A stretch of 64,000 nucleotides of DNA from Erysipelotrichaceae bacterium NK3D112. Its GTDB lineage: Bacteria; Bacillota_I; Bacilli_A; Erysipelotrichales; Erysipelotrichaceae. Below the pieces are notes generated by a model. The model was not told the DNA's origin, searched no databases, and saw only the letters and a list, made by a program, of their open reading frames with translations. Position numbers and translations under genes: made by a program. Position 1 is the first letter of the stretch, and every line of letters begins with the position of its first letter. Of the stretch, positions 1 to 64,000 are shown one piece after another. The stretch is from contig JNJQ01000001.1 in assembly GCA_000701725.1 (NCBI GenBank), forward strand, positions 248,001 through 312,000, read 5' to 3'.

Positions 1-21
1 ATGGAGGGTTCCATCCTTTTT
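1..21 (+). terminator. Probable terminator of a gene upstream of the window
   Basis: A 5-bp stem (ATGGA / TCCAT, loop GGGT) is followed by CC and a run of five T. The stem could extend beyond the window edge, so only part of it may be visible. It would separate the preceding gene from the MazG-like gene at 41. Confidence 0.4.
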
Positions 22-40
22 GCATTGAAAGGTAAAAAAT

Positions 41-373
41 ATGATCAAAGAAGAGACAATTGAAAGAATCCGCCAGTTCACAATTGACAGGAACTGGCAA
101 CAGTACCATACACCGGTCAATCTTGCCAAATCCATTTCCATCGAGGCATCCGAACTGCTGGAATGTTTCCAATGGAGCGATACGGATTATGACCTGAACC
201 ATGTCTGTGAGGAGCTTGCGGATGTGATGAACTACTGCATTCAGATGGCGGATGTATTAGGTGTGGATCTGGATGAAATCATCAATGCCAAATGCATACA
301 GAATGAAAAGAAGTATCCAGTTGAAAAGGCAAAAGGGAAAAGCGACAAATATACCGCCTACACAGAAGAGTGA
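41..373 (+). CDS. MazG-like nucleotide pyrophosphohydrolase
   Basis: A 110-residue all-alpha NTP pyrophosphohydrolase of the MazG/dCTPase-like superfamily. Such enzymes hydrolyse (d)NTPs to the monophosphate plus pyrophosphate, often as house-cleaning enzymes. The metal-binding acidic pattern is visible as SIEASELLECFQW near residues 32-44 and EELADVMNY near 57-65. The length fits the short single-domain dCTPase-like group rather than full MazG. The start is preceded by AAAGG at 28-32. The gene is closed by its own terminator before the NAD operon, so it is probably not part of that operon. Its substrate cannot be told from sequence. Confidence 0.8.
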   Translation: MIKEETIERIRQFTIDRNWQQYHTPVNLAKSISIEASELLECFQWSDTDYDLNHVCEELADVMNYCIQMADVLGVDLDEIINAKCIQNEKKYPVEKAKGKSDKYTAYTEE

Positions 374-387
374 ATATCGATGAATTG

Positions 388-406
388 ACCGGGAAACCGG
401 TTTTTT
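388..406 (+). terminator. Rho-independent terminator after the MazG-like gene
   Basis: ACCGG / CCGGT stem with a GAAA tetraloop, followed directly by TTTTTT. It lies 15 bp after the stop codon and just before the nrtR promoter. Confidence 0.75.
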
Positions 407-410
407 CATA

Positions 411-462
411 TTGACGCAATCTGAATCCGGTCATATGATTTATATAGTCAATTTGACTATAT
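411..462 (+). promoter_or_regulatory. nrtR-operon promoter with overlapping palindromic operator
   Basis: A -35 TTGACG (411-416), a 17-bp spacer and a -10 TATGAT (434-439) predict a transcription start near 446. A perfect 21-bp palindrome at 442-462 (ATATAGTCAA-T-TTGACTATAT) covers that start, 11 bp before the ATG at 474. NrtR proteins are known to bind palindromes upstream of NAD genes and to be released by ADP-ribose, so this is the likely autoregulatory operator. The palindrome and promoter are seen directly; the protein-site pairing is inferred. Confidence 0.75.
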
Positions 463-473
463 GGAGAGTGCCT

Positions 474-1337
474 ATGAATAATTTGAATGCCAGGGGACAG
501 ACGCTGGAAGAGTTCCTGGCAGAATATGATGAAACAAAATACAGAAGACCGAGCAACACGGTCGATATGATTCTGATGACGGTTTCGCAGGCCAAGCTGA
601 AACTGCTGCTGATCAGACGCAAGGATCATCCGTTCATCAATGACTGGGCATTGCCGGGAGGCTTCATCAATTTCGATGAGGATATGGAAAACGCGGTGAA
701 GCGGGAACTGGCTGAAGAGACCAACATCACCAAGGACACCTATTTCCGCCAGCTTTACACCTTCGGCAGAACCAACCGCGATCCCAGAACCCGCATCATC
801 ACAACCGCCTATCTCTCAATGACGCCGGAAGAGAATATCCGTCATACCAGAGCCGGCGATGATGCCGCGGATGCGGGATGGTTCACCATTTCCAAAAACA
901 TCATTTCCACCGACGCAAAGGGCAGAGTGTCCCAGGTTGTGCTGGAGTGCGAGGAAAACGGTGTGCGGATTGTCTATGACGTGTATGACCGCGTCAATCA
1001 CAATTACATCCATACCGATTCAGCATTGAATGAGAAGGAATCCAATGCGAAGCTGGCAGCCGATCATATCAAGGCCGTCAACATGGCAATGGACCAGGTT
1101 CAGCACAGAGCCGCCTCCACCGGAATCCTCTTCAATCTTCTGCCTGATGAATTCACATTGCGTGAAGTGCAGAATGTCTATGAGGCGGTGATCGGCAGAA
1201 AGACAGACACCGGCAACTTCCGCCGCGATATCAGGAAAATGCTGAATGAGACCGGTGAGAAAAAGAAAGTCGGCGGCAAATATGCCGCATTGTACAGATT
1301 CAACCCGCTGTACAGCTATATGGAGGAAAACCTGTGA
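474..1337 (+). CDS. nrtR: NrtR-type Nudix-related transcriptional regulator of NAD metabolism
   Basis: A 287-residue protein with an N-terminal Nudix domain (box near residues 63-85) and a C-terminal winged-helix region (about 205-287), the NrtR architecture. The Nudix box matches GX5EX7REUXEE but ends EETNI, so the usual glycine is replaced by asparagine, which fits a sensor rather than an efficient hydrolase. NrtR proteins repress NAD synthesis genes and respond to ADP-ribose or related nucleotides. The gene heads an operon of four NAD salvage genes and has a perfect palindrome on its promoter. ATG 474 with GGAGAG upstream is chosen over an in-frame TTG at 411, which lies in the -35 element. 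Confidence 0.85.
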   Translation: MNNLNARGQTLEEFLAEYDETKYRRPSNTVDMILMTVSQAKLKLLLIRRKDHPFINDWALPGGFINFDEDMENAVKRELAEETNITKDTYFRQLYTFGRTNRDPRTRIITTAYLSMTPEENIRHTRAGDDAADAGWFTISKNIISTDAKGRVSQVVLECEENGVRIVYDVYDRVNHNYIHTDSALNEKESNAKLAADHIKAVNMAMDQVQHRAASTGILFNLLPDEFTLREVQNVYEAVIGRKTDTGNFRRDIRKMLNETGEKKKVGGKYAALYRFNPLYSYMEENL

Positions 1338-1852
1338 AAAACGTATTGATTGTCGTCGATATGCAAAATGACTTTATCGACATGGCACTCGGCACAGCCG
1401 AAGCTGTGCAGACTGTGCAGCCGGTCATTGATCTGATCAATGATCCTTCCTTTGACACCGTGATCGCCACCATGGATACCCATGGAGAGGATTACATGGA
1501 CACCTATGAAGGAAAACATCTGCCGGTAATCCATTGTGTCAAAGACACAAAAGGATGGCAGATCAATGAAAAGATCCTTGATGTATTGAAAAACAGAAGT
1601 GCAACGATCATTGAAAAGCCGACCTTCGGCAGTGAGACACTGATCGAACTGCTGAAAGAGGAAAAGCCGGAATCACTGACATTCTGCGGCTTATGCACCG
1701 ATATCTGCGTTATTTCCAACGCATTGATGGCAAGAGCGGCCCTCAACGGCACATCGATGTGCGTCGTGAAAAATGCCTGTGCGGGAGTCACACCCGCCAA
1801 ACACGAAGCAGCCCTGGAAGTCATGGCTTCCTGTCAGATTGAGATCAAATAA
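1334..1852 (+). CDS. pncA: Nicotinamidase / isochorismatase-family hydrolase
   Basis: A 172-residue cysteine hydrolase of the isochorismatase fold. It carries the expected triad: Asp9 in VDMQNDF, a lysine in IIEKPTFGS, and the nucleophile cysteine in GLCTDICVISNA. In this operon the most likely reaction is deamidation of nicotinamide to nicotinate, the first step of salvage, feeding the next gene product. The GTG start overlaps the nrtR stop (GTGA) with GGAGG at 1321-1325, implying translational coupling. Isochorismatase or ureidoacrylate activity is possible but does not fit the neighbours. Confidence 0.85.
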   Translation: MKNVLIVVDMQNDFIDMALGTAEAVQTVQPVIDLINDPSFDTVIATMDTHGEDYMDTYEGKHLPVIHCVKDTKGWQINEKILDVLKNRSATIIEKPTFGSETLIELLKEEKPESLTFCGLCTDICVISNALMARAALNGTSMCVVKNACAGVTPAKHEAALEVMASCQIEIK

Positions 1853-1868
1853 GAGGAGAAAGAAGATC

Positions 1869-3386
1869 ATGAGTGAAATCAAAGTAGAACCCTATCTGCC
1901 CGATGAAGATTACGATAACCCGGCCATGGTTACCGATTTTTATGAATTCACAATGGCCAACGCACTGTTTGTAAAAGGACACAAGGATGTGGTCATGGTC
2001 TTTGACATGTTCTTCCGCAAGAATCCGGACGACCTCGGCTATGCGATCAGCTGCGGACAGAGAAAACTGGTCAGATTCCTGCAGAACTATCATTTCACAG
2101 ACCGTGATATCAGATGGCTGCGCTACAAGGGTATGAGCGAGGAATTCTGCGAATATCTGAGAACATACAAATGGAAGGGCGATGTGTACATGATGAAGGA
2201 AGGCACAATTGCCTATCCGCAGGTGCCGATGGTCCGTATTGAATGCGATATGGTCGGCGCCATTCTGATTGAGACATATCTGCTTCAGACCATGAACTTC
2301 CATTCCCTGATCGCCACCAAGGCGACCAGAATCACTGGTCTCAACATTCACAGACCGCGCAATGTCATGGAATTCGGCACCAGACGCGCCCAGGGCGAAT
2401 CCGCCGGCAATGACGGTGCTTACGCAGCGATTCTCGGCGGCTGCATCGGTACAGCCAACTGCCTGGCGGAAATGAAATTCGGTCCCAGTGTCAAGGCGGT
2501 CGGAACAATTGCCCATTCCTTCATTGAATTCTTCCCGACGGAATTCGATGCCTTCAAGGCATATGCGGATGTTTATCCGGACAATGTGTCCTTACTGCTT
2601 GACACCTATTCCATCTTCGAGAGCGGTCTGCCCAATCTGATCAAAATTGATGATTATCTGGCTGAGAAATATCCGGACAATCCAAACCGCAGAGTCAAGA
2701 GCGCAAGAATCGACTCCGGCGACCTTGCCCGCGGCTACAAGCGTTTAAGAAAAGCGCTCGACAAGGCAGGCAAGCCTTATATCAAGCTGGTCGCTTCCAA
2801 CTCGCTGGATGAGAAGAAGATGATCAACATGGAAATCTATGAAGGTGCGCAGTTTGATTCCTATGGCGTCGGTGAAAACCTGATCACCAGTGCTTCCGAT
2901 CCGGTCTTCGGCGGTGTCTACAAGCTTGTGGCTGTCAAGGAAGCCGATGGCTCCTATACACCGAAGATGAAGTGCTCCGATTCCGTATCCAAGGCAATCA
3001 TACCGGGCAAGCTGATGGCTTGGCGTCTGTTTGATGAGGAAGGCAAGGGACAGTGCGACATCATTGCGCTGGATGAAGAGGAATTCAAGGACGGCGATGA
3101 CATTGAAGTGATCAACCTCGATCCCGATGCATATCATGCCAGAAGAACCGTGCATGCATATCACATTGAAAAGCTGCTGGTTCCCCATATCCTTGGCGGT
3201 GAACTCGTGATTGATCTGCCTGATATTGAAACCAAGAAAGCCTATATCCGCGATCAGATTGAAAACAAGGTCTGGGAGAGTGAACTGCGTCCTGAGATGC
3301 CTCATCAGCATTATGTCGACCTCACCCTCAAAGTCGCAGAGGTCAGAAGCGAACTGTATGCGAAACTGCACGGAGGCAGAATTTGA
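1869..3386 (+). CDS. pncB: Nicotinate phosphoribosyltransferase
   Basis: A 505-residue NAPRTase that converts nicotinate, PRPP and ATP to nicotinate mononucleotide. Recognisable features are TDFYEFTMANALF at the N terminus, the EFGTRRAQG segment, and the ARIDSGDLA phosphate-binding region. The length is normal for the family. ATG 1869 is preceded by AGGAG at 1854-1858, and an upstream in-frame reading has no ribosome-binding site. It lies 16 bp after the nicotinamidase and overlaps nadD, so salvage from nicotinamide to NaMN is encoded contiguously. The enzyme is cytosolic. Confidence 0.95.
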   Translation: MSEIKVEPYLPDEDYDNPAMVTDFYEFTMANALFVKGHKDVVMVFDMFFRKNPDDLGYAISCGQRKLVRFLQNYHFTDRDIRWLRYKGMSEEFCEYLRTYKWKGDVYMMKEGTIAYPQVPMVRIECDMVGAILIETYLLQTMNFHSLIATKATRITGLNIHRPRNVMEFGTRRAQGESAGNDGAYAAILGGCIGTANCLAEMKFGPSVKAVGTIAHSFIEFFPTEFDAFKAYADVYPDNVSLLLDTYSIFESGLPNLIKIDDYLAEKYPDNPNRRVKSARIDSGDLARGYKRLRKALDKAGKPYIKLVASNSLDEKKMINMEIYEGAQFDSYGVGENLITSASDPVFGGVYKLVAVKEADGSYTPKMKCSDSVSKAIIPGKLMAWRLFDEEGKGQCDIIALDEEEFKDGDDIEVINLDPDAYHARRTVHAYHIEKLLVPHILGGELVIDLPDIETKKAYIRDQIENKVWESELRPEMPHQHYVDLTLKVAEVRSELYAKLHGGRI

Positions 3387-3994
3387 GAGCGCTCGTTTAC
3401 GGCGGTGCATTCAATCCTCCCACCATTGCCCATATTGAACTGGCGGATTTTGCCAGAAAGGCGGCCGGCTTTGACAAGGTGATCTTTGTGCCGAGCAAGA
3501 TGCGCTATATCACCGATGATCAGAAAAAGGATTTTGCCTTTGATGATGAGACAAGGCTGGCCATGCTCAGGGAATGCGCAAAGGCTCATGAGTGGATGGA
3601 AGTCAGCGATTATGAGATCAAAGCCGCAGAACAGCCGCGCACTTATACCACAATGCAGTATCTCAAAGAGCAGGGGTATACGGTGAGACTGCTGTTCGGC
3701 TCAGACAAGCTGCCCGAACTGGCAGGCGGATGGAAATTCGTTGATGAGATCTGCACGCAGTTCGGCATCTGCTGCATGGTCCGCAACAATGAGCCGGTTG
3801 AGAAAATGATCGCGGAAGATCCTTATCTCAGCACCATTTCACAATATATTGAAATCATTCACACACCTTCTGATTACCAGGATGTTTCCTCTTCAAAGGT
3901 GCGGGCCCTGTATACACAGATCCGTGATCTTGAGAAACAGATGAACACAATGGTTCCGGAAGAAATCAGACATTATCTGGATGGAAAGGACTGA
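3383..3994 (+). CDS. nadD: Nicotinate-nucleotide adenylyltransferase
   Basis: A 203-residue nucleotidyltransferase that adenylates NaMN to deamido-NAD. The HIGH-like motif is GGAFNPPTIAHIEL at residues 7-20, and the second signature appears as SSSKVRA near residue 172. The start is TTG at 3383 overlapping the pncB stop (TTGA), with GGAGG at 3372-3376 placed 6 nt upstream. No better ATG exists before the HIGH motif. The alternative start suggests expression depends on coupling with pncB. Confidence 0.93.
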   Translation: MRALVYGGAFNPPTIAHIELADFARKAAGFDKVIFVPSKMRYITDDQKKDFAFDDETRLAMLRECAKAHEWMEVSDYEIKAAEQPRTYTTMQYLKEQGYTVRLLFGSDKLPELAGGWKFVDEICTQFGICCMVRNNEPVEKMIAEDPYLSTISQYIEIIHTPSDYQDVSSSKVRALYTQIRDLEKQMNTMVPEEIRHYLDGKD

Positions 3995-4000
3995 TTCCAA

Positions 4001-5956
4001 ATGAAAAACACAATGATCAAGGCAGCCGCAGCCGTGCCGGCATTAAGAGTTGCCGATCCCGTATACAACACGGATGAAATCATCCGGATCATGAATGAAT
4101 ACAGCGATTGCGGACTGATCGTCTTTCCGGAGCTTTGCATCACCGCTTACACATGCGGCGATCTCTTCGGCCAGAAGGCGCTTCTGGATGAGGCGGAAGA
4201 TCAGCTCTTCCGGATTGCGAAAGAAACGGAAAAACTGCCCGGCGTATGCGCTGTGATCGGCGCGCCGTTACGCTATAACAACGCGCTTTACAACTGTGCT
4301 GTCTTTGTCAATGACGGACAGATCAAGGCGGTTGTTCCGAAATTCCACATTCCCAATTACAGCGAATTCTATGAGACCAGATGGTTCTCAAGCGGCCGCA
4401 AGATCAAGGGAAGAACCCTGAATCTCAAAGGCAATGAGATTCCTTTCGGCTGGGATATCATCGGTTTCAATGCACAGAGCGGTGCGAAGATCGCGGCTGA
4501 AATCTGTGAGGACTTATGGGTTCCCGATACTCCGGGCACACACGCATGCAGCGCAGGCGCCAACATTGTCGTCAATCCTTCCGCAAGCGATGAGGTGATC
4601 GGCAAACAGGATTACCGCAGAACCATGGTCGCTTCCAAGAGCGCTTCCTGTTACTGTGATTACATTTATGTCTCAGCAGGAGTCTGCGAATCCTCAACCG
4701 ATCTGGTCTTTGGCGGCCATACATTGATCGCCGAAAACGGAAAGATTCTTTCCGATTCGATCTTTGACACACCGACCTATGTCAAAACAGCAGTGCTTGA
4801 TCTTGAGACATGCATGTACAACCGCACCCACCAGAACACATTCATCAATGCCGAGGTCAATGATTACCGCTTCATTGAACTGAATGTGCAGGCGCTCGGT
4901 TCTTATGAAATCAATACAACAGAATTGAAAGAACTGCTGATCAAAGAGAACTATCCGATTCCGCGCAATCCGTTTGTGCCGGCGGATGATGCGGAAAGAG
5001 GCAGAAGATGCCGCAGGATTTTACAGATTCAGGCCAATGGCCTTGCGACAAGAGTGCGGGCAACAAATATCAAGACACTGGTCATCGGTATTTCCGGCGG
5101 TCTTGACAGCACACTGGCACTGATTGTATGCCATGAAGCCAAGAAGATCGTTCCCGATATCCGCATCATCGCATACACCATGCCCAATGAAGGCAACACG
5201 ACCTCACTGACATACAACAATGCGGTCAATCTGATGAAGGCGCTGGCGGATGATATCCGTGAGGTGCCCATCGGTCGAGGTGTCAAGGCGCATCTGGAAG
5301 ACATCGGCCACGGAACGGATTATCAGGGTGAAGGGGATATCACCTATGAGAATGCGCAGGCGCGCATGAGAACCTATATTCTCATGGATGCGGCCAATAT
5401 GGAAAACGGCCTGGTGGTAGGCACCGGCGATCTTTCCGAGCTGGCCCTTGGCTGGTGCACATACAATGGCGACCACATGTCCATGTATGGCGTCAACGCA
5501 TCGGTTCCCAAGACACTGGTTCAGTACATCTGCCGCTCCTATGCGTACACATGCAATGATGACAATCTCAAGGACATTCTCCTCAGCATTGTCGACACCC
5601 CGATCTCACCGGAGCTCACACCGAACAAAGACGGCCAGATTGCCCAGAAGACGGAAGAGAAGATCGGCAAATACGATCTCAATGACTTCTTCCTGTTCTA
5701 TGTGATGAGATACGGCTTTGAGCCTGAGAAGATTCTCGCCTATGCGTCAATCGCATTTGCGGAGGTGGAATTCGAAACTATCCGTGAGGCACTGATCCGC
5801 TTCTATAACCGCTTCTTCCACCAGCAGTTCAAGCGCAGCTGTCTGCCTGACGGTCCTAAAGTCGGTTCCGTCACGCTTTCACCAAGAGGCGACTGGAGAA
5901 TGCCGAGCGACGCAAGTGTTTCGCTGTGGATTGAGAAGACAAAGAAAGCATCATAA
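4001..5956 (+). CDS. nadE: Glutamine-dependent NAD+ synthetase
   Basis: A 651-residue two-domain enzyme that makes NAD+ from deamido-NAD, ATP and glutamine-derived ammonia. The N-terminal nitrilase-type glutaminase shows the Glu-Lys-Cys triad: Glu44 in FPELCITAY, a lysine in VPKFHIPNY and a cysteine in AAEICEDLW. The C-terminal synthetase has the PP-loop SGGLDS near residues 364-370 and GTGDLSELALGW further on. The length matches the bacterial glutamine-dependent form. It follows nadD by 6 bp and closes the operon, with a terminator 14 bp after the stop. Confidence 0.95.
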   Translation: MKNTMIKAAAAVPALRVADPVYNTDEIIRIMNEYSDCGLIVFPELCITAYTCGDLFGQKALLDEAEDQLFRIAKETEKLPGVCAVIGAPLRYNNALYNCAVFVNDGQIKAVVPKFHIPNYSEFYETRWFSSGRKIKGRTLNLKGNEIPFGWDIIGFNAQSGAKIAAEICEDLWVPDTPGTHACSAGANIVVNPSASDEVIGKQDYRRTMVASKSASCYCDYIYVSAGVCESSTDLVFGGHTLIAENGKILSDSIFDTPTYVKTAVLDLETCMYNRTHQNTFINAEVNDYRFIELNVQALGSYEINTTELKELLIKENYPIPRNPFVPADDAERGRRCRRILQIQANGLATRVRATNIKTLVIGISGGLDSTLALIVCHEAKKIVPDIRIIAYTMPNEGNTTSLTYNNAVNLMKALADDIREVPIGRGVKAHLEDIGHGTDYQGEGDITYENAQARMRTYILMDAANMENGLVVGTGDLSELALGWCTYNGDHMSMYGVNASVPKTLVQYICRSYAYTCNDDNLKDILLSIVDTPISPELTPNKDGQIAQKTEEKIGKYDLNDFFLFYVMRYGFEPEKILAYASIAFAEVEFETIREALIRFYNRFFHQQFKRSCLPDGPKVGSVTLSPRGDWRMPSDASVSLWIEKTKKAS

Positions 5957-5969
5957 AATACCATATTGC

Positions 5970-6000
5970 AAAGAGAGGGATTCTTCATCTCTCTCTTTTT
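5970..6000 (+). terminator. Rho-independent terminator after nadE
   Basis: An AAAGAGAG / CTCTCTTT stem (5970-5977 with 5991-5998) runs into a T tract. It ends the NAD operon immediately before an extended -10 promoter. Confidence 0.75.
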
Positions 6001-6016
6001 GATATAATGCAATTCA
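6000..6016 (+). promoter_or_regulatory. Extended -10 promoter abutting the HAD start codon
   Basis: TGATATAAT at 6000-6008 is a perfect extended -10 element (TG-N-TATAAT). The ATG at 6016 lies 7 bases after the hexamer, which is where transcription should begin. No convincing -35 is visible, as is usual for extended -10 promoters. The start codon has no Shine-Dalgarno sequence, so the transcript may be leaderless. Confidence 0.55.
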
Positions 6017-6645
6017 TGAAAACAGTGATATGGGATTTCAACGGAACGATACTTGATGATCTGGACTTATGTCTGAACGTGGAAAAGGAGATGCTGAGAA
6101 GGCGGCATATGTTCGCGGATTATACCCGCGAGGATTATCAGAAGCTTTTCTGCTTTCCGGTCATCAATTACTATTACAAAATCGGCTATACATTTGAGAA
6201 TGAAACCTATGAGGATATCTCGGTAGAATTCAATGATCTTTATGATGCGGGCTTTGACACATGCACGCTTGTCGACGGCTTTGCGGAACTGATTGAGCAG
6301 TCCATCCGCGACGGAAACAGAAATGTCATTCTTTCCGCTTCCAGACATGATGCCCTGATTGACCAGTGCCATAAGCTGCACATCGCCCATTATTTTGATG
6401 AGATCCTCGGCATTGACAATGCTCTGGCATTCTCCAAAATCCAGATGGCTGAAAAGTGGATGGCAAACAGCGATGTCGCACCTGAAGAGTGCGTATACAT
6501 CGGCGATACCGTTCATGATAAAGAGACGGCGGATGCGCTTGGCATCAAAGATTGCATTCTTGTTGCCTGCGGTCATCAGTCCTATGATGTGCTGAAGAAA
6601 AAATGTGAGAATGTTGTGCATTCTCTGAGAGAGGTGAAGCTGTGA
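6016..6645 (+). CDS. HAD-superfamily phosphatase (phosphoglycolate-phosphatase-like)
   Basis: A 209-residue HAD hydrolase with motif I WDFNGTILDD near residues 6-15, a Ser/Thr motif II in NVILSAS, and motif III/IV in VYIGDTVHDKETADALG. It resembles Gph-type small-molecule phosphatases with an alpha-helical cap; the substrate is unknown. An ATG at 6007 is in frame but lies inside the -10 element, so 6016 is chosen even though no Shine-Dalgarno precedes it. The stop overlaps the GTG of the downstream methyltransferase, so both genes form one unit separate from the NAD operon. Confidence 0.8.
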   Translation: MKTVIWDFNGTILDDLDLCLNVEKEMLRRRHMFADYTREDYQKLFCFPVINYYYKIGYTFENETYEDISVEFNDLYDAGFDTCTLVDGFAELIEQSIRDGNRNVILSASRHDALIDQCHKLHIAHYFDEILGIDNALAFSKIQMAEKWMANSDVAPEECVYIGDTVHDKETADALGIKDCILVACGHQSYDVLKKKCENVVHSLREVKL

Positions 6646-7775
6646 AATACTGTCCCATTTATAAAAAATGCGGCGGATGCGCATATATTAATGAGGAATA
6701 TGAAAAGACACTTCTGAACAAACATGAATATGTTCAGAAGCTCTTCGGAAAGATCAAAGTGGATGAAGTGAAGGGGATGAAGGATCCTTATCATTACAGA
6801 CACAAGATCTATGCCTCTTTTTACAGTGACAAATACAATCAGATCCATGCCGGTCTGTATGAGGAAAACAGCCACCGCCTGATCGATTCAAAGATGTGCC
6901 TCATCCAGCATGTCAAAGCCAATGATATTCTCAGAACCATGTGCACCCTCGCACAGTCCTTCAAGATTGAACCGTACAATGAGGACACCGGCAGAGGTGT
7001 GCTGAGACATGCATACATCCGCATTTCCAGAAGCACGGGCAGGGTAATGCTGGTGATTGTCATCGGCTCCAAAGGACTTCCTTCCTCTAAGAATTACGTG
7101 AAGAAACTGGTGGAAGCTCATCCTGAAATTGAAACGGTCATCATTAATTACAACCATGAACATACTTCCATGATTCTCGGCAGAAAGTCAGATGTGGTTT
7201 ATGGAAAGGGATATATCACCGATCAGATCGGAAATCTTCTCTTCCGTATCTCACCGCAGTCTTTCTATCAGGTCAATCCCGAGCAGACCGAAGTGATTTA
7301 CAATACAGCTCTTGAGATGGCTCAGCTGAAAAAGACCGATACCGTTCTGGATGTGTGCTGCGGCATCGGTACGATTGCCTTAAGTGCTGCACCGCTATGT
7401 AAAGAAGTCATCGGTGTTGAAATCAATGAACAGGCAATCAGAGATGCAGATAAGAACATGAAGCTCAACGGAATTGAAAATGTATCCTTTTTTGCCGAAG
7501 ATGCCGAACGCTTTATTCAAAGACTTGATACAAAACCGGATGTCGTCTTCCTTGATCCGCCAAGAAGCGGTATGAGTGAACCGTTCATCCGCACGCTGAA
7601 CAGACTGGCACCGAAGAAGATTGTCTATGTATCATGCAATCCGGCCACCCAGATCCGTGATATCAGGTTATTTGCCAAAGCAGGGTACAGAGTTCAGAAA
7701 GCAGTTCCTGTAGACAACTTCCCGTTCACCAAACATTGCGAAGTAGTTGTTTCATTGACTCGAGCCGGGTTGTGA
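6642..7775 (+). CDS. rlmD: 23S rRNA (uracil-C5)-methyltransferase, RlmD/RumA family
   Basis: A 377-residue SAM-dependent RNA m5U methyltransferase. The N-terminal cysteines CPIYKKCGGC are typical Fe-S cluster ligands, DVCCGIGTIAL is the SAM motif, DPPRSGM is the catalytic loop and VSCNP carries the nucleophile cysteine. The usual N-terminal TRAM domain is absent, as in many Firmicute homologues. GTG overlaps the HAD stop. The protein ends HCEVVVSLTRAGL. The 3' end of rlmD/rumA is a known integration target for conjugative elements, and an accessory island starts directly behind this gene, so its last codons may be element-derived. Confidence 0.9.
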   Translation: MKYCPIYKKCGGCAYINEEYEKTLLNKHEYVQKLFGKIKVDEVKGMKDPYHYRHKIYASFYSDKYNQIHAGLYEENSHRLIDSKMCLIQHVKANDILRTMCTLAQSFKIEPYNEDTGRGVLRHAYIRISRSTGRVMLVIVIGSKGLPSSKNYVKKLVEAHPEIETVIINYNHEHTSMILGRKSDVVYGKGYITDQIGNLLFRISPQSFYQVNPEQTEVIYNTALEMAQLKKTDTVLDVCCGIGTIALSAAPLCKEVIGVEINEQAIRDADKNMKLNGIENVSFFAEDAERFIQRLDTKPDVVFLDPPRSGMSEPFIRTLNRLAPKKIVYVSCNPATQIRDIRLFAKAGYRVQKAVPVDNFPFTKHCEVVVSLTRAGL

Positions 7776-7880
7776 CAATGATATTACTGAATGAAAAAGT
7801 GACAAATCAGAAATTGTGTTGTTTCAAGTCGAGAACGTGAAATTGCTATTGTTCATATGGAATGAATGTGGAGGATTTTT

Positions 7881-7943
7881 ATGTCAGAACAGGATATTAA
7901 AAATGTTGAAGGCGGGTATTTTTTTATCTCTCATGCACATTAA
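7881..7943 (+). pseudogene. Short N-terminal remnant of an unidentified, possibly TIR-like protein
   Basis: A 20-codon reading frame with GGAGG 9 bp upstream encodes a peptide ending GGYFFISHAH, then stops. YFFISHAH resembles the opening strand of TIR-type domains found on mobile elements, but the rest of such a domain is missing. It may equally be a chance frame. The surrounding 7776-7987 stretch holds no other gene. Confidence 0.25.
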
Positions 7944-7987
7944 AGGATGGTTGACAATTTGAAGAAAAGCAAAAAAGGAGCACAAAG

Positions 7988-8410
7988 ATGTTTTTAAAAA
8001 AAATGGACTATCATGAAAACACTGCTGCATCTGATGCAAATTGCAGCGAAATCAATCGGAGAATAAAGGTTTTACCGGAACCGGTGTATTACGTTTATGC
8101 TCCAAAAGATGGCACTGTACTTGTAGCTCTGGACGTGACGATTATCAAAGAAGGAAATGATTATTTAATTACTTGGTGGGATACATCTTATGAAAGGCGT
8201 ATGAGGGCGACAAAGGTTGTATATAATTCTGATTTCTTTGCGTTTAAACGAACGGAGAGTGGTCGGGATGAGGGCCTTTATTTTTTCATGCCTATGGATT
8301 TAGATATTTACGAGAGCTGTGTGAAGAGGCGTCTGATATCTGGGAGGGACTTTTCTCGAGTTGAGGATATGATCGCGGCTTTCCAGGAAACAACAAAGGA
8401 TGTTTGGTGA
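7988..8410 (+). CDS. Hypothetical protein, 140 residues
   Basis: I do not recognise this protein. It is soluble, with no membrane segment or signal peptide. A central beta-rich part includes VYYVYAPKDGTVLVALDV and a WWDTSYERR segment. AAGGAG at 7975-7980 precedes the ATG, which supports real translation. It sits between the rlmD end and the mobilisation module, so it is probably cargo or a leftover of the integrated element. Its C-terminal coding region borders a fused scrap of another gene (8431-8505). Confidence 0.55.
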   Translation: MFLKKMDYHENTAASDANCSEINRRIKVLPEPVYYVYAPKDGTVLVALDVTIIKEGNDYLITWWDTSYERRMRATKVVYNSDFFAFKRTESGRDEGLYFFMPMDLDIYESCVKRRLISGRDFSRVEDMIAAFQETTKDVW

Positions 8411-8430
8411 TTTGGTAATGGGAATCCATT

Positions 8431-8505
8431 CTGGAAAAGCTGAAGGCTGCCAAAGAGCCCGGACATAAACCGCCGGCATGGTTCGGAGAAAGGAATCTGG
8501 AATGA
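8431..8505 (+). pseudogene. C-terminal scrap of a mobile-element protein
   Basis: A frame without its own start reads LEKLKAAKEPGHKPPAWFGE and a few further residues, ending in TGA that overlaps the ATG of the next gene (ATGA). Translational overlap with the TTRAP-like gene suggests it is the tail of the gene that originally preceded it. The 5' part is missing at the junction with the hypothetical gene ending at 8410. Confidence 0.4.
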
Positions 8506-8708
8506 AGAAGTTTACCAAAGAAGAAACCATGCTGATGATGCTGTATAACCCGGGATCCAGGGAAGGGCTGATTCGGGAGCTTGCCGGGATGAAGGTGCAG
8601 CTGCAGCCGGAGGAAAAGAAGCTGGCAAAACTGACAGACCGGGTGATCAACAAGCTCAAGGGCATGGATGACGAAGCCTTTCAGCAGCTGGATCTGTATC
8701 CGGACTAA
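8502..8708 (+). CDS. TTRAP-like small protein (transposon-transfer assisting family)
   Basis: A 68-residue protein resembling the transposon-transfer assisting proteins found in conjugative transposons of gut Firmicutes. It shows the typical opening FTKEETMLMMLYNPGSREGL, a middle part about proline-glutamate-glutamate, and the ending MDDEAFQQLDLYPD. Its function is poorly known. The ATG at 8502 with GAAAGGA upstream is chosen over ATG 8478, which lies inside the upstream frame. It is followed 13 bp later by mobC, as expected of a mobilisation module. Confidence 0.7.
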   Translation: MKKFTKEETMLMMLYNPGSREGLIRELAGMKVQLQPEEKKLAKLTDRVINKLKGMDDEAFQQLDLYPD

Positions 8709-8721
8709 CAGGAGCAGGCTT

Positions 8722-9057
8722 ATGAGTATCCAGAAAACCGACATGATCTATCTGCGGGTCACGCCGCAGGAGCGAAAACGAATCGAAGAGAAAATGACAG
8801 AGCTCGGCATTCATAACATGAGCGCCTATATCCGGAAAATGGTACTGGACGGTCTGTGTATCTGCCTGGATCTGAAGGATATCCGTTCCCTTACGGAACA
8901 GGTCGCCCGGTGCGGCAACAATCTGAATCAGTATGCCAAGCGAGCTAATGAGAACGGAAGCATCTACGCGGCGGATATCATGGATCTGCAGGAGCAGTTT
9001 CAGGAGATCCTGGATACGGAACGCAGCATTTTCCTGAAGCTGGCCGCGCTGAAATGA
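8722..9057 (+). CDS. MobC-family relaxosome accessory protein
   Basis: A 111-residue protein with an N-terminal ribbon-helix-helix-like region (DMIYLRVTPQERKRIEEKM) and the MobC signature around ARCGNNLNQYAKRAN near residues 67-81. MobC proteins bind the transfer origin and help the relaxase open DNA. AGGAG at 8711 precedes the ATG. The relaxase gene lies 500 bp downstream with a small membrane protein between them, the usual order in mobilisable and conjugative elements. Confidence 0.85.
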   Translation: MSIQKTDMIYLRVTPQERKRIEEKMTELGIHNMSAYIRKMVLDGLCICLDLKDIRSLTEQVARCGNNLNQYAKRANENGSIYAADIMDLQEQFQEILDTERSIFLKLAALK

Positions 9058-9173
9058 TTGAAAAAGGCATCGGTATCTCCGGTGCCGATACATGAAAAAA
9101 CTCTGCGACATCGTTGTGGTATCCGATCGACATATCTACAATGAAGCCAAAAGCAGTAAAGGAGGCAATGAAA

Positions 9174-9467
9174 ATGTTCGTGATTCGTCTGATCGGCAAG
9201 ATAGCAGCACTGCCGCTGATCGTTCTGACGGCCATCGCGGGATTCCTTTTCAGTCTCGCAACGGATCTGTCGGGATACGTGATCGGTCCGGCACTTCTGC
9301 TCATCCTTGGCTTTGATATCTATTTCCTGATCACTACCCAGTGGATCCATGTCGCGATCCTCACAATGCTTGGCGCCGGATGCCTCGTCGTCCTGTTTGG
9401 CCAGGCCGTGGTCATCGTTGCACTGGAGGGAGCGAGAGACGGTCTGATCCGTTTCATGAGATCATAA
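9174..9467 (+). CDS. Small three-helix membrane protein of the mobilisation module
   Basis: A 97-residue hydrophobic protein beginning MFVIRLIGKIAALP, with about three membrane segments (approximately residues 12-30, 34-54 and 60-85). Similar small membrane proteins are commonly seen between mobC and relaxase genes in gut Firmicute conjugative transposons; the function is not known. AAGGAGG at 9159-9165 fits ATG 9174 (8-nt spacing) better than the ATG at 9168. Confidence 0.6.
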   Translation: MFVIRLIGKIAALPLIVLTAIAGFLFSLATDLSGYVIGPALLLILGFDIYFLITTQWIHVAILTMLGAGCLVVLFGQAVVIVALEGARDGLIRFMRS

Positions 9468-9492
9468 CATCAGAATACTGAAGAACCTTACG

Positions 9493-9539
9493 GGGGACTG
9501 TCTACGGCAGAAGATGCTGCGGGCAGTCCCCTTATTTTT
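9493..9539 (+). terminator. Hairpin before the relaxase: terminator or part of a transfer origin
   Basis: A perfect 8-bp inverted repeat, GGGGACTG (9493-9500) and CAGTCCCC (9524-9531), is followed by TTATTTTT. The T tract favours a terminator for the mobC block. The position directly before a relaxase gene also allows a role in the transfer origin. The sequence alone does not decide. Confidence 0.55.
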
Positions 9540-9555
9540 GTGCATGGAGGAAGAA

Positions 9556-10938
9556 ATGGCAGCGACAAGACTGATTGCATTACACGTAAACAAAGGAAAA
9601 ACCGTGGCCCAGTGCCTGAATGAACGCCTGGACTACTCGCAGAACCCGGTGAAGACTGAGAAGGGCGAACTGATCTCATCCTATGCCTGTGATCCGGAGA
9701 CAGCAGCGATGGAATTCCTGCTTTCCAAACGGCAGTACCAGCAGGTCACCGGGCAGGAGTACAAAGGAAATATCATTGCCTATCAGATCCGGCAGTCTTT
9801 TAAGCCGGGAGAGATCACGCCGGAGGAAGCAAACCGGCTCGGCTATGAGCTGGGCATGCGTTTCACCAAAGAAAATCATGCTTTTACGGTGTCCACTCAT
9901 ACAGACAGAGCTCATATCCATAACCACATCATTTTCAATTCCACCACGCTGGACTGCAGCCGAAAGTTCAAGAACTTTTTCTTCTCCGGGATAGCCCTGC
10001 AGAGGCTCAGCGATATCGTCTGCTTTGAGCATGGTTACTCCATTATCGAGAGAAAACCGTATGCTGACCGGACCAAGAGAACGGAGTATCCCAAACGGCA
10101 TACGGTCCGCAATGAGATCCGGTCTGTCCTGGATGATCTGATCCGCAGAAAACCGAAGGATTGCGAGGATTTTCTGCGTCTGCTTGCGGAAGAGGGATAT
10201 GAGATCAAACGCGGAAAGAATATCGCCATCAAAGGCCGTGCACAGCAGAGATTTGTTCGTCTCCGCTCCCTGGGTGAGGATTATACCGTGGAAGCTCTGA
10301 AAGAAAAAATATCCCGTGCAAATGTACGGGATTCTCACCGTCAGACACAGCAGCCGGGCATCGATCTGCTGATCGATATCCAGAACCGTGCTTTAGGCAA
10401 GGGAGCAGGCTATGAGCGCTGGGCGAAGGGCTTCAACCTGAAGCAGACAGCCAAGACGCTTCTCTTCCTGCAGCAGCATGACATTCACAGCTACGAAGAT
10501 CTGGAACGCATGACCAATGAAGCTGTAACCGGCGCTGATCAGCTGCTTGTGTCTATAAAGGAAAAGGATGCCAGGATCAAGGAGATTGAAGCACTCCGGC
10601 AGCATATCTTCGACTACAGCAAGACCAGGAAGACCTACCTGGAATACAAACTGCTGCCGAAAGCTAAGAAGGCAGAATTCTATGAGCTGCACCGGGCAGA
10701 GATCGAGCTGCAGGAGGCTGCAAGGGCTTCCTTTGATCAGCTGCCGGAAGGAACGAAACTGCCTACTGTAAAAGAACTGAGTGCAGAGCGAACCAGGCTG
10801 ATCAGAGAGCGCCAGGCAGAATATGCGGAGTACCGGAAGGTAAAGGCGAAGCGTACGGAATTCATCCGGGCGAAGCAGAATGCGGATGTGATCCTCTATA
10901 GGCAGCAGGAACATTATGATCGGACAAGAGAAAAATAA
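9556..10938 (+). CDS. Relaxase/mobilisation nuclease (MobA/VirD2 type)
   Basis: A 460-residue MOB relaxase. The three-histidine metal motif is visible as HTDRAHIHNH (His115, His120, His122, His124) followed by IIFNSTTLD. The likely catalytic tyrosine lies in the N-terminal part (LDYSQNP, Tyr27). The C-terminal half is lysine- and glutamate-rich and helical. Relaxases nick the transfer origin and pilot the strand during conjugation. GGAGG at 9546 supports ATG 9556. No coupling protein, type IV secretion gene or intact integrase occurs in the window, so the element is a mobilisable remnant. Confidence 0.88.
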   Translation: MAATRLIALHVNKGKTVAQCLNERLDYSQNPVKTEKGELISSYACDPETAAMEFLLSKRQYQQVTGQEYKGNIIAYQIRQSFKPGEITPEEANRLGYELGMRFTKENHAFTVSTHTDRAHIHNHIIFNSTTLDCSRKFKNFFFSGIALQRLSDIVCFEHGYSIIERKPYADRTKRTEYPKRHTVRNEIRSVLDDLIRRKPKDCEDFLRLLAEEGYEIKRGKNIAIKGRAQQRFVRLRSLGEDYTVEALKEKISRANVRDSHRQTQQPGIDLLIDIQNRALGKGAGYERWAKGFNLKQTAKTLLFLQQHDIHSYEDLERMTNEAVTGADQLLVSIKEKDARIKEIEALRQHIFDYSKTRKTYLEYKLLPKAKKAEFYELHRAEIELQEAARASFDQLPEGTKLPTVKELSAERTRLIRERQAEYAEYRKVKAKRTEFIRAKQNADVILYRQQEHYDRTREK

Positions 10939-11075
10939 AGCAGGACAGATTATTTCTTGAAATGTACAAATACCATAAGGTGAAATAAAAATACCCGGTG
11001 ACGTTAGCGCAGTGTTCATAAAACAGTAAGACTGAAAAATGAGCACTGTTGCTATTGGGTTGGCTAAGAAAAGTG

Positions 11076-11127
11076 AAGCGTGATATTCCATACCATTACG
11101 GTGTGGCGTATCACGCTTTTATTTTTT
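11076..11127 (+). terminator. Strong terminator upstream of the phosphate island
   Basis: Perfect 10-bp stem AAGCGTGATA (11076-11085) / TATCACGCTT (11109-11118), then TTATTTTTT. It insulates pstS from relaxase transcription. Confidence 0.85.
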
Positions 11128-11155
11128 GCCTAGATAAAAAGAAGATGTATGTATA

Positions 11156-11208
11156 TTTACGAACCTTTTACGCTTCACTGGTTTTGAATTTTACAACGAA
11201 CTTCTACA
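11156..11208 (+). promoter_or_regulatory. Pho-box-like repeats upstream of pstS
   Basis: TTTACG occurs at 11156 and 11167, exactly 11 bp apart. TTTTACA at 11189 and TTCTACA at 11202 follow on the same strand. Gram-positive PhoP/PhoB-type regulators bind tandem TT(A/T)ACA-like repeats with 11-bp period. The cluster encodes such a regulator at 18408. Binding is inferred. Confidence 0.5.
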
Positions 11209-11264
11209 ATTCCAACTGTGATCAAGAGGTCAACAAATATTAGACGAATCACAGGAGGTTCGAA

Positions 11265-12104
11265 ATGAAACGTAAAATTATGAAAACATTGGCTATTGGA
11301 GTGGCAATCGTCATGATGGTCAGCTCACTTGCCGGATGTGGTAAATCCGCAGATTCAAATGCATCCCTGACAGGTAAAATTTCCATTGCAGGTTCTACCT
11401 CGATGGAAAAGCTGTGTGAAGCAATGAGCGAAAGCTTTATGGAAGCATATCCTGACATTACCGTCACTGTGGAATACACCGGTTCAGGCGCAGGTATTGA
11501 GTCTCTGACTCAGGGTAGTATCGACATTGGCAATGCATCCCGTGGACTTAAGGATGGTGAAAAAGAACAGGGTGCTGTAGAGAACATTGTTGCCATTGAT
11601 GGTATCGCAGTGATCACCGATAAGGCAAATACCGTGGCAGATCTTACCAGTGAACAGTTGGCATCCATTTATACTGGAGATGTTACCAACTGGAGCGAGT
11701 TTGGCGGCAGTGATGAGGCAATTGTTGTCATCGGTCGCGAGGCAGGTTCCGGTACCAGAAGCGCTTTTGAGGAACTGCTTAAGGTAGAGGATACATGTAA
11801 GTATGCGCAGGAACTGGATTCCACCGGCGCAGTGCTGGCAAAAGTTGCCTCTACTCCGGGTGCAATCGGTTATGTATCTCTGGATGTGGTAGATGATACA
11901 GTAACCGCAGTATCCCTGAATGGTGCTCCGGCAACCGAAGAAAGTATTCTTGCAGGCGAGTATCTTCTCTCCAGACCGTTTGTTATGGCAACCATGGGAG
12001 AAATCGCAGAGCAGAACGAATTAGTGCAGACTTGGTTTGCTTATATCGCATCAGAAGAGGGCAAGGCTGTCATTACTGATCTTGGACTGATCCTTCCTCA
12101 GTAA
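11265..12104 (+). CDS. pstS: Phosphate ABC transporter substrate-binding lipoprotein
   Basis: A 279-residue PstS. A lipoprotein signal peptide ends in the lipobox LAGC (Cys25), so the protein is anchored outside the membrane. Phosphate-binding segments are visible as AGSTSMEKL, YTGSGAGIESL and GREAGSGTRSAF. It captures phosphate for PstCAB. AGGAGG precedes the ATG. It is the first gene of a pstSCAB-phoU operon under Pho-box-like repeats. Confidence 0.95.
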   Translation: MKRKIMKTLAIGVAIVMMVSSLAGCGKSADSNASLTGKISIAGSTSMEKLCEAMSESFMEAYPDITVTVEYTGSGAGIESLTQGSIDIGNASRGLKDGEKEQGAVENIVAIDGIAVITDKANTVADLTSEQLASIYTGDVTNWSEFGGSDEAIVVIGREAGSGTRSAFEELLKVEDTCKYAQELDSTGAVLAKVASTPGAIGYVSLDVVDDTVTAVSLNGAPATEESILAGEYLLSRPFVMATMGEIAEQNELVQTWFAYIASEEGKAVITDLGLILPQ

Positions 12105-12117
12105 GGGAGAGACACTT

Positions 12118-13026
12118 ATGACAAACAAAGCAAAGATCAATACTATCGAAACTGCAGCAAAAATTGTATTTACACTGTGTGCAGTGCTTGCCGTCTTTGC
12201 AGTTTGTTCCATTACGATCTATATGGTTGCAAAGGGCACTCCGGCATTCGCCAATGTCGGAGTGTCTGAGCTTTTATTCGGAACGCTTTGGAAACCGACT
12301 GCATCGAATGCCTCTTACGGAATTCTATACATCATCCTGTCCTCCATTGTGGGAACCGGGGCCAGTGTACTGATCGGTGTTCCTGTAGGCCTGTTTACTG
12401 CAGTATTTCTGACAGAGATATCAAACAAAAAACTGGCAGCTGTAGTTCAGCCTGCTGTTGAACTGCTGGCAGCAATTCCATCTGTAATTTACGGCCTTTT
12501 GGGACTTATGCTTCTGAATCCGGTTATGTTTAAACTGGAGAAACTGATTTTTGCCGGTTCCAAAACGCACCAGTTCACAGGTGGTTCCAATATGCTTTCC
12601 GCAGTAGTTGTACTGGCAATCATGATCCTTCCGACAGTGGTTAATGTCAGCGCTTCATCGATTCGTTCGGTTTCAAAGGATCTGAGAGCAGCCTCTCTGG
12701 CACTTGGTGCCAGTAAGATCCAGACAATATTTAAGGTGACGATTCCGGCAGCAAAATCAGGTATCATGACGGGAAGCGTACTTGGAATCGGACGTGCACT
12801 TGGAGAGGCCATGGCGATCAACATGGTAGCAGGCGGTTCGGTCAATCTGCCTCTGCCATTTAACTCTGTACGATTTTTGACCACACAGCTTGTCAGCGAG
12901 ATGGGCTATGCAGAAGGAACACACAGACAGGTTCTCTTTTCTGTAGGATTGGTTCTTTATCTGTTCATTATGATCATCAATCTGCTGCTGCAGAAATTGC
13001 GAAAGGGGGCTACGGAAAATGAATAA
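12118..13026 (+). CDS. pstC: Phosphate ABC transporter permease PstC
   Basis: A 302-residue integral membrane permease with about six transmembrane helices. The cytoplasmic EAA loop appears as LRAASLALGASKIQTIFKVT near residues 190-209. It forms the channel with PstA. It lies 13 bp after pstS and overlaps pstA by 8 bp, so expression is coupled. Confidence 0.93.
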   Translation: MTNKAKINTIETAAKIVFTLCAVLAVFAVCSITIYMVAKGTPAFANVGVSELLFGTLWKPTASNASYGILYIILSSIVGTGASVLIGVPVGLFTAVFLTEISNKKLAAVVQPAVELLAAIPSVIYGLLGLMLLNPVMFKLEKLIFAGSKTHQFTGGSNMLSAVVVLAIMILPTVVNVSASSIRSVSKDLRAASLALGASKIQTIFKVTIPAAKSGIMTGSVLGIGRALGEAMAINMVAGGSVNLPLPFNSVRFLTTQLVSEMGYAEGTHRQVLFSVGLVLYLFIMIINLLLQKLRKGATENE

Positions 13027-13906
13027 TCACAGTGAATGCACTCTTTCTCAGAGAAGAAAAAGACCGATGGATCTGGTTCTGTATGCTCTGATCTATCTTT
13101 GTGCTGCCTTTGCAGTTCTGCTGCTTGCGGGGATTATTATCTATGTATTGATCCGAGGCGTCAGCAGCATTAACTGGGGATTTTTGACCACCGTTACCTC
13201 TGTTCGAAAAGGTACCGTAGGTATAGCCGGCAATATTGTAAATACGATCCTGATCGTTCTGCTGACTATGGTAATCGCAACCCCTGTAGGTGTGGGAGCT
13301 GCGATCTATCTGAACGAATATGCGAAACCCGGTAAACTTGTCAGTCTGATTGAGTTTGCAACAGAAACCCTGTCCGGTATTCCTTCTATTATTTTTGGCC
13401 TGTTTGGAATGATGTTTTTCGGGCAGACACTGGGCCTTGGATATTCTCTTCTTACTGGAGCGTTGACACTGATCCTGCTGGTACTGCCACTCATTACCAG
13501 AAATACACAGGAAGCCTTAAAGACTGTACCAAATAGCTACAGACATGGTGCAGTAGGTCTAGGTGCGGGCAAATGGTATACCATTCGGACGATTTTATTG
13601 CCCTCCTCCATGCCGGGAATTATTACCGGTGTAATTTTGGCTATTGGGCGAATTGTCGGAGAATCAGCAGCACTTTTATTTACTGCAGGAAGCGCAAAGA
13701 CTCTGCCAAAAGCACTTGCTGCTTTATTCCCGAAGATTTTTCAATCTGGTGGAACCATGACGATCCAGCTTTATCTTTCCGCAACCAGCGAGGGTGATTT
13801 TGACACTGCATTTGGAATTGCAGTCGTACTACTGGTTCTGGTATTTCTAATCAATTTGGGGACAAAGAGGCTGGCTGCAAAATTTGATGTGACGAGGAAA
13901 AAATAA
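13019..13906 (+). CDS. pstA: Phosphate ABC transporter permease PstA
   Basis: A 295-residue permease, the partner of PstC, with about six membrane helices. Its EAA-type loop is visible as [19 protein letters not shown] near residue 182. ATG 13019 overlaps the end of pstC, and the stop shares a base with the pstB start (TAATG), giving tight stoichiometric coupling. Confidence 0.93.
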
Positions 13907-14667
13907 TGGAACAGAAAACAAAAATCAGCGTGAAGGATCTTCATTTGTATTATGGAGAAAATCACGCATTAAAGGGTGTCAATATGGAGATTCGTCCAAA
14001 CGCTGTTACAGCTTTTATCGGTCCTTCAGGCTGTGGTAAGTCTACCTTTCTCAAGACCTTGAACAGAATGAATGACCTTGTTGATAATGTGCGAATTGAA
14101 GGAACAGTGCTTCTTGATGGAGAGAATATTTATGGTCCCGGCGTTGATACCACGATACTGAGAAAAAAGATCGGTATGGTATTTCAGCAGCCAAACCCTT
14201 TCCCAATGAGCATTTATGATAATGTCGCTTACGGTCCGCGCGTGCATGGAATCCGAGATAAAAGAAAACTGGATCAGATCGTAGAAGAAAGTCTGCGAGG
14301 TGCCGCAATTTTTGATGAGGTGAAAGATCGACTTAAAAAATCTGCGCTTGGATTGTCTGGAGGCCAGCAGCAGCGAATCTGCATTGCAAGAGCATTGGCT
14401 GTTCAGCCGGAAGTACTGCTGATGGATGAGCCGACCTCCGCACTGGATCCAATCTCAACATCCAAAATCGAGGATCTTATGGAGGAATTGAAAAAGAAAT
14501 ACACTGTAGTGATCGTGACCCATAACATGCAGCAGGCGGTGCGTGTTGCAGATGATACGGCGTTTTTCCTGCTGGGAGAACTCATTGAATTCGGGGACAC
14601 AAAACAGATTTTCTCTTATCCGCAGGATAAACGAACAGAAGATTATATCACAGGAAGATTCGGCTAA
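13906..14667 (+). CDS. pstB: Phosphate ABC transporter ATPase PstB
   Basis: A 253-residue ATPase with Walker [10 protein letters not shown] (near residue 39), signature LSGGQQQR, Walker [13 protein letters not shown] and the H-loop IVTHNM. It has the PstB-typical [11 protein letters not shown] and [10 protein letters not shown] sequences. It energises PstCA. ATG overlaps the pstA stop; phoU follows after 14 bp. Confidence 0.96.
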
Positions 14668-14681
14668 AGGAGATATAATAC

Positions 14682-15332
14682 ATGAGATTGAAGTTTGATG
14701 AGCAGCTGAGGCAGCTGAACAATGAAATGATCCTGATGGGCAACATGATCCAGAAAGCGATTCAGGATACCATTGAAGCTTTTTTCAGCCAGAATATAGA
14801 TAAGGCAAAGCAGATCATGAAGGACGATGAGCTGGTTGATCAGGAGCAGAAGAAGATTGAAAACATCTGCTTTCAACTACTGATCCAGCAGCAGCCGGTT
14901 GCAAGAGACTTAAGAACGATCACTGCGGCCATGAAGATGGTGACCGATATGGAACGAATCGGCGACCAGGCGGCAGATATCGCAGAATTGACCATTATGA
15001 TGGCTGACAGTCCCTATCTTTTGAATGTAGAGCATATCAAAAAGATGTCTGCTGAAACTGTCATGATGCTGATGCAGGCAGTTCAGGCCTACGTGGAAAG
15101 GGATATGAAGAAAGCACAGGAAGTGATTGAGCATGATGATATTGTTGATGAACTGTTTGTGAAGGTGAAAACAGATCTGATTGAGGTCATGCGGAACAAT
15201 GCTGATTACGCAGAGCATGCGGCTGATCTTCTGATGGTGAACAAATATCTGGAACGAATCGGAGACCACGCAACAAATATTGCCGAGTGGGTCATCTTCT
15301 CGATTGATGATCACGTGAATGAAAAGGCGTAA
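14682..15332 (+). CDS. phoU: Phosphate signalling protein PhoU
   Basis: A 216-residue all-helical protein with two PhoU repeats. The metal-binding E/DXXXD patterns are visible as DMERIGDQAADIAE and YLERIGDHATNIAEW. PhoU links PstB activity to the PhoR-type kinase and restrains phosphate uptake. AAAGGAG precedes the ATG. The gene closes the canonical pstSCAB-phoU order. Confidence 0.95.
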   Translation: MRLKFDEQLRQLNNEMILMGNMIQKAIQDTIEAFFSQNIDKAKQIMKDDELVDQEQKKIENICFQLLIQQQPVARDLRTITAAMKMVTDMERIGDQAADIAELTIMMADSPYLLNVEHIKKMSAETVMMLMQAVQAYVERDMKKAQEVIEHDDIVDELFVKVKTDLIEVMRNNADYAEHAADLLMVNKYLERIGDHATNIAEWVIFSIDDHVNEKA

Positions 15333-15335
15333 GAT

Positions 15336-16121
15336 ATGAGTATTGACTTTCAGAATAAAAAGGGCTTCATCTGTGATATGGATGGTGTCCTCTATCATGG
15401 AAACCGATTGCTTCCTGGAGCAGTCGAGTTTATCAACTGGCTCCAGAAAAACGGAAGGGAGTATTTATTCCTTACCAACAACAGTGGAATGACTCCGCGA
15501 GAACTGCATCAGAAGCTGGAACGTCTGGGAGTAAACGTTCCGGAAGAACACTTTTATACCAGCGCCCTGGCTACAGCCGAATTTCTACGGATCCAGGCAC
15601 CGGGCTGTTCTGCATTTGTAATCGGTGAGGCTGGACTCCTAAATGCATTGTACGATGCCGGAATCACAATGAACGATGTAAATCCAGATTATGTGGTCAT
15701 TGGTGAAGGCAGAAGCTATTCTCTGGAAACACTGACGAAAGCAGTCAATCTTGTTTTAGGAGGCGCAAAGCTCATCGGTGCAAATTCCGATGTGTCAGGA
15801 AATATCGAAAATGGAATCGCACCTGCATGTCGGGCATTGATTGCACCGGTGGAAATGGCGACCGGAAAGCAGGCCTATTTCTGCGGTAAACCAAATCCTC
15901 TTATGATGAGGACAGGTCTTCGACTGCTTGGATGTCATTCCGAAGAAGCCGTTATCATCGGAGATCGTATGGATACGGATATCATTGCAGGTACAGAAAG
16001 TGGTGTGGATACAGTGCTTGTATTATCCGGAGTCTCGGACAGAGAAACAGTAAAAGCATTTGCTTATCAGCCAACGGTAATCCTTGATGGGGTCGGCTGC
16101 ATTCCTGATAAACAGGAATAA
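15336..16121 (+). CDS. HAD-IIA family phosphatase (NagD/Pho13-like)
   Basis: A 261-residue HAD subfamily IIA hydrolase. Motif I is CDMDGVLYHG, motif II is FLTNNSG, a lysine motif appears in FCGKPNPLMM, and motif IV is IGDRMDTDI. Family members dephosphorylate small phosphometabolites. It starts 3 bp after phoU, so it belongs to the phosphate operon and may release phosphate intracellularly. The substrate is unknown. A terminator follows. Confidence 0.85.
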   Translation: MSIDFQNKKGFICDMDGVLYHGNRLLPGAVEFINWLQKNGREYLFLTNNSGMTPRELHQKLERLGVNVPEEHFYTSALATAEFLRIQAPGCSAFVIGEAGLLNALYDAGITMNDVNPDYVVIGEGRSYSLETLTKAVNLVLGGAKLIGANSDVSGNIENGIAPACRALIAPVEMATGKQAYFCGKPNPLMMRTGLRLLGCHSEEAVIIGDRMDTDIIAGTESGVDTVLVLSGVSDRETVKAFAYQPTVILDGVGCIPDKQE

Positions 16122-16126
16122 GAAAA

Positions 16127-16168
16127 AAGGCCAGGCCGTTCGTCAGAAAAGCTGTCTGGTCTTTGTTA
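16127..16168 (+). terminator. Terminator of the pst operon
   Basis: A stem formed by AGGCCAGGC and GTCTGGTCT (with G-U pairs) is followed by TTGTT. The T tract is weak but the position right after the HAD gene fits. Confidence 0.5.
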
Positions 16169-16190
16169 TGTAGTATATATTGAAGCCTTG

Positions 16191-16442
16191 TTATCTGCAG
16201 CGTTTGCCATCATGAAAATCATGATTACAAGAATAGAGAAAAACAACAAACCATGAGATAACAACAGGATAGCCGAGAAAGCAAACCATCCAATCCCAGG
16301 TTGATAATGCCCAGATTCTGATTATTAACCACACTGCAAAACCGGCAAGTGCGTATAGTGTCCCAAGGATTAGCAATGCAACCCGATATTTTGTATCTGC
16401 ATGCCAGTTCTTATTCTCAATATATGTCCATAGATTTTTCAT
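16191..16442 (-). CDS. Small two-helix membrane protein, unknown
   Basis: An 83-residue protein with two hydrophobic segments (about residues 21-43 and 50-70) and a cysteine/histidine-rich tail (CNHDFHDGKRCR). I do not recognise it. On the minus strand AAAGGAGGT sits just upstream of the ATG, a strong ribosome-binding site. It is the only convincing minus-strand gene of the island and is divergent from the Na/Pi transporter. TGTAAA hexamers at 16480 and 16514 read as TTTACA towards it, so it may also be phosphate-regulated. Confidence 0.55.
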   Translation of the reverse strand: MKNLWTYIENKNWHADTKYRVALLILGTLYALAGFAVWLIIRIWALSTWDWMVCFLGYPVVISWFVVFLYSCNHDFHDGKRCR

Positions 16443-16479
16443 GCTCTATACCTCCTTTATGCAGAGGATAGCTTTTGTT

Positions 16480-16584
16480 TGTAAAAGCTGAAATCGATAT
16501 GAGGTAAGGTTTTTGTAAAACACCCAAATTTTACAATCCCTTTACAGAGGCGACCTCAATGGTTTTACAGACCTGTTTTATTAT
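16480..16584 (+). promoter_or_regulatory. Divergent Pho-box region before the Na/Pi symporter
   Basis: TTTACA occurs at 16530-16535 and 16541-16546 (exact 11-bp period) and again at 16564-16569. A -10-like TATTAT lies at 16579-16584. Inverted copies (TGTAAA at 16480 and 16514) face the divergent small gene. The repeat spacing is that of Gram-positive Pho boxes and matches the arrangement upstream of pstS. Confidence 0.6.
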
Positions 16585-16611
16585 TTAGACCGATGAAAAG
16601 GAAATGAGGTA

Positions 16612-18390
16612 ATGGATATGGATATCTTTGGAATACTGACAATGGTGGGAGGACTTGCCCTGTTCTTATACGGAATGAATACCATGGGAGATGGATTAGT
16701 TATGCTCTCTGGTGGTAAACTGGAGCAGGTTCTTGAAAGACTGACGAAAAAAAGAATCATGGCGTTGCTTTTGGGCGCTTTGGTCACAGCGGTGATTCAA
16801 TCCTCGTCCGCAACAACTGTTATGGTAGTTGGTTTCGTTAACTCCGGTATTATGAAGCTGACGCAGGCAGTTGGCATTATTATGGGCGCTAACATAGGTA
16901 CAACGATTACATCATGGATTCTGTCGCTGACAGGAATCAGCAGCGGAAATGTATTTATCAAACTGCTTAAGCCCAGTTCGTTCTCCCCTGTTCTTGCAGC
17001 AATCGGTATTATTTGCATGATGACCGGAAAGGATGGTTCCAGAAAGAAAACGATTGGAAGCATTCTGTTAGGCTTTGCGGTACTCATGTTTGGTATGGAA
17101 ACGATGAGTGGCGCAGTTTCTCCCCTAAAAGATAACCCCACCTTCACCGGCATGCTGACCGCATTCTCAAATCCTATACTTGGTATGGCTGCAGGTGCAG
17201 TCTTGACCGCAGTTATTCAAAGCTCCTCTGCGTCTGTTGGTATTCTGCAGGCTTTATGCATGTCCGGCGCCGTAACTTATGGAACTGCACTTCCAATCAT
17301 CATGGGGCAAAATATCGGCACCTGCGTGACAGCACTGATTTCATCTATAGGAGCAAGTAAGAACGCAAAGAGAGCTGCTTTTATTCATCTGTATTTTAAT
17401 CTAATTGGTACTATCCTTTTTATGGCCGTGTTCTATTTTATTAATCACTTCGTAAATTTTGCATTCCTATCCAATACCGCCGGTGCGGCAGGAATTGCAG
17501 TAATTCATAGCCTGTTTAATATTGGATGTGCGATTGTACTGTTTCCATTCGCTGACAAGCTTGTAGCCCTGTCGACATTTACTGTCAAAAATCAAACGGC
17601 ATCTGAGCCGGAGCAAATACTTCCTGAAGAACTGGCAGCCTTGGATGAACGCTTTCTGGATAGTCCATCCTTTGCAATTCAGCTTTGTAAGAATGCCGTA
17701 ATAAAGATGGCAGAGTATTCAAAAAAAGCAATTTTTCTTGCAATGGAAGTTCAGACTGAATATTCCAGCGAAAAAGTTGCTGAGGTCATTCAGCTTGAGC
17801 AGTTGGTCGATCAGTTTGAAGACTCCATTGGCACATATCTTGTAAAGCTTGCCGGAAAAGACCTAAGCATGGATGATAGCCACTTGCTATCCGTGCTACT
17901 CCACTGTATCAGTGATTTTGAAAGAATTTCAGATCATGCAATCAATATTACGGAAGCCGTAGATAAATTGCAAAAACAGGGACTAGAATTTACCAGTCAG
18001 GGAAAACATGAGCTTGACTCTCTGGGGATTGCAATCCGTGATATATTGACAATGACGCAAAATGCATTTTCTACGGGGAATACAACAACAGCGGCAGATG
18101 TAGAACCGTTGGAAGAGGTCATTGACGATCTCGTCCTGGAAATGAAGCGGCGGCATATCGTTCGCCTCAGAAGTGGAAATTGCTCTATGGAGGCAGGACT
18201 GCTCCTGGAGGACATTCTGACAAATTACGAGAGAGTATCCGACCATTGCTCCAATATAGCCGCAGCATTGATTGAAATACAGGCAGACGAGTTGGATATG
18301 CATCGATATATTGATGTAAAAATTAAAGGCAGTGATCCTCATTTCCAGAAGGAGTATCTCCGCCTGAAGAATATTTACATTTTGCCATAG
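16612..18390 (+). CDS. Na+/phosphate symporter with C-terminal PhoU-like domain
   Basis: A 592-residue protein. The N-terminal ~330 residues hold two inverted Na/Pi cotransporter repeats, each with the QSSSA motif (VIQSSSATTVM and VIQSSSASVGIL). The C-terminal ~220 residues are helical and PhoU-like, including DFERISDHAINITEA and YERVSDHCSNIAAA. It provides Na+-coupled phosphate transport as a low-affinity alternative to Pst. Direct TTTACA repeats upstream point to Pho control. The two-component genes follow 17 bp downstream. Confidence 0.93.
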   Translation: MDMDIFGILTMVGGLALFLYGMNTMGDGLVMLSGGKLEQVLERLTKKRIMALLLGALVTAVIQSSSATTVMVVGFVNSGIMKLTQAVGIIMGANIGTTITSWILSLTGISSGNVFIKLLKPSSFSPVLAAIGIICMMTGKDGSRKKTIGSILLGFAVLMFGMETMSGAVSPLKDNPTFTGMLTAFSNPILGMAAGAVLTAVIQSSSASVGILQALCMSGAVTYGTALPIIMGQNIGTCVTALISSIGASKNAKRAAFIHLYFNLIGTILFMAVFYFINHFVNFAFLSNTAGAAGIAVIHSLFNIGCAIVLFPFADKLVALSTFTVKNQTASEPEQILPEELAALDERFLDSPSFAIQLCKNAVIKMAEYSKKAIFLAMEVQTEYSSEKVAEVIQLEQLVDQFEDSIGTYLVKLAGKDLSMDDSHLLSVLLHCISDFERISDHAINITEAVDKLQKQGLEFTSQGKHELDSLGIAIRDILTMTQNAFSTGNTTTAADVEPLEEVIDDLVLEMKRRHIVRLRSGNCSMEAGLLLEDILTNYERVSDHCSNIAAALIEIQADELDMHRYIDVKIKGSDPHFQKEYLRLKNIYILP

Positions 18391-18407
18391 CGAAGGAAGG
18401 GATATAG

Positions 18408-19097
18408 ATGGCTTTAATTTATATTGTGGAGGATGACCCAAGCATACAGGAAATCGAAATGATGGCCTTAAAGAACAGTAACTATATGGTGCAGGCGTTC
18501 GATCGCGCCAGTTCTTTATATGAAAAATTAGAAGAAATAATTCCCGATCTTATTCTGCTCGATATCATGCTTCCGGATGAAGATGGTTATAAAATCGTGC
18601 GCAGATTGAGAAATAGTCCCAAAACCAGGCGAATTCCGGTCATCATGATTACAGCAAAGACAACTGAAATGGATATGGTGAAGGGATTAGATGACGGTGC
18701 TGACGATTACATCCGCAAGCCATTCTCCGTAATGGAACTGCTTTCCAGAGTGCGAGCTTTGCTTAGACGATCTCAGGAGGATGTCCCTGAACAACTGTTA
18801 GTAGGAAACATCATGCTGAACCATGAGCGACACTCTGTAATCTCCGATGGAAGAAGTATTATTCTCACTTTGAAAGAATATGAACTGCTCCGTTACCTGA
18901 TGATCAACGAAGATGTTGTTTTGACCAGAGAATCCATAATGCGCTTCGTTTGGGGCGTAGACTTTGAGGGTGAAAGCCGCACTGTAGATATGCATATAAA
19001 GACTCTTCGGCAGAAGCTGGGTGAATGTGGAAAGCAGATTCATACAATTCGAGGTGTAGGTTACTCCATCAGCAAAGAATGTGGTGAAGAGGCATGA
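18408..19097 (+). CDS. OmpR/PhoB-family response regulator
   Basis: A 229-residue regulator. The receiver domain shows the acidic pair in VEDDPS, the phosphorylated Asp in LLDIMLPDEDG and Lys in KPFSVMELL. The C-terminal winged helix ends with HIKTLRQKLGE and IHTIRGVGYS. Position in a phosphate cluster makes it the likely PhoB/PhoP equivalent acting on the TTTACA repeats. The stop overlaps the kinase start (ATGA). Confidence 0.9.
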   Translation: MALIYIVEDDPSIQEIEMMALKNSNYMVQAFDRASSLYEKLEEIIPDLILLDIMLPDEDGYKIVRRLRNSPKTRRIPVIMITAKTTEMDMVKGLDDGADDYIRKPFSVMELLSRVRALLRRSQEDVPEQLLVGNIMLNHERHSVISDGRSIILTLKEYELLRYLMINEDVVLTRESIMRFVWGVDFEGESRTVDMHIKTLRQKLGECGKQIHTIRGVGYSISKECGEEA

Positions 19098-20428
19098 AGC
19101 AGAAAATAAATATACGTCTCAGCCTGATAGCCCTGATTGCAATTATTACTACAGCGGTTGGTATCACGATGGTGTATTATAGTCTGTTTCAAGGACAGGT
19201 TCGTAATGACCTGAAACAGAACGCAGTTTTGTTGGTAGAAACAGACCTTTTCCAGAATGCTTACACTTCCGGAAAAGAGAGCTCGGAGAATCTTGAACAC
19301 CTCAGTTCGGGAAACTTAAGAATTACCTGGGTTGATGCCGATGGAACCGTTCTGTTCGATAATGATACAGATATTGCCGGCCTTTCAAATCATTTGGATC
19401 GTCCTGAAATTCAAAGAGCATTTGAAAATGGTGAAGGAGAAAGTACCAGGCGTTCCGATACTATGAATATGAACACCTTTTATTATGCTCTTCTTTTGGA
19501 AAATGGTACTGTGCTCCGTGTTTCCACGCAGGCAAGAACAATCGTCAGTGTACTGATCACCGCGTTGCCGGTCATTGCAGGAATCATTGTGCTTATCCTC
19601 CTTGGCTGTGTTTTGATTGGCCATCTTCTCACCGGACAGCTAATGAAACCAATTGAAGAAATGGCGGAGAATCTGGATGATGGCAACAGAGTCCCTGCAT
19701 ATAGAGAATTGGAACCCTTTGCTGATAAAATTCGCAGTCAGCATGAAAATATACTTGCCGCAGCCAAAAGCAGACAGGATTTTACAGCAAATGTATCGCA
19801 CGAATTAAAAACACCAATCACAGCTATTTCCGGCTATGCAGAGTTGATTGAAAATCGATTAATAGATTCCGAGGCAGAGGTTCATGTGGCGAGTCAGATT
19901 CGTCACAATGCAGACCGCCTGCTATCTTTGGTCACAGACATTATCCAACTTTCAGAGCTTGACCACAGAGAGCTTCCAAGAAAATTTGAACAGCTTGATT
20001 TGTTTTCTGTTGCAAGGGAATGTGTAAATGAACATGTTCTCATGGCTTCGCAGAGAAACATCAAATTGATTTGTAGCGGAACCTCGGCAAGAATCAATGC
20101 CGACCGCAGACTTGTGCGGGAAATGATCGACAACCTGCTCCAGAATGCAATTCGGTACAATAAAGAAAATGGAACTGTAAAGGTTCATGTTACGATTGAA
20201 AATGGACATCCTATGATTTCTGTTGAAGACACCGGTATCGGTATTCCTGCAGATCAATTGGATAGGGTCTTTGAACGATTTTACAGGGTGGACAAAAGTC
20301 GTTCCCGTGAGACTGGCGGCACCGGTCTTGGGCTTGCAATTGTGAAACACATTGCAGAATTGCATTCGGCTGAAATAGCGATTCATAGTATCGTTGACGA
20401 AGGAACAGAGATTGTAGTTCGTTTTTAA
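19094..20428 (+). CDS. PhoR-type sensor histidine kinase
   Basis: A 444-residue membrane kinase with helices near residues 7-30 and 155-178 flanking an extracellular sensor region. A HAMP-like linker precedes the H-box SHELKTPITAISGY; the N-box (DNLLQNAIRYNKENG), G1 (EDTGIGIP) and G2 (GGTGLGLAIVKHI) are intact. It is translationally coupled to the response regulator. Together with PhoU and PstB it should sense phosphate sufficiency. Confidence 0.92.
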   Translation: MKQKINIRLSLIALIAIITTAVGITMVYYSLFQGQVRNDLKQNAVLLVETDLFQNAYTSGKESSENLEHLSSGNLRITWVDADGTVLFDNDTDIAGLSNHLDRPEIQRAFENGEGESTRRSDTMNMNTFYYALLLENGTVLRVSTQARTIVSVLITALPVIAGIIVLILLGCVLIGHLLTGQLMKPIEEMAENLDDGNRVPAYRELEPFADKIRSQHENILAAAKSRQDFTANVSHELKTPITAISGYAELIENRLIDSEAEVHVASQIRHNADRLLSLVTDIIQLSELDHRELPRKFEQLDLFSVARECVNEHVLMASQRNIKLICSGTSARINADRRLVREMIDNLLQNAIRYNKENGTVKVHVTIENGHPMISVEDTGIGIPADQLDRVFERFYRVDKSRSRETGGTGLGLAIVKHIAELHSAEIAIHSIVDEGTEIVVRF

Positions 20429-21383
20429 GGAAACCACTTTGTGTTTCTTATTTGCCTGCATATTTGCCAATGTTATAGAGAATATAATATCTATTGGAAT
20501 TGGACTATTTGGAGTAGGTATGATGTATACAGATGATTCAAACAAGAAAAGCTATAACGATACGACAATCGTATTTCAGGGCAGCAGGGAGCAACTATTC
20601 AAAGATAAAAAGAATGATATTCGAAACTGGCTTACTGCAGATCCGGCAGGCCTTTAATTCAAGCGCATGATGTTTTGAAAGCTGTGTCTATTAAAAGGCA
20701 AAAGTAAAGAAGAGAATTAAAAACAAACTAGGATCCTTCAGAGAGTTTCTTTCTGAAGGATTTTTTAGTTGCAAGGCACTCTTCCTCCTATTGATTATCT
20801 GTAGAATGTCAGCATAGCGATAGTCGTTGCTCAGCTCATCGCCGGTTCCACCGGTGATGTTAAAGGGGATTGGGGTGCTTCCCCAACGAGCACGCGAGGC
20901 GTTTGTCTGGACACAGACACTGCTCGCACAGTTACTCTTACCTGGAATTTTGACCTCATCTTCCTCGTCTTTAATCAACTTTATCCAAAAACAGGAAAAA
21001 CAAGTGCTTTCGGTATTAATAAGGCCTTCACTCTATATAGCGGTTTTTTGTTTCTGATGGTTACACAGTTAAAAAAAACTCCTTTCTATCAGAAAACAAC
21101 CTGATGACAAGGTGGTTCCGACTGGAGTCAATTCTTTTTTTCTGCTCCGCGCTATGCTAATAGCAGACTAAGCGTCTTGGCTCCTTGATGACCATAACAT
21201 CTCCTCACCTCAACCCCAATTAGTTTATTTCCAGCATCCCTCGTTAGGATCCCATTTAGTAACTGGCACACTGATTTGAGTCAGAAGGGGCGTTACAAAT
21301 GTCTTGATCCGGGTCATAGCATCGTTCATTGAGACCTGGATCATAGCCTTTTTCTTTTTAAGGAACGAGTTCCATCTGGTCTG
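20429..21383. other. Gene-poor stretch between kinase gene and recombinase relic
   Basis: About 950 bp without a gene I can support. A 72-codon frame at 20439-20657 begins with GTG and has a hydrophobic start but no clear ribosome-binding site. On the minus strand, 20691-20978 reads a coherent segment including SRARWGSTPIPFNITGG, which looks protein-like but is unrecognised and lacks a start signal. Minus-strand 21225-21400 also reads coding-like (QISVPVTKWDPNEG). These are probably decayed fragments. Confidence 0.4.
20733..20766 (+). terminator. Strong terminator ending the phosphate island
   Basis: Perfect 10-bp stem ATCCTTCAGA (20733-20742) / TCTGAAGGAT (20752-20761), followed by TTTTT. 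Confidence 0.85.
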
Positions 21384-22025
21384 ATGCATCGAATCATCCA
21401 GAAACTCATTGCTGAATTCTGCCGTTTCCATTATGATGGGAGTTTTTCGGTTTGTGAAAGAACAGAAGAGGAGCTGCATTCCGATGCAACGCTGCAGGAG
21501 ATCGACCGGGTAAAAAAAGAACTGAAGCAGCTTGAGCAGAAGATGCAGCGTCTGCTGGATATGCATCTGGAAGAACAGATCGACTTTGGTACCTATGAAG
21601 ACAAAAAGCTGGAGATCATAAAAGAACAGCAACTGAAGACAACGGAGCTCAAAAGACTACAGGGTGAAGCTGATGTCGAGAAGGATTTACGCAAGAGGTT
21701 GGACGCAATGCGCAAGCTCCTTTCCGAGGCTCCGATCCTGAAGGAATTTGACAGAAATGTTTTTGAAAGCATCGTTGAAAAAGTTATTGTAGGCGGGTAT
21801 GATGACGAGGGAAATGCAGATCCGTCGATGATCACATTTGTCTATAAGACCGGTTTTGAAGACAAGAAAAAGGGTGACGATTATAAGCCTCCGAGGAGGA
21901 ATTCCAAGTCTAAAAAATTGTCGTCACAACCTACCGACGACAGCAGCAAATTGTCACAACAAGCTACTGACGTTGCACATCGAGACCGTCTGTCTACTAA
22001 CACATTCTTGAAGAAAAAGGGCTGA
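21384..22025 (+). pseudogene. C-terminal fragment of a large serine recombinase
   Basis: A 213-codon frame matching the C-terminal coiled-coil and tail of large site-specific serine recombinases. Visible family traits are LLDMHLEEQIDFGTYEDKK, a lysine- and glutamate-rich coiled coil, and NVFESIVEKVIVGGYDDEGN. The catalytic resolvase domain and the zinc-ribbon region are missing, so it cannot be active. Its last codons overlap the RlmD-like repeat at 21976-22005. Confidence 0.8.
21976..22005 (+). repeat. RlmD-tail-like direct repeat, copy 1 (candidate attachment site)
   Basis: A 30-bp sequence beginning CACATCGAGACCGTCTGTCT that recurs at 24107-24136 with three differences. In one frame it encodes HIETVCLLTH, which resembles the C-terminal HVETVxLL motif of RlmD/RumA proteins. 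Conjugative elements with serine integrases are known to use the 3' end of rlmD/rumA, so this may be a former attachment junction. Confidence 0.55.
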
Positions 22026-22515
22026 AAAAGCCTGATTTACTGGGGTTTCCGTCACCGGGAGCAGAGCGTGCTCGGTGTGATGGGAGCCCTCTTTTTATGT
22101 CTGAGGGAACTGGTCAAGGAGCAGTGGCGTGGCTACGATTTTACTATTTCAGAAAACGAGTCAACGATTTTACTATTTTGGGCAAAGCGAGAAAACGATT
22201 TTACTATTTGGGGTTGGTCGAGACTATGAGTTTATTGATGAAGAGAAAGAAAGCGGCGGCAGCGGAGTGATGCGTTCAATGCCATGTTGAATGGCATCAA
22301 GAATATCTGCGGAAATATATTGACGGATATCAAGTGAAGCGGGTCAGTGATACAAGCTAAGGGAGGTTGTGGGAGGTGAGCTTTGTGCTGAAGGAATTTA
22401 GTTTTCGCAACCAGCTTTAACATTTCAGACATATAAATGTTCGGTTTGGTTGGTGGACATGTGGATGCCTTGCAATCATAATAATGTTAAGAATAATTGC
22501 AAAGGTGAGAAATAT
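22026..22515. other. Element-end sequence without intact genes
   Basis: About 490 bp. The first 190 bp is a diverged copy of 24137-24300, sharing order and motifs (CTGAGG..., GTGGCT...ATTTTACTATTT). The remainder (22220-22450) reads open in short frames but no gene is supported. Confidence 0.5.
22135..22212 (+). repeat. Three ~30-bp tandem repeats with core ACGATTTTACTATTT
   Basis: The core starts at 22135, 22164 and 22195 (spacings 29 and 31 bp), with AAAACGAG-like intervening sequence. Two related cores lie at 24254 and 24283, 29 bp apart, in the second element-end copy. Such repeats are typical of insertion-sequence or transposon termini that bind a transposase or recombinase several times. 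No transposase gene accompanies them. Confidence 0.6.
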
Positions 22516-23604
22516 ATGAGAAAATACTACTTGGACAATATCAGATGGGTAACTGTAGTTTTGGTTGTCATTTATCATGTGATTTACATGTATAATGGCG
22601 AAGGCATTCTCGGAGGAGTTGGAAAGATTACTTCTCTTGATGTACAGTATTACGACATTTTCCTATATGCGGTCTATCCATGGTTTATGCTTCTGTTATT
22701 CCTTGTATCGGGAATATGCTCCAGATATTATCTGGACAGTCACACCGCAAAGGAATTTGCGAAAAACAGGACAAGGAAGCTGCTTATTCCCTCTACCGTA
22801 GGACTATTTGCGTTTCAGTTCATCCAGGGATATGTCAGCATGTCAATAAGCGACGCTTTTGATTCCATGCATGAAATACCTGCCGTAATCAAGTATTTCA
22901 TTATGGTGATAAGCGGAACGGGAGTTCTGTGGTACATACAGCTGCTTTGGCTATTTTCGATGGTTCTTCTTCTCGTCAGAAAAATAGATAAGGACAGGCT
23001 GTGGAAATTGGGTGGAAAGGCTAACCTCATAACGATACTTTTGATGGCTCTTGTAATATGGGGAGCAGCGCAGATTCTTAACACGCCGGTTGTTGTGGTT
23101 TATCGGTTTGGATATTACGGAACTGCTTTCTTGCTTGGCTACTTTGTGTTTTCACATGATGAGGTAATTGTGACACTGAAAAAATATTCTGTATTGCTGC
23201 TTGTTCTTAGTGTAGGTGTTGGAACAGCCTTCTGCATCATGTACTTTGGCGACAACTATGCGGAAGCCCCTATCAACAGATCGATCCTGTTTACAGTTTT
23301 CGGATGGTTGGCAAGCATGGCGATTCTTAGCGGTGCAGCAAAGTATGCTGATAAGCAAAACGCTTTTACGATATGGATGAGTAAAAACAATTTTGGGTTA
23401 TATGTATTTCATTACCTTGGGATATCAACAGCAGCCCTGCTTCTTGGAAAACCAGGTAATCTTCCGGCAGCTATGATTTATATTATCAGCTTGATTGCAG
23501 GCTTTGTGGTGGCATATGCCTTGAACGCCGTAATCTCCAGAATACCATTCTTCAGATGGGCGGTGCTCGGAATAAAGAAAGAGAGGAAAAACGATGTTTC
23601 ATGA
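22516..23604 (+). CDS. Acyltransferase-3 family membrane protein
   Basis: A 362-residue integral membrane acyltransferase with about ten helices. The N-terminal motif YLDNIRWVTVVLVVIYHVIY carries the family's catalytic histidine. Members transfer acyl groups to surface glycans, lipids or antibiotics; the acceptor here is unknown. ATG 22516 is chosen because AAAGGTGAG precedes it and the family motif follows at once. The end overlaps the XRE-AbrB gene by 11 bp, so the two are a transcription unit enclosed by element-end relics. Confidence 0.85.
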   Translation: MRKYYLDNIRWVTVVLVVIYHVIYMYNGEGILGGVGKITSLDVQYYDIFLYAVYPWFMLLLFLVSGICSRYYLDSHTAKEFAKNRTRKLLIPSTVGLFAFQFIQGYVSMSISDAFDSMHEIPAVIKYFIMVISGTGVLWYIQLLWLFSMVLLLVRKIDKDRLWKLGGKANLITILLMALVIWGAAQILNTPVVVVYRFGYYGTAFLLGYFVFSHDEVIVTLKKYSVLLLVLSVGVGTAFCIMYFGDNYAEAPINRSILFTVFGWLASMAILSGAAKYADKQNAFTIWMSKNNFGLYVFHYLGISTAALLLGKPGNLPAAMIYIISLIAGFVVAYALNAVISRIPFFRWAVLGIKKERKNDVS

Positions 23605-24025
23605 CAATCTGATAACACTTAGAAAAATGAAAAACATGACGCAGGAAGATATAGCTGATATAGTTGGCGTTTCCCGGCAGTCTGTAGCAAAGTGGGAAAC
23701 CGGAGATACTGTTCCTGATTTGGACAAGTGTAAAAAACTTGCGGAAATATTTGAAGTGTCGCTTGATGATCTGGCTAATTATAAATCGGAGGAAAGCATG
23801 GGTATGCCGCTTCCATCAAAAGGAAAACATCTCTTCGGAATGGTAACTGTAGGTGATAAAGGGCAGATTGTGATTCCTGCTAAAGCAAGAAAGATATTTG
23901 AGATTTCACCTGGAGATCAGTTGGTGGTACTTGGCGATGAAAGACAAGGACTTGCTATCATGAAATCAGAAAGCATCTTAGCCTTTGCCGATGCAGTCAG
24001 GAACGGAACGGTAGTACAGGAATAG
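23594..24025 (+). CDS. XRE-family regulator fused to an AbrB/SpoVT domain
   Basis: A 143-residue protein. Residues 1-65 form an XRE helix-turn-helix (MTQEDIADIVGVSRQSVAKWETG). Residues 75-125 form a swapped-hairpin AbrB domain (VTVGDKGQIVIPAKARKIFEISPGD). Both halves can bind DNA. It is coupled to the acyltransferase gene and probably regulates it. AGAGGAAAAACG precedes the ATG. Confidence 0.88.
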   Translation: MFHDNLITLRKMKNMTQEDIADIVGVSRQSVAKWETGDTVPDLDKCKKLAEIFEVSLDDLANYKSEESMGMPLPSKGKHLFGMVTVGDKGQIVIPAKARKIFEISPGDQLVVLGDERQGLAIMKSESILAFADAVRNGTVVQE

Positions 24026-24390
24026 ATAACGAGGCAATGGATATGTTCCTGACCGCGTTTATGTAAACAGGCGCGGGGAATGATTATCTATTTCGTTGAC
24101 TCGTGCCACATCGAGACCGTTTGTTTACTAACTCATAAGGGGTAAAAGGCCTGAAATAGGGCATGCTTTGTTGTTTGGCTCATGACAGCCGGGTGACGGT
24201 CAGTTCCTTGTTTCTCTCTGAGGAAACTTATCAAAACCAAGGGTTGTGGCTCCTATTTTACTATTTGGGGAAACGAGGAAATGATTTTACTACTCGTTTC
24301 TAATCCGGTTATGAGATAAAAATACGCTTGGACTAATAATCATCTCGAGAAAATCGGGCTCATGTAGAGTAGTCATTAGGAGGGAAATCC
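24026..24390. other. Second element-end copy without intact genes
   Basis: About 365 bp. It contains the second RlmD-tail-like repeat (24107-24136), the ATTTTACTATTT repeats (24254, 24283) and AT-rich sequence up to the ribosome-binding site of the recombinase pseudogene. Confidence 0.5.
24107..24136 (+). repeat. RlmD-tail-like direct repeat, copy 2 (candidate attachment site)
   Basis: Matches 21976-22005 in 27 of 30 positions and again encodes HIETVCLLTH, followed by a stop (HKG*). The preceding 12 bp TTGACTCGTGCC (24096-24107) differs in one base from TTGACTCGAGCC at 7755-7766 in the rlmD end, which may be a shared crossover core or chance. Confidence 0.5.
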
Positions 24391-24909
24391 ATACAGGAAA
24401 ACGCAAAAGTAAAACTGATTCCTGCCCACAAGAAGGAACCTCATCTTATTAAAGCGGGTATCTATTTGTGGGTCAGTACTGCACGAGCCCCACAGCTTAG
24501 AAGCCTTAGTTCTCAGGTTTCCGCAATGACCCGATATGTTTATTCTCGGGAGAACTGGATCTTAAAAGACATCTACCTGGAAGTGGGTTCTGCAAAGACA
24601 GGTTCATCACGAAGAGAGTTTACCCGTCTTTTGGATGACTGTAAAAGCCAGCAGATTGAAGTCGTGGTGGTGAAATCAAATCCCACAGGTAATCGATATG
24701 TCTTGCATGATGCTCACATGGCAATCATATCGACGGAAAAATTTGCGGCAGTGCAGGAACAGATCGATAAAAGAGCAAAGAGAAAAAGAAAGACAGAAAG
24801 TGTAAGCAAGACACTTGCTGAAGAACTTAAGTGGGATAAGCCAGCGGACAATATTATGGTCAAGAAGAGTAATGATAAAATCGATTGGCCGGAAACTATA
24901 AATGACTAA
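24391..24909 (+). pseudogene. Serine recombinase with lost start codon and large internal deletion
   Basis: The frame opens with ATA (not a start) 5 bp after a good AGGAGGG site and reads QENAKVKLIPA, the usual opening of large serine recombinases. The catalytic YxRVST motif is changed to YLWVST, keeping serine but losing arginine. After VVVVKS at about residue 98 the sequence jumps to a C-terminal segment (MAIISTEKFAAVQEQIDKR), so some 250-300 residues are missing. It is inactive. It lies next to the second element-end copy. Confidence 0.85.
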
Positions 24910-24936
24910 TACAAATCGAGATTTTAGGAGCGCGTG

Positions 24937-25197
24937 ATGAATACCCAAATAGCCTACTGCGGAGTTAACTGCTCTGCATGTTCTGATTACATTAACAAAA
25001 TCTGTCCTTCCTGCAAGCATACACAGTGGACGGAAGAAGATATATGTATGCCTGTTAAGTGTTGCAAAGAAAAAGGGATCGATTTCTGCGCATTTTGCAA
25101 TAACTTTCCGTGTGATGATATGGCAGATTTTTATGAGGAGTCAAAAAGTCACAAAGAAGCATATCACAGAATGGTATCGATGAATGCGGACCGCTAA
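24937..25197 (+). CDS. DUF3795-like cysteine-rich small protein
   Basis: An 86-residue protein with ten cysteines in a zinc-binding-like arrangement (YCGVNCSACSDY, CPSCKH, CCKEKGIDFCAFCNNFPCD). This matches the DUF3795 family, of unknown function. A paralogue is encoded at 47213. AGGAG at 24926-24930 supports ATG 24937 over GTG 24934. It may be the original neighbour of the element's insertion point. Confidence 0.75.
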   Translation: MNTQIAYCGVNCSACSDYINKICPSCKHTQWTEEDICMPVKCCKEKGIDFCAFCNNFPCDDMADFYEESKSHKEAYHRMVSMNADR

Positions 25198-25365
25198 CCC
25201 GACAACTTCCAGTTTGCTGAAGCAAAAGACTACATATCATTATGGGATGTATCATAGCACTTGTGCTGGTAAATAAGCATTTTGATATGTTTGGACAAAG
25301 ACGAATGTTCACATGTTGAGACAATACTATTGATGACACATAACGGGCGCTAAACCGCATAAAAC

Positions 25366-25418
25366 AAAGGAATTCCGCGTATTTTGCCAATCCAGGCCGA
25401 CGCAGGAATTCCTTTTTT
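25366..25418 (+). terminator. Long-stem terminator
   Basis: AAAGGAATTCC-GCG (25366-25379) pairs with CGC-AGGAATTCCTTT (25401-25414), followed by TTTTTT. The flanking A run could also allow function on the minus strand. Confidence 0.75.
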
Positions 25419-25462
25419 CTGTATTTTGACAATAGTCCTGCACCGAATAATGCGCTTCCCTC

Positions 25463-25509
25463 TTGATTTCTTCCAGCTTTGGAATATTATACGGTTAGAG
25501 TTGGCTAAC
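25463..25509 (+). promoter_or_regulatory. HTH-gene promoter with GTTAG-N6-CTAAC palindrome (copy 1)
   Basis: -35 TTGATT (25463), 16-bp spacer, -10 TATTAT (25485-25490), then GTTAG-AGTTGG-CTAAC at 25494-25509 over the predicted start. The same order recurs at 34397-34447 before the decayed HTH copy, supporting an autoregulatory operator. Confidence 0.6.
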
Positions 25510-25587
25510 TTGCGTACTGGTCTCAAACTCAAGGAAAACCGCCTTCTTTTCGAAACGTATTTTATCGCACGGAATGTGAGGTATCAG

Positions 25588-25791
25588 GTGAAAGGTTACT
25601 TAACAGTAAAAGAGACTGCTGAGAAATGGGGCGTATCGGTTCGCTGGGTCAACCGGTATATTCAGGAAGGACGTCTTCCGGGATGCGAGAAGCTTGGAAC
25701 TGTCTGGGCGGTACCGGAGGATGCCGTAAAGCCGGAAAAACTGCCGCCCGGGCCAAAGCCGGAAAAAAGACTTTTCTCGATGCAGAAATAA
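25588..25791 (+). CDS. Small helix-turn-helix (excisionase/MerR-like) DNA-binding protein
   Basis: A 67-residue protein that is almost entirely a winged helix-turn-helix: GYLTVKETAEKWGVSVRWVN followed by IQEGRLPGCEKLGTVWAVPEDA. It resembles excisionase-family DNA-binding domains. GTG 25588 with GAGG 7 bp upstream is chosen; the longer upstream reading crosses the promoter. A frameshifted copy lies at 34503. Both carry the same promoter-palindrome layout, so I infer that this protein binds GTTAG-N6-CTAAC and controls the genes between the copies. Excisionase function is possible but no integrase is near. Confidence 0.7.
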   Translation: MKGYLTVKETAEKWGVSVRWVNRYIQEGRLPGCEKLGTVWAVPEDAVKPEKLPPGPKPEKRLFSMQK

Positions 25792-25830
25792 GTACCGGGC
25801 GTAACGGCTAAAGTATATTTTTGGCCGTTG

Positions 25831-25846
25831 GTTAGCAATGGCTAAC
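25831..25846 (+). promoter_or_regulatory. GTTAG-N6-CTAAC palindrome (copy 2)
   Basis: GTTAG-CAATGG-CTAAC, with the stem extendable by C/G to GTTAGC...GCTAAC. It lies 25 bp upstream of a TATAAT at 25872-25877, so here the site is at or above the -35 region, a position more typical of activation than repression. Confidence 0.6.
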
Positions 25847-25890
25847 GAACGTTCTGTGATAATTCAAAGGATATAATTCAGCAGGAGCGA

Positions 25891-26043
25891 TGGATCTATG
25901 AAAGTAATACACCATATCCGAAATATGCGGAATGGTTTCACCTGTTCGTTGGGATGATGCCGGCACTTGTGCTTTCGGTTATTCTCGGGCCGCATAAAGC
26001 CCTTGGCGCAGGGATCGCTCCGATTGATTTTGCTGCCAAATGA
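25891..26043 (+). pseudogene. C-terminal remnant of a membrane protein
   Basis: A start-less frame of about 50 codons reads YPKYAEWFHLFVGMMPALV and continues hydrophobically to a stop at 26043. No start codon or upstream part is present. It is a leftover of an unidentified membrane protein. Confidence 0.4.
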
Positions 26044-26160
26044 CAGGTCTGGCAGCAAATGATTCTTTGAATCATTCGCCGGATACTCATATTACAAAAG
26101 AACTGCGGGCTGCGAAAACATGAACAGCCGGAACCTTGCGGAATATCAGGTGGTGGGGGT

Positions 26161-26853
26161 ATGAACAGAGAAAAAGCGGAGAGGTATTTAAAACTCGGCC
26201 TGTTCGGGGCAATGCTGACACTGATCGGAGACTGTTTGATCGGCGCGGCAAAGTTTCCGGACGGTGCGAGCATGATCGAAGGCTATTTCGCCATCGCTCT
26301 GACCATGCCCGCATGGCGGCCGATCCTGGGCGGTCTGATCGGTTTCGCGGGGATCTGCCTGGAGTTTCCCGCGCTTATGACGGTCTATCCGCTGATCCGG
26401 GAAAAGATGCCCCGTGGCGGAAACTTTTATAAACTCGCGATGTACGTGTATCTTGCGGTCGGAGGCGGGGCGGTGCACTTGCCCTGCGGTACGTTCATGT
26501 GGATCTACAAAATGGCTGAGGAGGCCGTGGGCCGGGAGATCGCGCGGAATATCGCGCTGCGATATCTGCTGTACTTCCTGCTACCGTCTGCCGCCGTGTT
26601 TGGCGTATTCTTTGTCGGAGCAAGTGTAGTGCAGTTCATCGCTTTCGCTAAGGGCTGCACGCCTTTCCCCAAGTGGTATTGTGTGTTCAATCTACTGATA
26701 GGAAAGGCAGTGTTCAACTCCGTGCGCCGGTTCGGCAACACGGCACTGATCAACGGGATCGGGACGTCCAATATGAGTCTCGGCGCAATCGTGATGTTCA
26801 CGGCGCTGCTGCTTGGCTGGAAAAAGTACGTGGGTAACAGGGAGTATGAATGA
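26161..26853 (+). CDS. Multi-pass membrane protein, paralogue of the protein at 30057
   Basis: A 230-residue protein with about six hydrophobic segments (near residues 10-30, 54-78, 89-108, 138-162, 178-195, 201-219). It shares layout and motifs with 30057-30776: an early LTLIGDCLIG versus LAIIGDYCMG, and a central HLPCGTF versus HLACGTL. It may belong to the DUF6796 group; I name that from memory only. No known catalytic motif is visible. It overlaps the next gene (ATGA) and heads the membrane-protein island. Confidence 0.7.
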   Translation: MNREKAERYLKLGLFGAMLTLIGDCLIGAAKFPDGASMIEGYFAIALTMPAWRPILGGLIGFAGICLEFPALMTVYPLIREKMPRGGNFYKLAMYVYLAVGGGAVHLPCGTFMWIYKMAEEAVGREIARNIALRYLLYFLLPSAAVFGVFFVGASVVQFIAFAKGCTPFPKWYCVFNLLIGKAVFNSVRRFGNTALINGIGTSNMSLGAIVMFTALLLGWKKYVGNREYE

Positions 26854-27293
26854 TGATCGTACAGAAGACTTCTCTCTTTCCGGCATCCAAAGAAACAGTG
26901 TTTCGAAAGCTGCAGCAGCTGGAAACGCTTCAAATGATTGCAAAGCCTTATGCGACCTTTGAGCCGGTCGGAGAGGCTGCCTCAACTTGGGCGGTCGGCA
27001 GCACGTCCGCCTACCGGTTTCGCCTCTTCGGCCTGATCCCCTACGGGACGCACACGATCCACATCCTGCGCTTTGACCCGGAAGGCGTCAGCAGCCGGGA
27101 GGGAAACGCGCATGTGCCGGTTTGGAACCATGAGATCTCGCTGGTCGAGAAGGATGAAAGCCATACCCTGTATACGGATCGGGTGGAGATCCACGCTGGC
27201 TGGAAGACCGTTTTCATCTGGCTGTGGGCAAAGGCTTTCTATGCACACAGGCAGAGAAAGTGGGTCCGCCTGTTAAACGGATCGGAGAGGTGA
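26850..27293 (+). CDS. SRPBCC/START-like domain protein
   Basis: A 147-residue protein with the order of secondary structure and opening of SRPBCC (polyketide-cyclase/Bet v 1-like) proteins: FPASKETVFRKLQQLETLQ, a central RFRLFGLIPYGTHTI and a C-terminal helix. Such folds bind hydrophobic small molecules. Its start overlaps the upstream membrane-protein stop, and the PanE-like gene follows after 6 bp, so all are co-expressed. Ligand unknown. Confidence 0.65.
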   Translation: MMIVQKTSLFPASKETVFRKLQQLETLQMIAKPYATFEPVGEAASTWAVGSTSAYRFRLFGLIPYGTHTIHILRFDPEGVSSREGNAHVPVWNHEISLVEKDESHTLYTDRVEIHAGWKTVFIWLWAKAFYAHRQRKWVRLLNGSER

Positions 27294-27299
27294 CAGCCC

Positions 27300-28157
27300 A
27301 TGAGGATCTTGATTTTTGGCGCCGGTGTGATCGGCAGCCTGTATGCTGCGCTGCTTGCCGAGGCCGGATTCGACGTATCGGTTTACGCGCGCGGGTTGCG
27401 GCTGGAAAGCCTGAGGCAGGACGGACTGCTGTATAAGAGCAATGCTGAGATCCGAAAAGCGCCTGTAAAAGTGCTTTCAAAACTCGAAGCGGGAGACCTC
27501 TATGATCTCGTCTTTCTGACCGTCCGGGAAAACCAGCTGCACGCCGCCTTGGAAGAGCTCCGGCAAAACAGCAGTCCGGCCATCGTCACCATGGTCAATT
27601 CCCTGGAGACCTACGAGAAGTGGGAGGCGATTTGCGGGGAGGGACGGATTATTCCCGCTTTTCCCGGCGCTGGAGGCGGCTTTGACGGAAACGTGCTGGA
27701 CGCGGCCTTGACCCCGCGGCTCATCCAGCCGACAACTATCGGAAAAACAGGCGGAAGAGAAAAAGATCTTGCCCGCGTTCTTCACCGGGCGAAAATTCCC
27801 TGTCAGATCGTGCGGGATATGCACGCCTGGCAGCTTTGTCATCTGGCTATGGTCGTGCCGATCGCCGACGCATATTATGAGACGGCGGATCCCGAGCACG
27901 CGGGAAGAGACGCAGCGCTCATGAGAAAAACCGCAAAGCAGATCCGGGATAACCTTGACGCGATCGCAGCCCGGAAGATCCGGCTGTCTCCGGGGAAAAT
28001 GCAGGCCTTCCGCCTGCTACCCGCGCCGCTCGTGGGATGGGCGCTCGGCTTTGTGTTTGAAAGTTCCTTCGGGGATCGGTTCATGTACCGGCATTCGATG
28101 AAAGCGCCGGATGAGATGCGTCAGCTGCACGAGCAGTTATATCGATGGCTTGAGTAA
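27300..28157 (+). CDS. Ketopantoate-reductase-family NAD(P)-dependent oxidoreductase
   Basis: A 285-residue enzyme with a Rossmann opening ILIFGAGVIGSLYAALLAEAG and a helical C-terminal half as in PanE/ApbA. It departs from housekeeping PanE in the substrate region and is embedded in a membrane-protein operon, so a specialised 2-oxo-acid or ketone reductase is more likely than pantothenate synthesis. Its composition is clearly GC-richer than the phosphate island. Confidence 0.75.
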   Translation: MRILIFGAGVIGSLYAALLAEAGFDVSVYARGLRLESLRQDGLLYKSNAEIRKAPVKVLSKLEAGDLYDLVFLTVRENQLHAALEELRQNSSPAIVTMVNSLETYEKWEAICGEGRIIPAFPGAGGGFDGNVLDAALTPRLIQPTTIGKTGGREKDLARVLHRAKIPCQIVRDMHAWQLCHLAMVVPIADAYYETADPEHAGRDAALMRKTAKQIRDNLDAIAARKIRLSPGKMQAFRLLPAPLVGWALGFVFESSFGDRFMYRHSMKAPDEMRQLHEQLYRWLE

Positions 28158-28206
28158 GAGGGCAATCAAAAAAGAGGACAATATTTTTCACAATCAGGAG
28201 GGCAGC

Positions 28207-28704
28207 ATGCTTTTAACCATATTTCTGGCAATCGGCTTCTGCGCGGCGATGGCTCTGATGCTGATATCATGCGTATCATTTATACAGGACAATAAGTTCT
28301 TCGGCTCGGCCCCGAAGGAAGCGCGGGAAGTGATCATCCAGAAAGAACACGAACTCTTCTACGGGGCCAGGACGATCGGATGGACGCTGTTTATCATCAG
28401 CGTTCTGATGATCCTCGGTGCAGGCGTGATCGCTGTCTGGGACGGACTCAGAAGCGGGTTTACATTCTGGCAGTTCTTTTTAAGATTCGTACTGATCCTC
28501 ACGATCTATAAGATCTGCGACATGACGCTCATTGACAACTTCCTGCTTCTGAAATTCCACTTCTTCCAGCACTATTACCCGGAGGCGGCGCATGTGATGG
28601 AAGGACGGAAATATGGGTTCAACATTGTCAGTCAGCTGCTGAAGCTGTTTGTGATCTTTCCCACAGTCTCCGCGCTGGCAGCGTGGATCTGCACATTGTT
28701 TTGA
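28207..28704 (+). CDS. Four-helix membrane protein, family A (paralogue 1)
   Basis: A 165-residue protein with membrane segments near residues 3-24, 56-78, 88-108 and 142-163. A short motif YKICDMTLIDNF between helices 3 and 4 corresponds to YDTCFLDWVLF in 28729-29235 and LIDRFLIDEYW in 30773-31267. All three are 164-168 residues. GGAGG precedes ATG 28207, which is chosen over an earlier in-frame start inside the PanE-like gene. Function unknown. Confidence 0.6.
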   Translation: MLLTIFLAIGFCAAMALMLISCVSFIQDNKFFGSAPKEAREVIIQKEHELFYGARTIGWTLFIISVLMILGAGVIAVWDGLRSGFTFWQFFLRFVLILTIYKICDMTLIDNFLLLKFHFFQHYYPEAAHVMEGRKYGFNIVSQLLKLFVIFPTVSALAAWICTLF

Positions 28705-28728
28705 TCGTATTGATAAGGAGGTCTGAAT

Positions 28729-29235
28729 ATGAGTATCTGGGTCATCCTGATAGAAATTGCCGTCTTTTCAGCCATATTTACGGCGATCGTTTTCTTTGCC
28801 GCCGGCGGTGACAGAAAGCACTCTCCCGCGGCGATCCATAATTATCCTCCTGATATCCAGGAGGAATACTTTAAAACACATGAGCGAATCGATGTGAGCT
28901 ACAAGTCTAAAAATGTGATCCTGACCAAAGGCTTCGGCGTGCTGCTTTTTACATGTATCCTGCTTGCCTGCTCCCTTATTGCCGGGGCGAAAACCTTCCG
29001 GCAGGGCTTTTTGCTCACTTTCGGCCTGATGGTGTGGATCGGTATCTATGACACATGTTTCCTCGACTGGGTGCTGTTTGCCAATCTTCCGATGTTCCGG
29101 CTGGAAGGCACCGAGCATATGGAGGAAGCCTATCACCAGAAGTGGTTTCATGCGAAGGGCATGCTGTTTCCAGGCATCATCTTCGCACTGATCCCTGCCG
29201 CTCTGGTGGGGTGGCTTGTGACATTGATCCGATGA
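28729..29235 (+). CDS. Four-helix membrane protein, family A (paralogue 2)
   Basis: A 168-residue protein with helices near residues 4-24, 62-82, 90-110 and 143-165. After helix 1 it has a charged loop (GGDRKHSPAAIHNYPPDIQE). It carries the same aspartate motif as paralogues 1 and 3. AAGGAGGT precedes the ATG. Its 3' end is duplicated in decayed form at 34900-34935. Confidence 0.6.
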   Translation: MSIWVILIEIAVFSAIFTAIVFFAAGGDRKHSPAAIHNYPPDIQEEYFKTHERIDVSYKSKNVILTKGFGVLLFTCILLACSLIAGAKTFRQGFLLTFGLMVWIGIYDTCFLDWVLFANLPMFRLEGTEHMEEAYHQKWFHAKGMLFPGIIFALIPAALVGWLVTLIR

Positions 29236-29265
29236 GACGATAACCAAGAGAGGATTAACTTTCCC

Positions 29266-30060
29266 ATGAAATATTTTGAATTTGGTAAAGAGAATGAGGA
29301 ATTGATGGTCCTTCTGCATGGCGGCGGGACCAGCTATCTGGGCGTTCTTCCCACAGCAAAGAAAATTGCGGAGAAATACCATGTCATACTGCTTGCCTAC
29401 GACGGCTTCAACCCGTCCGAACCGGAGACGGAATTTCAGTCTTTGGCCTATGAGGCACAAGGTCTGGAGGATTATCTCATAGAGAATTACGGCGGCAAGA
29501 TAGATATCCTCTATGGCCTTTCCTACGGCTGCCGTACGTTGATGCAGGTGCTGGAGGACAACCGGCTGGAGATCACTACGACGATTGCCGACGGAATGTC
29601 TCTGCGGGATTATCCCGATATCAAAAGCGATTTTTGGAAAGAGGTCTATCTCTTTTTCTTCACTGGAACCTTCTTCGTTATCATGGGCAGAGCAGGAAAG
29701 CTGCGCAAACGGTTCTTGGCAAAGATAACAGGGCGAAGTGTTGAAGAAGCTGACCGGATTCTCTACACCAAGGCCAGCTGGAAAAGCTGGAAGAACCAGG
29801 ATAAGTGCCTGATCGGTAAAAAGACCGATTACAGTGTATTCGAAAATACCGATATGCATATCTGGTATGGGATCAAGGGAACCGTGGACAAAAAGCTTTC
29901 GGCCAATCTGGAAGAACTGAAAGCGAAGGGCTATCCCTTTACCTGTAAAATATTTGAGGACATGGGCCACGGCGGTCTGATCGGCGAAAACACGGAACGC
30001 TTTATCGAAGAGGTGGACGCTGTACACCTGCAATCGAAAAAAACGGAGAAACGAGTATGA
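29266..30060 (+). CDS. Alpha/beta hydrolase
   Basis: A 264-residue alpha/beta-fold hydrolase. The oxyanion-hole motif HGGG is near residue 18, the nucleophile elbow is GLSYG (Ser86), and a C-terminal DMGHGG supplies the histidine. A hydrophobic patch around LFFFTGTFFVIMGRAG may contact the membrane or a lipid substrate. It overlaps the next membrane gene (ATGA). Neighbours suggest an esterase or acylhydrolase in membrane-related metabolism; the substrate is unknown. Confidence 0.8.
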   Translation: MKYFEFGKENEELMVLLHGGGTSYLGVLPTAKKIAEKYHVILLAYDGFNPSEPETEFQSLAYEAQGLEDYLIENYGGKIDILYGLSYGCRTLMQVLEDNRLEITTTIADGMSLRDYPDIKSDFWKEVYLFFFTGTFFVIMGRAGKLRKRFLAKITGRSVEEADRILYTKASWKSWKNQDKCLIGKKTDYSVFENTDMHIWYGIKGTVDKKLSANLEELKAKGYPFTCKIFEDMGHGGLIGENTERFIEEVDAVHLQSKKTEKRV

Positions 30061-30776
30061 CAGCAGAACAACGCGCGAAGATATGTAAACGGATGCTGTG
30101 GATCATTCCCGGCCTGATCCTTGCCATCATCGGCGACTACTGCATGGGGATCGAGCCGAAAGACAGCACGAGCATTTCCTTTATGATTTCTTCAGGCTCG
30201 CTCACCATTTCGGACTGGCGCATTGCGATGTCGAATATTGGCGGCCTGATCGGAACGGTTTTCTATGCGATTGCGGCTCTGAGTTTCATAGAATATCTGA
30301 AATACAAGCTCTCTCAGTGCAGCGACAAATGGGGCAGACGATTCCTGAAGCTCTATATCGCTGGACTGATCTGGGGCTGTATGGTTTTCATCTATTTCCA
30401 CCTGGCCTGCGGAACACTGATCCACAACTACAACGTTATCTATGAAGCGGCACAGGGCGACACGGCAAGAGCGATTGCTGCCTGGAACCGCTCCTACGCC
30501 GTACAGGCCTTTCCCTATTGGGTATCGTTTGTCGTGCTGGGAATTTCCTCTACCGGCGGATGGATCGCCCTCGTTCTAAAGGGCATTCTGCCGCTGAACA
30601 AGATCTGGGTATTGGCGGCTCCGCTTCTCGTTGCTGGAATCGGATTTCTGTTGGAAATGATCCTTCTGCTGCCCTTCAACGGCTTTGCGTCCGGTTTTGA
30701 AAGCTTTGGCTGGATCGTGATGTTCCTCGGGGGGATCCGTGCGATCAGGAATGACGAAGGGGAGACCGGCAGATGA
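30057..30776 (+). CDS. Multi-pass membrane protein, paralogue of the protein at 26161
   Basis: A 239-residue protein with about six membrane segments (near 12-30, 58-80, 99-120, 150-172, 182-203, 212-230). IIGDYCMG and FHLACGTL match the corresponding motifs in 26161-26853. The start overlaps the hydrolase stop and the end overlaps the family A gene at 30773. Function unknown. Confidence 0.65.
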   Translation: MTAEQRAKICKRMLWIIPGLILAIIGDYCMGIEPKDSTSISFMISSGSLTISDWRIAMSNIGGLIGTVFYAIAALSFIEYLKYKLSQCSDKWGRRFLKLYIAGLIWGCMVFIYFHLACGTLIHNYNVIYEAAQGDTARAIAAWNRSYAVQAFPYWVSFVVLGISSTGGWIALVLKGILPLNKIWVLAAPLLVAGIGFLLEMILLLPFNGFASGFESFGWIVMFLGGIRAIRNDEGETGR

Positions 30777-31267
30777 TTGCACTAAAGCTCGTTTTGGAAG
30801 GCCTGGGACTGGGCTTTTTGCTGTATCTGATCTGTGCGATCGGCATTCGTAATGGTGCCGTCGGCATGGTCCATCTGTATGATCAAAAGGTACAGGAGCG
30901 CGTCGTTCAGCTGGGCCTGACGACAGCCGAGCAGATCCGGAAGCGGAGTATATGGTTCAGAAGCCTGTGTCTTCCGGGGTATCTGATCTACGTGCTGATC
31001 TGCGTGTATGTGATCAACGGCACGAGAGGCTTCTTTGAAGGCTTCTGGCAAGGCTTTGTGATCCTGTTCATTATGAATCTGATCGACCGTTTTCTGATCG
31101 ACGAATACTGGGTAGGACATACGAAAGCCTGGATCATCCCGGGTACGGAAGACTTAAGGCCGTATATCACGGCAGAAGACAAAAAGAAAAAATGGATCAT
31201 GGGGACCGCAGGGATGGCGCTTCTTGCCGCCATTCTCTCCGGGTTCATGGCATTGATCCTGAAATAA
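30773..31267 (+). CDS. Four-helix membrane protein, family A (paralogue 3)
   Basis: A 164-residue membrane protein with helices near residues 5-25, 62-82, 88-108 and 143-163. The LIDRFLIDEYW motif aligns with those of paralogues 1 and 2. ATG overlaps the preceding stop (ATGA). The unit DUF-like membrane protein plus family A protein therefore occurs repeatedly within the island. Confidence 0.6.
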   Translation: MIALKLVLEGLGLGFLLYLICAIGIRNGAVGMVHLYDQKVQERVVQLGLTTAEQIRKRSIWFRSLCLPGYLIYVLICVYVINGTRGFFEGFWQGFVILFIMNLIDRFLIDEYWVGHTKAWIIPGTEDLRPYITAEDKKKKWIMGTAGMALLAAILSGFMALILK

Positions 31268-31283
31268 AGAAAGGAACGGAAAA

Positions 31284-31478
31284 ATGGTTACTCTGATCCT
31301 GACGTTGACGATGTGCGCTTTGCTTATCCTTATGATCTGGTCGGTGACGTACTTCTGCCACTGGACGGGCCTGCTACGGTTTTTCCCAAAGGACATGGAA
31401 GAAAAAGCCAGGCTGCATAAGCCGCCTTTCCCGGCCGCACCGGTGATCGTCTGGATACTGATGCTGTTCCAAGTGTAA
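31284..31478 (+). CDS. Small membrane protein with decayed duplicate
   Basis: A 64-residue protein with an N-terminal membrane helix (VTLILTLTMCALLILMIWSV) and a proline-rich second hydrophobic segment. GAAAGGAACGG precedes the ATG. A diverged copy of its first 25 codons lies at 34966-35030, fused behind a decayed family A tail. Function unknown. Confidence 0.5.
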   Translation: MVTLILTLTMCALLILMIWSVTYFCHWTGLLRFFPKDMEEKARLHKPPFPAAPVIVWILMLFQV

Positions 31479-31495
31479 AAGGAGTGAGTATAAGG

Positions 31496-32119
31496 ATGAA
31501 TATGATCGTATCACTGATGGCGGCTGGCGCAAGGAAACGTTTCTCCCGGGAAGAGTACCGGCGGATCCGGGAGGAGGCAAACGCCCTTTTTCAGAAGCTG
31601 ACAGAGGAAAACAGTGATATTCCCAAGGCAATGAAGAAGCACACCGGAACAAACATCTTTCCGGCGATCGCCGTATACAAGACGCTTCTGACCCACGGCT
31701 TGACGACGGATGAAGCTACGGACGTCATTCGGAGTTTTTTCTATAAGATCTGCGAGATCATGTTCCGGCCGGCGGCGTGGTACCAGCACATCGCAGGGAA
31801 CTATCACAGATATCCGGCCGGGATGGTGAAGCACTCCCTGCGGGATTTCAGCCCGGAGGCAGGCTTTATATACAGGATGCCCGAGAAGATCGACCCGGCC
31901 GTAGCCCGGTTCGATATTGTCGCCTGCCCGTATCACGCCATGTGCGAAAAGTATGACTGCCTGGAACTGAACCCCGCCTTCTGTGACAGCGACGATGCCA
32001 AGTACGCAAACCTGCACAGAAATCTGAAATGGGTGCGCAAGAGCACCATCGGCCACGGTGCGCCGTGCTGCGATTTCCGCATCATCGACGTCAGCCGCCG
32101 CCCGGACTATGACGGCTGA
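31496..32119 (+). CDS. ATC-hydrolase-like protein
   Basis: A 207-residue protein resembling the family named after L-2-amino-thiazoline-4-carboxylic acid hydrolase. The C-terminal signature is visible as CPYHAMCEKYDCLELNPAFC and later GHGAPCCDFRI, with several conserved cysteines and histidines. The reference enzyme opens a thiazoline ring to cysteine, but most homologues are unassigned. ATG 31496 is chosen; an in-frame GTG at 31484 is too close to the AAAGGAG site. It follows the membrane-protein run in the same orientation. Confidence 0.7.
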   Translation: MNMIVSLMAAGARKRFSREEYRRIREEANALFQKLTEENSDIPKAMKKHTGTNIFPAIAVYKTLLTHGLTTDEATDVIRSFFYKICEIMFRPAAWYQHIAGNYHRYPAGMVKHSLRDFSPEAGFIYRMPEKIDPAVARFDIVACPYHAMCEKYDCLELNPAFCDSDDAKYANLHRNLKWVRKSTIGHGAPCCDFRIIDVSRRPDYDG

Positions 32120-32154
32120 TATGCGAGGCACAACAACAGGAAGCGTGTGAAATC

Positions 32155-32763
32155 ATGATAAGCAAAGTAAGCACAATGCATTCTGCAAAGATGGAAACGG
32201 CATGCAGAAAAATGGCAGAGAGCTATGTCGACTATGAAATGACCGGAAGAAATCTCGGCATGTGTGAGCATTTGGACAAAGAACACTTTTACCGCTTGAC
32301 CCGGGGCTATTTTGAGGCGGCCGTCAGAAACGGTTCTCTCTACTGTGCAGGTGACAACAGGGAAGGATATTTCATCTTTGAAACGCCGGAAACAAAAAGA
32401 AGTCTATCTGGCAGCCTGATTCAGGCAATATGGTCGCTGCGTGCCTTCGGCCTGAAGAGGGGGATCCGGTATGTCAAAGAAATTATGAATTCGGGTACCT
32501 ATCTCGCGTCTGAGTTTGGCAGGCAGAAAAAACCGTTCACCAAGATCGAGTTTATCGCCGTCGCCAAAGAGCATCAGGGGCAAGGATATATGAGGCAGAT
32601 GATGGAATACGCTTTTTCAGAATCTGATCGGCTTGGGCTTCCATTAATACTTACCACGGATGATCAAAAGAAAGTGGAAATATACGAGCATTTCGGCATG
32701 AAGATGGTGCGGGAACATATTGTGTCTGACAGGGCTGTTTATTATGAGATGCTTAGGAAATAA
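32155..32763 (+). CDS. GNAT-family N-acetyltransferase
   Basis: A 202-residue acetyltransferase. The acetyl-CoA loop is visible as KEHQGQGYMRQMMEYAF and the C-terminal strand region as IYEHFGMKM. It shares its layout, including the long N-terminal helical part, with the frameshifted gene at 33624 and they are clearly paralogues. The acceptor is unknown. Confidence 0.8.
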   Translation: MISKVSTMHSAKMETACRKMAESYVDYEMTGRNLGMCEHLDKEHFYRLTRGYFEAAVRNGSLYCAGDNREGYFIFETPETKRSLSGSLIQAIWSLRAFGLKRGIRYVKEIMNSGTYLASEFGRQKKPFTKIEFIAVAKEHQGQGYMRQMMEYAFSESDRLGLPLILTTDDQKKVEIYEHFGMKMVREHIVSDRAVYYEMLRK

Positions 32764-32778
32764 AAGGAGAAGATGACG

Positions 32779-33600
32779 ATGAAGACATTGCAAATGAATC
32801 AAAAGGCAGACTATGGCAACTGGGTCCCGGCGGCGATGATGAAAACGCTCTGGACGGCAACAGCGGCCATTGCTATTGTTACTGTGCTGATGTTCGTTCT
32901 GATCAAGTCACCGGTGCCGGGCGTTATCGGTACCGTGGTCACATTCGCGGCGCTTTGCATGACACTCTATATGCAAAGGTGCAGAAAGCTGTTTGATTTC
33001 CGGGGCGGCGGTGTGATGGGACAGATCCATCAGTTCCTCGCCGATCATTTCCCCTGGAAGGAAGCTGTCGGAGAAAAGGAAACCGGCCGGATCATCGATA
33101 TCGGCTGCGGAGCAGCTGCGCTGACAAATCGGATCGCCAGGATCTATCCGTCCGCGGAGATCATCGGCGTGGATTTCTGGGGAAAGGAATGGAGCTACGC
33201 GAAGGAACAGTGCGAGAAGAATGCCACTTTAGAGGGTGTGGCAGATCGCGTCGGATTCCAAAAAGGAGACGCCGCCAGACTGGATTATGCGGACGGCGCT
33301 TTTGATGGCGCGGTCAGCAATTTCGTGTTCCATGAGGTGCGCTCTGCGGAGGATAAGCGGGACGTGGTGAAAGAGGCTCTGCGCGTGGTCAGAAAAGGGG
33401 GCGCCTTTGCCTTCCAGGATATGTTCGGCCAGAAGGCCCTGTATGGCGACATGGAAGCGTTTTGTGAAGAACTCCTTCGGAGCGGGACGGTTAAGGAGAT
33501 CCATTACATCCCCAATATTGAGAAGCAGCCCTTTGTACCGGGATTTGTGACGGCCCCGTGGATGATCAGGAACACCGGATTGATATACGGGATCCGGTGA
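32779..33600 (+). CDS. Membrane-anchored class I SAM-dependent methyltransferase
   Basis: A 273-residue protein with two N-terminal membrane helices (about residues 24-42 and 47-65) ahead of a class I methyltransferase domain. Motif I is IIDIGCGAAALTNRI near residues 105-119, followed by IIGVDFWG and the post-motif VSNFVFHEV. The membrane anchor suggests a lipid, quinone or membrane-delivered substrate. AAGGAGA fits ATG 32779 better than 32773. It is followed 23 bp later by the frameshifted GNAT. Confidence 0.78.
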   Translation: MKTLQMNQKADYGNWVPAAMMKTLWTATAAIAIVTVLMFVLIKSPVPGVIGTVVTFAALCMTLYMQRCRKLFDFRGGGVMGQIHQFLADHFPWKEAVGEKETGRIIDIGCGAAALTNRIARIYPSAEIIGVDFWGKEWSYAKEQCEKNATLEGVADRVGFQKGDAARLDYADGAFDGAVSNFVFHEVRSAEDKRDVVKEALRVVRKGGAFAFQDMFGQKALYGDMEAFCEELLRSGTVKEIHYIPNIEKQPFVPGFVTAPWMIRNTGLIYGIR

Positions 33601-33623
33601 TCGGAACGGAGGAGCAGAGAGCT

Positions 33624-34272
33624 ATGATAAAGATGCAGGGCTTATCCGCTGAAGAGCTGCGGGAAATCGCACGGCAGACGGCGGATGCGTTTTATGATTA
33701 CACGTACAATGGCGAGGATATCGGCCTGATCAAATATATCTCATCCCGAGAGGCGATGTTCATCTATATCAGCGCTATCGTTCAGGCTGCCTATAAGGCC
33801 GGCGTGCTGTATACGACTTCAGACCGCAGGGAAGGGTATCTGATGCTGTCCGGCGAAGGAGCCGGAGGAAAGATCGGGCTGATAGACGGATTCAAGATGA
33901 TTGCCGCAGAAAAGAAGGCTCTCGGAGGCTTCGGGAACATGAAGCGGTTCATCAGCGCCTGCTTCTGCGACGGGGGGGACGATCGAGACCCGTATGAGGA
34001 AGGAAAAACGGAAGTTCCTGCGCATCGAGATGCTGATCGTGCGGAAGGAATACCAGGGTCAGGGGCTTATGCGGCAGATGATGGAGTATGCTTACAAAAT
34101 CGCAGAAAGCCATCGGGTGCCTGTAATCCTGGACACAGATGATAAGGACAAGGCGGCCCGTTATGAACATCTCGGAATGAAGCTCGACCGGGTTCGAAAC
34201 TGCGGTGAGCGGTTCCATATGTATGATCTGATCCGCCCTTATTCTGAAATATATTCGTCAACGGAGGAATAA
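33624..34272 (+). pseudogene. GNAT acetyltransferase frameshifted at a G7 run (possible phase switch)
   Basis: GGAGGAG precedes ATG 33624. The first frame encodes the N-terminal half (ending ACFCDGG) and the acetyl-CoA-binding half continues in the +1 frame (KEYQGQGLMRQMMEYAYK, YEHLGMKLDRV). The frame changes at the run of seven G at 33972-33978; six G would restore one 215-residue protein paralogous to the gene at 32155. It may be a true mutation, a slipped-strand switch or a sequencing error. Confidence 0.75.
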
Positions 34273-34396
34273 CTATACCTACAGGCTGCAAAAGTCGAAC
34301 TCGTAGAAATCCTTTATTTTGAGCACTTTTACGAGCATTTCACCGACGGAGCGGCTCATTGCCGACCTTCAAGATGTGTAAAAGGTAGCTTTTCTC

Positions 34397-34447
34397 TTGA
34401 TTTTCTTCCGCGCGTGAAATATATTAAAGAAGTTAGAAAAGACTAAC
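34397..34447 (+). promoter_or_regulatory. Promoter with GTTAG-N6-CTAAC palindrome (copy 3)
   Basis: -35 TTGATT (34397-34402), 17-bp spacer, -10 TATATT (34420-34425), then GTTAG-AAAAGA-CTAAC at 34432-34447. It mirrors the layout at 25463-25509, including the shared TCTTGATTT and CTTCC sequences. Confidence 0.6.
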
Positions 34448-34502
34448 TACCGTTTGCTGCCATAATCTGCAATACAGACCTTCCAAGAGAAAGAGGCGCA
34501 GA

Positions 34503-34666
34503 TTGAAATGGTATCTGTCAGTTCAGCAGACAGCCGATAAATGGGGCGTCTCTGTACGTTGGGGGAATCAGTATATACCGGAAGGAAGATTACGGGCTGC
34601 GAACGCTTTGGACATGTGTGGGCTGTTCCTGAGGATGCAGATAAACCGAAGCGGCTCACACCGTGA
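34503..34666 (+). pseudogene. Decayed copy of the small HTH gene
   Basis: From a TTG at 34503 the frame reads KWYLSVQQTADKWGVSVRW, then IPEGRL, closely matching the intact protein at 25588. A one-base loss near 34590 moves the rest (GCERFGHVWAVPEDADKP) into another frame. The C-terminal extension is shorter. It is preceded by the same type of promoter-operator as the intact gene. Confidence 0.8.
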
Positions 34667-34738
34667 GTGAAGGCTAAGCGGTCTTCTTCTTTTCTGAATG
34701 ATGCACAAAACTTACTGAAGCAATTTTTTTGACATATA

Positions 34739-34754
34739 GTTAGCTTGTACTAAC
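34739..34754 (+). promoter_or_regulatory. GTTAG-N6-CTAAC palindrome (copy 4)
   Basis: GTTAG-CTTGTA-CTAAC, starting 5 bp after a consensus -35 TTGACA (34729-34734). No good -10 at 17 bp is seen, so the promoter may be decayed. Confidence 0.55.
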
Positions 34755-34889
34755 GCAAAGAAGAATCCTATATCTATTATCTAATATGGCAACAAGAATG
34801 ATCCGCCCGTCCTGCTTGTTGCACCGATGATAATATCAGGCGAGGATCTGTATCAACTGATGCATACGCACTTTAAATACAATTAACAT

Positions 34890-35040
34890 TACATATCCGG
34901 CTGCTCTGGTGGGGTGGCTAGTGACCATGATCTGATAAGGCAATATCAGAGGAATGGAGCGGAAAAAGTCACTCTGATCCTGACGCTGACAATGTGCGCT
35001 TTGCTGTTCCTTATGATCTGTTCCGACGCTGCTTGCAGGA
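34890..35040 (+). pseudogene. Chimeric remnant of two island membrane genes
   Basis: 34900-34938 matches the end of the family A gene at 28729 (reading ALVGWLVTMI then stop). After 25 bp, 34966-35030 matches the start of the small gene at 31284 (VTLILTLTMCALL). In the main island these two genes are separated by about 2 kb, so this is a relic of a second, shorter copy of the array. Confidence 0.65.
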
Positions 35041-35107
35041 AAGAAAAAGATAATAACAGCGCTTTCCATGTCTGCAGAATAAGAAAAGCGATATTTACTG
35101 GTTAATA

Positions 35108-35122
35108 GTTAGTTTAGCTAAC
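35108..35122 (+). promoter_or_regulatory. GTTAG-N5-CTAAC palindrome before the ABC pair (copy 5)
   Basis: GTTAG-TTTAG-CTAAC, extendable to AGTTAG...CTAACT, 50 bp before the start of the first ABC gene. It differs from the others by a 5-bp spacer. It suggests that the ABC transporter belongs to the same regulon as the membrane-protein island. Confidence 0.5.
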
Positions 35123-35171
35123 TGTCCTATGAATATATTCTGTTAAAAATCCAAGAAAAGGGAGGTAGTTT

Positions 35172-37001
35172 ATGAAAGAAAAGAAAAAAAGCGACCTGGC
35201 GGTGCTGCTGGGATATACAGGCAGCTATAAAGGCCTGACTTTCCTGGGCCTTGGTCTTTCAGCGGTCGCCATGGTGCTGGGGATGCTCCCGTACATCTGC
35301 ATCTGGCTTGTTGCACGGGATCTGATCGCCGTCGCACCGAACTGGACAGAAGCTGCAGGAATCGCAAAATACGGCTGGATGGCCTTTGGATTTGCCGTAG
35401 CAGGGATTGTTGTGTATTTCGCGGCACTCATGTGTACGCATCTGGCGGCCTTCCGGACGGCTTCCAATATCCGTAAAGCCGGAATGAAGCATCTCATGAA
35501 AGCTCCTTTGGGCTTCTTCGATTCCAATGCTTCCGGACTTCTTCGAAACCGTCTGGACGGAGCGGCCTCCGAAACGGAAACCTTGCTTGCCCACAACCTG
35601 GCGGATATCGTCGGAACTGTGGCCATGTTTATTGCCATGATTGTCCTGATGTTTGTTTTTGACTGGCGCATGGGTGTTTCATGTATGCTGGCAGCAGTTG
35701 TATCTGTCATGGCCATGGCCACGATGATGGGCGGAAAAAACGCCGGGCTCATGGCGGAATATCAGGCGGCACAGGATGTGATGAGTAAAGCAGGGACGGA
35801 ATATGTTCGCGGTATTCCTGTGGTCAAGGTGTTCCAGCAGACCGTGTATTCCTTTAAGGCTTTTAAGCAGGCGATCGAAGATTACAGTGCAAAGGCAGAG
35901 CATTATCAGGCGGATGTCTGCAAAGTGCCCCAGTCCGTGAACCTGACCTTTACCGAAGGGGCCTTTGTCTTTCTGGTTCCAATGGCTCTCCTTCTGGCAC
36001 CGGCAGCCCTTGCCTCCGGCAGCTTTGCGAGCTTTGTGACCAACTTTGCTTTCTATGCTGTGTTCTCTGCGATCATCTCTACAGCGCTGGCAAAGATCAT
36101 GTTTGCTGCCAGCGGCATGATGCTGGCCAGTACGGCATTAGGAAGGATCAGCGAGGTCATGAGTGCGCCTGTCCTTAAGATCACAGATCATCCTCAGGTT
36201 CCGAAAGACAACAGTGTGGAATTCAGGGATGTAAGTTTCACTTACGCCGGTTCAGAGATCCCGGCGCTTGATCATGTGTCATTTAAAGTGGAGCCCGGGC
36301 AGACGGTAGCCCTGGTGGGTCCTTCCGGCGGCGGCAAAACAACGGCAGCGAGCCTCATTCCCCGGTTCTGGGATGTCAGCTCCGGAAATGTTCTTGTGGG
36401 CGGTGTTGATGTCAGAGAGGCTGACCCGCACGTGCTGATGGACCGGGTGGCTTTTGTCTTCCAGAATAACCGCCTGTTCAAGACCAGCATTCTGGAGAAT
36501 GTCAGAGCTTCCAGGCCTGAAGCGAGTCGCGATGAGGTCCGGGCGGCACTCTCTGCAGCACAATGCGATGATATCCTTGAAAAGCTGCCTGACGGTATGG
36601 ATACAATCATCGGGACAGAGGGAACTTACCTTTCCGGCGGTGAACAGCAGCGTGTGGCGCTGGCAAGAGCCATTCTGAAAGACGCGCCGATCGTTGTCCT
36701 TGATGAAGCTACCGCCTTTGCCGATCCCGAAAATGAAGCTATGATCCAGAAGGCTTTTACGACGCTGACAAAGGACCGCACAGTCATCATGATCGCACAT
36801 CGTCTGTCTACCGTCATCGGTGCAGATAAGATCATCGTACTGGATAACGGAAAGGTTTCCGGGGAAGGAACCCATGCAGAGCTGGTACAGGCAAACGGTT
36901 TGTATAGCCGGATGTGGAAAGAGTACAACCAGGCAGTCAAATGGCGGATCTCTCAGGCGGAACCCGCAGAGTCTGTATCTGCGCAAAAGGAGGTGCAGTA
37001 A
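35172..37001 (+). CDS. ABC transporter, fused permease-ATPase, first half of a heterodimer
   Basis: A 609-residue exporter-type ABC protein: six membrane helices in residues 20-325 and an ATPase domain with Walker A GPSGGGKTT (near 383), signature LSGGEQQR, Walker B IVVLDEATAFADPENE and H-loop IAHRLSTV. The DEATAFADPENE variant is typical of siderophore-uptake type pairs (Irp6/YbtP-like), an assignment from memory. GGGAGG precedes the ATG. The stop shares one base with the partner's ATG. Confidence 0.85.
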   Translation: MKEKKKSDLAVLLGYTGSYKGLTFLGLGLSAVAMVLGMLPYICIWLVARDLIAVAPNWTEAAGIAKYGWMAFGFAVAGIVVYFAALMCTHLAAFRTASNIRKAGMKHLMKAPLGFFDSNASGLLRNRLDGAASETETLLAHNLADIVGTVAMFIAMIVLMFVFDWRMGVSCMLAAVVSVMAMATMMGGKNAGLMAEYQAAQDVMSKAGTEYVRGIPVVKVFQQTVYSFKAFKQAIEDYSAKAEHYQADVCKVPQSVNLTFTEGAFVFLVPMALLLAPAALASGSFASFVTNFAFYAVFSAIISTALAKIMFAASGMMLASTALGRISEVMSAPVLKITDHPQVPKDNSVEFRDVSFTYAGSEIPALDHVSFKVEPGQTVALVGPSGGGKTTAASLIPRFWDVSSGNVLVGGVDVREADPHVLMDRVAFVFQNNRLFKTSILENVRASRPEASRDEVRAALSAAQCDDILEKLPDGMDTIIGTEGTYLSGGEQQRVALARAILKDAPIVVLDEATAFADPENEAMIQKAFTTLTKDRTVIMIAHRLSTVIGADKIIVLDNGKVSGEGTHAELVQANGLYSRMWKEYNQAVKWRISQAEPAESVSAQKEVQ

Positions 37002-38743
37002 TGTTCGGAAAAGATTTTCAGCGTAAATATGCGCTTACAGATCAGGGCGTAAAGAATACAAAGCAAGGAACACTCTTCACCGTTATCGTGAATCTTGTGG
37101 TCATGGGCGGAATGGGAATCCTGTATCTTCTCATGACGAAGTTCATGGACACATTAACGACTGGGGCACCGCTTCCGAATGCCCTTACCTTTATCCTGCT
37201 GGTGCTTGCCTTCGTGATCCTTTCCCTGATCACACATATGCAGCAGTACCGTACAACTTATGGCCTGGTATACAGTGAAGTCAAAGCGGTCCGGATCAGC
37301 ATTGCCGAGCGCTTAAGGAAGCTGCCCCTCGGCTATTTCGGGAAACGTGATCTTGCAGATCTCACGGAGACCATTATGGGCGATGTGAATCGGCTGGAGC
37401 ATGTCTGGTCGCATTGTCTGGGATATTTGTATGGATCGTATATTTCCACAGTGATCATTGCTGTCGGACTGTTTATTTACAACTGGAAGCTGGCCATCGC
37501 CTGTCTGTGGGGTGTTCCGGTGGCCTTCGCTCTGCTTTTCGGAAGCCGTAAGCTGGCAAAGAAAAATTCAGAGGTCACAAAAGCAGCGGGAATCCGGGTG
37601 TCTGACGGCATTCAGGAAACTCTCGAAAATATCCGGGAGATCCGGGCTACAAACCAGGAAGAGCGGTTCCTGAATGAGCTGAACACGAAGATCGATCACC
37701 ACGAAAAGACCATGATCAAAGGTGAATTGTCCACCGGTATTTTTGTCAATGCAGCCAGTGTGATCATGCGCCTTGGCGTAGCGACAACGATACTGACAGG
37801 TACGGGGATGATCCTTTCCGGTGAGATCGATTTCATGCTGCTGTTTATGTTCCTGTTAGTGATCACCCGTGTCTATGCGCCTTTCGATCAGGCTCTGGCC
37901 CTGATCGCCGAGATGTTCATGTCCCAGGTCTCCGCCAGCCGTCTGATGGAAATCTATGATGCTAAGACAGCCGATGGGGCTGACAGCTTTACACCGGATG
38001 GACATGATATCGTCTTTGAAAATGTGGGATTTGCCTATGATAATGAACAGGTTCTTCGCGGCGTAAGCTTCACAGCCAAAGAAGGTGAAGTGACCGCACT
38101 GGTCGGCCCTTCCGGTTCCGGCAAGAGCACCTGCGCCAGACTTGCTGCAAGACTTTGGGATATCGACAGCGGTACCATCCGCGTCGGTGGCGTTAACATA
38201 GCGCAGATCGACCCCGAAACTCTGCTTACTGATTATTCCATGGTGTTCCAGGATGTGGTATTGTTTGACGATACCGTGATGGAAAATATCCGTCTTGGCA
38301 AGCACGGTGCTTCAGATGAAGAGGTTCTGGCCGCCGCAAGAGCAGCGAACTGCGACGAGTTCGTAGAGAAACTTCCGCAGGGCTATGCCACGCCCATCGG
38401 AGAAAATGGGGCAAAGCTTTCCGGAGGAGAACGCCAGCGGATCTCGATTGCCCGTGCACTGTTAAAGAATGCACCGATCGTGCTTTTGGACGAAGCGACA
38501 GCTTCCCTTGACGTGGAGAACGAGACGAAGGTGCAAGGTGCGCTGTCACGGCTGCTCTCAGGTAAAACGGTGCTGGTCATCGCTCACCGTATGCGTACTG
38601 TTGAAGCGGCGGATAAGATCGTTGTTCTTGCTGATGGCAAGGTGGCTGAAGAGGGAAGTCCGGCAGAGCTCTTTGCAAAGGAAAACAGTCTTTTCAGACG
38701 TATGACGCAGCTGCAGAATGCCAGCGCAGGATGGAGCATCTGA
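37001..38743 (+). CDS. ABC transporter, fused permease-ATPase, second half of a heterodimer
   Basis: A 580-residue partner with six N-terminal membrane helices and an ATPase domain: Walker A GPSGSGKST (near 368), Q-loop MVFQDVVLF, signature LSGGERQR, Walker B IVLLDEATASLD, H-loop IAHRMRTV. Both nucleotide sites look consensus. AAGGAGGTG and a TAATG junction place it under tight coupling with the first half. Substrate could be a siderophore, peptide or lipid product linked to the upstream island. Confidence 0.88.
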   Translation: MFGKDFQRKYALTDQGVKNTKQGTLFTVIVNLVVMGGMGILYLLMTKFMDTLTTGAPLPNALTFILLVLAFVILSLITHMQQYRTTYGLVYSEVKAVRISIAERLRKLPLGYFGKRDLADLTETIMGDVNRLEHVWSHCLGYLYGSYISTVIIAVGLFIYNWKLAIACLWGVPVAFALLFGSRKLAKKNSEVTKAAGIRVSDGIQETLENIREIRATNQEERFLNELNTKIDHHEKTMIKGELSTGIFVNAASVIMRLGVATTILTGTGMILSGEIDFMLLFMFLLVITRVYAPFDQALALIAEMFMSQVSASRLMEIYDAKTADGADSFTPDGHDIVFENVGFAYDNEQVLRGVSFTAKEGEVTALVGPSGSGKSTCARLAARLWDIDSGTIRVGGVNIAQIDPETLLTDYSMVFQDVVLFDDTVMENIRLGKHGASDEEVLAAARAANCDEFVEKLPQGYATPIGENGAKLSGGERQRISIARALLKNAPIVLLDEATASLDVENETKVQGALSRLLSGKTVLVIAHRMRTVEAADKIVVLADGKVAEEGSPAELFAKENSLFRRMTQLQNASAGWSI

Positions 38744-38802
38744 TCCTCTGAAAGGAATAACTCCAACGCAATAACCGACAAACAGGTACAATATCATTTT
38801 TG

Positions 38803-38833
38803 AGAAGCGTTCCTTCGGAAGCGCTTCTTTTTT
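38803..38833 (+). terminator. Terminator after the ABC pair
   Basis: AGAAGCGTTCC pairs with GGAA-GCGCTTCT (one bulge) around a TTC loop, followed by TTTTTT. Confidence 0.8.
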
Positions 38834-38855
38834 ATTTCGCTCAGTCGCATGCCGT

Positions 38856-38896
38856 TTGACAGAAAGATAAACACAGAATACCATAACAAATGTTAT
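38856..38896 (+). promoter_or_regulatory. TetR-gene promoter with ATAACA-AA-TGTTAT operator
   Basis: -35 TTGACA (38856-38861), 17-bp spacer, -10 TACCAT (38879-38884). A perfect 14-bp palindrome at 38883-38896 overlaps the -10 end and the start site. The regulator gene begins at 38915, so autorepression is likely. Confidence 0.55.
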
Positions 38897-38914
38897 AGTA
38901 ATAAGGGTGATGCT

Positions 38915-39469
38915 ATGCCGAAGAAACCGACGACGACAAAAGAAGACATGATCGAAGGCGCTTTCCGCCTGATCCGTGATAAAGGGCACGAAGCATTGAC
39001 GGTAAGAAACCTGGCATCTTTTCTGGGGTGTTCAACGCAGCCGATCATGTATCAGTTTCCCGATACCGATGTTCTGAAAGATCTGACTTACCGGAAAGCG
39101 GACTCATTTCACAGCGAATATATCCTTGCGGGCACGGATCTTTTGGATATTGGGATCAGATATATCCGCTTTGCAAAGGAGGAGCCTCAGTTATTCCGCT
39201 TTCTTTTTCAATCCGGCCGTTTTTCCGGGTTAAGCCTTGAAGATCTGATCATGGCGCCGGAAACAGCAGAAGTGCTTGCGGCAGTCAGTTCGGAAGAAGA
39301 ACTGAGTGCAGAAGAAGCTGCTGCATTTTTTGAGCCGCTTGTTGCGGTTGTTCATGGCTATGCAAGCCTGATCGCAAATAATGCGATGAAATATGATCCT
39401 GATGCAATCCGGAACGCATTGATGATGATTGCGGAAGGAATAGAGAGGGGAAGAAACCAAAATGAATAA
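38915..39469 (+). CDS. TetR-family transcriptional regulator
   Basis: A 184-residue TetR protein. The helix-turn-helix is in residues 10-55 (LIRDKGHEALTVRNLASFLG then STQPIMYQF). The C-terminal ligand domain includes a WHG-like FRFLFQSGRF region. AAGGGTG precedes ATG 38915. It overlaps the CPBP protease gene by 8 bp and is its likely partner. Confidence 0.82.
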   Translation: MPKKPTTTKEDMIEGAFRLIRDKGHEALTVRNLASFLGCSTQPIMYQFPDTDVLKDLTYRKADSFHSEYILAGTDLLDIGIRYIRFAKEEPQLFRFLFQSGRFSGLSLEDLIMAPETAEVLAAVSSEEELSAEEAAAFFEPLVAVVHGYASLIANNAMKYDPDAIRNALMMIAEGIERGRNQNE

Positions 39470-40217
39470 ATTGTATCAAAAGAGTGAGATCACCTTTGCC
39501 ATCCTGTGGATTGCTGCCTATGTGGTCCTGACAAGTTTTGCGGATCAGCTTTCAGAGTCTGTCGGTGTTATAAAGTCAGTCACAGCAGCACTGCATATTG
39601 TGATGTCTATGATCCTTTACTTCTGGATCCGGAACAATCATCTGGACAAAAAATACGGCTTTTGCAGATCTGAGGTTCCCGCAAAGCGTTTTCTGTATTA
39701 TGTTCCGCTGGCGATCATCGCATCGACCGCTTTCTGGGGCGGAGTCAAAATGCAGTATGGTTTGCCGGAAACACTGTTGTATATCATCAGCATGTGCTGT
39801 GTCGGCTTTCTGGAAGAAGTGATTTTCCGCGGACTGCTGTTTCGGGCAATGGAAAAAGATAACCTGAAGTCAGCGCTCATTGTCTCTGCGCTGACATTCG
39901 GCATCGGCCATATTGTGAATTTGTTCAATGGAAGCGGCAGGGAACTGACATCGTCGCTCATCCAGATTGTATTCGCCGTTCTGGTCGGATTTGTTCTCGT
40001 ATGGATCTTTTATCACAGTCAATCATTGACTGCCTGTATTCTGTTCCATTCAGCAAACAATGCGCTGAAAGTGTTTGCCGCCCAGGGAAGCTTAAGCCCG
40101 CAGACAGAGATGATCCTCAATGTCGTAGTGATTGTGGTCATTCTGGGAGGGTACTTGTTCTATCTTGTGAAGGAATTTCCCATTAAGGAAAATACATCCG
40201 CCGAAAGAATATCCTAG
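39462..40217 (+). CDS. CPBP-family intramembrane metalloprotease
   Basis: A 251-residue membrane protein with about eight helices and the Abi/CPBP motifs: motif 1 EEVIFRGLLF, motif 2 FGIGHIVNLFNG and motif 3 LFHSANN. These supply glutamates and histidines for a zinc site in the membrane. Members process prenylated or membrane substrates, or confer bacteriocin self-immunity. The latter would fit a regulator-linked pair beside an ABC transporter, but this is inference. Confidence 0.83.
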   Translation: MNKLYQKSEITFAILWIAAYVVLTSFADQLSESVGVIKSVTAALHIVMSMILYFWIRNNHLDKKYGFCRSEVPAKRFLYYVPLAIIASTAFWGGVKMQYGLPETLLYIISMCCVGFLEEVIFRGLLFRAMEKDNLKSALIVSALTFGIGHIVNLFNGSGRELTSSLIQIVFAVLVGFVLVWIFYHSQSLTACILFHSANNALKVFAAQGSLSPQTEMILNVVVIVVILGGYLFYLVKEFPIKENTSAERIS

Positions 40218-40219
40218 AA

Positions 40220-40543
40220 AACAAATACGATCCTGATGACTGGTCTTCCTTCAGCGATGTTCCGTTTGTTTCGATCGTTCCTTCCAACCGTCTGCTGTAT
40301 TCAAGAATCAGCACAGTCATGCGTGATTATTCCTATGAACCGGCTGTGATCAACCACGCAACGACAATCGAGTCTGTTCTTTCGCTTGTGAAAAACGGCT
40401 GCGGCATTACAATCCTTCCCGGCGGTTCTGATCCCGATCCGAAGAACAGTCATCTTCAGACAATTCAGATCAGGAATCCCGCTTCTTTGATCCGCTTGAC
40501 GGTTTCCCAGCGCCGCAATGCGGATTATCCGCTGATTTCATAG
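40220..40543 (+). pseudogene. C-terminal remnant of a LysR-family regulator
   Basis: A start-less frame encodes part of a LysR ligand-binding domain (VPFVSIVPSNRLL, ATTIESVLSLVKNGCGITILP). The DNA-binding half and the start are missing. It abuts the CPBP gene directly, showing a deletion or insertion junction at about 40218. Confidence 0.75.
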
Positions 40544-40622
40544 ATCATGAATCTTCTTCATGAGCGCTGCTGAAAGAAAGGGGAATGCATTGCATCGGTT
40601 CACATTTGAAGGATAAATAAAC

Positions 40623-40832
40623 ATGAATAAAAGAATTATCTATTTTGTCACAACTATGTTCATAATGATAATAGCATCCAGATTTCTGATCAGAATTGTA
40701 GATGCGACGGTACAGATTGATGATGATATCGGATACCTGGTGATCTTATTGATACTGCTTAATACAGCAATCGGAATGGCTGGCTGCCGCCTGTACCAAA
40801 AGACATCACCGGACAGAAAAAACCAGGAATGA
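40623..40832 (+). CDS. Small two-helix membrane protein
   Basis: A 69-residue protein with hydrophobic segments near residues 5-23 and 38-56 and a charged tail. I do not recognise it. Only a weak GAAGGATAA precedes the ATG. It reads straight into the next small gene after a 14-bp gap. Confidence 0.45.
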   Translation: MNKRIIYFVTTMFIMIIASRFLIRIVDATVQIDDDIGYLVILLILLNTAIGMAGCRLYQKTSPDRKNQE

Positions 40833-40846
40833 TAAGGAGCATGAAT

Positions 40847-41149
40847 ATGAAACTGTCAGTAATATTTGAAGAAAAACCGAAAAGATGGGGATTCAGAGGA
40901 GATCCCTATTTCTGGGATTATTTGAAAAATCTCGCGGAGAATATGGATATGATTTCTGCGGACGAATTGGAAAAATGGATTAAAGAGGAATATCTCTCGC
41001 TTTCGGGTAAACCTTTGACAGACGAATATATGGATTTTGCCGTCATTGAGCAGTTTGCCCATGGCGGAATGAGCTCCGGCGGTGTAGACAATGAGTGGTG
41101 GGTCAATGAAGGCATTCCGCTGCTGAAAAGCAGACTGGCTTCACTTTGA
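40847..41149 (+). CDS. Conserved small soluble protein, unknown
   Basis: A 100-residue acidic protein with distinctive segments WGFRGDPYFWDYL and FAHGGMSSGGVDNEWW. I recall similar uncharacterised short proteins in Firmicutes but no function. AAGGAG at 40834-40839 fits ATG 40847 better than 40841. It may be an immunity-type or accessory protein. Confidence 0.55.
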   Translation: MKLSVIFEEKPKRWGFRGDPYFWDYLKNLAENMDMISADELEKWIKEEYLSLSGKPLTDEYMDFAVIEQFAHGGMSSGGVDNEWWVNEGIPLLKSRLASL

Positions 41150-41332
41150 CAGAATCAGTGTTTGGGAAGGACGCACGCAGAGTATATTCTGTTTTTAAAT
41201 CAGGAAAACCTGAATGTTACGCAGAGTAACAGCTCTGTCACAGAGCGTCCCTTTACCGTCACTTTGAACCCGGCCTATGCTGAAGCTGTCAAACAACCGG
41301 CATGGACCGGATGGGAAAAGGAGGTCATCATC

Positions 41333-41908
41333 ATGACATTTGGAGAAAAACTCAGGGAAGCAAGAAAAGCGGCGGGATTATCCCAGGAGCAGTTTGCCGA
41401 AAAGCTGAGCGTGTCAAGATCTGCAGTCGCAAAATGGGAAACCGACAAAGGAATGCCTGATGTGAACAATCTGAAAACGCTGGCTCAGCTGCTTGACGTC
41501 AGTCTGGATTATCTTCTGGATGAAGATGAAAAACTCAGCTTTAACGAAACAAAAGAAGCAATCGATCTTGATTCATTTGAAGTTTCAGGCAAATGCAGAG
41601 ACAGAAAGGATGCGGCATGCTTTGTGCGATACAGCAAAGCAGATGCGATCTGGCCGCTCATCCGCAGAAAAAAGATGAGTAAGGCTGAATGGATTGCGGA
41701 CTTTATTGCAGGCCCCGGCATCATCCAGGGGGCGGATTACCTGAATGATGCGTCAGCTTACTACCTTGTTGAACTTTCAGGCAAACAGTTGCTGGTAAAT
41801 GTATCTGAAGATTTCATAACAAGCAGAGAGCTTGCAAACAGGGTGAATCCCGCAAAATTTGAATTCGGGAACTACACGTTCAGAAAGGCGACTTATCAAT
41901 TGCTCTGA
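41333..41908 (+). CDS. XRE-family transcriptional regulator with C-terminal sensor-like domain
   Basis: A 191-residue protein. Residues 1-65 form an XRE helix-turn-helix (LREARKAAGLSQEQFAEKL, SRSAVAKWETDKGMPD). The C-terminal ~110 residues are unrecognised and may bind a ligand. AAAGGAGG precedes ATG 41333. The frame stays open upstream to 41162 but that part has no ribosome-binding site and looks like an unrelated scrap. Confidence 0.8.
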   Translation: MTFGEKLREARKAAGLSQEQFAEKLSVSRSAVAKWETDKGMPDVNNLKTLAQLLDVSLDYLLDEDEKLSFNETKEAIDLDSFEVSGKCRDRKDAACFVRYSKADAIWPLIRRKKMSKAEWIADFIAGPGIIQGADYLNDASAYYLVELSGKQLLVNVSEDFITSRELANRVNPAKFEFGNYTFRKATYQLL

Positions 41909-41966
41909 CAAAGAGATTCGGGTTTTGAAGAATTCCCGCTCAGACGGGATTTAAAGGAGTCATTAT

Positions 41967-42245
41967 ATGTGGTTGGTTTTAGGATCAGCAGCGATCATAA
42001 CTGCCTTTTTAAATCTGATCTTTTGGAAACAAGGCAAAGAAACAGGCTGTTACAGGTTTGCAAGCATTTCATTGACTGCACTGACAATGTGTGCTTTCTA
42101 TAGCGACAGCGCAAGAAGAGTCAGTGTTGAAGACTGGGCAGGATTAATGGATATCATGCCGGCCATGTCGAAAGCGTTATGGGTATGTGTCATCGCATCG
42201 ATACTGATTAACGGTATTACTTTGTTTGCAAAGAGAAGCAGATAA
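41967..42245 (+). CDS. Small membrane protein
   Basis: A 92-residue protein with three hydrophobic segments (near 2-18, 33-48 and 70-86). AAAGGAGTC precedes the ATG. It follows the XRE gene by 58 bp and may be its target. No family recognised. Confidence 0.5.
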   Translation: MWLVLGSAAIITAFLNLIFWKQGKETGCYRFASISLTALTMCAFYSDSARRVSVEDWAGLMDIMPAMSKALWVCVIASILINGITLFAKRSR

Positions 42246-42296
42246 ATTCAGGATTTGCACGAGATCCAAAAAACGCAGTCTGCAGGAGAAAAAACG

Positions 42297-43169
42297 ATGA
42301 AAATAAAGGAAATCATTGACCGTGTTGTTGCATACCATCCCGGGATGCCTGAAGGATATCATGGTGCCGACGGCATCAAAACAGGAAATCCGGATCAGGA
42401 ATGCACCGGAATTGCTGTCGCGCTTGTACCTACAATTGAGGCAGTCCGCAAAGCGGCAGAGCTTCACTGCAATCTGCTTTTTGTCCATGAACCGACAAAT
42501 TACACATCGCCTGATGAACCGGGCTGGTCCCTGGATTTCAAAAACCGTGTTTTCGAAGAAAAACAAAAACTGGTTGAAAAAAACAGGATTGTCATTTTCC
42601 GCGATCATGACCGTATGCATGCCCATGAACCCGACAGTATATTTACAGGCGTAATCAAATATCTCGGCTGGGAAGACTATTACAGACCTGAAGACCATTC
42701 CGTTCCGATGGGCTTTGTCTTTGAACTTCCGCAGATCAGTGTCAGAGAACTGTCAGAATTTTTAATCGAAAAGCTCAATCTGAACGGTGTCAGACTGATC
42801 GGCAATCCGGATGACATTGTGCGCCGTGTGGCAATTACAGGCCATCTGACAGCTGACTTCGGGGGCATTTACGGAACTGATGAAAACGGTATCTGGCATG
42901 AATACGGAACAGAAGTGATCAGAGCCATGGAGGAAGGCGTCGATGCCATCATTCCTCTGGAAACCATCGAATGGACAGCTCTCTCCTATGTACGTGACGC
43001 TGTGACACTCGGATATGCAAAAGCTGTGATTAATATCGGTCATTTCAGCGGCGAAGAGCTCGGAATGGCTTATGCAAGAGACTGGCTGAAAGAACTGACT
43101 GAGGACAAGGTTCCGGTGTTCTATCTGCCGGCCAATGATATTTACTCATTCCTGCTCAGACAGGACTGA
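42297..43169 (+). CDS. Nif3-like dinuclear metal centre protein
   Basis: A 290-residue protein of the Nif3/YqfO family (once linked to GTP cyclohydrolase I type 2). Metal-ligand-like motifs are visible as LFVHEPTNY near residue 62, FRDHDRMHAH near 100 and VINIGHFSGEELG near 242. Family members form hexameric barrels with a dimetal site; the reaction is unsettled. It lacks the YqfO insert. ATG 42297 follows AGGAGAAAAAACG. Confidence 0.75.
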   Translation: MKIKEIIDRVVAYHPGMPEGYHGADGIKTGNPDQECTGIAVALVPTIEAVRKAAELHCNLLFVHEPTNYTSPDEPGWSLDFKNRVFEEKQKLVEKNRIVIFRDHDRMHAHEPDSIFTGVIKYLGWEDYYRPEDHSVPMGFVFELPQISVRELSEFLIEKLNLNGVRLIGNPDDIVRRVAITGHLTADFGGIYGTDENGIWHEYGTEVIRAMEEGVDAIIPLETIEWTALSYVRDAVTLGYAKAVINIGHFSGEELGMAYARDWLKELTEDKVPVFYLPANDIYSFLLRQD

Positions 43170-43373
43170 TTGGCAAGTCTTATCCCATGAAAGAACTCCC
43201 GGAAAGCCTGAGCGCATAACGCAAAAACACATTTGAAAAAGCCGGTTTTATAGAAGACCTGCAGTTAAAAATACGGGAATACAGATTTTCAGACTGCATC
43301 TTGAAATCGATTTTTAATTCACTTAATCTGCTCTTAGGATATTCGGATATTCACTAAAGAGGAGAATCATTTC

Positions 43374-44366
43374 ATGAATAAAGAGCAGCTGTACAGATTC
43401 ATTTCCGAAAGCGTCGGAAATGAAAGCAATATCACTCAGATTTATGCAATCAAAAACGGCAGAAGTGTTTATGATGCCTGCTGGCATGGATTTACATCCA
43501 TGGATGCAATGAATGTCAATTCCGTGACCAAAGGAATCATGGGACTGCTTGCGGGAATTGCTTTGGATCAGGGCTGTATCAGGAGCCTGGATCAGAAAGT
43601 GATGGAGTTTTTCCCGGATTATTCCGTTAAGCGCGGAGAAAAAACAATCTATGAAGTGACAATACGGCATCTGCTCACAATGACGGCTCCGTACAAAGGA
43701 AAGTCAGAGCCATGGACAAAGGTGTGCACTTCAGATGACTGGACGCTTGCGGTTCTCGATTATCTCGGAGGCCGTAAAGGGATCACAGGTGAATTCAGGT
43801 ATGCGACACTTGGAATCCAGATCCTTGCAGGAATCATTGAGAGAGCAAGCAGAGAAAAATGCATCGATTTTGCAAACAGGAATCTGTTTGAACCTCTGGG
43901 ACTGCCGAAACGGATACTGCATGGCGACAGTTCCAAAGAAGACCAGTTCGATTTCTTCATGAATAAGAATCCGAGAAAATACGAGTGGTATAACGATCCT
44001 CATGGCACAGTTACGGCCGGATGGGGATTATGCATGTCGGCAAGAGATATGGCTGTTGTCGGAGAACTTGTATTGAATAACGGTATGTATAACGGCAGCA
44101 GGATCATCTCCGCAGAATATATTAATGACATGATCAGACCGCATCTTAAACTCGGTGAAAGATTCGGATATATGAACTACGGATATTTATGGTATAAGCC
44201 ATATGATGACAAAGAGGTTTATGCGGCCGTCGGGGACAGCGGCAATATTATTTATGTCAATAAAGAGTTAAATGTATCCGTTGGTATGACAGGCACAATC
44301 AAACCGAGGATATTTGACAGAGTCGATTTTATAGAACGTGAAGTGCTGTCTGTGATTGACGGATGA
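43374..44366 (+). CDS. Serine hydrolase of the beta-lactamase/penicillin-binding-protein fold
   Basis: A 330-residue protein with the SxxK motif SVTK (Ser50-Lys53), a YxT/N-type motif in RYATLG and a later HGTVTAGWG region. There is no signal peptide, so it is probably cytosolic like many class C-like esterases. AGAGGAGAATC precedes the ATG. It stands alone. Beta-lactam hydrolysis cannot be inferred. Confidence 0.78.
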   Translation: MNKEQLYRFISESVGNESNITQIYAIKNGRSVYDACWHGFTSMDAMNVNSVTKGIMGLLAGIALDQGCIRSLDQKVMEFFPDYSVKRGEKTIYEVTIRHLLTMTAPYKGKSEPWTKVCTSDDWTLAVLDYLGGRKGITGEFRYATLGIQILAGIIERASREKCIDFANRNLFEPLGLPKRILHGDSSKEDQFDFFMNKNPRKYEWYNDPHGTVTAGWGLCMSARDMAVVGELVLNNGMYNGSRIISAEYINDMIRPHLKLGERFGYMNYGYLWYKPYDDKEVYAAVGDSGNIIYVNKELNVSVGMTGTIKPRIFDRVDFIEREVLSVIDG

Positions 44367-44676
44367 TGTCAGGTTATTCATTCAGTTCACAGGGTAAAAT
44401 TGCCCGGCTATGTTATGAAGAATACGGAAAATGAGTCAGCCGGATATTCGGTCTGGCGGCTGTAAAAGCATGCGGATCACATATGTGCTCACATACTGAT
44501 CATGTTCCGAGAAAATACAAAAATCGAAAATAAAACAAACAGTCCCTGAGCAAATCAATCGTGTTCAGAGGCTGTTTATCAATTAAATGCATTGACCTAG
44601 CCACATCTTGACTGGTGACCTTTCGTTCACTTATAATAGTGACCGTAAGGTCACTGTTCTTTTTGAGGAGGCTATT
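44367..44676. other. Intergenic region before the TetR gene
   Basis: About 310 bp without a gene. An imperfect hairpin at 44538-44583 (AACAGTCCCTGA with TCAGAGGCTGTT) lies in an A/T-rich setting and may terminate transcription on either strand. The last 70 bp carry the dual-operator promoter described separately. Confidence 0.5.
44608..44655 (+). promoter_or_regulatory. TetR promoter with two operators
   Basis: -35 TTGACT (44608-44613), 18-bp spacer, -10 TATAAT (44632-44637). Operator 1, GGTGACC-TTTC-GTTCACT (44614-44631), fills the spacer. Operator 2, AGTGACC-GTAA-GGTCACT (44638-44655), is a perfect palindrome starting just after the -10. The centres are 24 bp apart. The TetR gene starts at 44677. 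Confidence 0.75.
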
Positions 44677-45276
44677 ATGGCGAATGTCACAAAAGAGAGA
44701 ATACTGGAAGCGGCGCTGCAGATGTTTTCGCAGAACGGTTATGCAGGCACAAACATCCGTGAACTCAGCGCATCGCTCGGGCTTGTCAAATCCGGTGTCT
44801 ATAAACACTACGAGAGCAAGGAGGCGATCTGGAATGCATTGCTGGATCAGATGATTGCCTATTACGGAGAACGTTTTGGTTCACCTGAACATCTGCCGCC
44901 TGTGCCTGAAACAGCCGATGAACTTGTCGCATTAACCATGCGTATGGTGAATATCACCGTTCATGATGAGAAGATCATCATGACACGCAAGGTGCTGACA
45001 CTTGAGCAGTACAGGGATAAACGTGCCTGTGAACTCGCAACAAAACACTTCCTCACAGGTCTTACAGAGATGTTTACAAGAATATTCGCAGGCATGATGG
45101 AAAAGGGAGTGCTTTACAAAGATGATCCTGAAATGCTTGCCTTTGCCTATACCGCGCCGATCTCCGCACTGATCCACCTGTGCGACCGTGAGCCTGAGAA
45201 AACAGAGGAAGCGATTGCCATGGTGGAGGCGTTCAGCCGGCATTTTGTCAGAACTTACGGGAGGAATGCAGAATGA
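44677..45276 (+). CDS. TetR-family transcriptional regulator
   Basis: A 199-residue TetR protein. The N-terminal helix-turn-helix reads MFSQNGYAGTNIRELSASLG then KSGVYKHYESKE. The C-terminal part is helical. GAGGAGG precedes the ATG. It is coupled to the RibD_C-type reductase (ATGA overlap) and most likely represses its own operon through the two palindromes upstream. Confidence 0.88.
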   Translation: MANVTKERILEAALQMFSQNGYAGTNIRELSASLGLVKSGVYKHYESKEAIWNALLDQMIAYYGERFGSPEHLPPVPETADELVALTMRMVNITVHDEKIIMTRKVLTLEQYRDKRACELATKHFLTGLTEMFTRIFAGMMEKGVLYKDDPEMLAFAYTAPISALIHLCDREPEKTEEAIAMVEAFSRHFVRTYGRNAE

Positions 45277-45953
45277 GCAGACCCGTTACGACTTTGTATA
45301 TGCTGATGTCCGCGGATGGAAAAATCAGTACGGGTTCAACTGATGAGATGGATTTCGACCGGGATTTTCAGAAAATCCAAGGACTGAAAGAGGGACTGCA
45401 CCAATACTATGAAATCGAGCAGACCACCGATCTCTGGTCGTTCAATACAGGCCGTGTCCAGGCAAAACTTGGCGTTAACACGAAAGAGATGCCTGAAAAG
45501 ACTCCCGTATCCTTCGTCCTGCTGGACAATCATCACCTGTGTGCTCATGGGGTTGAGTATTTCTGTGCAAAATCCAAGCAGTTTGTCCTGATCACAACAA
45601 ACAGGAATCATCCCGCTTTTGATGTCAAACAAGAAAACCTGCATATTATCTGTCAGGAAAAACTGTCACTGTCTGATGCGTTGACAGTATTGAAAGAACA
45701 GTACGGCTGCGAGCGGCTTACCATCCAGTCCGGCGGCACAGTCAACGCGCTCTTCCTGCGTGAAAAACTGTTTGATTTCGTGGATATTGTTGTGGCGCCC
45801 GTTCTGATCGGCGGCAAAGACACAGCAACTTTAATTGATGGACCTTCGTTAAAAACACAGAATGAACTGGCTCAATTGGGCGTGCTGCACCTGATTGAAG
45901 CAGAAACATTACAGAACTCCTATGTGCGGCTGCGCTATCAGGTGATGCGCTGA
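45273..45953 (+). CDS. RibD C-terminal-type (dihydrofolate-reductase-fold) reductase
   Basis: A 226-residue protein with the DHFR-like fold of the RibD C-terminal domain: YMLMSADGKIS at the start, LTIQSGGTVNALFL and VDIVVAPVLIGGKDTATL later. These enzymes use NADPH to reduce pyrimidine or related substrates. There is no deaminase domain and no riboflavin operon, so a detoxification or side reaction is more likely. It is induced with its TetR partner. Confidence 0.8.
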   Translation: MSRPVTTLYMLMSADGKISTGSTDEMDFDRDFQKIQGLKEGLHQYYEIEQTTDLWSFNTGRVQAKLGVNTKEMPEKTPVSFVLLDNHHLCAHGVEYFCAKSKQFVLITTNRNHPAFDVKQENLHIICQEKLSLSDALTVLKEQYGCERLTIQSGGTVNALFLREKLFDFVDIVVAPVLIGGKDTATLIDGPSLKTQNELAQLGVLHLIEAETLQNSYVRLRYQVMR

Positions 45954-45966
45954 AGGGAATAAGCTT

Positions 45967-46492
45967 ATGATTCTGGAAACGAAAAGACTTCTGCTTCGGG
46001 AAATGAGCCCCGATGACTTTCAGGCGATGTTTCAGGTGCTTGGCGACCCGCAGACCATGTGGCATTATCCATATACTCCGGACGGGCAGCACGTCAGAGA
46101 CTGGATTGAACGCAATATCAACCGCTATATGAAGGATGGCTTCGGGTTGTGGGCAGTCTGTCTGAAGGAAACCGGTGAATTGATCGGTGACTGCGGACTG
46201 ACACTGCAGAATATCAACGGAGAAATCCTGCCGGAGATCGGCTATCATATCCGCCGCGACTGTCATCGAAAGGGTTATGCCTCCGAAGCGGCAAAGGGTG
46301 TCCGTGACTGGGCATTTCAAAATACGGATTATCCGGCCGTGTATTCGTATTGCAGATATACAAATCTGCCCCTCCATCAAAACAGCAGAATCCATCGGCA
46401 TGCACTTTGTATGCGAATATCCGGATGAAATCAATGGAATGACCCATGTATCATCGATTTCAAGAGAAGAATGGATGAATGAAATCAGATGA
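45967..46492 (+). pseudogene. GNAT acetyltransferase with a 3' frameshift
   Basis: The main frame encodes a RimJ/RimL-type GNAT (TKRLLLREMSPDDFQAMF, RDCHRKGYASEAAKG) and ends early at 46428. The natural C terminus (SIKTAESIGMHFVCEYPDE to EEWMNEIR) follows in another frame to 46492. One extra C in the run at 46369-46372 explains the shift. The acetyl-CoA site is intact, so a truncated protein might fold poorly. Confidence 0.8.
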
Positions 46493-46526
46493 ATCTGATC
46501 CGTGAACAGGAAGAGGAGAATGACCT

Positions 46527-47210
46527 ATGAGGATTCTTGTACTCAACGGCAGCCCGAAACGGGAACAAAGCGACACTCTCCACATCACACAGGCTTTTCT
46601 GGAAGGGATGAATGAAGCATCACACCACGATATTCATATCATCCATGTGATTGACAGTCACATCAACTACTGTACCGGCTGTTTTTCCTGTATGAAAAAC
46701 GGCGGAACCTGCATCCATGAAGACGATATGCGCAATATCCTTGAGGAGATTCTTTCAAGCGATCTCCTGATCTGGAGCTTCCCGTTATACTGCTATGGCA
46801 TGCCGGCTCCGTTAAAGGCTCTTCTGGACCGCACACTGCCTCTGTCAAGTATGGCAATGCAGAAGGCGGGCGACAGGTACGAGCATGTCGGACAGGCAGA
46901 TTTTTCGCATCTTCGGTACTTAATGATCTGCGGCTGCGGCTTTCCCAACAGCAGACACAACTTTGAACCTGCTGTGGCTCAGTTCAGATTGTGCTTCCCC
47001 TCAAATCACACGATCATCACTGTTCCGGAAAGCCCCATGTTCAATGCGCCAGAAGCAGCCATCGTTACAGAGCCAAGGCTGTCCCTTGTGAAGCAGGCGG
47101 GAACACAATATGCAGAAACGGGAGAAATCGATCAGGCATTGCTGGATGAAATCGGGACTCCCATGATCAATGAAGAACAGTATGCGGCGATTGTGAATGG
47201 AGGTATGTGA
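46527..47210 (+). CDS. NADPH-dependent FMN reductase-like flavodoxin-fold protein
   Basis: A 227-residue flavoprotein-like enzyme. The FMN phosphate loop is LNGSPKREQSDT near residues 5-16, followed by the cysteine motif YCTGCFSCMKNGGTC near 50-64. The cysteines may bind an Fe-S cluster or be redox active, as in the iron-sulfur flavoprotein group. AGAGGAGAATG precedes the start. It is followed 2 bp later by a cysteine-rich DUF3795 protein. Confidence 0.82.
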   Translation: MRILVLNGSPKREQSDTLHITQAFLEGMNEASHHDIHIIHVIDSHINYCTGCFSCMKNGGTCIHEDDMRNILEEILSSDLLIWSFPLYCYGMPAPLKALLDRTLPLSSMAMQKAGDRYEHVGQADFSHLRYLMICGCGFPNSRHNFEPAVAQFRLCFPSNHTIITVPESPMFNAPEAAIVTEPRLSLVKQAGTQYAETGEIDQALLDEIGTPMINEEQYAAIVNGGM

Positions 47211-47212
47211 AA

Positions 47213-47545
47213 ATGAAAGAATTCATCGCTTATTGCGGGTTGGACTGCGAAAGATGCGAAGCCCGTACTGCAACCATTAACAATGACGGTCACTTAAGAC
47301 AGAAGGTTGCGGAAGAATGGTCACAACTCAACGGCGTAACGATTACACCGCAGATGATCAACTGCACCGGCTGCCGGATTGACGGAGTAAAAACCCCGTT
47401 TTGCGAATCGTTGTGCCCGATCCGCCAGTGCGCTTTAATCAGGAAAATTGAAACCTGCGGCAGGTGCGCAGAGGTGAAGACCTGTGAGAAGGTCGGAATG
47501 ATTCTCAAAAACAATGAGGAAGCCAAACGTAATCTTGGATTGTGA
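47213..47545 (+). CDS. DUF3795-family cysteine-rich protein
   Basis: A 110-residue protein with many cysteines (YCGLDCERCEA, CTGCRIDG, CESLCPIRQC, CGRCAEVKTC). It is a paralogue of the protein at 24937 and somewhat longer. GGAGG at 47199-47203 fits ATG 47213. Coupling to a flavodoxin-like reductase suggests a metal- or Fe-S-linked redox role, which is inference. Confidence 0.8.
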   Translation: MKEFIAYCGLDCERCEARTATINNDGHLRQKVAEEWSQLNGVTITPQMINCTGCRIDGVKTPFCESLCPIRQCALIRKIETCGRCAEVKTCEKVGMILKNNEEAKRNLGL

Positions 47546-47581
47546 TTCCATAAACAGATATCAGATGAATGAGGTAAACCT

Positions 47582-48148
47582 ATGCGCCACTGCGGAACAC
47601 AGCTATTGGAAACAGAAAGATTAATCCTGAGAAGATTTGAAATCGAAGATGCACAGGCGATGTACACCAACTGGGCATCTGATCCCGATGTGACGAAATA
47701 TCTGACCTGGCCTGTACATGCAAGCGCCGATGTCAGTAAGACGATATTGAAGGAGTGGATCTCATCCTATTCAAAGGACAATTATTACCAATGGGCAATT
47801 GTCTTCAAAGAGAATGGAACTGAGCCGATCGGCAGTATCGCTGCGGTTCATATTAACGATGATATCGATATGGTTCATATCGGCTACTGCCTTGGCAAAC
47901 CCTGGTGGCATAAGGGAATCATGTCCGAAGCTCTCAAAGCAGTCATGGATTTCTTTTTCGATCAGGTGGGGGCGAACCGCATCGAATGCCGCCATGATCC
48001 AAGAAATCCCCATTCCGGCATGGTTATGAAAAAGTGCGGGATGAAATATGAAGGCACCATGCGCAGTGCTGACCGTAACAATCAGGGCATCTGCGATTCA
48101 TGCTGTTATGCACTGCTGAGGTCAGAACGGCCGTCTGGTGAGCTATAA
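47582..48148 (+). CDS. GNAT-family acetyltransferase (RimJ/RimL type)
   Basis: A 188-residue acetyltransferase. It opens LLETERLILRRFEIEDAQAM, and the acetyl-CoA loop region is LGKPWWHKGIMSEALKAVMD. The ending, with RNPHSGMVMKKCGMKYEGT, is typical of the ribosomal-protein acetyltransferase group. Acceptor unknown. GAGGTAAAC precedes the ATG. Confidence 0.85.
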   Translation: MRHCGTQLLETERLILRRFEIEDAQAMYTNWASDPDVTKYLTWPVHASADVSKTILKEWISSYSKDNYYQWAIVFKENGTEPIGSIAAVHINDDIDMVHIGYCLGKPWWHKGIMSEALKAVMDFFFDQVGANRIECRHDPRNPHSGMVMKKCGMKYEGTMRSADRNNQGICDSCCYALLRSERPSGEL

Positions 48149-48201
48149 TACAGATATGAGGTGAGAAAAATGAGACGATGCATTGTTTCAGCTCCACGCA
48201 G

Positions 48202-48246
48202 AGCCTGAGGAGTCTGTGTGGAGGAATTGAAATTCCTCAGGCTTTG
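48202..48246 (+). terminator. Hairpin between GNAT and MFS genes
   Basis: AGCCTGAGGA pairs with TTCCTCAGGCT across a loop of about 20 nt, followed by TTGCTC. The T tract is poor, so it may be a weak terminator or an attenuator of the MFS gene. A short reading frame (48171-48209) precedes it. Confidence 0.45.
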
Positions 48247-48283
48247 CTCATATCAAAGAAACAAACGATAAGGAGCAAAGATA

Positions 48284-49564
48284 ATGAATAACAACAATAA
48301 CGAACTGAAGAATTTTTATCTACTCTGGAGTACGCAGAGCCTTTCTCAGCTGGGCAGCGCAATGACCGAATTCGCACTGACATTGTGGCTGTATGAGAAA
48401 ACCGGTTCGGCACTCAGCACGGCTGCACTGACGATCTGCACCTATGCACCGTATGTGATCATGAGCATATTTGCCGGTGCAGTCTCAGACCGGTATGACA
48501 AGAAGAAAACCATGCTTGTGTGTGATGTGCTGGCGGCATTTACCACGATTCTTGTTTTTGTGCTGTACAGAACCGGTACGCTTGCGGTATGGCATCTGTA
48601 TGCACTCAACGCTGTTTCCGGACTGATGAATACGGTCCAGCAGCCGGCTTCAGAGGTTGCCTATACGCTGATTGTTCCAAAGCAACAGTATCAAAGAACA
48701 AGCGGACTGCAGTCGCTTTCCCGTTCTCTGATATCCATCGGCAATCCGTTAATCGCTTCGGCACTGTATGGAACATTCGGCCTGGACGCAGTGATATCGA
48801 TCGATCTGATGACTTTCGCGATCGCATTTCTTACGCTTCTGTTTCTGATCCGTCTGCCGGATATTCCTGCAAAACCCGCGCCGGATAAAAACATGCTGGA
48901 GCTGGCAGGGGAAGGACTGCGGTTTCTTAAGAAAAACCCGCTCGTGCTGGATGTGATCCTTTTCATGTCAGGTGTCAATCTGATCGCATCAGCCTTTGAT
49001 GCCGTGCTTCCCGCTCTGGTCATTCCGAAAAGCGGAAACAGCACGCTTGGAATTGTGACATCCTGTTCGGGGATTGCAATGGTGCTGGGAAGCCTGATCG
49101 TTTCCGTCATGCCAAAGCCAAAAGACCGGGTCAGGACCATTTACCTGACAATGCTGTTCTCACTTGGAACGGAGAATTTCCTGCTCGCATTTTCCAGCAA
49201 CCCGCTCATATGGTGTATCGGTCAGGTGATCGGATGGATTCTTGTTCCTGTGATGAGCGCCAATCAGAATGTGATCATGCGAAATACGATCCCGGTGGAA
49301 TTACAGGGAAGAGTATATGCATGCCGGAACACCCTGCAGTTTTTCACGATACCCATCGGTCTTGCCCTTGGCGGATTCATGGTGGATTATGTCTGTGAAC
49401 CGCTTATGTCATCTGTTCGAAACGGGCAGCTTCTCAACATACTGTTTGGCAGCGGCAAAGGCTCCGGGGCGGCATTCATGATGTTTCTGCTCGGAATGGC
49501 CGGAACTATATTCTGTCTTGTTTTCGGAATGAAGCTGAAGCAGTATCAGTACTCTGAGGAATAA
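48284..49564 (+). CDS. MFS transporter (drug-efflux-like)
   Basis: A 426-residue major facilitator with about twelve helices. The loop 2-3 motif is visible as GAVSDRYDKKKTMLVCD. The N terminus has an asparagine-rich start and LWSTQSLSQLGSAMTEFALTLW, as in the MFS-3/MefA-like efflux group. AAGGAGC precedes the ATG. It may export a drug or metabolite; no neighbour defines the substrate. A strong terminator follows. Confidence 0.87.
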   Translation: MNNNNNELKNFYLLWSTQSLSQLGSAMTEFALTLWLYEKTGSALSTAALTICTYAPYVIMSIFAGAVSDRYDKKKTMLVCDVLAAFTTILVFVLYRTGTLAVWHLYALNAVSGLMNTVQQPASEVAYTLIVPKQQYQRTSGLQSLSRSLISIGNPLIASALYGTFGLDAVISIDLMTFAIAFLTLLFLIRLPDIPAKPAPDKNMLELAGEGLRFLKKNPLVLDVILFMSGVNLIASAFDAVLPALVIPKSGNSTLGIVTSCSGIAMVLGSLIVSVMPKPKDRVRTIYLTMLFSLGTENFLLAFSSNPLIWCIGQVIGWILVPVMSANQNVIMRNTIPVELQGRVYACRNTLQFFTIPIGLALGGFMVDYVCEPLMSSVRNGQLLNILFGSGKGSGAAFMMFLLGMAGTIFCLVFGMKLKQYQYSEE

Positions 49565-49596
49565 CAAAATTGCAAAATCCGTAAAGGAAATGAAAG

Positions 49597-49636
49597 ATGC
49601 CTTAAGGTAAGCAAACAGCAGCCTTAAGGCATTTTG
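49597..49636 (+). terminator. Strong terminator after the MFS gene
   Basis: Perfect 11-bp stem ATGCCTTAAGG (49597-49607) / CCTTAAGGCAT (49622-49632) followed by TTT-G-T. It may work in both directions. Confidence 0.8.
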
Positions 49637-49717
49637 TAATATTCATTAATTATTTTAACAAACATGACATACTGATGGCATGTTTCATCTGATATGATGC
49701 AGTTGAGGCTGATAAAA

Positions 49718-50629
49718 ATGAAAATTGACAGACTGATCGGAATCCTTTCCGTGCTGCTGCAGGAAGACAGGACAACAGCTGTGCAGCTGGCGGAAAGATT
49801 TGAGGTATCCCGCAGAACAATTAACCGTGATATTGAGGATCTTTGTAAAGCCGGCATTCCGATCCGCACAGAACAGGGCTATGGCGGCGGTATCAGTATT
49901 ATGGACGGATATCGCATGGACAGGACAATACTGACTTCAAAGGATATGCAGATGATCATAGCGGGGCTGCGCAGTCTTGACAGTGTGAGCGGAAGCAGCT
50001 ATTTCGCGCAGCTGATGGAGAAGATCAGCAGCGGATCTTCAAAAATCAATGCCTCACGGGATTCCATTCTGATAGATCTCTCATCGTGGTATCAGAAACC
50101 GCTGAGTGAGAAGATCGAGATCATACAGGCCTCAATCACAGACAGACATCTCATCAGATTCCGGTATTATGCCCCTTCAGGCGAAAGCGAGCGGACAGCT
50201 GAACCGTATTATCTGATATTCCGCTGGTCAGGCTGGTACCTTTGGGCCTGGTGCAGAGACCGCAAGGACTACCGGTTATTCAAGCTGAACCGCATGGATC
50301 AGGTTGAAGAAACAGATCAGGAATTTACCGGCCGGAACGCACCGGCGCCGGATCTGTCGGATGACAGGATATTCCCCCGTGCAACAAAAGTCAAAGCGCT
50401 GTTTGCACCGGATATGAAATGGCGGCTGGTGGAGGAATTCGGAGTGCATTGCTTTACGGAAGCGGATGACGGAAGACTTCTCTTTACGTCGGATTTTACT
50501 GATATGGACAGCCTTGTCAGCTGGCTGATGACCTATGGACCGAAAGCGGAAGTGCTTGAGCCCTCAGAAGCACGCGATATGATCCGTGAAAATGCGGAAG
50601 AAACATTGAAGCTGTACAGAAAGGATTGA
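49718..50629 (+). CDS. WYL-domain (YafY/DeoR-like) transcriptional regulator
   Basis: A 303-residue regulator. An N-terminal winged helix (AERFEVSRRTINRDIEDL) is followed by GYGGGISIMDGYRMDRTILT and a WYL domain (HLIRFRYYAPSGESERTAEP, RWSGWYLWAWCRDR). WYL domains sense nucleotides or small ligands. GAGG upstream supports ATG 49718. It leads a run of small ligand-binding proteins, beginning 5 bp downstream with a GyrI-like protein. Confidence 0.87.
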   Translation: MKIDRLIGILSVLLQEDRTTAVQLAERFEVSRRTINRDIEDLCKAGIPIRTEQGYGGGISIMDGYRMDRTILTSKDMQMIIAGLRSLDSVSGSSYFAQLMEKISSGSSKINASRDSILIDLSSWYQKPLSEKIEIIQASITDRHLIRFRYYAPSGESERTAEPYYLIFRWSGWYLWAWCRDRKDYRLFKLNRMDQVEETDQEFTGRNAPAPDLSDDRIFPRATKVKALFAPDMKWRLVEEFGVHCFTEADDGRLLFTSDFTDMDSLVSWLMTYGPKAEVLEPSEARDMIRENAEETLKLYRKD

Positions 50630-50634
50630 TCATT

Positions 50635-51273
50635 ATGGCATTTGATTTCAAGAAAGAATACAAAGAGTTTTATCTGCCGAAGCAGACGCCTTCGATCGTG
50701 AATGTGCCGAAGATGAATTACATTGCGGTGCGCGGCAAAGGAAATCCCAATGATGAAGACGGCGAATATAAACAGGCGATCGGGCTTCTGTACGGCATTG
50801 CATTTACGATCAAGATGAGCAAAAAGGGCAATCATCAGATTGACGGATATTTTGACTATGTGGTGCCGCCGCTGGAAGGCTTCTGGTGGCAGGATGGAGT
50901 GATCGGTGTCAATTATGCCGACAAGGATTCTTTCCAATGGATCGCGGTGATCCGTCTGCCGGATTTTGTTACGGAAGATGACTTCCGCTGGGCCCTCAAA
51001 GAGGCATCCGCGAAAAAGAAACAGGATTTTTCAAAGGTCGAATTCTTCTCATATGAAGAAGGCATCTGCGTACAGTGCATGCATATCGGGCCTTATGATG
51101 ATGAGCCTGCAACGGTATTGAGAATGCATGAATTCATGGAACAGGAAGGCTATGAACTGGACATTACGGACAGACGCATGCACCATGAAATCTACCTGAG
51201 CGACGCAAGGAAAACCGCACCGGAAAAGCTCAGGACGGTCATCCGTCATCCGGCCAAAGTGAAAGGGAACTGA
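50635..51273 (+). CDS. Stand-alone GyrI-like small-molecule-binding protein
   Basis: A 212-residue protein made of a GyrI-like/AraC effector-binding fold: MNYIAVRGKGNPND near residue 27, FDYVVPPLEGFWWQD, and CMHIGPYDDEPATVLRMHEF near 150. Such domains bind planar or lipophilic cations and some hydrolyse them. No DNA-binding domain is attached. It is cotranscribed with the WYL regulator. Confidence 0.82.
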   Translation: MAFDFKKEYKEFYLPKQTPSIVNVPKMNYIAVRGKGNPNDEDGEYKQAIGLLYGIAFTIKMSKKGNHQIDGYFDYVVPPLEGFWWQDGVIGVNYADKDSFQWIAVIRLPDFVTEDDFRWALKEASAKKKQDFSKVEFFSYEEGICVQCMHIGPYDDEPATVLRMHEFMEQEGYELDITDRRMHHEIYLSDARKTAPEKLRTVIRHPAKVKGN

Positions 51274-51276
51274 CTT

Positions 51277-52023
51277 ATGGAATACATCAGAGTAACAAAG
51301 GACAATCTGGAAAAGGAACATATCTGCTGTGCCATTTCCAATAACAGGGATGTTCAGGTTTCATCCAAGAAGGCATGGCTTGCGGACAGATTCAATGAGG
51401 GGCTTGTCTTTCTTAAGAGCACAGAGCGGGGAAAGTGCTTCATTGAGTATATACCGGCTGAGAATGCATGGATCCCGGTTGAAGCGGACGGATATATGTA
51501 TATCGACTGTCTCTGGGTGTCCGGCTCCTTTAAGGGACATGGCTATTCTTCGGATCTGATGAACGCCTGCATCAAAGACAGCAGGGAAAAGGGAAAGAAG
51601 GGACTTTGTATTCTTGCGGCTGCGAAGAAGAAACCGTTCCTTGCTGATCCGAAATACCTTTCACATATGGGATTTACCGTATGCGATGAGGCGGATAACG
51701 GCATTCAGCTCTGGTATCTGCCTTTTGAGAAGGAAGCCGTGAAACCCGAATTCAGAGAATGCGCAAAGCATCCTCATGTTGAAGAAAAAGGATATGTGCT
51801 GTATTACACCAGCCAGTGTCCGTTCAATGCGAAATATGTGCCCGTTCTTGAACAGACCGCAAAAGAAAACGGAATCCCGTTTCATGCAGTTCATATCCAA
51901 AGCAGACAAGAGGCACAGAATGCTCCGTCTCCGGTTACAAATTATGCGCTGTTTCATGACGGGGAATATATTACGAATGAGCAGATGAATGATAAAAAGT
52001 TCCTGAAACTTGTTAATGTATAG
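51277..52023 (+). CDS. GNAT acetyltransferase with YoaP-like C-terminal domain
   Basis: A 248-residue protein. Residues 1-150 form a GNAT domain (YIDCLWVSGSFKGHGYSSDLM). The C-terminal ~90 residues resemble the YoaP domain and contain a thioredoxin-like YYTSQCPFNAKYV segment. Function unknown. It starts 3 bp after the GyrI-like gene and shares its operon. Confidence 0.82.
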   Translation: MEYIRVTKDNLEKEHICCAISNNRDVQVSSKKAWLADRFNEGLVFLKSTERGKCFIEYIPAENAWIPVEADGYMYIDCLWVSGSFKGHGYSSDLMNACIKDSREKGKKGLCILAAAKKKPFLADPKYLSHMGFTVCDEADNGIQLWYLPFEKEAVKPEFRECAKHPHVEEKGYVLYYTSQCPFNAKYVPVLEQTAKENGIPFHAVHIQSRQEAQNAPSPVTNYALFHDGEYITNEQMNDKKFLKLVNV

Positions 52024-52154
52024 AAGGAACATCATGCATGTCCAAGGGAATGGCATCTCTTCTGATCGCAGTTCCCGTCAGCTGCAGCAGAAACATTCGG
52101 AAACCGGAACACCTGCAGCAATGATACGGTTTCTTTTCCGGTTGAGGTGATGAT

Positions 52155-52502
52155 ATGGCACGGCGCCAGGTATACGATATGAGCTTTTCCAGTGTTTATA
52201 ATGCATTAATTCAGAAAGCAGTCCGCAAAAAAAGGACGAAAGAGGAAGTTGACGAAGTGACTTCGTGGCTTACGGGATATACTTCTGATCAGATTGACGC
52301 ATTATTGAATTCAGAAATCACATACGGTGAATTCATCCTTGGCGCACCAGCCTTCAATCCCCGTGCTGAACTGATCAGCGGAAAGGTATGCGGGATTCAG
52401 GTGGAAACAATTGAAGATCCCCTGATGAAGAAAATACGGCAGCTGGACAAGCTGGTTGATGAGCTTGCCAAAGGCAGGCCGATGGAGAAGATCTTACGAT
52501 GA
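52155..52502 (+). CDS. DUF2200-family protein
   Basis: A 115-residue protein with the DUF2200 pattern: VYDMSFSSVYNALIQKAVRK, EVDEVTSWLTGYTSDQI and FILGAPAFNPRAELISGKVCG. It is soluble and of unknown function. GGTTGAGGTG precedes the ATG. It overlaps the next gene by 4 bp. Confidence 0.8.
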   Translation: MARRQVYDMSFSSVYNALIQKAVRKKRTKEEVDEVTSWLTGYTSDQIDALLNSEITYGEFILGAPAFNPRAELISGKVCGIQVETIEDPLMKKIRQLDKLVDELAKGRPMEKILR

Positions 52503-53218
52503 CTGAATTGAAAACATATGAATATGATGCGCTCCTTCATGAAGATCCGGAAAGCGGCGGCGCCTATGTGGTTTTCCCCTGGGATATCCGTAAGGAATTC
52601 GGACAGGGCAGAGTAAAGGTTCACGCTGAATTTGACGGGATTCCCTATGATGGCAGCGTTGTGAATATGGGCGTCAGAAATACCGATGGCAGTGTCTGCT
52701 ACATCATCGGTGTATTGAAACGGATCCGCAATGAGCTTCATAAAAACAGCGGGGATACAATCCATGTCGTCATCCGCCAAAGGGATTCAGCCAAAGCGGA
52801 AGAAAGCGCACGGAAGTGGAAATGTCCGAAATGCGGCAGAGAGTTCAGCAGACAGAATCAGGATCATTACTGTGTCAAACCACAGAATATCGACGAGTAC
52901 ATCGCTGCGCAGGCTGCTGAGATACAGCCGGTGCTCAATGAACTCCGTGACATTTTACGAAACGCATTGCCGGAAGCACAGGAGCGCATCTCCTGGTCCA
53001 TGCCCACATACTGGAAAGGGAAAAACATTATTCATTTTGCGGCCGCAAAAAAGCATATCGGTCTTTATCCGGGTGATCAGGCTGCCGTTGTGTTTAAAGA
53101 TGAACTTGCCGGTTTTGATGTGAGCAAGGGAACGATCCGCATACCGTATAACAAGCCGCTGCCTGCACAGCTGATCGCAAAAATCGCCAGGTGGTGTTAT
53201 GAGGAGTATGCGGAATGA
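52499..53218 (+). CDS. DUF1905 - zinc-ribbon-like - DUF1801 fusion protein
   Basis: A 239-residue three-part protein. Residues 1-95 match DUF1905 (FPWDIRKEFGQGRVKVHAEF, YIIGVLKRIRNEL). A short segment CPKCGREFSRQNQDHYC near 109-125 looks zinc-binding. Residues 130-239 match DUF1801 (ISWSMPTYWKGKNIIHFAA, HIGLYPG, GTIRIPYNKPLP). Single-domain relatives are common; this triple order is less so. It overlaps both neighbours. Confidence 0.82.
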   Translation: MTELKTYEYDALLHEDPESGGAYVVFPWDIRKEFGQGRVKVHAEFDGIPYDGSVVNMGVRNTDGSVCYIIGVLKRIRNELHKNSGDTIHVVIRQRDSAKAEESARKWKCPKCGREFSRQNQDHYCVKPQNIDEYIAAQAAEIQPVLNELRDILRNALPEAQERISWSMPTYWKGKNIIHFAAAKKHIGLYPGDQAAVVFKDELAGFDVSKGTIRIPYNKPLPAQLIAKIARWCYEEYAE

Positions 53219-53613
53219 GTGCGGTGGATCAGATCACAGATTTTGAAACACTGCTGTTCTTTGAGAAACAGCCTTCCGCACTGCCGCTCTATGAATCCTT
53301 CGCCAGGCAGCTTTACGAGCGTTTCTCTGACACAAAGAGAAGGGTGCAGAAGACACAGATCACGTTTTTTAACCGCCATGTTTTTGCATGTGTATCCTTC
53401 CAGAGAGTGAAACGGAAAGCACAGCTGCCTGATCCGTATCTTGTTGTGACACTTGGCATGCCGTTTCCGCTCGATTCAGAACGGGTTGCGGTTCAAAGCG
53501 AGCCGTATCCGCGGCGATGGACAGTGCATATTGTCATCGGCAGTGTTTCAGAGATTGATGATGAACTGTTTTCGTGGATCAGCGACGCGTATTCTTTTGC
53601 ACAGACGAAATAA
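53215..53613 (+). CDS. DUF5655-like protein
   Basis: A 132-residue soluble protein resembling DUF5655 (KTQITFFNRHVFACVSF and RWTVHIVIGSVSEIDDELFSWI). The ATG overlaps the preceding stop (ATGA). With the WYL, GyrI-like, DUF2200 and DUF1905/1801 proteins it forms a set of small, probably ligand-binding proteins. Function unknown. Confidence 0.72.
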   Translation: MSAVDQITDFETLLFFEKQPSALPLYESFARQLYERFSDTKRRVQKTQITFFNRHVFACVSFQRVKRKAQLPDPYLVVTLGMPFPLDSERVAVQSEPYPRRWTVHIVIGSVSEIDDELFSWISDAYSFAQTK

Positions 53614-53664
53614 CAGCATATATTTCCGCCGGCAGATCAGCATAACAGAAAACATACATAACAG

Positions 53665-53714
53665 GGATTCCGCACAACGGGCAAATCACGCTCTGAATGG
53701 AATCCTCTTTTTTT
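53665..53714 (+). terminator. Terminator after the DUF5655 gene
   Basis: GGATTCC (53665-53671) pairs with GGAATCC (53699-53705), followed by a T-rich tract (TCTTTTTTT). Confidence 0.65.
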
Positions 53715-53784
53715 ATGAGCTTGTCTGCCTGCAGTCAGTGGTATAAATACGGTTTGCAATTTCATCCGGGAGCCTTCTCAAAAA

Positions 53785-53814
53785 CGGTCAACGGCTTTAC
53801 GATAAGATTGACCG
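53785..53814 (+). promoter_or_regulatory. Inverted repeat around the TetR promoter
   Basis: CGGTCAA (53785-53791) and TTGACCG (53808-53814) flank a -10-like TACGAT (53798-53803), 22 bp before the TetR start at 53837. It is a plausible autoregulatory site with widely spaced arms. Confidence 0.4.
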
Positions 53815-53836
53815 GTGCGGTTAATGGAGGTGCGAA

Positions 53837-54463
53837 ATGAATCCGAAGTTCTTTTCTCTGCCTGAAGAAAAACAATCGGCAATCCTGAATGCGGGATTTC
53901 ATGTGTTCTCACAGAATACTTATAAAAAGAGTCCGATGAGTGAGATTGCGGATGCCGCCAATATCAGCAAATCCCTGCTTTTCCATTATTTCCATAACAA
54001 AAAGGAACTGTATCTGTTCCTCTTTGATACCTGCTGCAGAATCACCGTTGAGGAAATGACGAAAAGCGGTGCCTACGAACAGACGGATCTGTTCGGCAGT
54101 ATTGACTATGGCATGCAGGCAAAACTGCGCTTGATGAGACAGTATCCCGATATCGGCGTGTTTGCAGTCAGGGCTTTCTATGAAAAGGATCCCGAAGTCA
54201 GCGCGGATATCCAGAAAAGCATGGGACAGTATCTCAATATCCATGCCGCAAAGAAACTGCAAAGCATCAATCCCGATGATTTCATTCCGGGAATTGATCT
54301 CTCGATGATGTATCGGGAAATGTACTGGGCTTCAGAAGGATGTCTTTGGGAATATATCCAGCGCGGTTATATGAATGTCGATGCCATGGAAAAGGATTTC
54401 AGAAAGCTTCTGGAATTCTGGAAGAAAGTGTATCTCAGGAAGAACCGGGAGGAACAGTCATGA
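53837..54463 (+). CDS. TetR/AcrR-family transcriptional regulator
   Basis: A 208-residue regulator with helix-turn-helix VFSQNTYKKSPMSEIADAAN then SKSLLFHYFHNKKELYLF. The C-terminal ligand domain is aromatic-rich. GGAGGTG precedes the ATG. It overlaps the methyltransferase-family membrane gene (ATGA), the probable regulated partner. Confidence 0.87.
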   Translation: MNPKFFSLPEEKQSAILNAGFHVFSQNTYKKSPMSEIADAANISKSLLFHYFHNKKELYLFLFDTCCRITVEEMTKSGAYEQTDLFGSIDYGMQAKLRLMRQYPDIGVFAVRAFYEKDPEVSADIQKSMGQYLNIHAAKKLQSINPDDFIPGIDLSMMYREMYWASEGCLWEYIQRGYMNVDAMEKDFRKLLEFWKKVYLRKNREEQS

Positions 54464-55131
54464 ATAAAGAACTGTTTATCAAAGGAATCACCAGATTTTC
54501 AGCAGGGGTTGTGCTTGTTGCGGCTTTGCTGTTTATTCCGGCCGGCACATTGCATTATCCGCAGGCCTGGCTTTTGATCGGCATTCTTTTTGTGCCGATG
54601 TTCATTGCCGGGCTGATCATGATGAAAACAAATCCGCAGCTGCTCGAAAAGCGGCTGAATGTCAAAGAAGAGGAAACGGAACAGCGCGAAGTCATTCTGC
54701 TTAGCGGAATCATGTTTCTGGCAGCTTTCATATCAGCCGGGCTCAGTTTCCGGTTTCAATGGCTGATGTTTCCGATGGCGGTAAGTTATATCGGGGCAAT
54801 TGTCTTTCTTGCATCCTATGCGCTTTATGCGGAAGTTCTGAGGGAGAATACCTGGCTTTCCAGAACGATCGAAGTCCAGGAAAATCAGCAGGTGATCGAT
54901 ACCGGCCTTTATGGAATTGTGCGCCATCCGATGTATATGGCAACGCTGTTTCTGTTTTCTGCCATGCCGCTTGTGCTTGGGTCAGCGGTTTCATTTGTGA
55001 TCATTCTTGCCTACATTCCGATCATCGTAAAGCGGATCCGCAATGAGGAACAGGTTCTGGCAGAAGGGTTGCATGGTTACAAAGAATATATGGAGAAAGT
55101 GAAATACAGGCTGATTCCATTTGTGTGGTAA
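54460..55131 (+). CDS. ICMT-like (isoprenylcysteine carboxyl methyltransferase family) membrane protein
   Basis: A 223-residue protein with about five helices and the ICMT signature GLYGIVRHPMYMATLFLF near residues 150-167, then RIRNEEQVL and GYKEYMEKVKYRLIPFVW. These enzymes use SAM to methylate small or lipid-linked substrates at the membrane. Substrate unknown. A terminator follows. Confidence 0.83.
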   Translation: MNKELFIKGITRFSAGVVLVAALLFIPAGTLHYPQAWLLIGILFVPMFIAGLIMMKTNPQLLEKRLNVKEEETEQREVILLSGIMFLAAFISAGLSFRFQWLMFPMAVSYIGAIVFLASYALYAEVLRENTWLSRTIEVQENQQVIDTGLYGIVRHPMYMATLFLFSAMPLVLGSAVSFVIILAYIPIIVKRIRNEEQVLAEGLHGYKEYMEKVKYRLIPFVW

Positions 55132-55146
55132 TCACAGTTAAAGCAG

Positions 55147-55178
55147 GCGCCTGGTCAAAGAGGCCAGGTGCTTTTTTT
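55147..55178 (+). terminator. Terminator after the ICMT-like gene
   Basis: GCGCCTGG (55147-55154) pairs with CCAGGTGC (55164-55171), followed by seven T. Confidence 0.85.
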
Positions 55179-55243
55179 CGCTCATCACGCAGCCTGCTCC
55201 TGAATTGAAAGTATGCGGAGAATCACGTGGATATAAATGATAA

Positions 55244-55471
55244 GATTTGAAGGATCATACTGTCGCGGTTGTCTTTGACGATGGCAGAGCTGAAACAAAA
55301 CTGACCGTCAAAGAGGCGGCCTCACAGGATGAGCAAAAGGACAAAGGAACTGTTACGCCAGATACATCAGATCATAACGATATCATGCAGTGGATGCTCA
55401 TTCTGGGCGGATCCTCCATGCTGTCTTTGATCCTTCTGATCGCGGCAGTTCGCCTTAGACAGACAAAGTGA
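55244..55471 (+). pseudogene. C-terminal remnant of a cell-surface protein
   Basis: A start-less frame (a stop precedes it at 55241) reads TVAVVFDDGRAETKLTVKEA, an Ig-like strand pattern. A threonine- and aspartate-rich linker, a membrane helix (WMLILGGSSMLSLILLIAA) and a positive tail (RLRQTK) follow, the usual anchor of a surface protein. The sorting motif LPxTG is absent. The large N-terminal part has been lost. Confidence 0.6.
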
Positions 55472-55587
55472 CGCTAAAGGTCAGGAAACTGACCAGGTAA
55501 GTATGCAAGGTATCCGGTGAGACACTTGCGGATACATGTGATTAACAACAATCTTTACGGTATAAGTACGGAAAGGAACAGAAAAGC

Positions 55588-56166
55588 ATGAAAGTATTTG
55601 CAATCAATGGAAGCGCGCTTAAGAACGGAAACACAGATATTCTGATTCAGACGGTTTTTGAAGAACTGCATAAGGAAGGCATTGAAACAGAAGTCATTGA
55701 CCTTGCCGGACAGGTGATCGAACCGTGCAAGGCATGCTGGGCATGCGGCGGCAGAAAGAACTGCGTTCATCAGAAGGACAGATTCAGAGAAATCTTTGAG
55801 AAGATGAAAGAAGCAGATGGCATCCTGCTTGGCTCACCGGTTTATTCCGCGAATATTTCCGCAAACATGCAGGCATTGCTGGAGCGGGCGGCAGTCGTAT
55901 GTGATATGAATCCGGGATTGATGACACATAAAGCCGGCGCATCCGTGGCAGCGGCCAGAAGGGCCGGTTCCATGCATGCGGTTGATGCGATGAATCATTT
56001 CTTTCTGAACCATGAGATGTTTGTGGCAGGTTCAACCTACTGGAATATGGCTTACGGCCAGCTGCCTGGAGACGTGACAAAGGATGAGGAAGGAATCAGC
56101 AATATGAGGAACCTCGGACAGAACATGGCATTCCTTTTGAAGCATCTCTCAAAGGAGAATGCATGA
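55588..56166 (+). CDS. NAD(P)H-dependent flavodoxin-fold oxidoreductase
   Basis: A 192-residue flavoprotein-like protein with FMN loop INGSALKNGNTD and cysteine motif CKACWACGGRKNCVHQKD, followed by LGSPVYSANISANMQALLERAA. It resembles the iron-sulfur-flavoprotein/quinone reductase group. It overlaps the lipoprotein aldo/keto reductase gene (ATGA), so both are made together. Confidence 0.85.
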   Translation: MKVFAINGSALKNGNTDILIQTVFEELHKEGIETEVIDLAGQVIEPCKACWACGGRKNCVHQKDRFREIFEKMKEADGILLGSPVYSANISANMQALLERAAVVCDMNPGLMTHKAGASVAAARRAGSMHAVDAMNHFFLNHEMFVAGSTYWNMAYGQLPGDVTKDEEGISNMRNLGQNMAFLLKHLSKENA

Positions 56167-57146
56167 AACATCTGCAGCGGCTGATCATCGCATTGACACT
56201 TCTGGCCGGAGTTTGTGCCTGCTCCACTGCAGAAGCGCCTGCAGAGGAGACTGAACCGGGCACGGAACAAGCTGAAGAACAGACTGAAGAAAAGACTGAA
56301 GAACATACACAGACCGCACAGTTTGATTTTGAAAACAAAACAGTCATGCTCAACAGCGGCTATGAAATGCCGATAATCGGTCTTGGCACCTGGACATTAA
56401 ACGATGATGAAGCTGAAAACAGCGTTTATCATGCTTTGAAGTCCGGAATGCGCCTGATCGACACCGCAAGATATTACGGTAATGAAATCGGTGTGGGCAG
56501 AGGTCTCAGAAAAGCGATTGACGAAGGAATCGTCACACGTGAGGAAGTCTTCATCACCAGCAAGATTTACGGCGGAAACTATGAGCGTGCAGGCGGTATC
56601 ATCAATGATGCACTGACTGATCTGGATGTGGATTATATTGATCTCTTGCTGATACACCAGCCCGGCGCCGATGATGAAGGTGTCTATAAGGCAATGGAGG
56701 ATGCCGTGAAAGACGGCAGACTGCGCTCCATCGGCATTTCCAATTACTATACGAAACAGCAGGTGGATGAAGTATTGTCATTTGCCACGATCACTCCTGC
56801 CGTCATACAGAATGAGAATCATCTGTATTATCAGAACAATGAGCTTCAGGAATATGTCAGTCAGTACGGTATCGTGGTTGAATCGTGGTACCCGTTCGGC
56901 GGCAGGGGACATACAGCAGAGAATTTCAATAACAGCGTCATCCTGGAACTTGCACAGAAGTACAATAAGACTTCCGCCCAGATCATTCTGCGCTGGCATC
57001 TGCAGGCCGGATACATTGCGATTCCCGGTTCCTCCAATCCGGATCATATCACTGAGAATTTCGATATCTTTGACTTTGAACTTTCAGACGAAGATATGAA
57101 TAAAATCCGTGCACTTGACATACAGCAGCGCTATGAAAACTGGTAG
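56163..57146 (+). CDS. Lipoprotein aldo/keto reductase
   Basis: A 327-residue aldo/keto reductase with an N-terminal signal peptide and a cysteine (Cys20, VCAC) placed as in lipoproteins, then a glutamate- and threonine-rich linker (about residues 21-52). The catalytic tetrad is visible: Asp and Tyr in LIDTARYYGNE, Lys in ITSKIY and His in LLIHQP. The NADPH-binding C terminus (IPGSSNPDHITEN) is present. An AKR anchored outside the cell is unusual because NADPH is cytosolic. A terminator-like hairpin follows (about 57178-57215). Confidence 0.85.
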   Translation: MKHLQRLIIALTLLAGVCACSTAEAPAEETEPGTEQAEEQTEEKTEEHTQTAQFDFENKTVMLNSGYEMPIIGLGTWTLNDDEAENSVYHALKSGMRLIDTARYYGNEIGVGRGLRKAIDEGIVTREEVFITSKIYGGNYERAGGIINDALTDLDVDYIDLLLIHQPGADDEGVYKAMEDAVKDGRLRSIGISNYYTKQQVDEVLSFATITPAVIQNENHLYYQNNELQEYVSQYGIVVESWYPFGGRGHTAENFNNSVILELAQKYNKTSAQIILRWHLQAGYIAIPGSSNPDHITENFDIFDFELSDEDMNKIRALDIQQRYENW

Positions 57147-57314
57147 CACTGACAATATCATCAGAATGATCATCAGCCTTCTTCGGGGAATTTTCCTGAA
57201 GGAGGTTTCTTTTGTTTTTTCAGGTTCATTCTCCTCCTGAATCATGCAAAGATGTAAGCCCATATCCCGGGAATACGTCTTTTCTGTTGAAGAGGGCAGT
57301 AACAGCCGGAAAGG

Positions 57315-57370
57315 TTGACAGAATCAATATACTCCTATATAGTATTAAATATTACTATATAGGAGTATAT
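57315..57370 (+). promoter_or_regulatory. MarR promoter with 44-bp palindrome ending at the start codon
   Basis: -35 TTGACA (57315-57320), 17-bp spacer, -10 TATAGT (57338-57343). Perfect 18-bp arms, 57327-57344 and 57353-57370, are separated by 8 bp. Each arm contains the palindrome CTATATAG, giving two potential MarR sites. The left arm covers the -10; the right arm contains the AGGAG ribosome-binding site and abuts the ATG. The predicted start (about 57350) leaves the left arm out of the mRNA, so this is a DNA operator rather than an RNA hairpin. Confidence 0.8.
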
Positions 57371-57808
57371 ATGAGGATTCACGGAGGATTTCAGGTTTCC
57401 AAGATCAAGCAGCTTGGCGACCGTATATTTGAAAAGATTCTGGCAGAAAGAAAAATCGAAGCGTTCAACGGCGCTCAGGGACGTATCCTGTATGTTCTTT
57501 TCCAGAAGGACGGCGTGCCGATCAAGACGGTTTCCGAAAAATGCGGACTTGCCATCACATCACTGACCACCATGCTGGAAAGGATGGAAAAAGGCGGACT
57601 GATTCAGCGCAGACAGGACGAAGAAGATAAACGGAAAACACTTCTTTACCTGACAGATAAAGCCAGAGATCTGGAACAGGATTATATCGCCTTATCGGAA
57701 CAGATGGGGGATATCTATTATCAGGGATTCACACCTGAAGAAGTGAAGGCATGTGAAGAGTATCTTGACCGCATCCGTCTGAATCTGGAAAGGTGGCAGG
57801 CAAAATGA
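57371..57808 (+). CDS. MarR-family regulator of the radical SAM pair
   Basis: A 145-residue MarR protein. The winged helix spans about residues 35-100 (GRILYVLFQKDGVPIKTVSEK, LTTMLERMEKGGLIQRR, the wing with DEEDKRKTLLYLT). It is translationally coupled to the first radical SAM gene (ATGA). NCBI families describe a MarR regulator paired with a mobile two-protein radical SAM system, and this arrangement fits it. Autoregulation through the 44-bp palindrome is likely. Confidence 0.88.
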   Translation: MRIHGGFQVSKIKQLGDRIFEKILAERKIEAFNGAQGRILYVLFQKDGVPIKTVSEKCGLAITSLTTMLERMEKGGLIQRRQDEEDKRKTLLYLTDKARDLEQDYIALSEQMGDIYYQGFTPEEVKACEEYLDRIRLNLERWQAK

Positions 57809-58500
57809 GCGAGTGCATCAAAGATCTGATCAAGAACCTTAACGTTGTCATCGGCTGCCCCGTCGGGTGTGATTACTGCTATGCAAGAAACAACTGCAGA
57901 AGATTTCATATCACCGATGACTTCTCAAAGCCTGAATACTACGAGCAGAAGCTGAAGATTCTGGAAAGGAAAAAGCCCGGCAACTGGCTGCTGACAGGTA
58001 TGAGTGACTTATCTGCGTGGAAAGAGGAATGGCTTGAAGCAGTTTCTGAGAAACTGCGCGAGAATCCTCAGCATGAAGGACTTTTTTTATCCAAACGGCC
58101 GGATCTTCTGAACATTGACAGCGATCTTTCCAACGGCTGGTTCGGTGTGACAATTACAAGAAGAAGCGAGCTTTGGAGACTAGCGGCGTTAAGAGAATAC
58201 GTCAAGGCAAAACACTATCATGTGACATTTGAGCCGCTCTTTGATGATCCGGGTGAAGTGGATCTTTCCGGAATCGACTGGATTGTGATCGGCACAATGA
58301 CAGGTGCCAAAAAGAACAAAATCAAAACCGATCCTGCGTGGGCTTACAGCCTGAATGAGCAGGCGCATGCACTGGGCATTCCGGTTTTCATGAAAGAGGA
58401 TCTCATTCCGATCATCGGCGAGGAGAATATGGTCCAGGAACTTCCGGACGCATTTGTCAGAGTTTTGGAGGAACAGAAGAAATGGAACAGACAGAAATAA
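57805..58500 (+). CDS. Radical SAM mobile pair protein A-like
   Basis: A 231-residue protein with the radical SAM cluster motif C18-x3-C22-x2-C25 (CPVGCDYCYARNNCRRF). Other visible segments are LLTGMSDLSAW, GLFLSKRPDLL, YHVTFEPLFDD and IPVFMKEDLIP, as in the Gp37/Gp68-like (DUF5131) group. It is shorter than most radical SAM enzymes. It overlaps its partner gene by 19 bp. The pair's substrate is unknown. Confidence 0.85.
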   Translation: MSECIKDLIKNLNVVIGCPVGCDYCYARNNCRRFHITDDFSKPEYYEQKLKILERKKPGNWLLTGMSDLSAWKEEWLEAVSEKLRENPQHEGLFLSKRPDLLNIDSDLSNGWFGVTITRRSELWRLAALREYVKAKHYHVTFEPLFDDPGEVDLSGIDWIVIGTMTGAKKNKIKTDPAWAYSLNEQAHALGIPVFMKEDLIPIIGEENMVQELPDAFVRVLEEQKKWNRQK

Positions 58501-59393
58501 AGACAGGATATGTTGAAACAAAAAACATCATGACAAAATCAAACGGCCCGCTGGGCGGATATGCCGTCAATCCTTATGTCGGATGCACGCATGGCTGCAG
58601 ATACTGCTATGCGTCATTCATGAAGCGTTTTACCGGACATACAGAAGAGTGGGGCACATTTCTGGATGTGAAGAGCTGGCCTGAAATCAGAAATCCGAAA
58701 AAGTATGCCGGACAGAAGGTGATCATCGGCACTGTCACCGACGGATATCTGCCTCAGGAAGAAACCTATGGCAGAACAAGAACAGTTCTCGAACAGCTCA
58801 AAGACAGCGGTGCCGATATCCTGATCTGCACAAAGAGCGATCTCGTTCTGCGTGATCTGGATCTTCTGAAACAGATCAATGAGAAGAACCGTCTGACTGT
58901 CTCCTGGTCGGTCAATACACTGGATGAGGACTTCTGTGAAGATATGGATGATGCTGTATCGATTGAAAGAAGACTGGCCGCAATGAAGCAGGTTTATGAT
59001 GCCGGTATCCGCACCGTCTGTTTCATCTCACCGGTGTTCCCGGGTATCACGGATATCGAAGCCATCATTGAGCGGGCAAAAGATCAATGTGATCTGGTCT
59101 GGCTGGAGAATCTGAACCTGCGCGGCGGTTTCAAAAAGACGATCATGGACTATATCACTGAAAAACATCCTGATCTTGTACCGCTGTATGAAGAAATTTA
59201 TACAAAGAAGAACCGCAGTTATTTTGAAGCCCTCGAAAAGAAGGCGGAAGAGATCGCGAAGAAATACGGATGCCGCTTCGTGGATAATGAAACACCGTAT
59301 GAAAGAGTGGAGCAGGGTCATCCAACCATCGTCGACTATTTCTATCACGAGGAAGTGCGCGGTACCGAAAACAGCGGCAAGAGAAACAAATAA
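58482..59393 (+). CDS. Radical SAM mobile pair protein B-like
   Basis: A 303-residue radical SAM protein with cluster motif C35-x3-C39-x2-C42 (CTHGCRYCYASFMKRF). Further segments include GTVTDGYLPQEETYGRTR, ICTKSDLVLRDLDLL and VSWSVNTLDEDF, resembling the spore-photoproduct-lyase-like Rv2578c/PA0069 group. The start lies 19 bp inside protein A's gene. The two are inferred to act together. A terminator follows. Confidence 0.87.
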   Translation: MEQTEIKTGYVETKNIMTKSNGPLGGYAVNPYVGCTHGCRYCYASFMKRFTGHTEEWGTFLDVKSWPEIRNPKKYAGQKVIIGTVTDGYLPQEETYGRTRTVLEQLKDSGADILICTKSDLVLRDLDLLKQINEKNRLTVSWSVNTLDEDFCEDMDDAVSIERRLAAMKQVYDAGIRTVCFISPVFPGITDIEAIIERAKDQCDLVWLENLNLRGGFKKTIMDYITEKHPDLVPLYEEIYTKKNRSYFEALEKKAEEIAKKYGCRFVDNETPYERVEQGHPTIVDYFYHEEVRGTENSGKRNK

Positions 59394-59420
59394 TCTCAAT
59401 ACAAAAAGATCTGAGAACAT

Positions 59421-59453
59421 GCCGGAGGCTGAATATAACAGTTCCGGCTTTTT
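59421..59453 (+). terminator. Terminator after the radical SAM pair
   Basis: GCCGGA (59421-59426) pairs with TCCGGC (59443-59448), followed by TTTTT. Confidence 0.75.
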
Positions 59454-59489
59454 CATTTCGATACTGTCATGAAATTCATTGCGAGTATC

Positions 59490-59540
59490 TTGACACAGTG
59501 TCAGAGTGTTTTATAATGAAGATGCTGACACGATGTCAGC
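59490..59540 (+). promoter_or_regulatory. TetR promoter with two TGACA-N3-TGTCA operators
   Basis: -35 TTGACA (59490-59495), 16-bp spacer, -10 TATAAT (59512-59517). Operator 1, TGACA-CAG-TGTCA (59491-59503), overlaps the -35. Operator 2, GCTGACA-CGA-TGTCAGC (59524-59540), covers the start site. Centres are 35 bp apart. The regulator gene starts at 59568. Confidence 0.78.
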
Positions 59541-59567
59541 ATTATCTGAATGACGAGGTTTTGAATC

Positions 59568-60191
59568 ATGAGAAAAGTAACACCGGAACAGATCGCACAG
59601 AAAAGGGAAGAGATCATCAATGCATGTGAACAGCTCTATCAGACGATGAGCTTCCGGGAGATCACCCTCAAGGAGATCGGGAATATCACATCCTTTTCAC
59701 GTCCCACCATCTACAACTATTTCGAAACAAAAGAAGAAATCTTCCTGGGACTCTTTCAGAGGGAATATGACCGCTGGAATGAGGATCTGAATACCATCCT
59801 GAACGGCAATGAGCATCTGACAAAAAAGAAACTGGCAGATCATATTGCCAAATCCCTTGCAGGACGCAACCAGCTATTAAAGCTGCTATCCATGAATAAC
59901 TACGATATGGAAGCCAACAGCCGCCAGGAGCTGCTCAACAGCTTCAAGCAGTCATATGGTGAATCCATGCGTCTGATGCAGAGCCTTCTGAAAAAGTTCT
60001 GTCCGGATATGAATGAAACGGATATTCAGAATTTTATTTATACATTCTATCCATTCATGTTCGGGATCTACCCATATACCGCAGTCACGGAAAAACAGAG
60101 AGTGGCCATGCAGGAAGCGGGAATCAATTATGTCTATCAAACCGTATATGAACTGACATACAGCTGTCTGATCAGACTGCTTGGCGAGTAA
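59568..60191 (+). CDS. TetR-family transcriptional regulator
   Basis: A 207-residue TetR protein with helix-turn-helix YQTMSFREITLKEIGNITSF then SRPTIYNYFETKEEIFL. The C-terminal domain resembles the TetR C-terminal Firmicutes-type fold. It precedes an operon of redox and hydrolase genes and probably represses it through the two palindromes upstream. Confidence 0.88.
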   Translation: MRKVTPEQIAQKREEIINACEQLYQTMSFREITLKEIGNITSFSRPTIYNYFETKEEIFLGLFQREYDRWNEDLNTILNGNEHLTKKKLADHIAKSLAGRNQLLKLLSMNNYDMEANSRQELLNSFKQSYGESMRLMQSLLKKFCPDMNETDIQNFIYTFYPFMFGIYPYTAVTEKQRVAMQEAGINYVYQTVYELTYSCLIRLLGE

Positions 60192-60236
60192 TATACGGAG
60201 CAATACAGCAGGATTAAATACAAGGAGAAAACTACA

Positions 60237-61172
60237 ATGATAAACTTACCGAAAATCGCACTTGGCGCATGGGCATGGGGAAACGACGGAACATTCGGAA
60301 ACGCTCTCACAGCAGAAAACCTGAAACCGGTCTTTGATACGGCAATGGCCAACGGTCTCAATCTCTGGGATACCGCTTATGCATATGGCATGGGAACATC
60401 CGAAAAGATCCTTGCCGGATTCCTGAAAGGACTTCCGAGAGATTCTTATCTGGTATCTGACAAGTTCACACCGCAGTGCGCAGATGAATCTTCAAAGACC
60501 GCCATGGCGGATATGATCGAAATGCAGCTGAAGCTGATGGATCTTGACCGTTTCGATGTCTACTGGATCCACAATGTATGGAATGCCCCGAAGTGGACTG
60601 AAGAGCTGGTAAAATACTTTGAAGGCAAAGACAATGTGCCTATGATCGGTGTTTCCAACCACAATCTTGCGGAGATCAAGGAAGCGGATGCGATCCTCAA
60701 GGCGCATGGACTGAAGCTTTCTGCGGTACAGAATCATTACAGCCTGATCAACCGTTCTTCCGAAGACTCCGGCATTCTTGAATACTGCAGACAGAATGAC
60801 ATCACATTCTATGCCTATATGGTCCTGGAACAGGGTGCGCTCTCCGGCAAATATGATACAAATCATCCGATGCCTGAAGGCTCAGACAGAGCTGCGATCT
60901 ATAACCCGGTCCTTGGCAAACTTGAGATTCTTAATGCAGAACTGAAAAAGCTCGCGGACAAATACGGCGTCGGACCTGCGCAGATTCCGGTTGCCTGGGC
61001 AATCGCCAAGGGAACACTGCCGATCATCGGTGTGACAAAGGAAAACCAGGTCCTCGATGCGGTCAAAGCTGCGAATATCAAACTGAGTGCGGAAGAGACA
61101 GCAGAGCTTGAAAAGACGGCTGACAGTCTGCAGATCAACGTTATCCGCATGTGGGAAAAGGAGATGAAGTAA
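60237..61172 (+). CDS. Aldo/keto reductase (cytosolic)
   Basis: A 311-residue NADPH-dependent reductase with the AKR tetrad: Asp and Tyr in WDTAYAYG, Lys in VSDKFTP, His in YWIHNVW. The coenzyme site appears as GVTKENQVLDAVKAAN. No signal peptide is present, unlike the AKR at 56163. CAAGGAGAA precedes the ATG. The stop shares one base with the next ATG (TAATG). Confidence 0.88.
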   Translation: MINLPKIALGAWAWGNDGTFGNALTAENLKPVFDTAMANGLNLWDTAYAYGMGTSEKILAGFLKGLPRDSYLVSDKFTPQCADESSKTAMADMIEMQLKLMDLDRFDVYWIHNVWNAPKWTEELVKYFEGKDNVPMIGVSNHNLAEIKEADAILKAHGLKLSAVQNHYSLINRSSEDSGILEYCRQNDITFYAYMVLEQGALSGKYDTNHPMPEGSDRAAIYNPVLGKLEILNAELKKLADKYGVGPAQIPVAWAIAKGTLPIIGVTKENQVLDAVKAANIKLSAEETAELEKTADSLQINVIRMWEKEMK

Positions 61173-61714
61173 TGGCAAAGAAGAATATCGGCGCTTCACT
61201 TGCGCTTTATCCCTGTCCCGTCATTGTTGTCGGGGCAATGGTTGATGGCAAACCGACCTGGACACTGGTTGCCCATGCGGGAACCGTGGCACACACCCAT
61301 CTGATGGTATCCCTTGTACAGGCGCACTATATCAACAAGGGTATCCGTGAAACCAAAAAGCTTTCCGTCAATGTGGTCGATGAATCCTGGCTGAAAGAAG
61401 CAGACCGCATGGGAACCATCAGCGGCCATAAAACAGACAAGTCAGAAGCGTTTGCATGGACGATGGGCGAAAACGGCGCTCCGCTGATCGATGCGGCAAA
61501 AGTATCCATCGAGTGTGAGGTGGACGGCAATTATGAGCTGGAGAATTTCGATCACTTCATCTGCAAGATTCTGGCAACCTATGCGGATGAGGAAGTCCTC
61601 AACGAACAGGGCAAAATCGATTATCACATCTTCAAGCCGGTACTCTTTGAGTTCCCGACCTACGAATACTTTGTGACAGGCGAAAAAGCCGGCAACTGCG
61701 GCAGAATGAACTGA
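61172..61714 (+). CDS. Flavin reductase-like FMN-binding protein
   Basis: A 180-residue protein of the flavin reductase/FMN-binding split-barrel group (YPCPVIVVGAMVDGKPTWTL at residues 13-32, then KLSVNVVD and FEFPTYEYFVTG). It probably binds FMN and uses NAD(P)H. ATG 61172 with AAAGGAG upstream is preferred to an in-frame ATG inside the AKR gene. It is coupled to that gene. Confidence 0.83.
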   Translation: MAKKNIGASLALYPCPVIVVGAMVDGKPTWTLVAHAGTVAHTHLMVSLVQAHYINKGIRETKKLSVNVVDESWLKEADRMGTISGHKTDKSEAFAWTMGENGAPLIDAAKVSIECEVDGNYELENFDHFICKILATYADEEVLNEQGKIDYHIFKPVLFEFPTYEYFVTGEKAGNCGRMN

Positions 61715-61752
61715 TCAGTCAAAGCTGATTAAGTTCTGCAAGGAGAACAGAA

Positions 61753-62718
61753 ATGCTGAAAGATATCAGGTGTATAGATTTTCATGCCCATCCGGTGAGC
61801 GATGCTTTCCGTAAGGCAATGAAAGATCTTGGAATCGATCCGATGGAAGAGGATGGATTTCCGCTTCCGAAATGGAGCGCGGAAGAACATCTGGCATTCA
61901 TGGATGAAGCGGGAATTGATTATTCAATCCTTTCCGCTCCCGTTCCGCATATTTACAACGGCGATCCTGAAAAGGCTAAAACAGCAGCCGGTAAGATCAA
62001 TGAGGAAACAGCTGAAATAGTCAGGAAATATCCCGACAGATTCGGCTTCGTCGGACTCGTGAGTCTTCCGGATGTTGAAGCAGCCATTGAAGAGACTGCC
62101 TACGCAATGGATGTGCTTGGCGCTTCAGGCATGAAAGTGGCGACAAATATGGGCGGCATCTATCTTGGCGATCCGCTGTTTGATCTCTTGATGGAAGAAT
62201 GGAACAAACGTAAAGCATTGGTGATTATCCATCCATGCAGAGCGAGAAAGCGTCCGGAAAACGTGATTACCGGAACGGTTGCGGCAATCTATGAGTATCC
62301 CGCGGATACCACCAGAGCCGTCCTCAATATGATTGCCAACCGCATCATGACCCGTTTCCCGGATATCCGTTTTGTGGTTCCGCACTGCGGATCCTTCCTG
62401 CCTTATATGGTGCAGCGGTTCACAGGCGTTTCCGGAATCCTCGCGTCCATGGGCATGATGGAAACAGTCAATGTTCAGGCGGAGTTTGAAAAACTCTATT
62501 TCGATATTGCCGGCGATCCCGAACCCGTGCAGCTGAAAATGCTGCAGATGGTGGCAAGTGATGATCATATTGTTTACGGCAGTGATTTCCCGCATTCACC
62601 TGCAAAAGTGATCCAGGCAAAGAAAAAGCATTTTGATGAAAACAGTGAATATGACGGCATCAGAGAGAAGATTTATTCACTGAATGGCGTACAGCTACTG
62701 AAAGGGGTAAAAGAATGA
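61753..62718 (+). CDS. Amidohydrolase-family (ACMSD-like) metal-dependent hydrolase
   Basis: A 321-residue TIM-barrel amidohydrolase. The N-terminal metal motif is DFHAHP, a central histidine appears in VIIHPCRA, another in VVPHCGSF, and the catalytic Asp in YGSDFPHS. It resembles the 2-amino-3-carboxymuconate semialdehyde decarboxylase group. With AKR and flavin reductase it could degrade an aromatic or carboxylic substrate. AAGGAGAAC precedes the ATG. It overlaps the lipoprotein flavodoxin gene. Confidence 0.85.
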   Translation: MLKDIRCIDFHAHPVSDAFRKAMKDLGIDPMEEDGFPLPKWSAEEHLAFMDEAGIDYSILSAPVPHIYNGDPEKAKTAAGKINEETAEIVRKYPDRFGFVGLVSLPDVEAAIEETAYAMDVLGASGMKVATNMGGIYLGDPLFDLLMEEWNKRKALVIIHPCRARKRPENVITGTVAAIYEYPADTTRAVLNMIANRIMTRFPDIRFVVPHCGSFLPYMVQRFTGVSGILASMGMMETVNVQAEFEKLYFDIAGDPEPVQLKMLQMVASDDHIVYGSDFPHSPAKVIQAKKKHFDENSEYDGIREKIYSLNGVQLLKGVKE

Positions 62719-63377
62719 AGATGATCAAAAGATTATTAACAATTCCGATGGTTTTTACAATGGCACTCTCACTGGCTTCCTGCGGAAGCAGCACAAAGGG
62801 TGAGAGTGCGGATTCTCAGAAAGCGGAAGAACAGACTCCAGTAGAGGAACCCGCTGAAAAGACTGAAGAAACAGCTTCCGTACAGGAAGAAACAGCTGAT
62901 GCTCAGAAAGTGCTGGTGGCATATTTCTCCGCGACCGGAACGACAAAAGGCGTTGCTGAAAAGATCGCATCTGTGACAGGCGCGGATCTTTACGAAATCC
63001 AGGCGGCCGAGCCTTATACAGAAGCTGATCTGAACTATAACGACAGCAGCACACGTGCAACCGTTGAACAGAATGATAAAAATGCGCGTCCGGAAATCGG
63101 AAGTGAAGATGTTTCGATGCAGGACTACACCACGGTCTATCTTGGCTTCCCGATCTGGTGGGGCGAAGAGCCGCGCATTCTGGATACCTTTGTTGAGAAA
63201 TACAGTTTTGAAGGTATTACTGTGATCCCGTTCTGCACTTCCGGCAGCAGTCCCATCGGCAGAAGCGGTTCCAATATGGAAGCTCTGGCGGGCAGCGGTA
63301 CATGGCTGGAAGGAAGACGATTCAGCGGGGATGTTTCAGAAGAAGATCTGAAGAGCTGGATTGAAAGCCTGAATTAA
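62715..63377 (+). CDS. Lipoprotein flavodoxin
   Basis: A 220-residue protein. A signal peptide ends at the lipobox LASC (Cys23), followed by a glutamate-rich linker (about residues 30-65) and a flavodoxin domain: FMN loop AYFSATGTTKGVAEKI, then YLGFPIWWGEEP and PFCTSGSSPIG. The flavodoxin is predicted to act outside the membrane. Its linker composition resembles that of the lipoprotein AKR at 56163. ATGA overlap with the amidohydrolase. Confidence 0.87.
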   Translation: MKMIKRLLTIPMVFTMALSLASCGSSTKGESADSQKAEEQTPVEEPAEKTEETASVQEETADAQKVLVAYFSATGTTKGVAEKIASVTGADLYEIQAAEPYTEADLNYNDSSTRATVEQNDKNARPEIGSEDVSMQDYTTVYLGFPIWWGEEPRILDTFVEKYSFEGITVIPFCTSGSSPIGRSGSNMEALAGSGTWLEGRRFSGDVSEEDLKSWIESLN

Positions 63378-63428
63378 GTGAAACAGCCTTATTAAGATGA
63401 CAGGATCTTAGCGGATCAGGAGATATAC

Positions 63429-63968
63429 ATGAAGATTGTTGTACTGATGGGAAGCCCGAACGTAAATGGTTCGACAGGCATCCTGGTTGAGAACTTCAAA
63501 AAAGGAGCAGAAGAAGCCGGTCATACGGTTGAAATCATTGATGTCTGCCACGCGGATATTCATCCCTGCATCGGCTGTGTGAGATGCGGCTATGAAGGCC
63601 CATGTGTGCAGAAGGATGACGTTGAGCAGATCCGTAAAAAGCTGCTTGCTTCGGATATGGTTGTCTTTGCGACACCGCTGTATTACTACGGCATGAGTGC
63701 TCAGCTCAAAACCGTCGTGGATCGCTTCTGTGCCTATAACAGCAGCCTGAACAGCCGCCATCTGAAATCAGCTCTGCTGACAGTTGCGTGGAACGCGGAT
63801 GACTGGACGTTTGATGCGCTTCAAGCACATTACAAAACACTTGTGCGGTATATTAATTTCAAAGACTGCGGTATGGTGCTCGGATATGGCTGCGGCACAC
63901 CTTCGATGACAAAACGCAGCGGATATCCGCAGCAGGCATATCAGCTTGGAAAGGGATTGAGAGGATGA
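63429..63968 (+). CDS. NAD(P)H-dependent flavodoxin-fold oxidoreductase
   Basis: A 179-residue protein with FMN loop LMGSPNVNGSTG, cysteine motif CIGCVRCGYEGPCVQKDD and YYYGMSAQLKTVVDRF. It is a paralogue of 46527 and 55588. AGGAGATATAC precedes the ATG. The stop overlaps the next ATG. Confidence 0.87.
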   Translation: MKIVVLMGSPNVNGSTGILVENFKKGAEEAGHTVEIIDVCHADIHPCIGCVRCGYEGPCVQKDDVEQIRKKLLASDMVVFATPLYYYGMSAQLKTVVDRFCAYNSSLNSRHLKSALLTVAWNADDWTFDALQAHYKTLVRYINFKDCGMVLGYGCGTPSMTKRSGYPQQAYQLGKGLRG

Positions 63969-64000
63969 AACGGGTTGCAGTGTTATCGGCAAGTCCGCGT
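63965..64000 (+). CDS. Start of another flavodoxin-like protein (cut by window end)
   Basis: Only 12 codons are visible, reading MKRVAVLSASPR. This resembles the FMN-loop opening of NADPH-dependent FMN reductases. The ATG overlaps the preceding stop (ATGA), so it continues the operon. The rest lies outside the window. Confidence 0.5.
   Translation, partial: MKRVAVLSASPR

Follow-up and report, generated by a model that had tools for sequence, protein, structure and literature searches.

Genes and features of the locus

Within the window (the entire stretch of 64,000 nucleotides that was analysed), the segment 25463-35171 carries an island of genes for membrane proteins and enzymes together with a decayed stretch, and is followed by a pair of ABC half-transporter genes and two further genes. 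The features are as follows (+, forward strand).

25494..25509, no strand: palindrome 1, GTTAG-N6-CTAAC, candidate iron box, directly 3' of a TATTAT-like -10 element
25588..25791, +: 67-residue HTH_17 protein, with palindromes 1 and 2 on either side (PF12728, E=3.7e-10; same layout in loci L085/L102)
25831..25846, no strand: palindrome 2, candidate iron box (pattern match)
26161..26853, +: DUF6796 membrane protein a (PF20599, E=5.8e-42)
26850..27293, +: SRPBCC-like protein, assigned by eye (no Pfam match; homologues in five other loci)
27300..28157, +: ketopantoate-reductase-like (ApbA) protein (PF02558, E=6.9e-20; 92% identical counterpart in G030)
28207..28704, +: TM165a membrane protein, without a Pfam family (sequence family)
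28729..29235, +: TM165b membrane protein (sequence family)
29266..30060, +: alpha/beta hydrolase with a GLSYG nucleophile elbow (PF12697, E=2.2e-5, just under the cut-off)
30057..30776, +: DUF6796 membrane protein b (PF20599, E=2.8e-27)
30773..31267, +: TM165c membrane protein, the module marker (used for the related-locus search)
31284..31478, +: truncated fourth TM165, 64 residues (full-length homologue of 162 residues at L085:13372-13857)
31496..32119, +: ATC-hydrolase family protein (PF14196, E=9.8e-22)
32155..32763, +: GNAT 1 (PF13508, E=2.8e-7)
32773..33600, +: class I SAM methyltransferase with a hydrophobic N-terminus (PF08241, E=5.6e-18)
33624..34272, +: GNAT 2, with a frameshift in a run of G near 33977-33981 (from the sequence)
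34356..35020, +: scar of an island duplicate, with a decayed leader (palindrome, HTH_17, palindrome, hydrolase start), then TM165 fragments (comparison with G030)
34432..34447, no strand: palindrome 3, candidate iron box inside the scar (pattern match)
34503-34663: decayed HTH_17 copy within the scar (from the sequence)
34739..34754, no strand: palindrome 4, candidate iron box inside the scar (pattern match)
35108..35122, no strand: palindrome 5, with an aberrant N5 gap, 49 bases upstream of the ABC operon
35172..37001, +: ABC half-transporter (closest PDB half-transporter YbtP, then IrtA)
36992..38743, +: ABC half-transporter (closest PDB half-transporter YbtQ)
38849..39469, +: TetR-family regulator (TetR_C_33; PF13305, E=7.2e-8)
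39462..40217, +: CPBP (Rce1-like) membrane protease (PF02517, E=5.1e-19)

An earlier note on this DNA had listed much of this gene set, and the two DUF6796 proteins, the three transmembrane copies of about 165 residues, the ketopantoate-reductase-like protein, the alpha/beta hydrolase, the ATC-hydrolase, a GNAT, the methyltransferase and the ABC pair were all recovered, while the SRPBCC assignment found no Pfam support at E<=0.01 and the second GNAT proved to be frameshifted. TM165 is a four-transmembrane family that lacks a Pfam model, and a literature search found no paper on DUF6796. The AlphaFold2 model of DUF6796 a (pLDDT 96.4) accompanies a 29-row alignment in which Asp24 and His106 are invariant, and that of TM165c (pLDDT 92.9) consists of four long helices, with Asp105 and Asp110 invariant. 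Neither of these confident models had a Foldseek match with E<=0.001, and structure comparison by VIA gave a best Z of 8.2 for each, the closest structures being a designed helical barrel and rhodopsins for DUF6796, and, for TM165c, FtsX and after it further membrane domains of ABC systems (MacB/LolCDE/HrtBA kind). Common helical arrangements reach scores of this size, and these likenesses were therefore given no functional meaning.

The best half-transporter matches of the ABC pair in the PDB were 6p6i_A (E=1.2e-88) and 6p6i_B (E=8.9e-80), and two-half P-glycoproteins reached a higher summed score than YbtPQ. Export had been suggested for this transporter; it is not favoured, because the siderophore importers YbtPQ and IrtAB are the nearest PDB half-transporters. 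The pair shares with them a heterodimeric organization of half-transporters and the exporter fold, and resembles them in sequence, but lacks the extra N-terminal domain of IrtA.

A palindrome with a six-base gap

A pattern search, which was also applied to the genome and to related loci, returned exactly five matches to GTTAG-N5/6-CTAAC in the 64,000-nucleotide window (at 25494, 25831, 34432, 34739 and 35108), where 0.08 would be expected by chance and no shuffle reached five; the five palindromes with a common half-site described earlier were thus confirmed. TTAG-N8-CTAA, searched as a spacing control, matched once. The twin promoter layout was likewise seen again, with one palindrome 94 bases upstream of the intact HTH_17 gene and another 243 bases downstream, and with corresponding distances of 71 and 236 bases around its decayed copy. 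That copy lies in a segment (34356-35020) that is 80% identical to the island leader of G030 and continues into pieces of two TM165 genes. It is a scar left by a second copy of the island, so that no intact gene can now be seen under the control of the sites at 34432 and 34739.

The true gap of the palindrome is six bases. The spacing of five or six that had been proposed holds for six, whereas the site at 35108 is the sole N5 site in the genome and no other was found across 1.11 Mb of related loci, and it is uncertain whether palindrome 5, with its N5 gap, is an operator. The ABC pair is the only gene set of an iron type (by similarity) in the island of the window and its own box is the wrongly spaced one, an observation that counts against the iron reading developed below.

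The same palindrome at iron genes

Ten sites were found in the 3.15 Mb of the bacterium's own genome, several of them at iron genes. The earlier statement that the palindromes occur only at the promoters of this segment is therefore correct within the window and incorrect genome-wide, where five further exact N6 sites lie upstream of feoA-feoA-feoB, of DUF3793-flavodoxin-dPGM (two sites), of a TetR and ABC locus and of a paralogous island. The recurrence elsewhere in the genome that the earlier note had named as grounds for refuting its view is thus present, in a limited and informative way. Of 30 feoB loci of the family, 19 have GTTAG-N6-CTAAC and 23 have TTAG-N6-CTAA, against 0-1 and 0-6 sites, respectively, when the gap is of another length; no N6 site was found in 30 RecA control loci. 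In one relative (L015) the box lies upstream of siderophore-binding-protein/FecCD genes. The proposal that the palindromes mark a regulon was supported, and across the genome and its relatives the palindrome is also found upstream of feoAB, flavodoxin and siderophore-transport genes.

These sites display the features of DtxR/IdeR operators, namely inverted TTAG half-sites, a six-base gap and a location at promoters of iron-uptake and iron-sparing genes (flavodoxin among them), and the published DtxR consensus, TTAGGTTAGCCTAACCTAA, contains TTAG-N6-CTAA twice (PMC7762939). The box consists of one 16-bp palindrome, whereas those of DtxR and IdeR combine two that overlap within 19 bp, and the regulon differs from theirs in placing an undescribed membrane-enzyme module under the candidate box.

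The same distribution bears on the suggestion that the segment is an iron-independent cluster for the synthesis and export of a small molecule or lipid, or for resistance to one. Although the mixture of tailoring enzymes with a transporter would suit such a role, the promoters carry the box of feoB, no core biosynthetic enzyme was seen in the cluster and the ABC pair resembles importers, all of which make this explanation very unlikely.

The candidate regulator

A single DtxR-family protein, 126 residues in length and encoded on contig C14, scores above the Pfam cut-off in the genome. A cysteine in its ACKIEH motif aligns on Glu99 of MntR, and the same cysteine is found in most of its homologues; in DtxR the iron-type metal ligand is Cys102. 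The protein has no SH3 domain, is nearer to MntR in length and obtains its top score against MntR models, and the term 'DtxR-type box' is used here for that reason, with no claim of orthology to DtxR or IdeR. Since none of the SH3-less family members on record is said to be Fe2+-responsive in vivo (PMC7762939), the metal that is sensed could be Mn2+. A box that answers to Mn2+ in the manner of MntR, with the island as a manganese-starvation module, would also accord with the boxes at the dPGM-type phosphoglycerate mutase. That enzyme is the isozyme that needs no metal. The inclusion of feoAB, flavodoxin and siderophore genes in the regulon, and the cysteine in place of the MntR glutamate, nevertheless render the manganese explanation improbable.

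The earlier note had assigned the palindromes to the 67-residue HTH_17 protein as the operators of a private regulon. Two palindromes flank its gene in L085 and L102 as they do in the window, and a palindrome lies nearby in L135, L117, L101 and L158. The palindrome is, however, not restricted to HTH_17-linked genes in the bacterium's own genome, in the feoB loci or in the TM165 loci, since it occurs at most feoB genes examined and in the majority of TM165 loci lacking an HTH_17 homologue, and its half-site and spacing fit DtxR. HTH_17 as a master regulator was rejected on that distribution, and a private regulon is extremely improbable; it is simpler to regard the HTH_17 gene as one that the box controls. 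Given the five other sites in the genome, the feoB and RecA counts, the iron-type cysteine and the match to the DtxR consensus, a DtxR-type iron box is the preferred reading of the palindrome.

Two other candidates were set aside: the local TetR is unneeded, as feoB sites occur without one, and a Fur box was rejected because the only FUR-family protein of the genome adjoins a ZnuA-like gene and so looks like Zur. The DtxR gene lies, by its coordinates, no more than about 3 kb from feoB in several genomes of the family, which speaks for the iron reading.

Several observations run against the iron reading: the box precedes csoR-copA, not an obvious iron gene, in several members of the genus; no box lies near the DtxR gene of the bacterium's own genome, and an exact site was present in just one of 30 DtxR loci; and the exact box is not present, within the stretch examined per locus, in 30 of the 80 TM165c loci described next.

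Related islands in gut and rumen bacteria

Because the TM165 branches diverge too far for a joint alignment to serve in scanning genomes, the TM165c branch was used, giving 302 matches in GTDB genomes, from which 80 loci were kept (including those of Gemmiger, Faecalibacterium and Blautia luti). These contain 76 GTTAG-N6-CTAAC sites distributed over 50 of the 80 loci, a density 24-fold that of the bacterium's own genome, and 0-5 sites of other spacings; when the loci were clustered at 85%, a site was found in 16 of 28 clusters and the control spacings gave none. The related islands also carry DUF6796 proteins, alpha/beta hydrolases (many of the hydrolases retaining GxSxG), methyltransferases, ATC-hydrolase-like proteins and ABC pairs like YbtPQ and IrtAB, and some possess ZupT or a pair composed of DUF6110 and a P1B-6 ATPase. 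Neighbours counted in TM165c and related loci were ABC genes (26), P1B-6 ATPases (11), ZupT (7), DUF3793 (4) and DtxR (3). In Firmicutes of the gut and rumen, TM165 marks such islands; relatives share the gene set as a conserved neighbourhood, and the transporter, as had been supposed, is part of it.

The gut community is shaped by competition for iron, yet few accounts exist of the genes that commensal Clostridia and Erysipelotrichia use in iron starvation; no paper was found that joins a DtxR-family regulator with iron limitation in these commensals. The 16-bp box offers a handle on their iron-starvation regulon, and points to an undescribed module that includes the TM165c family and has related blocks in numerous other bacteria of the gut and rumen.

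Possible roles in iron handling

The regulatory reading is strong; the data directly show the statistics and spacing of the sites, their occurrence at iron genes and the conserved gene neighbourhood. It is quite probable that a DtxR-type repressor which senses iron has GTTAG-N6-CTAAC as its operator and governs the response of this Erysipelotrichaceae bacterium to iron starvation, and that the island is an iron-starvation operon, one of at least two paralogous ones in the genome; most likely, this is an island of uncharacterised membrane proteins and enzymes that is switched on at iron shortage. We infer that the C14 DtxR-family repressor occupies the boxes when iron is replete and leaves them as cellular iron falls, whereupon the island would be transcribed. 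Its products (TM165, DUF6796, hydrolases, methyltransferases, and ATC-hydrolase-like, ketopantoate-reductase-like and GNAT proteins, with the adjoining ABC pair) would most likely act on iron at the membrane, either by importing a metal-ligand complex and breaking it open, or by building or modifying an iron-storing membrane with the P1B-6 ATPase of the sister island, or both. Candidate biochemical roles are thus iron storage in a membrane, the handling of a metallophore and the remodelling of lipids.

Uptake and processing of a metallophore, whether the cell's own or a foreign siderophore, is the first of these roles: the ABC pair would import the ferri-ligand, which the hydrolases, the ATC-hydrolase-like and ketopantoate-reductase-like proteins and the methyltransferase would open, modify or build. 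The similarity to YbtPQ and IrtAB, the recurrence of ABC genes in the clustered loci, the intact hydrolase motifs and the box at siderophore genes in L015 accord with this version, which is tentative, as the island has no substrate-binding protein, NRPS or NIS synthetase, and TM165 and DUF6796 are left unexplained.

In the second role, a rather doubtful one, TM165, DUF6796 and the lipid-type enzymes would shape or modify a ferrosome-type membrane compartment that is filled with iron by a P1B-6 ATPase. FezA and FezB are needed for ferrosomes and are Fur-repressed in C. difficile (PMC12574912), and the usual partner of DUF6110 is a P1B-6 ATPase (PMC9374683). The paralogous island on C14 has a DUF6110 gene followed by such an ATPase, and across that island and ten other loci the P1B-6 signs are present, with HN in the last transmembrane segment of nine of the 11 proteins (the remaining two being shortened), SCALK in TM4 and no CPC. 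The R-X8-GR motif of FezB may serve as a lead. The island of the window and most TM165 loci examined, however, show no P1B-6 ATPase, no match to DUF4405/FezC was found among the proteins scanned, and some P1B-6 ATPases make no ferrosomes. A broader proposal, which is speculative and on balance unlikely, is that TM165 and DUF6796 act with the methyltransferases and lipid-type hydrolases as a new membrane system for handling iron (a compartment for storage, or an iron carrier in the membrane) that is distinct from ferritin, encapsulin and described ferrosomes, is induced by iron starvation and has spread horizontally among common gut and rumen bacteria.

Low iron or loss of fur raises feoAB, flavodoxin, ZupT and the ATPase CD0591 in C. 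difficile (PMC6311696). The candidate regulon resembles that one in having feoAB, flavodoxin, ZupT and an ATPase among its iron-starvation genes, but would be governed by another repressor family through another box. In gene content, the sister and related islands resemble fez clusters in placing a P1B-6 ATPase under a candidate iron box, together with a small DUF6110 partner that may correspond to FezA, and in G063 the DUF6110-P1B-6 operon has three boxes upstream.

Palindromes in the window and the genome

Exactly five GTTAG-N5/6-CTAAC palindromes occur in the window, at the positions claimed in an earlier note (0.08 expected; zero shuffles gave five), and the block of genes that accompanies them is equally real. 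That note had further described the sites as confined to promoters of this segment; across the 3.15 Mb of the genome (95 contigs, C), however, ten palindromes were found, five of them elsewhere, and the sites are therefore not private to the segment.

Palindromes of the NK3D112 genome and what they precede or mark
Window 25494, 25831, 34432, 34739, 35108: membrane-enzyme island
C2:53192: before feoA-feoA-feoB
C9:40714: before TetR and ABC genes
C14:43897: before an alpha/beta hydrolase at the head of a second island
C14:67372 and 67430, tandem pair: before DUF3793-flavodoxin-phosphoglycerate mutase

A dPGM-type phosphoglycerate mutase lies directly 3' of a box, alone or behind DUF3793-flavodoxin, in this genome (G000:C14:65616-67445, locus L095) and in loci L052 and L063, and an isozyme swap when metal is limiting is plausible.

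Pfam models recognized in the window island DUF6796 (twice), ApbA (a ketopantoate-reductase-like protein, KPR), ATC_hydrolase, GNAT, methyltransferase, HTH_17 and, weakly, an alpha/beta hydrolase, and matched none of three proteins of about 165 residues (TM165a, b and c), which align with one another and with homologues and share two invariant aspartates. A fourth TM165 copy (31284-31478) is cut to 64 residues, its full-length homologue lying in genome G030 (L085:13372-13857). The second GNAT (33624-34272; full-length homologue, L118:2423-3112) is frameshifted near 33977-33981, within a G run, which could represent real decay or an assembly error.

A probable DtxR-type operator at iron genes

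Each of 12 relatives (eight from the same genus and four from another family of the order) carries 3-11 sites of N6 spacing. Those whose surroundings were read include, with genes named by eye, sites before feoA/feoB, a siderophore-binding protein with FecCD permease, ABC pairs, DUF3793/flavodoxin, FeoB-associated cysteine-rich proteins, a ZIP transporter, AhpC, csoR-copA, and ATC-hydrolase or methyltransferase operons. At feoB loci of the family, the exact N6 palindrome occurs in 19 of 30 and its core, TTAG-N6-CTAA, in 23 of 30, while other spacings gave 0-1 exact and 0-6 core sites; 30 RecA control loci (111 kb) contained zero N6 sites, and one exact site at any spacing (N8).

The box also stands before csoR-copA (copper efflux) in several members of the genus (L024, L026, L047, L053; near copA in L020), a copper pump being no obvious member of an iron regulon. 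In L017 (genome G012) an exact palindrome about 20 bases 5' of an enolase gene is either a chance match or a real target.

The published DtxR consensus, TTAGGTTAGCCTAACCTAA, contains two TTAG-N6-CTAA copies five bases apart (PMC7762939). Agreement with this consensus, and the presence of the same box outside the segment at feoB and other genes, argue against the proposal that the 67-residue HTH_17 protein governs a private regulon. The genome encodes a single DtxR-family protein above the Pfam cut-off (126 residues, on C14) and a single FUR-family protein, which is probably Zur, since a ZnuA-like gene adjoins it. Aligned with MntR, the C14 protein has a cysteine in place of Glu99, as is common to 25 of the 29 listed family members (this one included); the position corresponds to Cys102 of DtxR, a metal ligand. 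DtxR and feoB genes lie about 3 kb or less apart in several genomes of the family, among them G030:C43, G042:C117 and G032:C8. The box is thus very likely a metal-responsive DtxR-family operator. Because the C14 protein has no SH3 domain, it may sense Mn2+; the metal sensed at the box is nonetheless likely to be iron. The regulon would then be of a known kind, that of DtxR-type iron starvation, which here includes an undescribed, widespread membrane-enzyme module.

DtxR-family regulators were also seen in or beside TM165 islands (L110:1619-2011, L150:4508-4879, L152:37-432).

Distribution of the module

A search of GTDB genomes with the TM165c alignment yielded 302 relatives. The best 80 loci (1.11 Mb in all) belong for the most part to Lachnospiraceae, Oscillospiraceae, Erysipelotrichaceae and others of the gut and rumen; Gemmiger, Faecalibacterium, Blautia luti and Solobacterium are among the hosts. 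Both the gene set and the palindrome recur there: 76 GTTAG-N6-CTAAC sites are spread over 50 of the 80 loci, at 24 times the density in NK3D112, while each other spacing from 0 to 15 gave 0-5 sites, a profile that is decisive. Only 2 of the 76 fall inside a named-family gene, and the median distance to a named gene start is about 36 bases (where that start lies within 400 bases). Grouping TM165c at 85% identity left 28 clusters; a site was present in 16 of them, and in none at control spacings 4, 5, 7 or 8.

Neighbour families by number of loci (80 loci plus 11 related, window included; some counts take in closely related genomes)
DUF6796: 42
Hydrolases: 42, 19 and 12
Methyltransferases: 41 and 26
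ATC-hydrolase-like: 38 and 14
ABC: 26
TM165a: 25
Metallo-beta-lactamase-fold: 14
KPR: 13
P1B ATPase: 11
ZupT: 7
DUF3793: 4
DUF6110: 4
DtxR: 3

Links to iron traffic and a proposed function

The P1B ATPases carry SCALK in TM4, with no CPC, and an HN motif in the last membrane segment in 9 of 11, the remaining two being shortened. The genome's only DUF6110 gene lies 5' of the ATPase on C14, and in genome G063 three boxes stand upstream of a DUF6110-ATPase operon. We take the ATPase CD0591 of C. difficile to be FezB. Ferrosomes of that species need FezA and FezB, both Fur-repressed (PMC12574912), and feoAB, fldX, zupT and CD0591 are raised in low iron or when fur is lost (PMC6311696).

The earlier note envisaged export by the ABC heterodimer adjoining the island; the best half-transporter matches of this pair are YbtP/IrtA and YbtQ, so that import of a ferri-ligand appears more likely. 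Predicted models of TM165c (pLDDT 92.9) and DUF6796 (96.4) are confident helical membrane proteins, with invariant Asp105/Asp110 and Asp24/His106, respectively. Foldseek found no significant match to either in the PDB, and their VIA scores were no higher than those of common helical arrangements. Acidic side chains and a histidine placed within membrane helices would fit metal or proton handling.

In the presence of iron, the DtxR-family protein would occupy the boxes, which lie across or alongside promoter elements (box 25494 lies just 3' of a TATTAT -10), and block transcription; when iron is low, the boxes would be vacant and the module made along with the importer, Feo and flavodoxin. At the membrane, the module would then acquire iron, unpack it or store it. 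The module probably serves iron handling; within that role, metallophore processing, ferrosome-type storage and other membrane remodelling are each tentative readings, in slightly falling order of probability.

Island copies and mobility

Site 35108 is the genome's single case of N5 spacing, a spacing absent from the 1.11 Mb of related loci, and this site may therefore represent a box that has been damaged. The leader of the G030 island (palindrome, HTH_17, palindrome, hydrolase start) is matched at 80% identity by window 34356-34894, beyond which come pieces of two TM165 genes (34897-35020). The stretch 34356-35020 is what is left of a second copy of the island, and this accounts for the decayed HTH copy reported in the same layout.

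A paralogous island on C14 comprises two hydrolases, ATC-hydrolase-like proteins, two methyltransferases, DUF6796, TM165a, TM165c, a P-type ATPase and a ZupT-like transporter. G030, of a different genus, carries an almost identical counterpart of the window island (KPR 92%, TM165a 92%, DUF6796b 93%), which, together with a G+C content of 51% in the window island versus 42-44% in its flanks, suggests horizontal transfer.

Island and ABC operon together (25400-40300) have 50-51% G+C against the same 42-44%, and a protein encoded upstream (21384-22025) looks, by eye, like the C-terminal portion of a large serine recombinase; the two features suggest mobility. In genome G035, TetR and CPBP genes (L083:1-1073) related to those at window 38849-40217 (38% and 28% identity) are followed, some 5.6 kb downstream, by another TM165 operon headed by a box, with ABC genes downstream of that operon.
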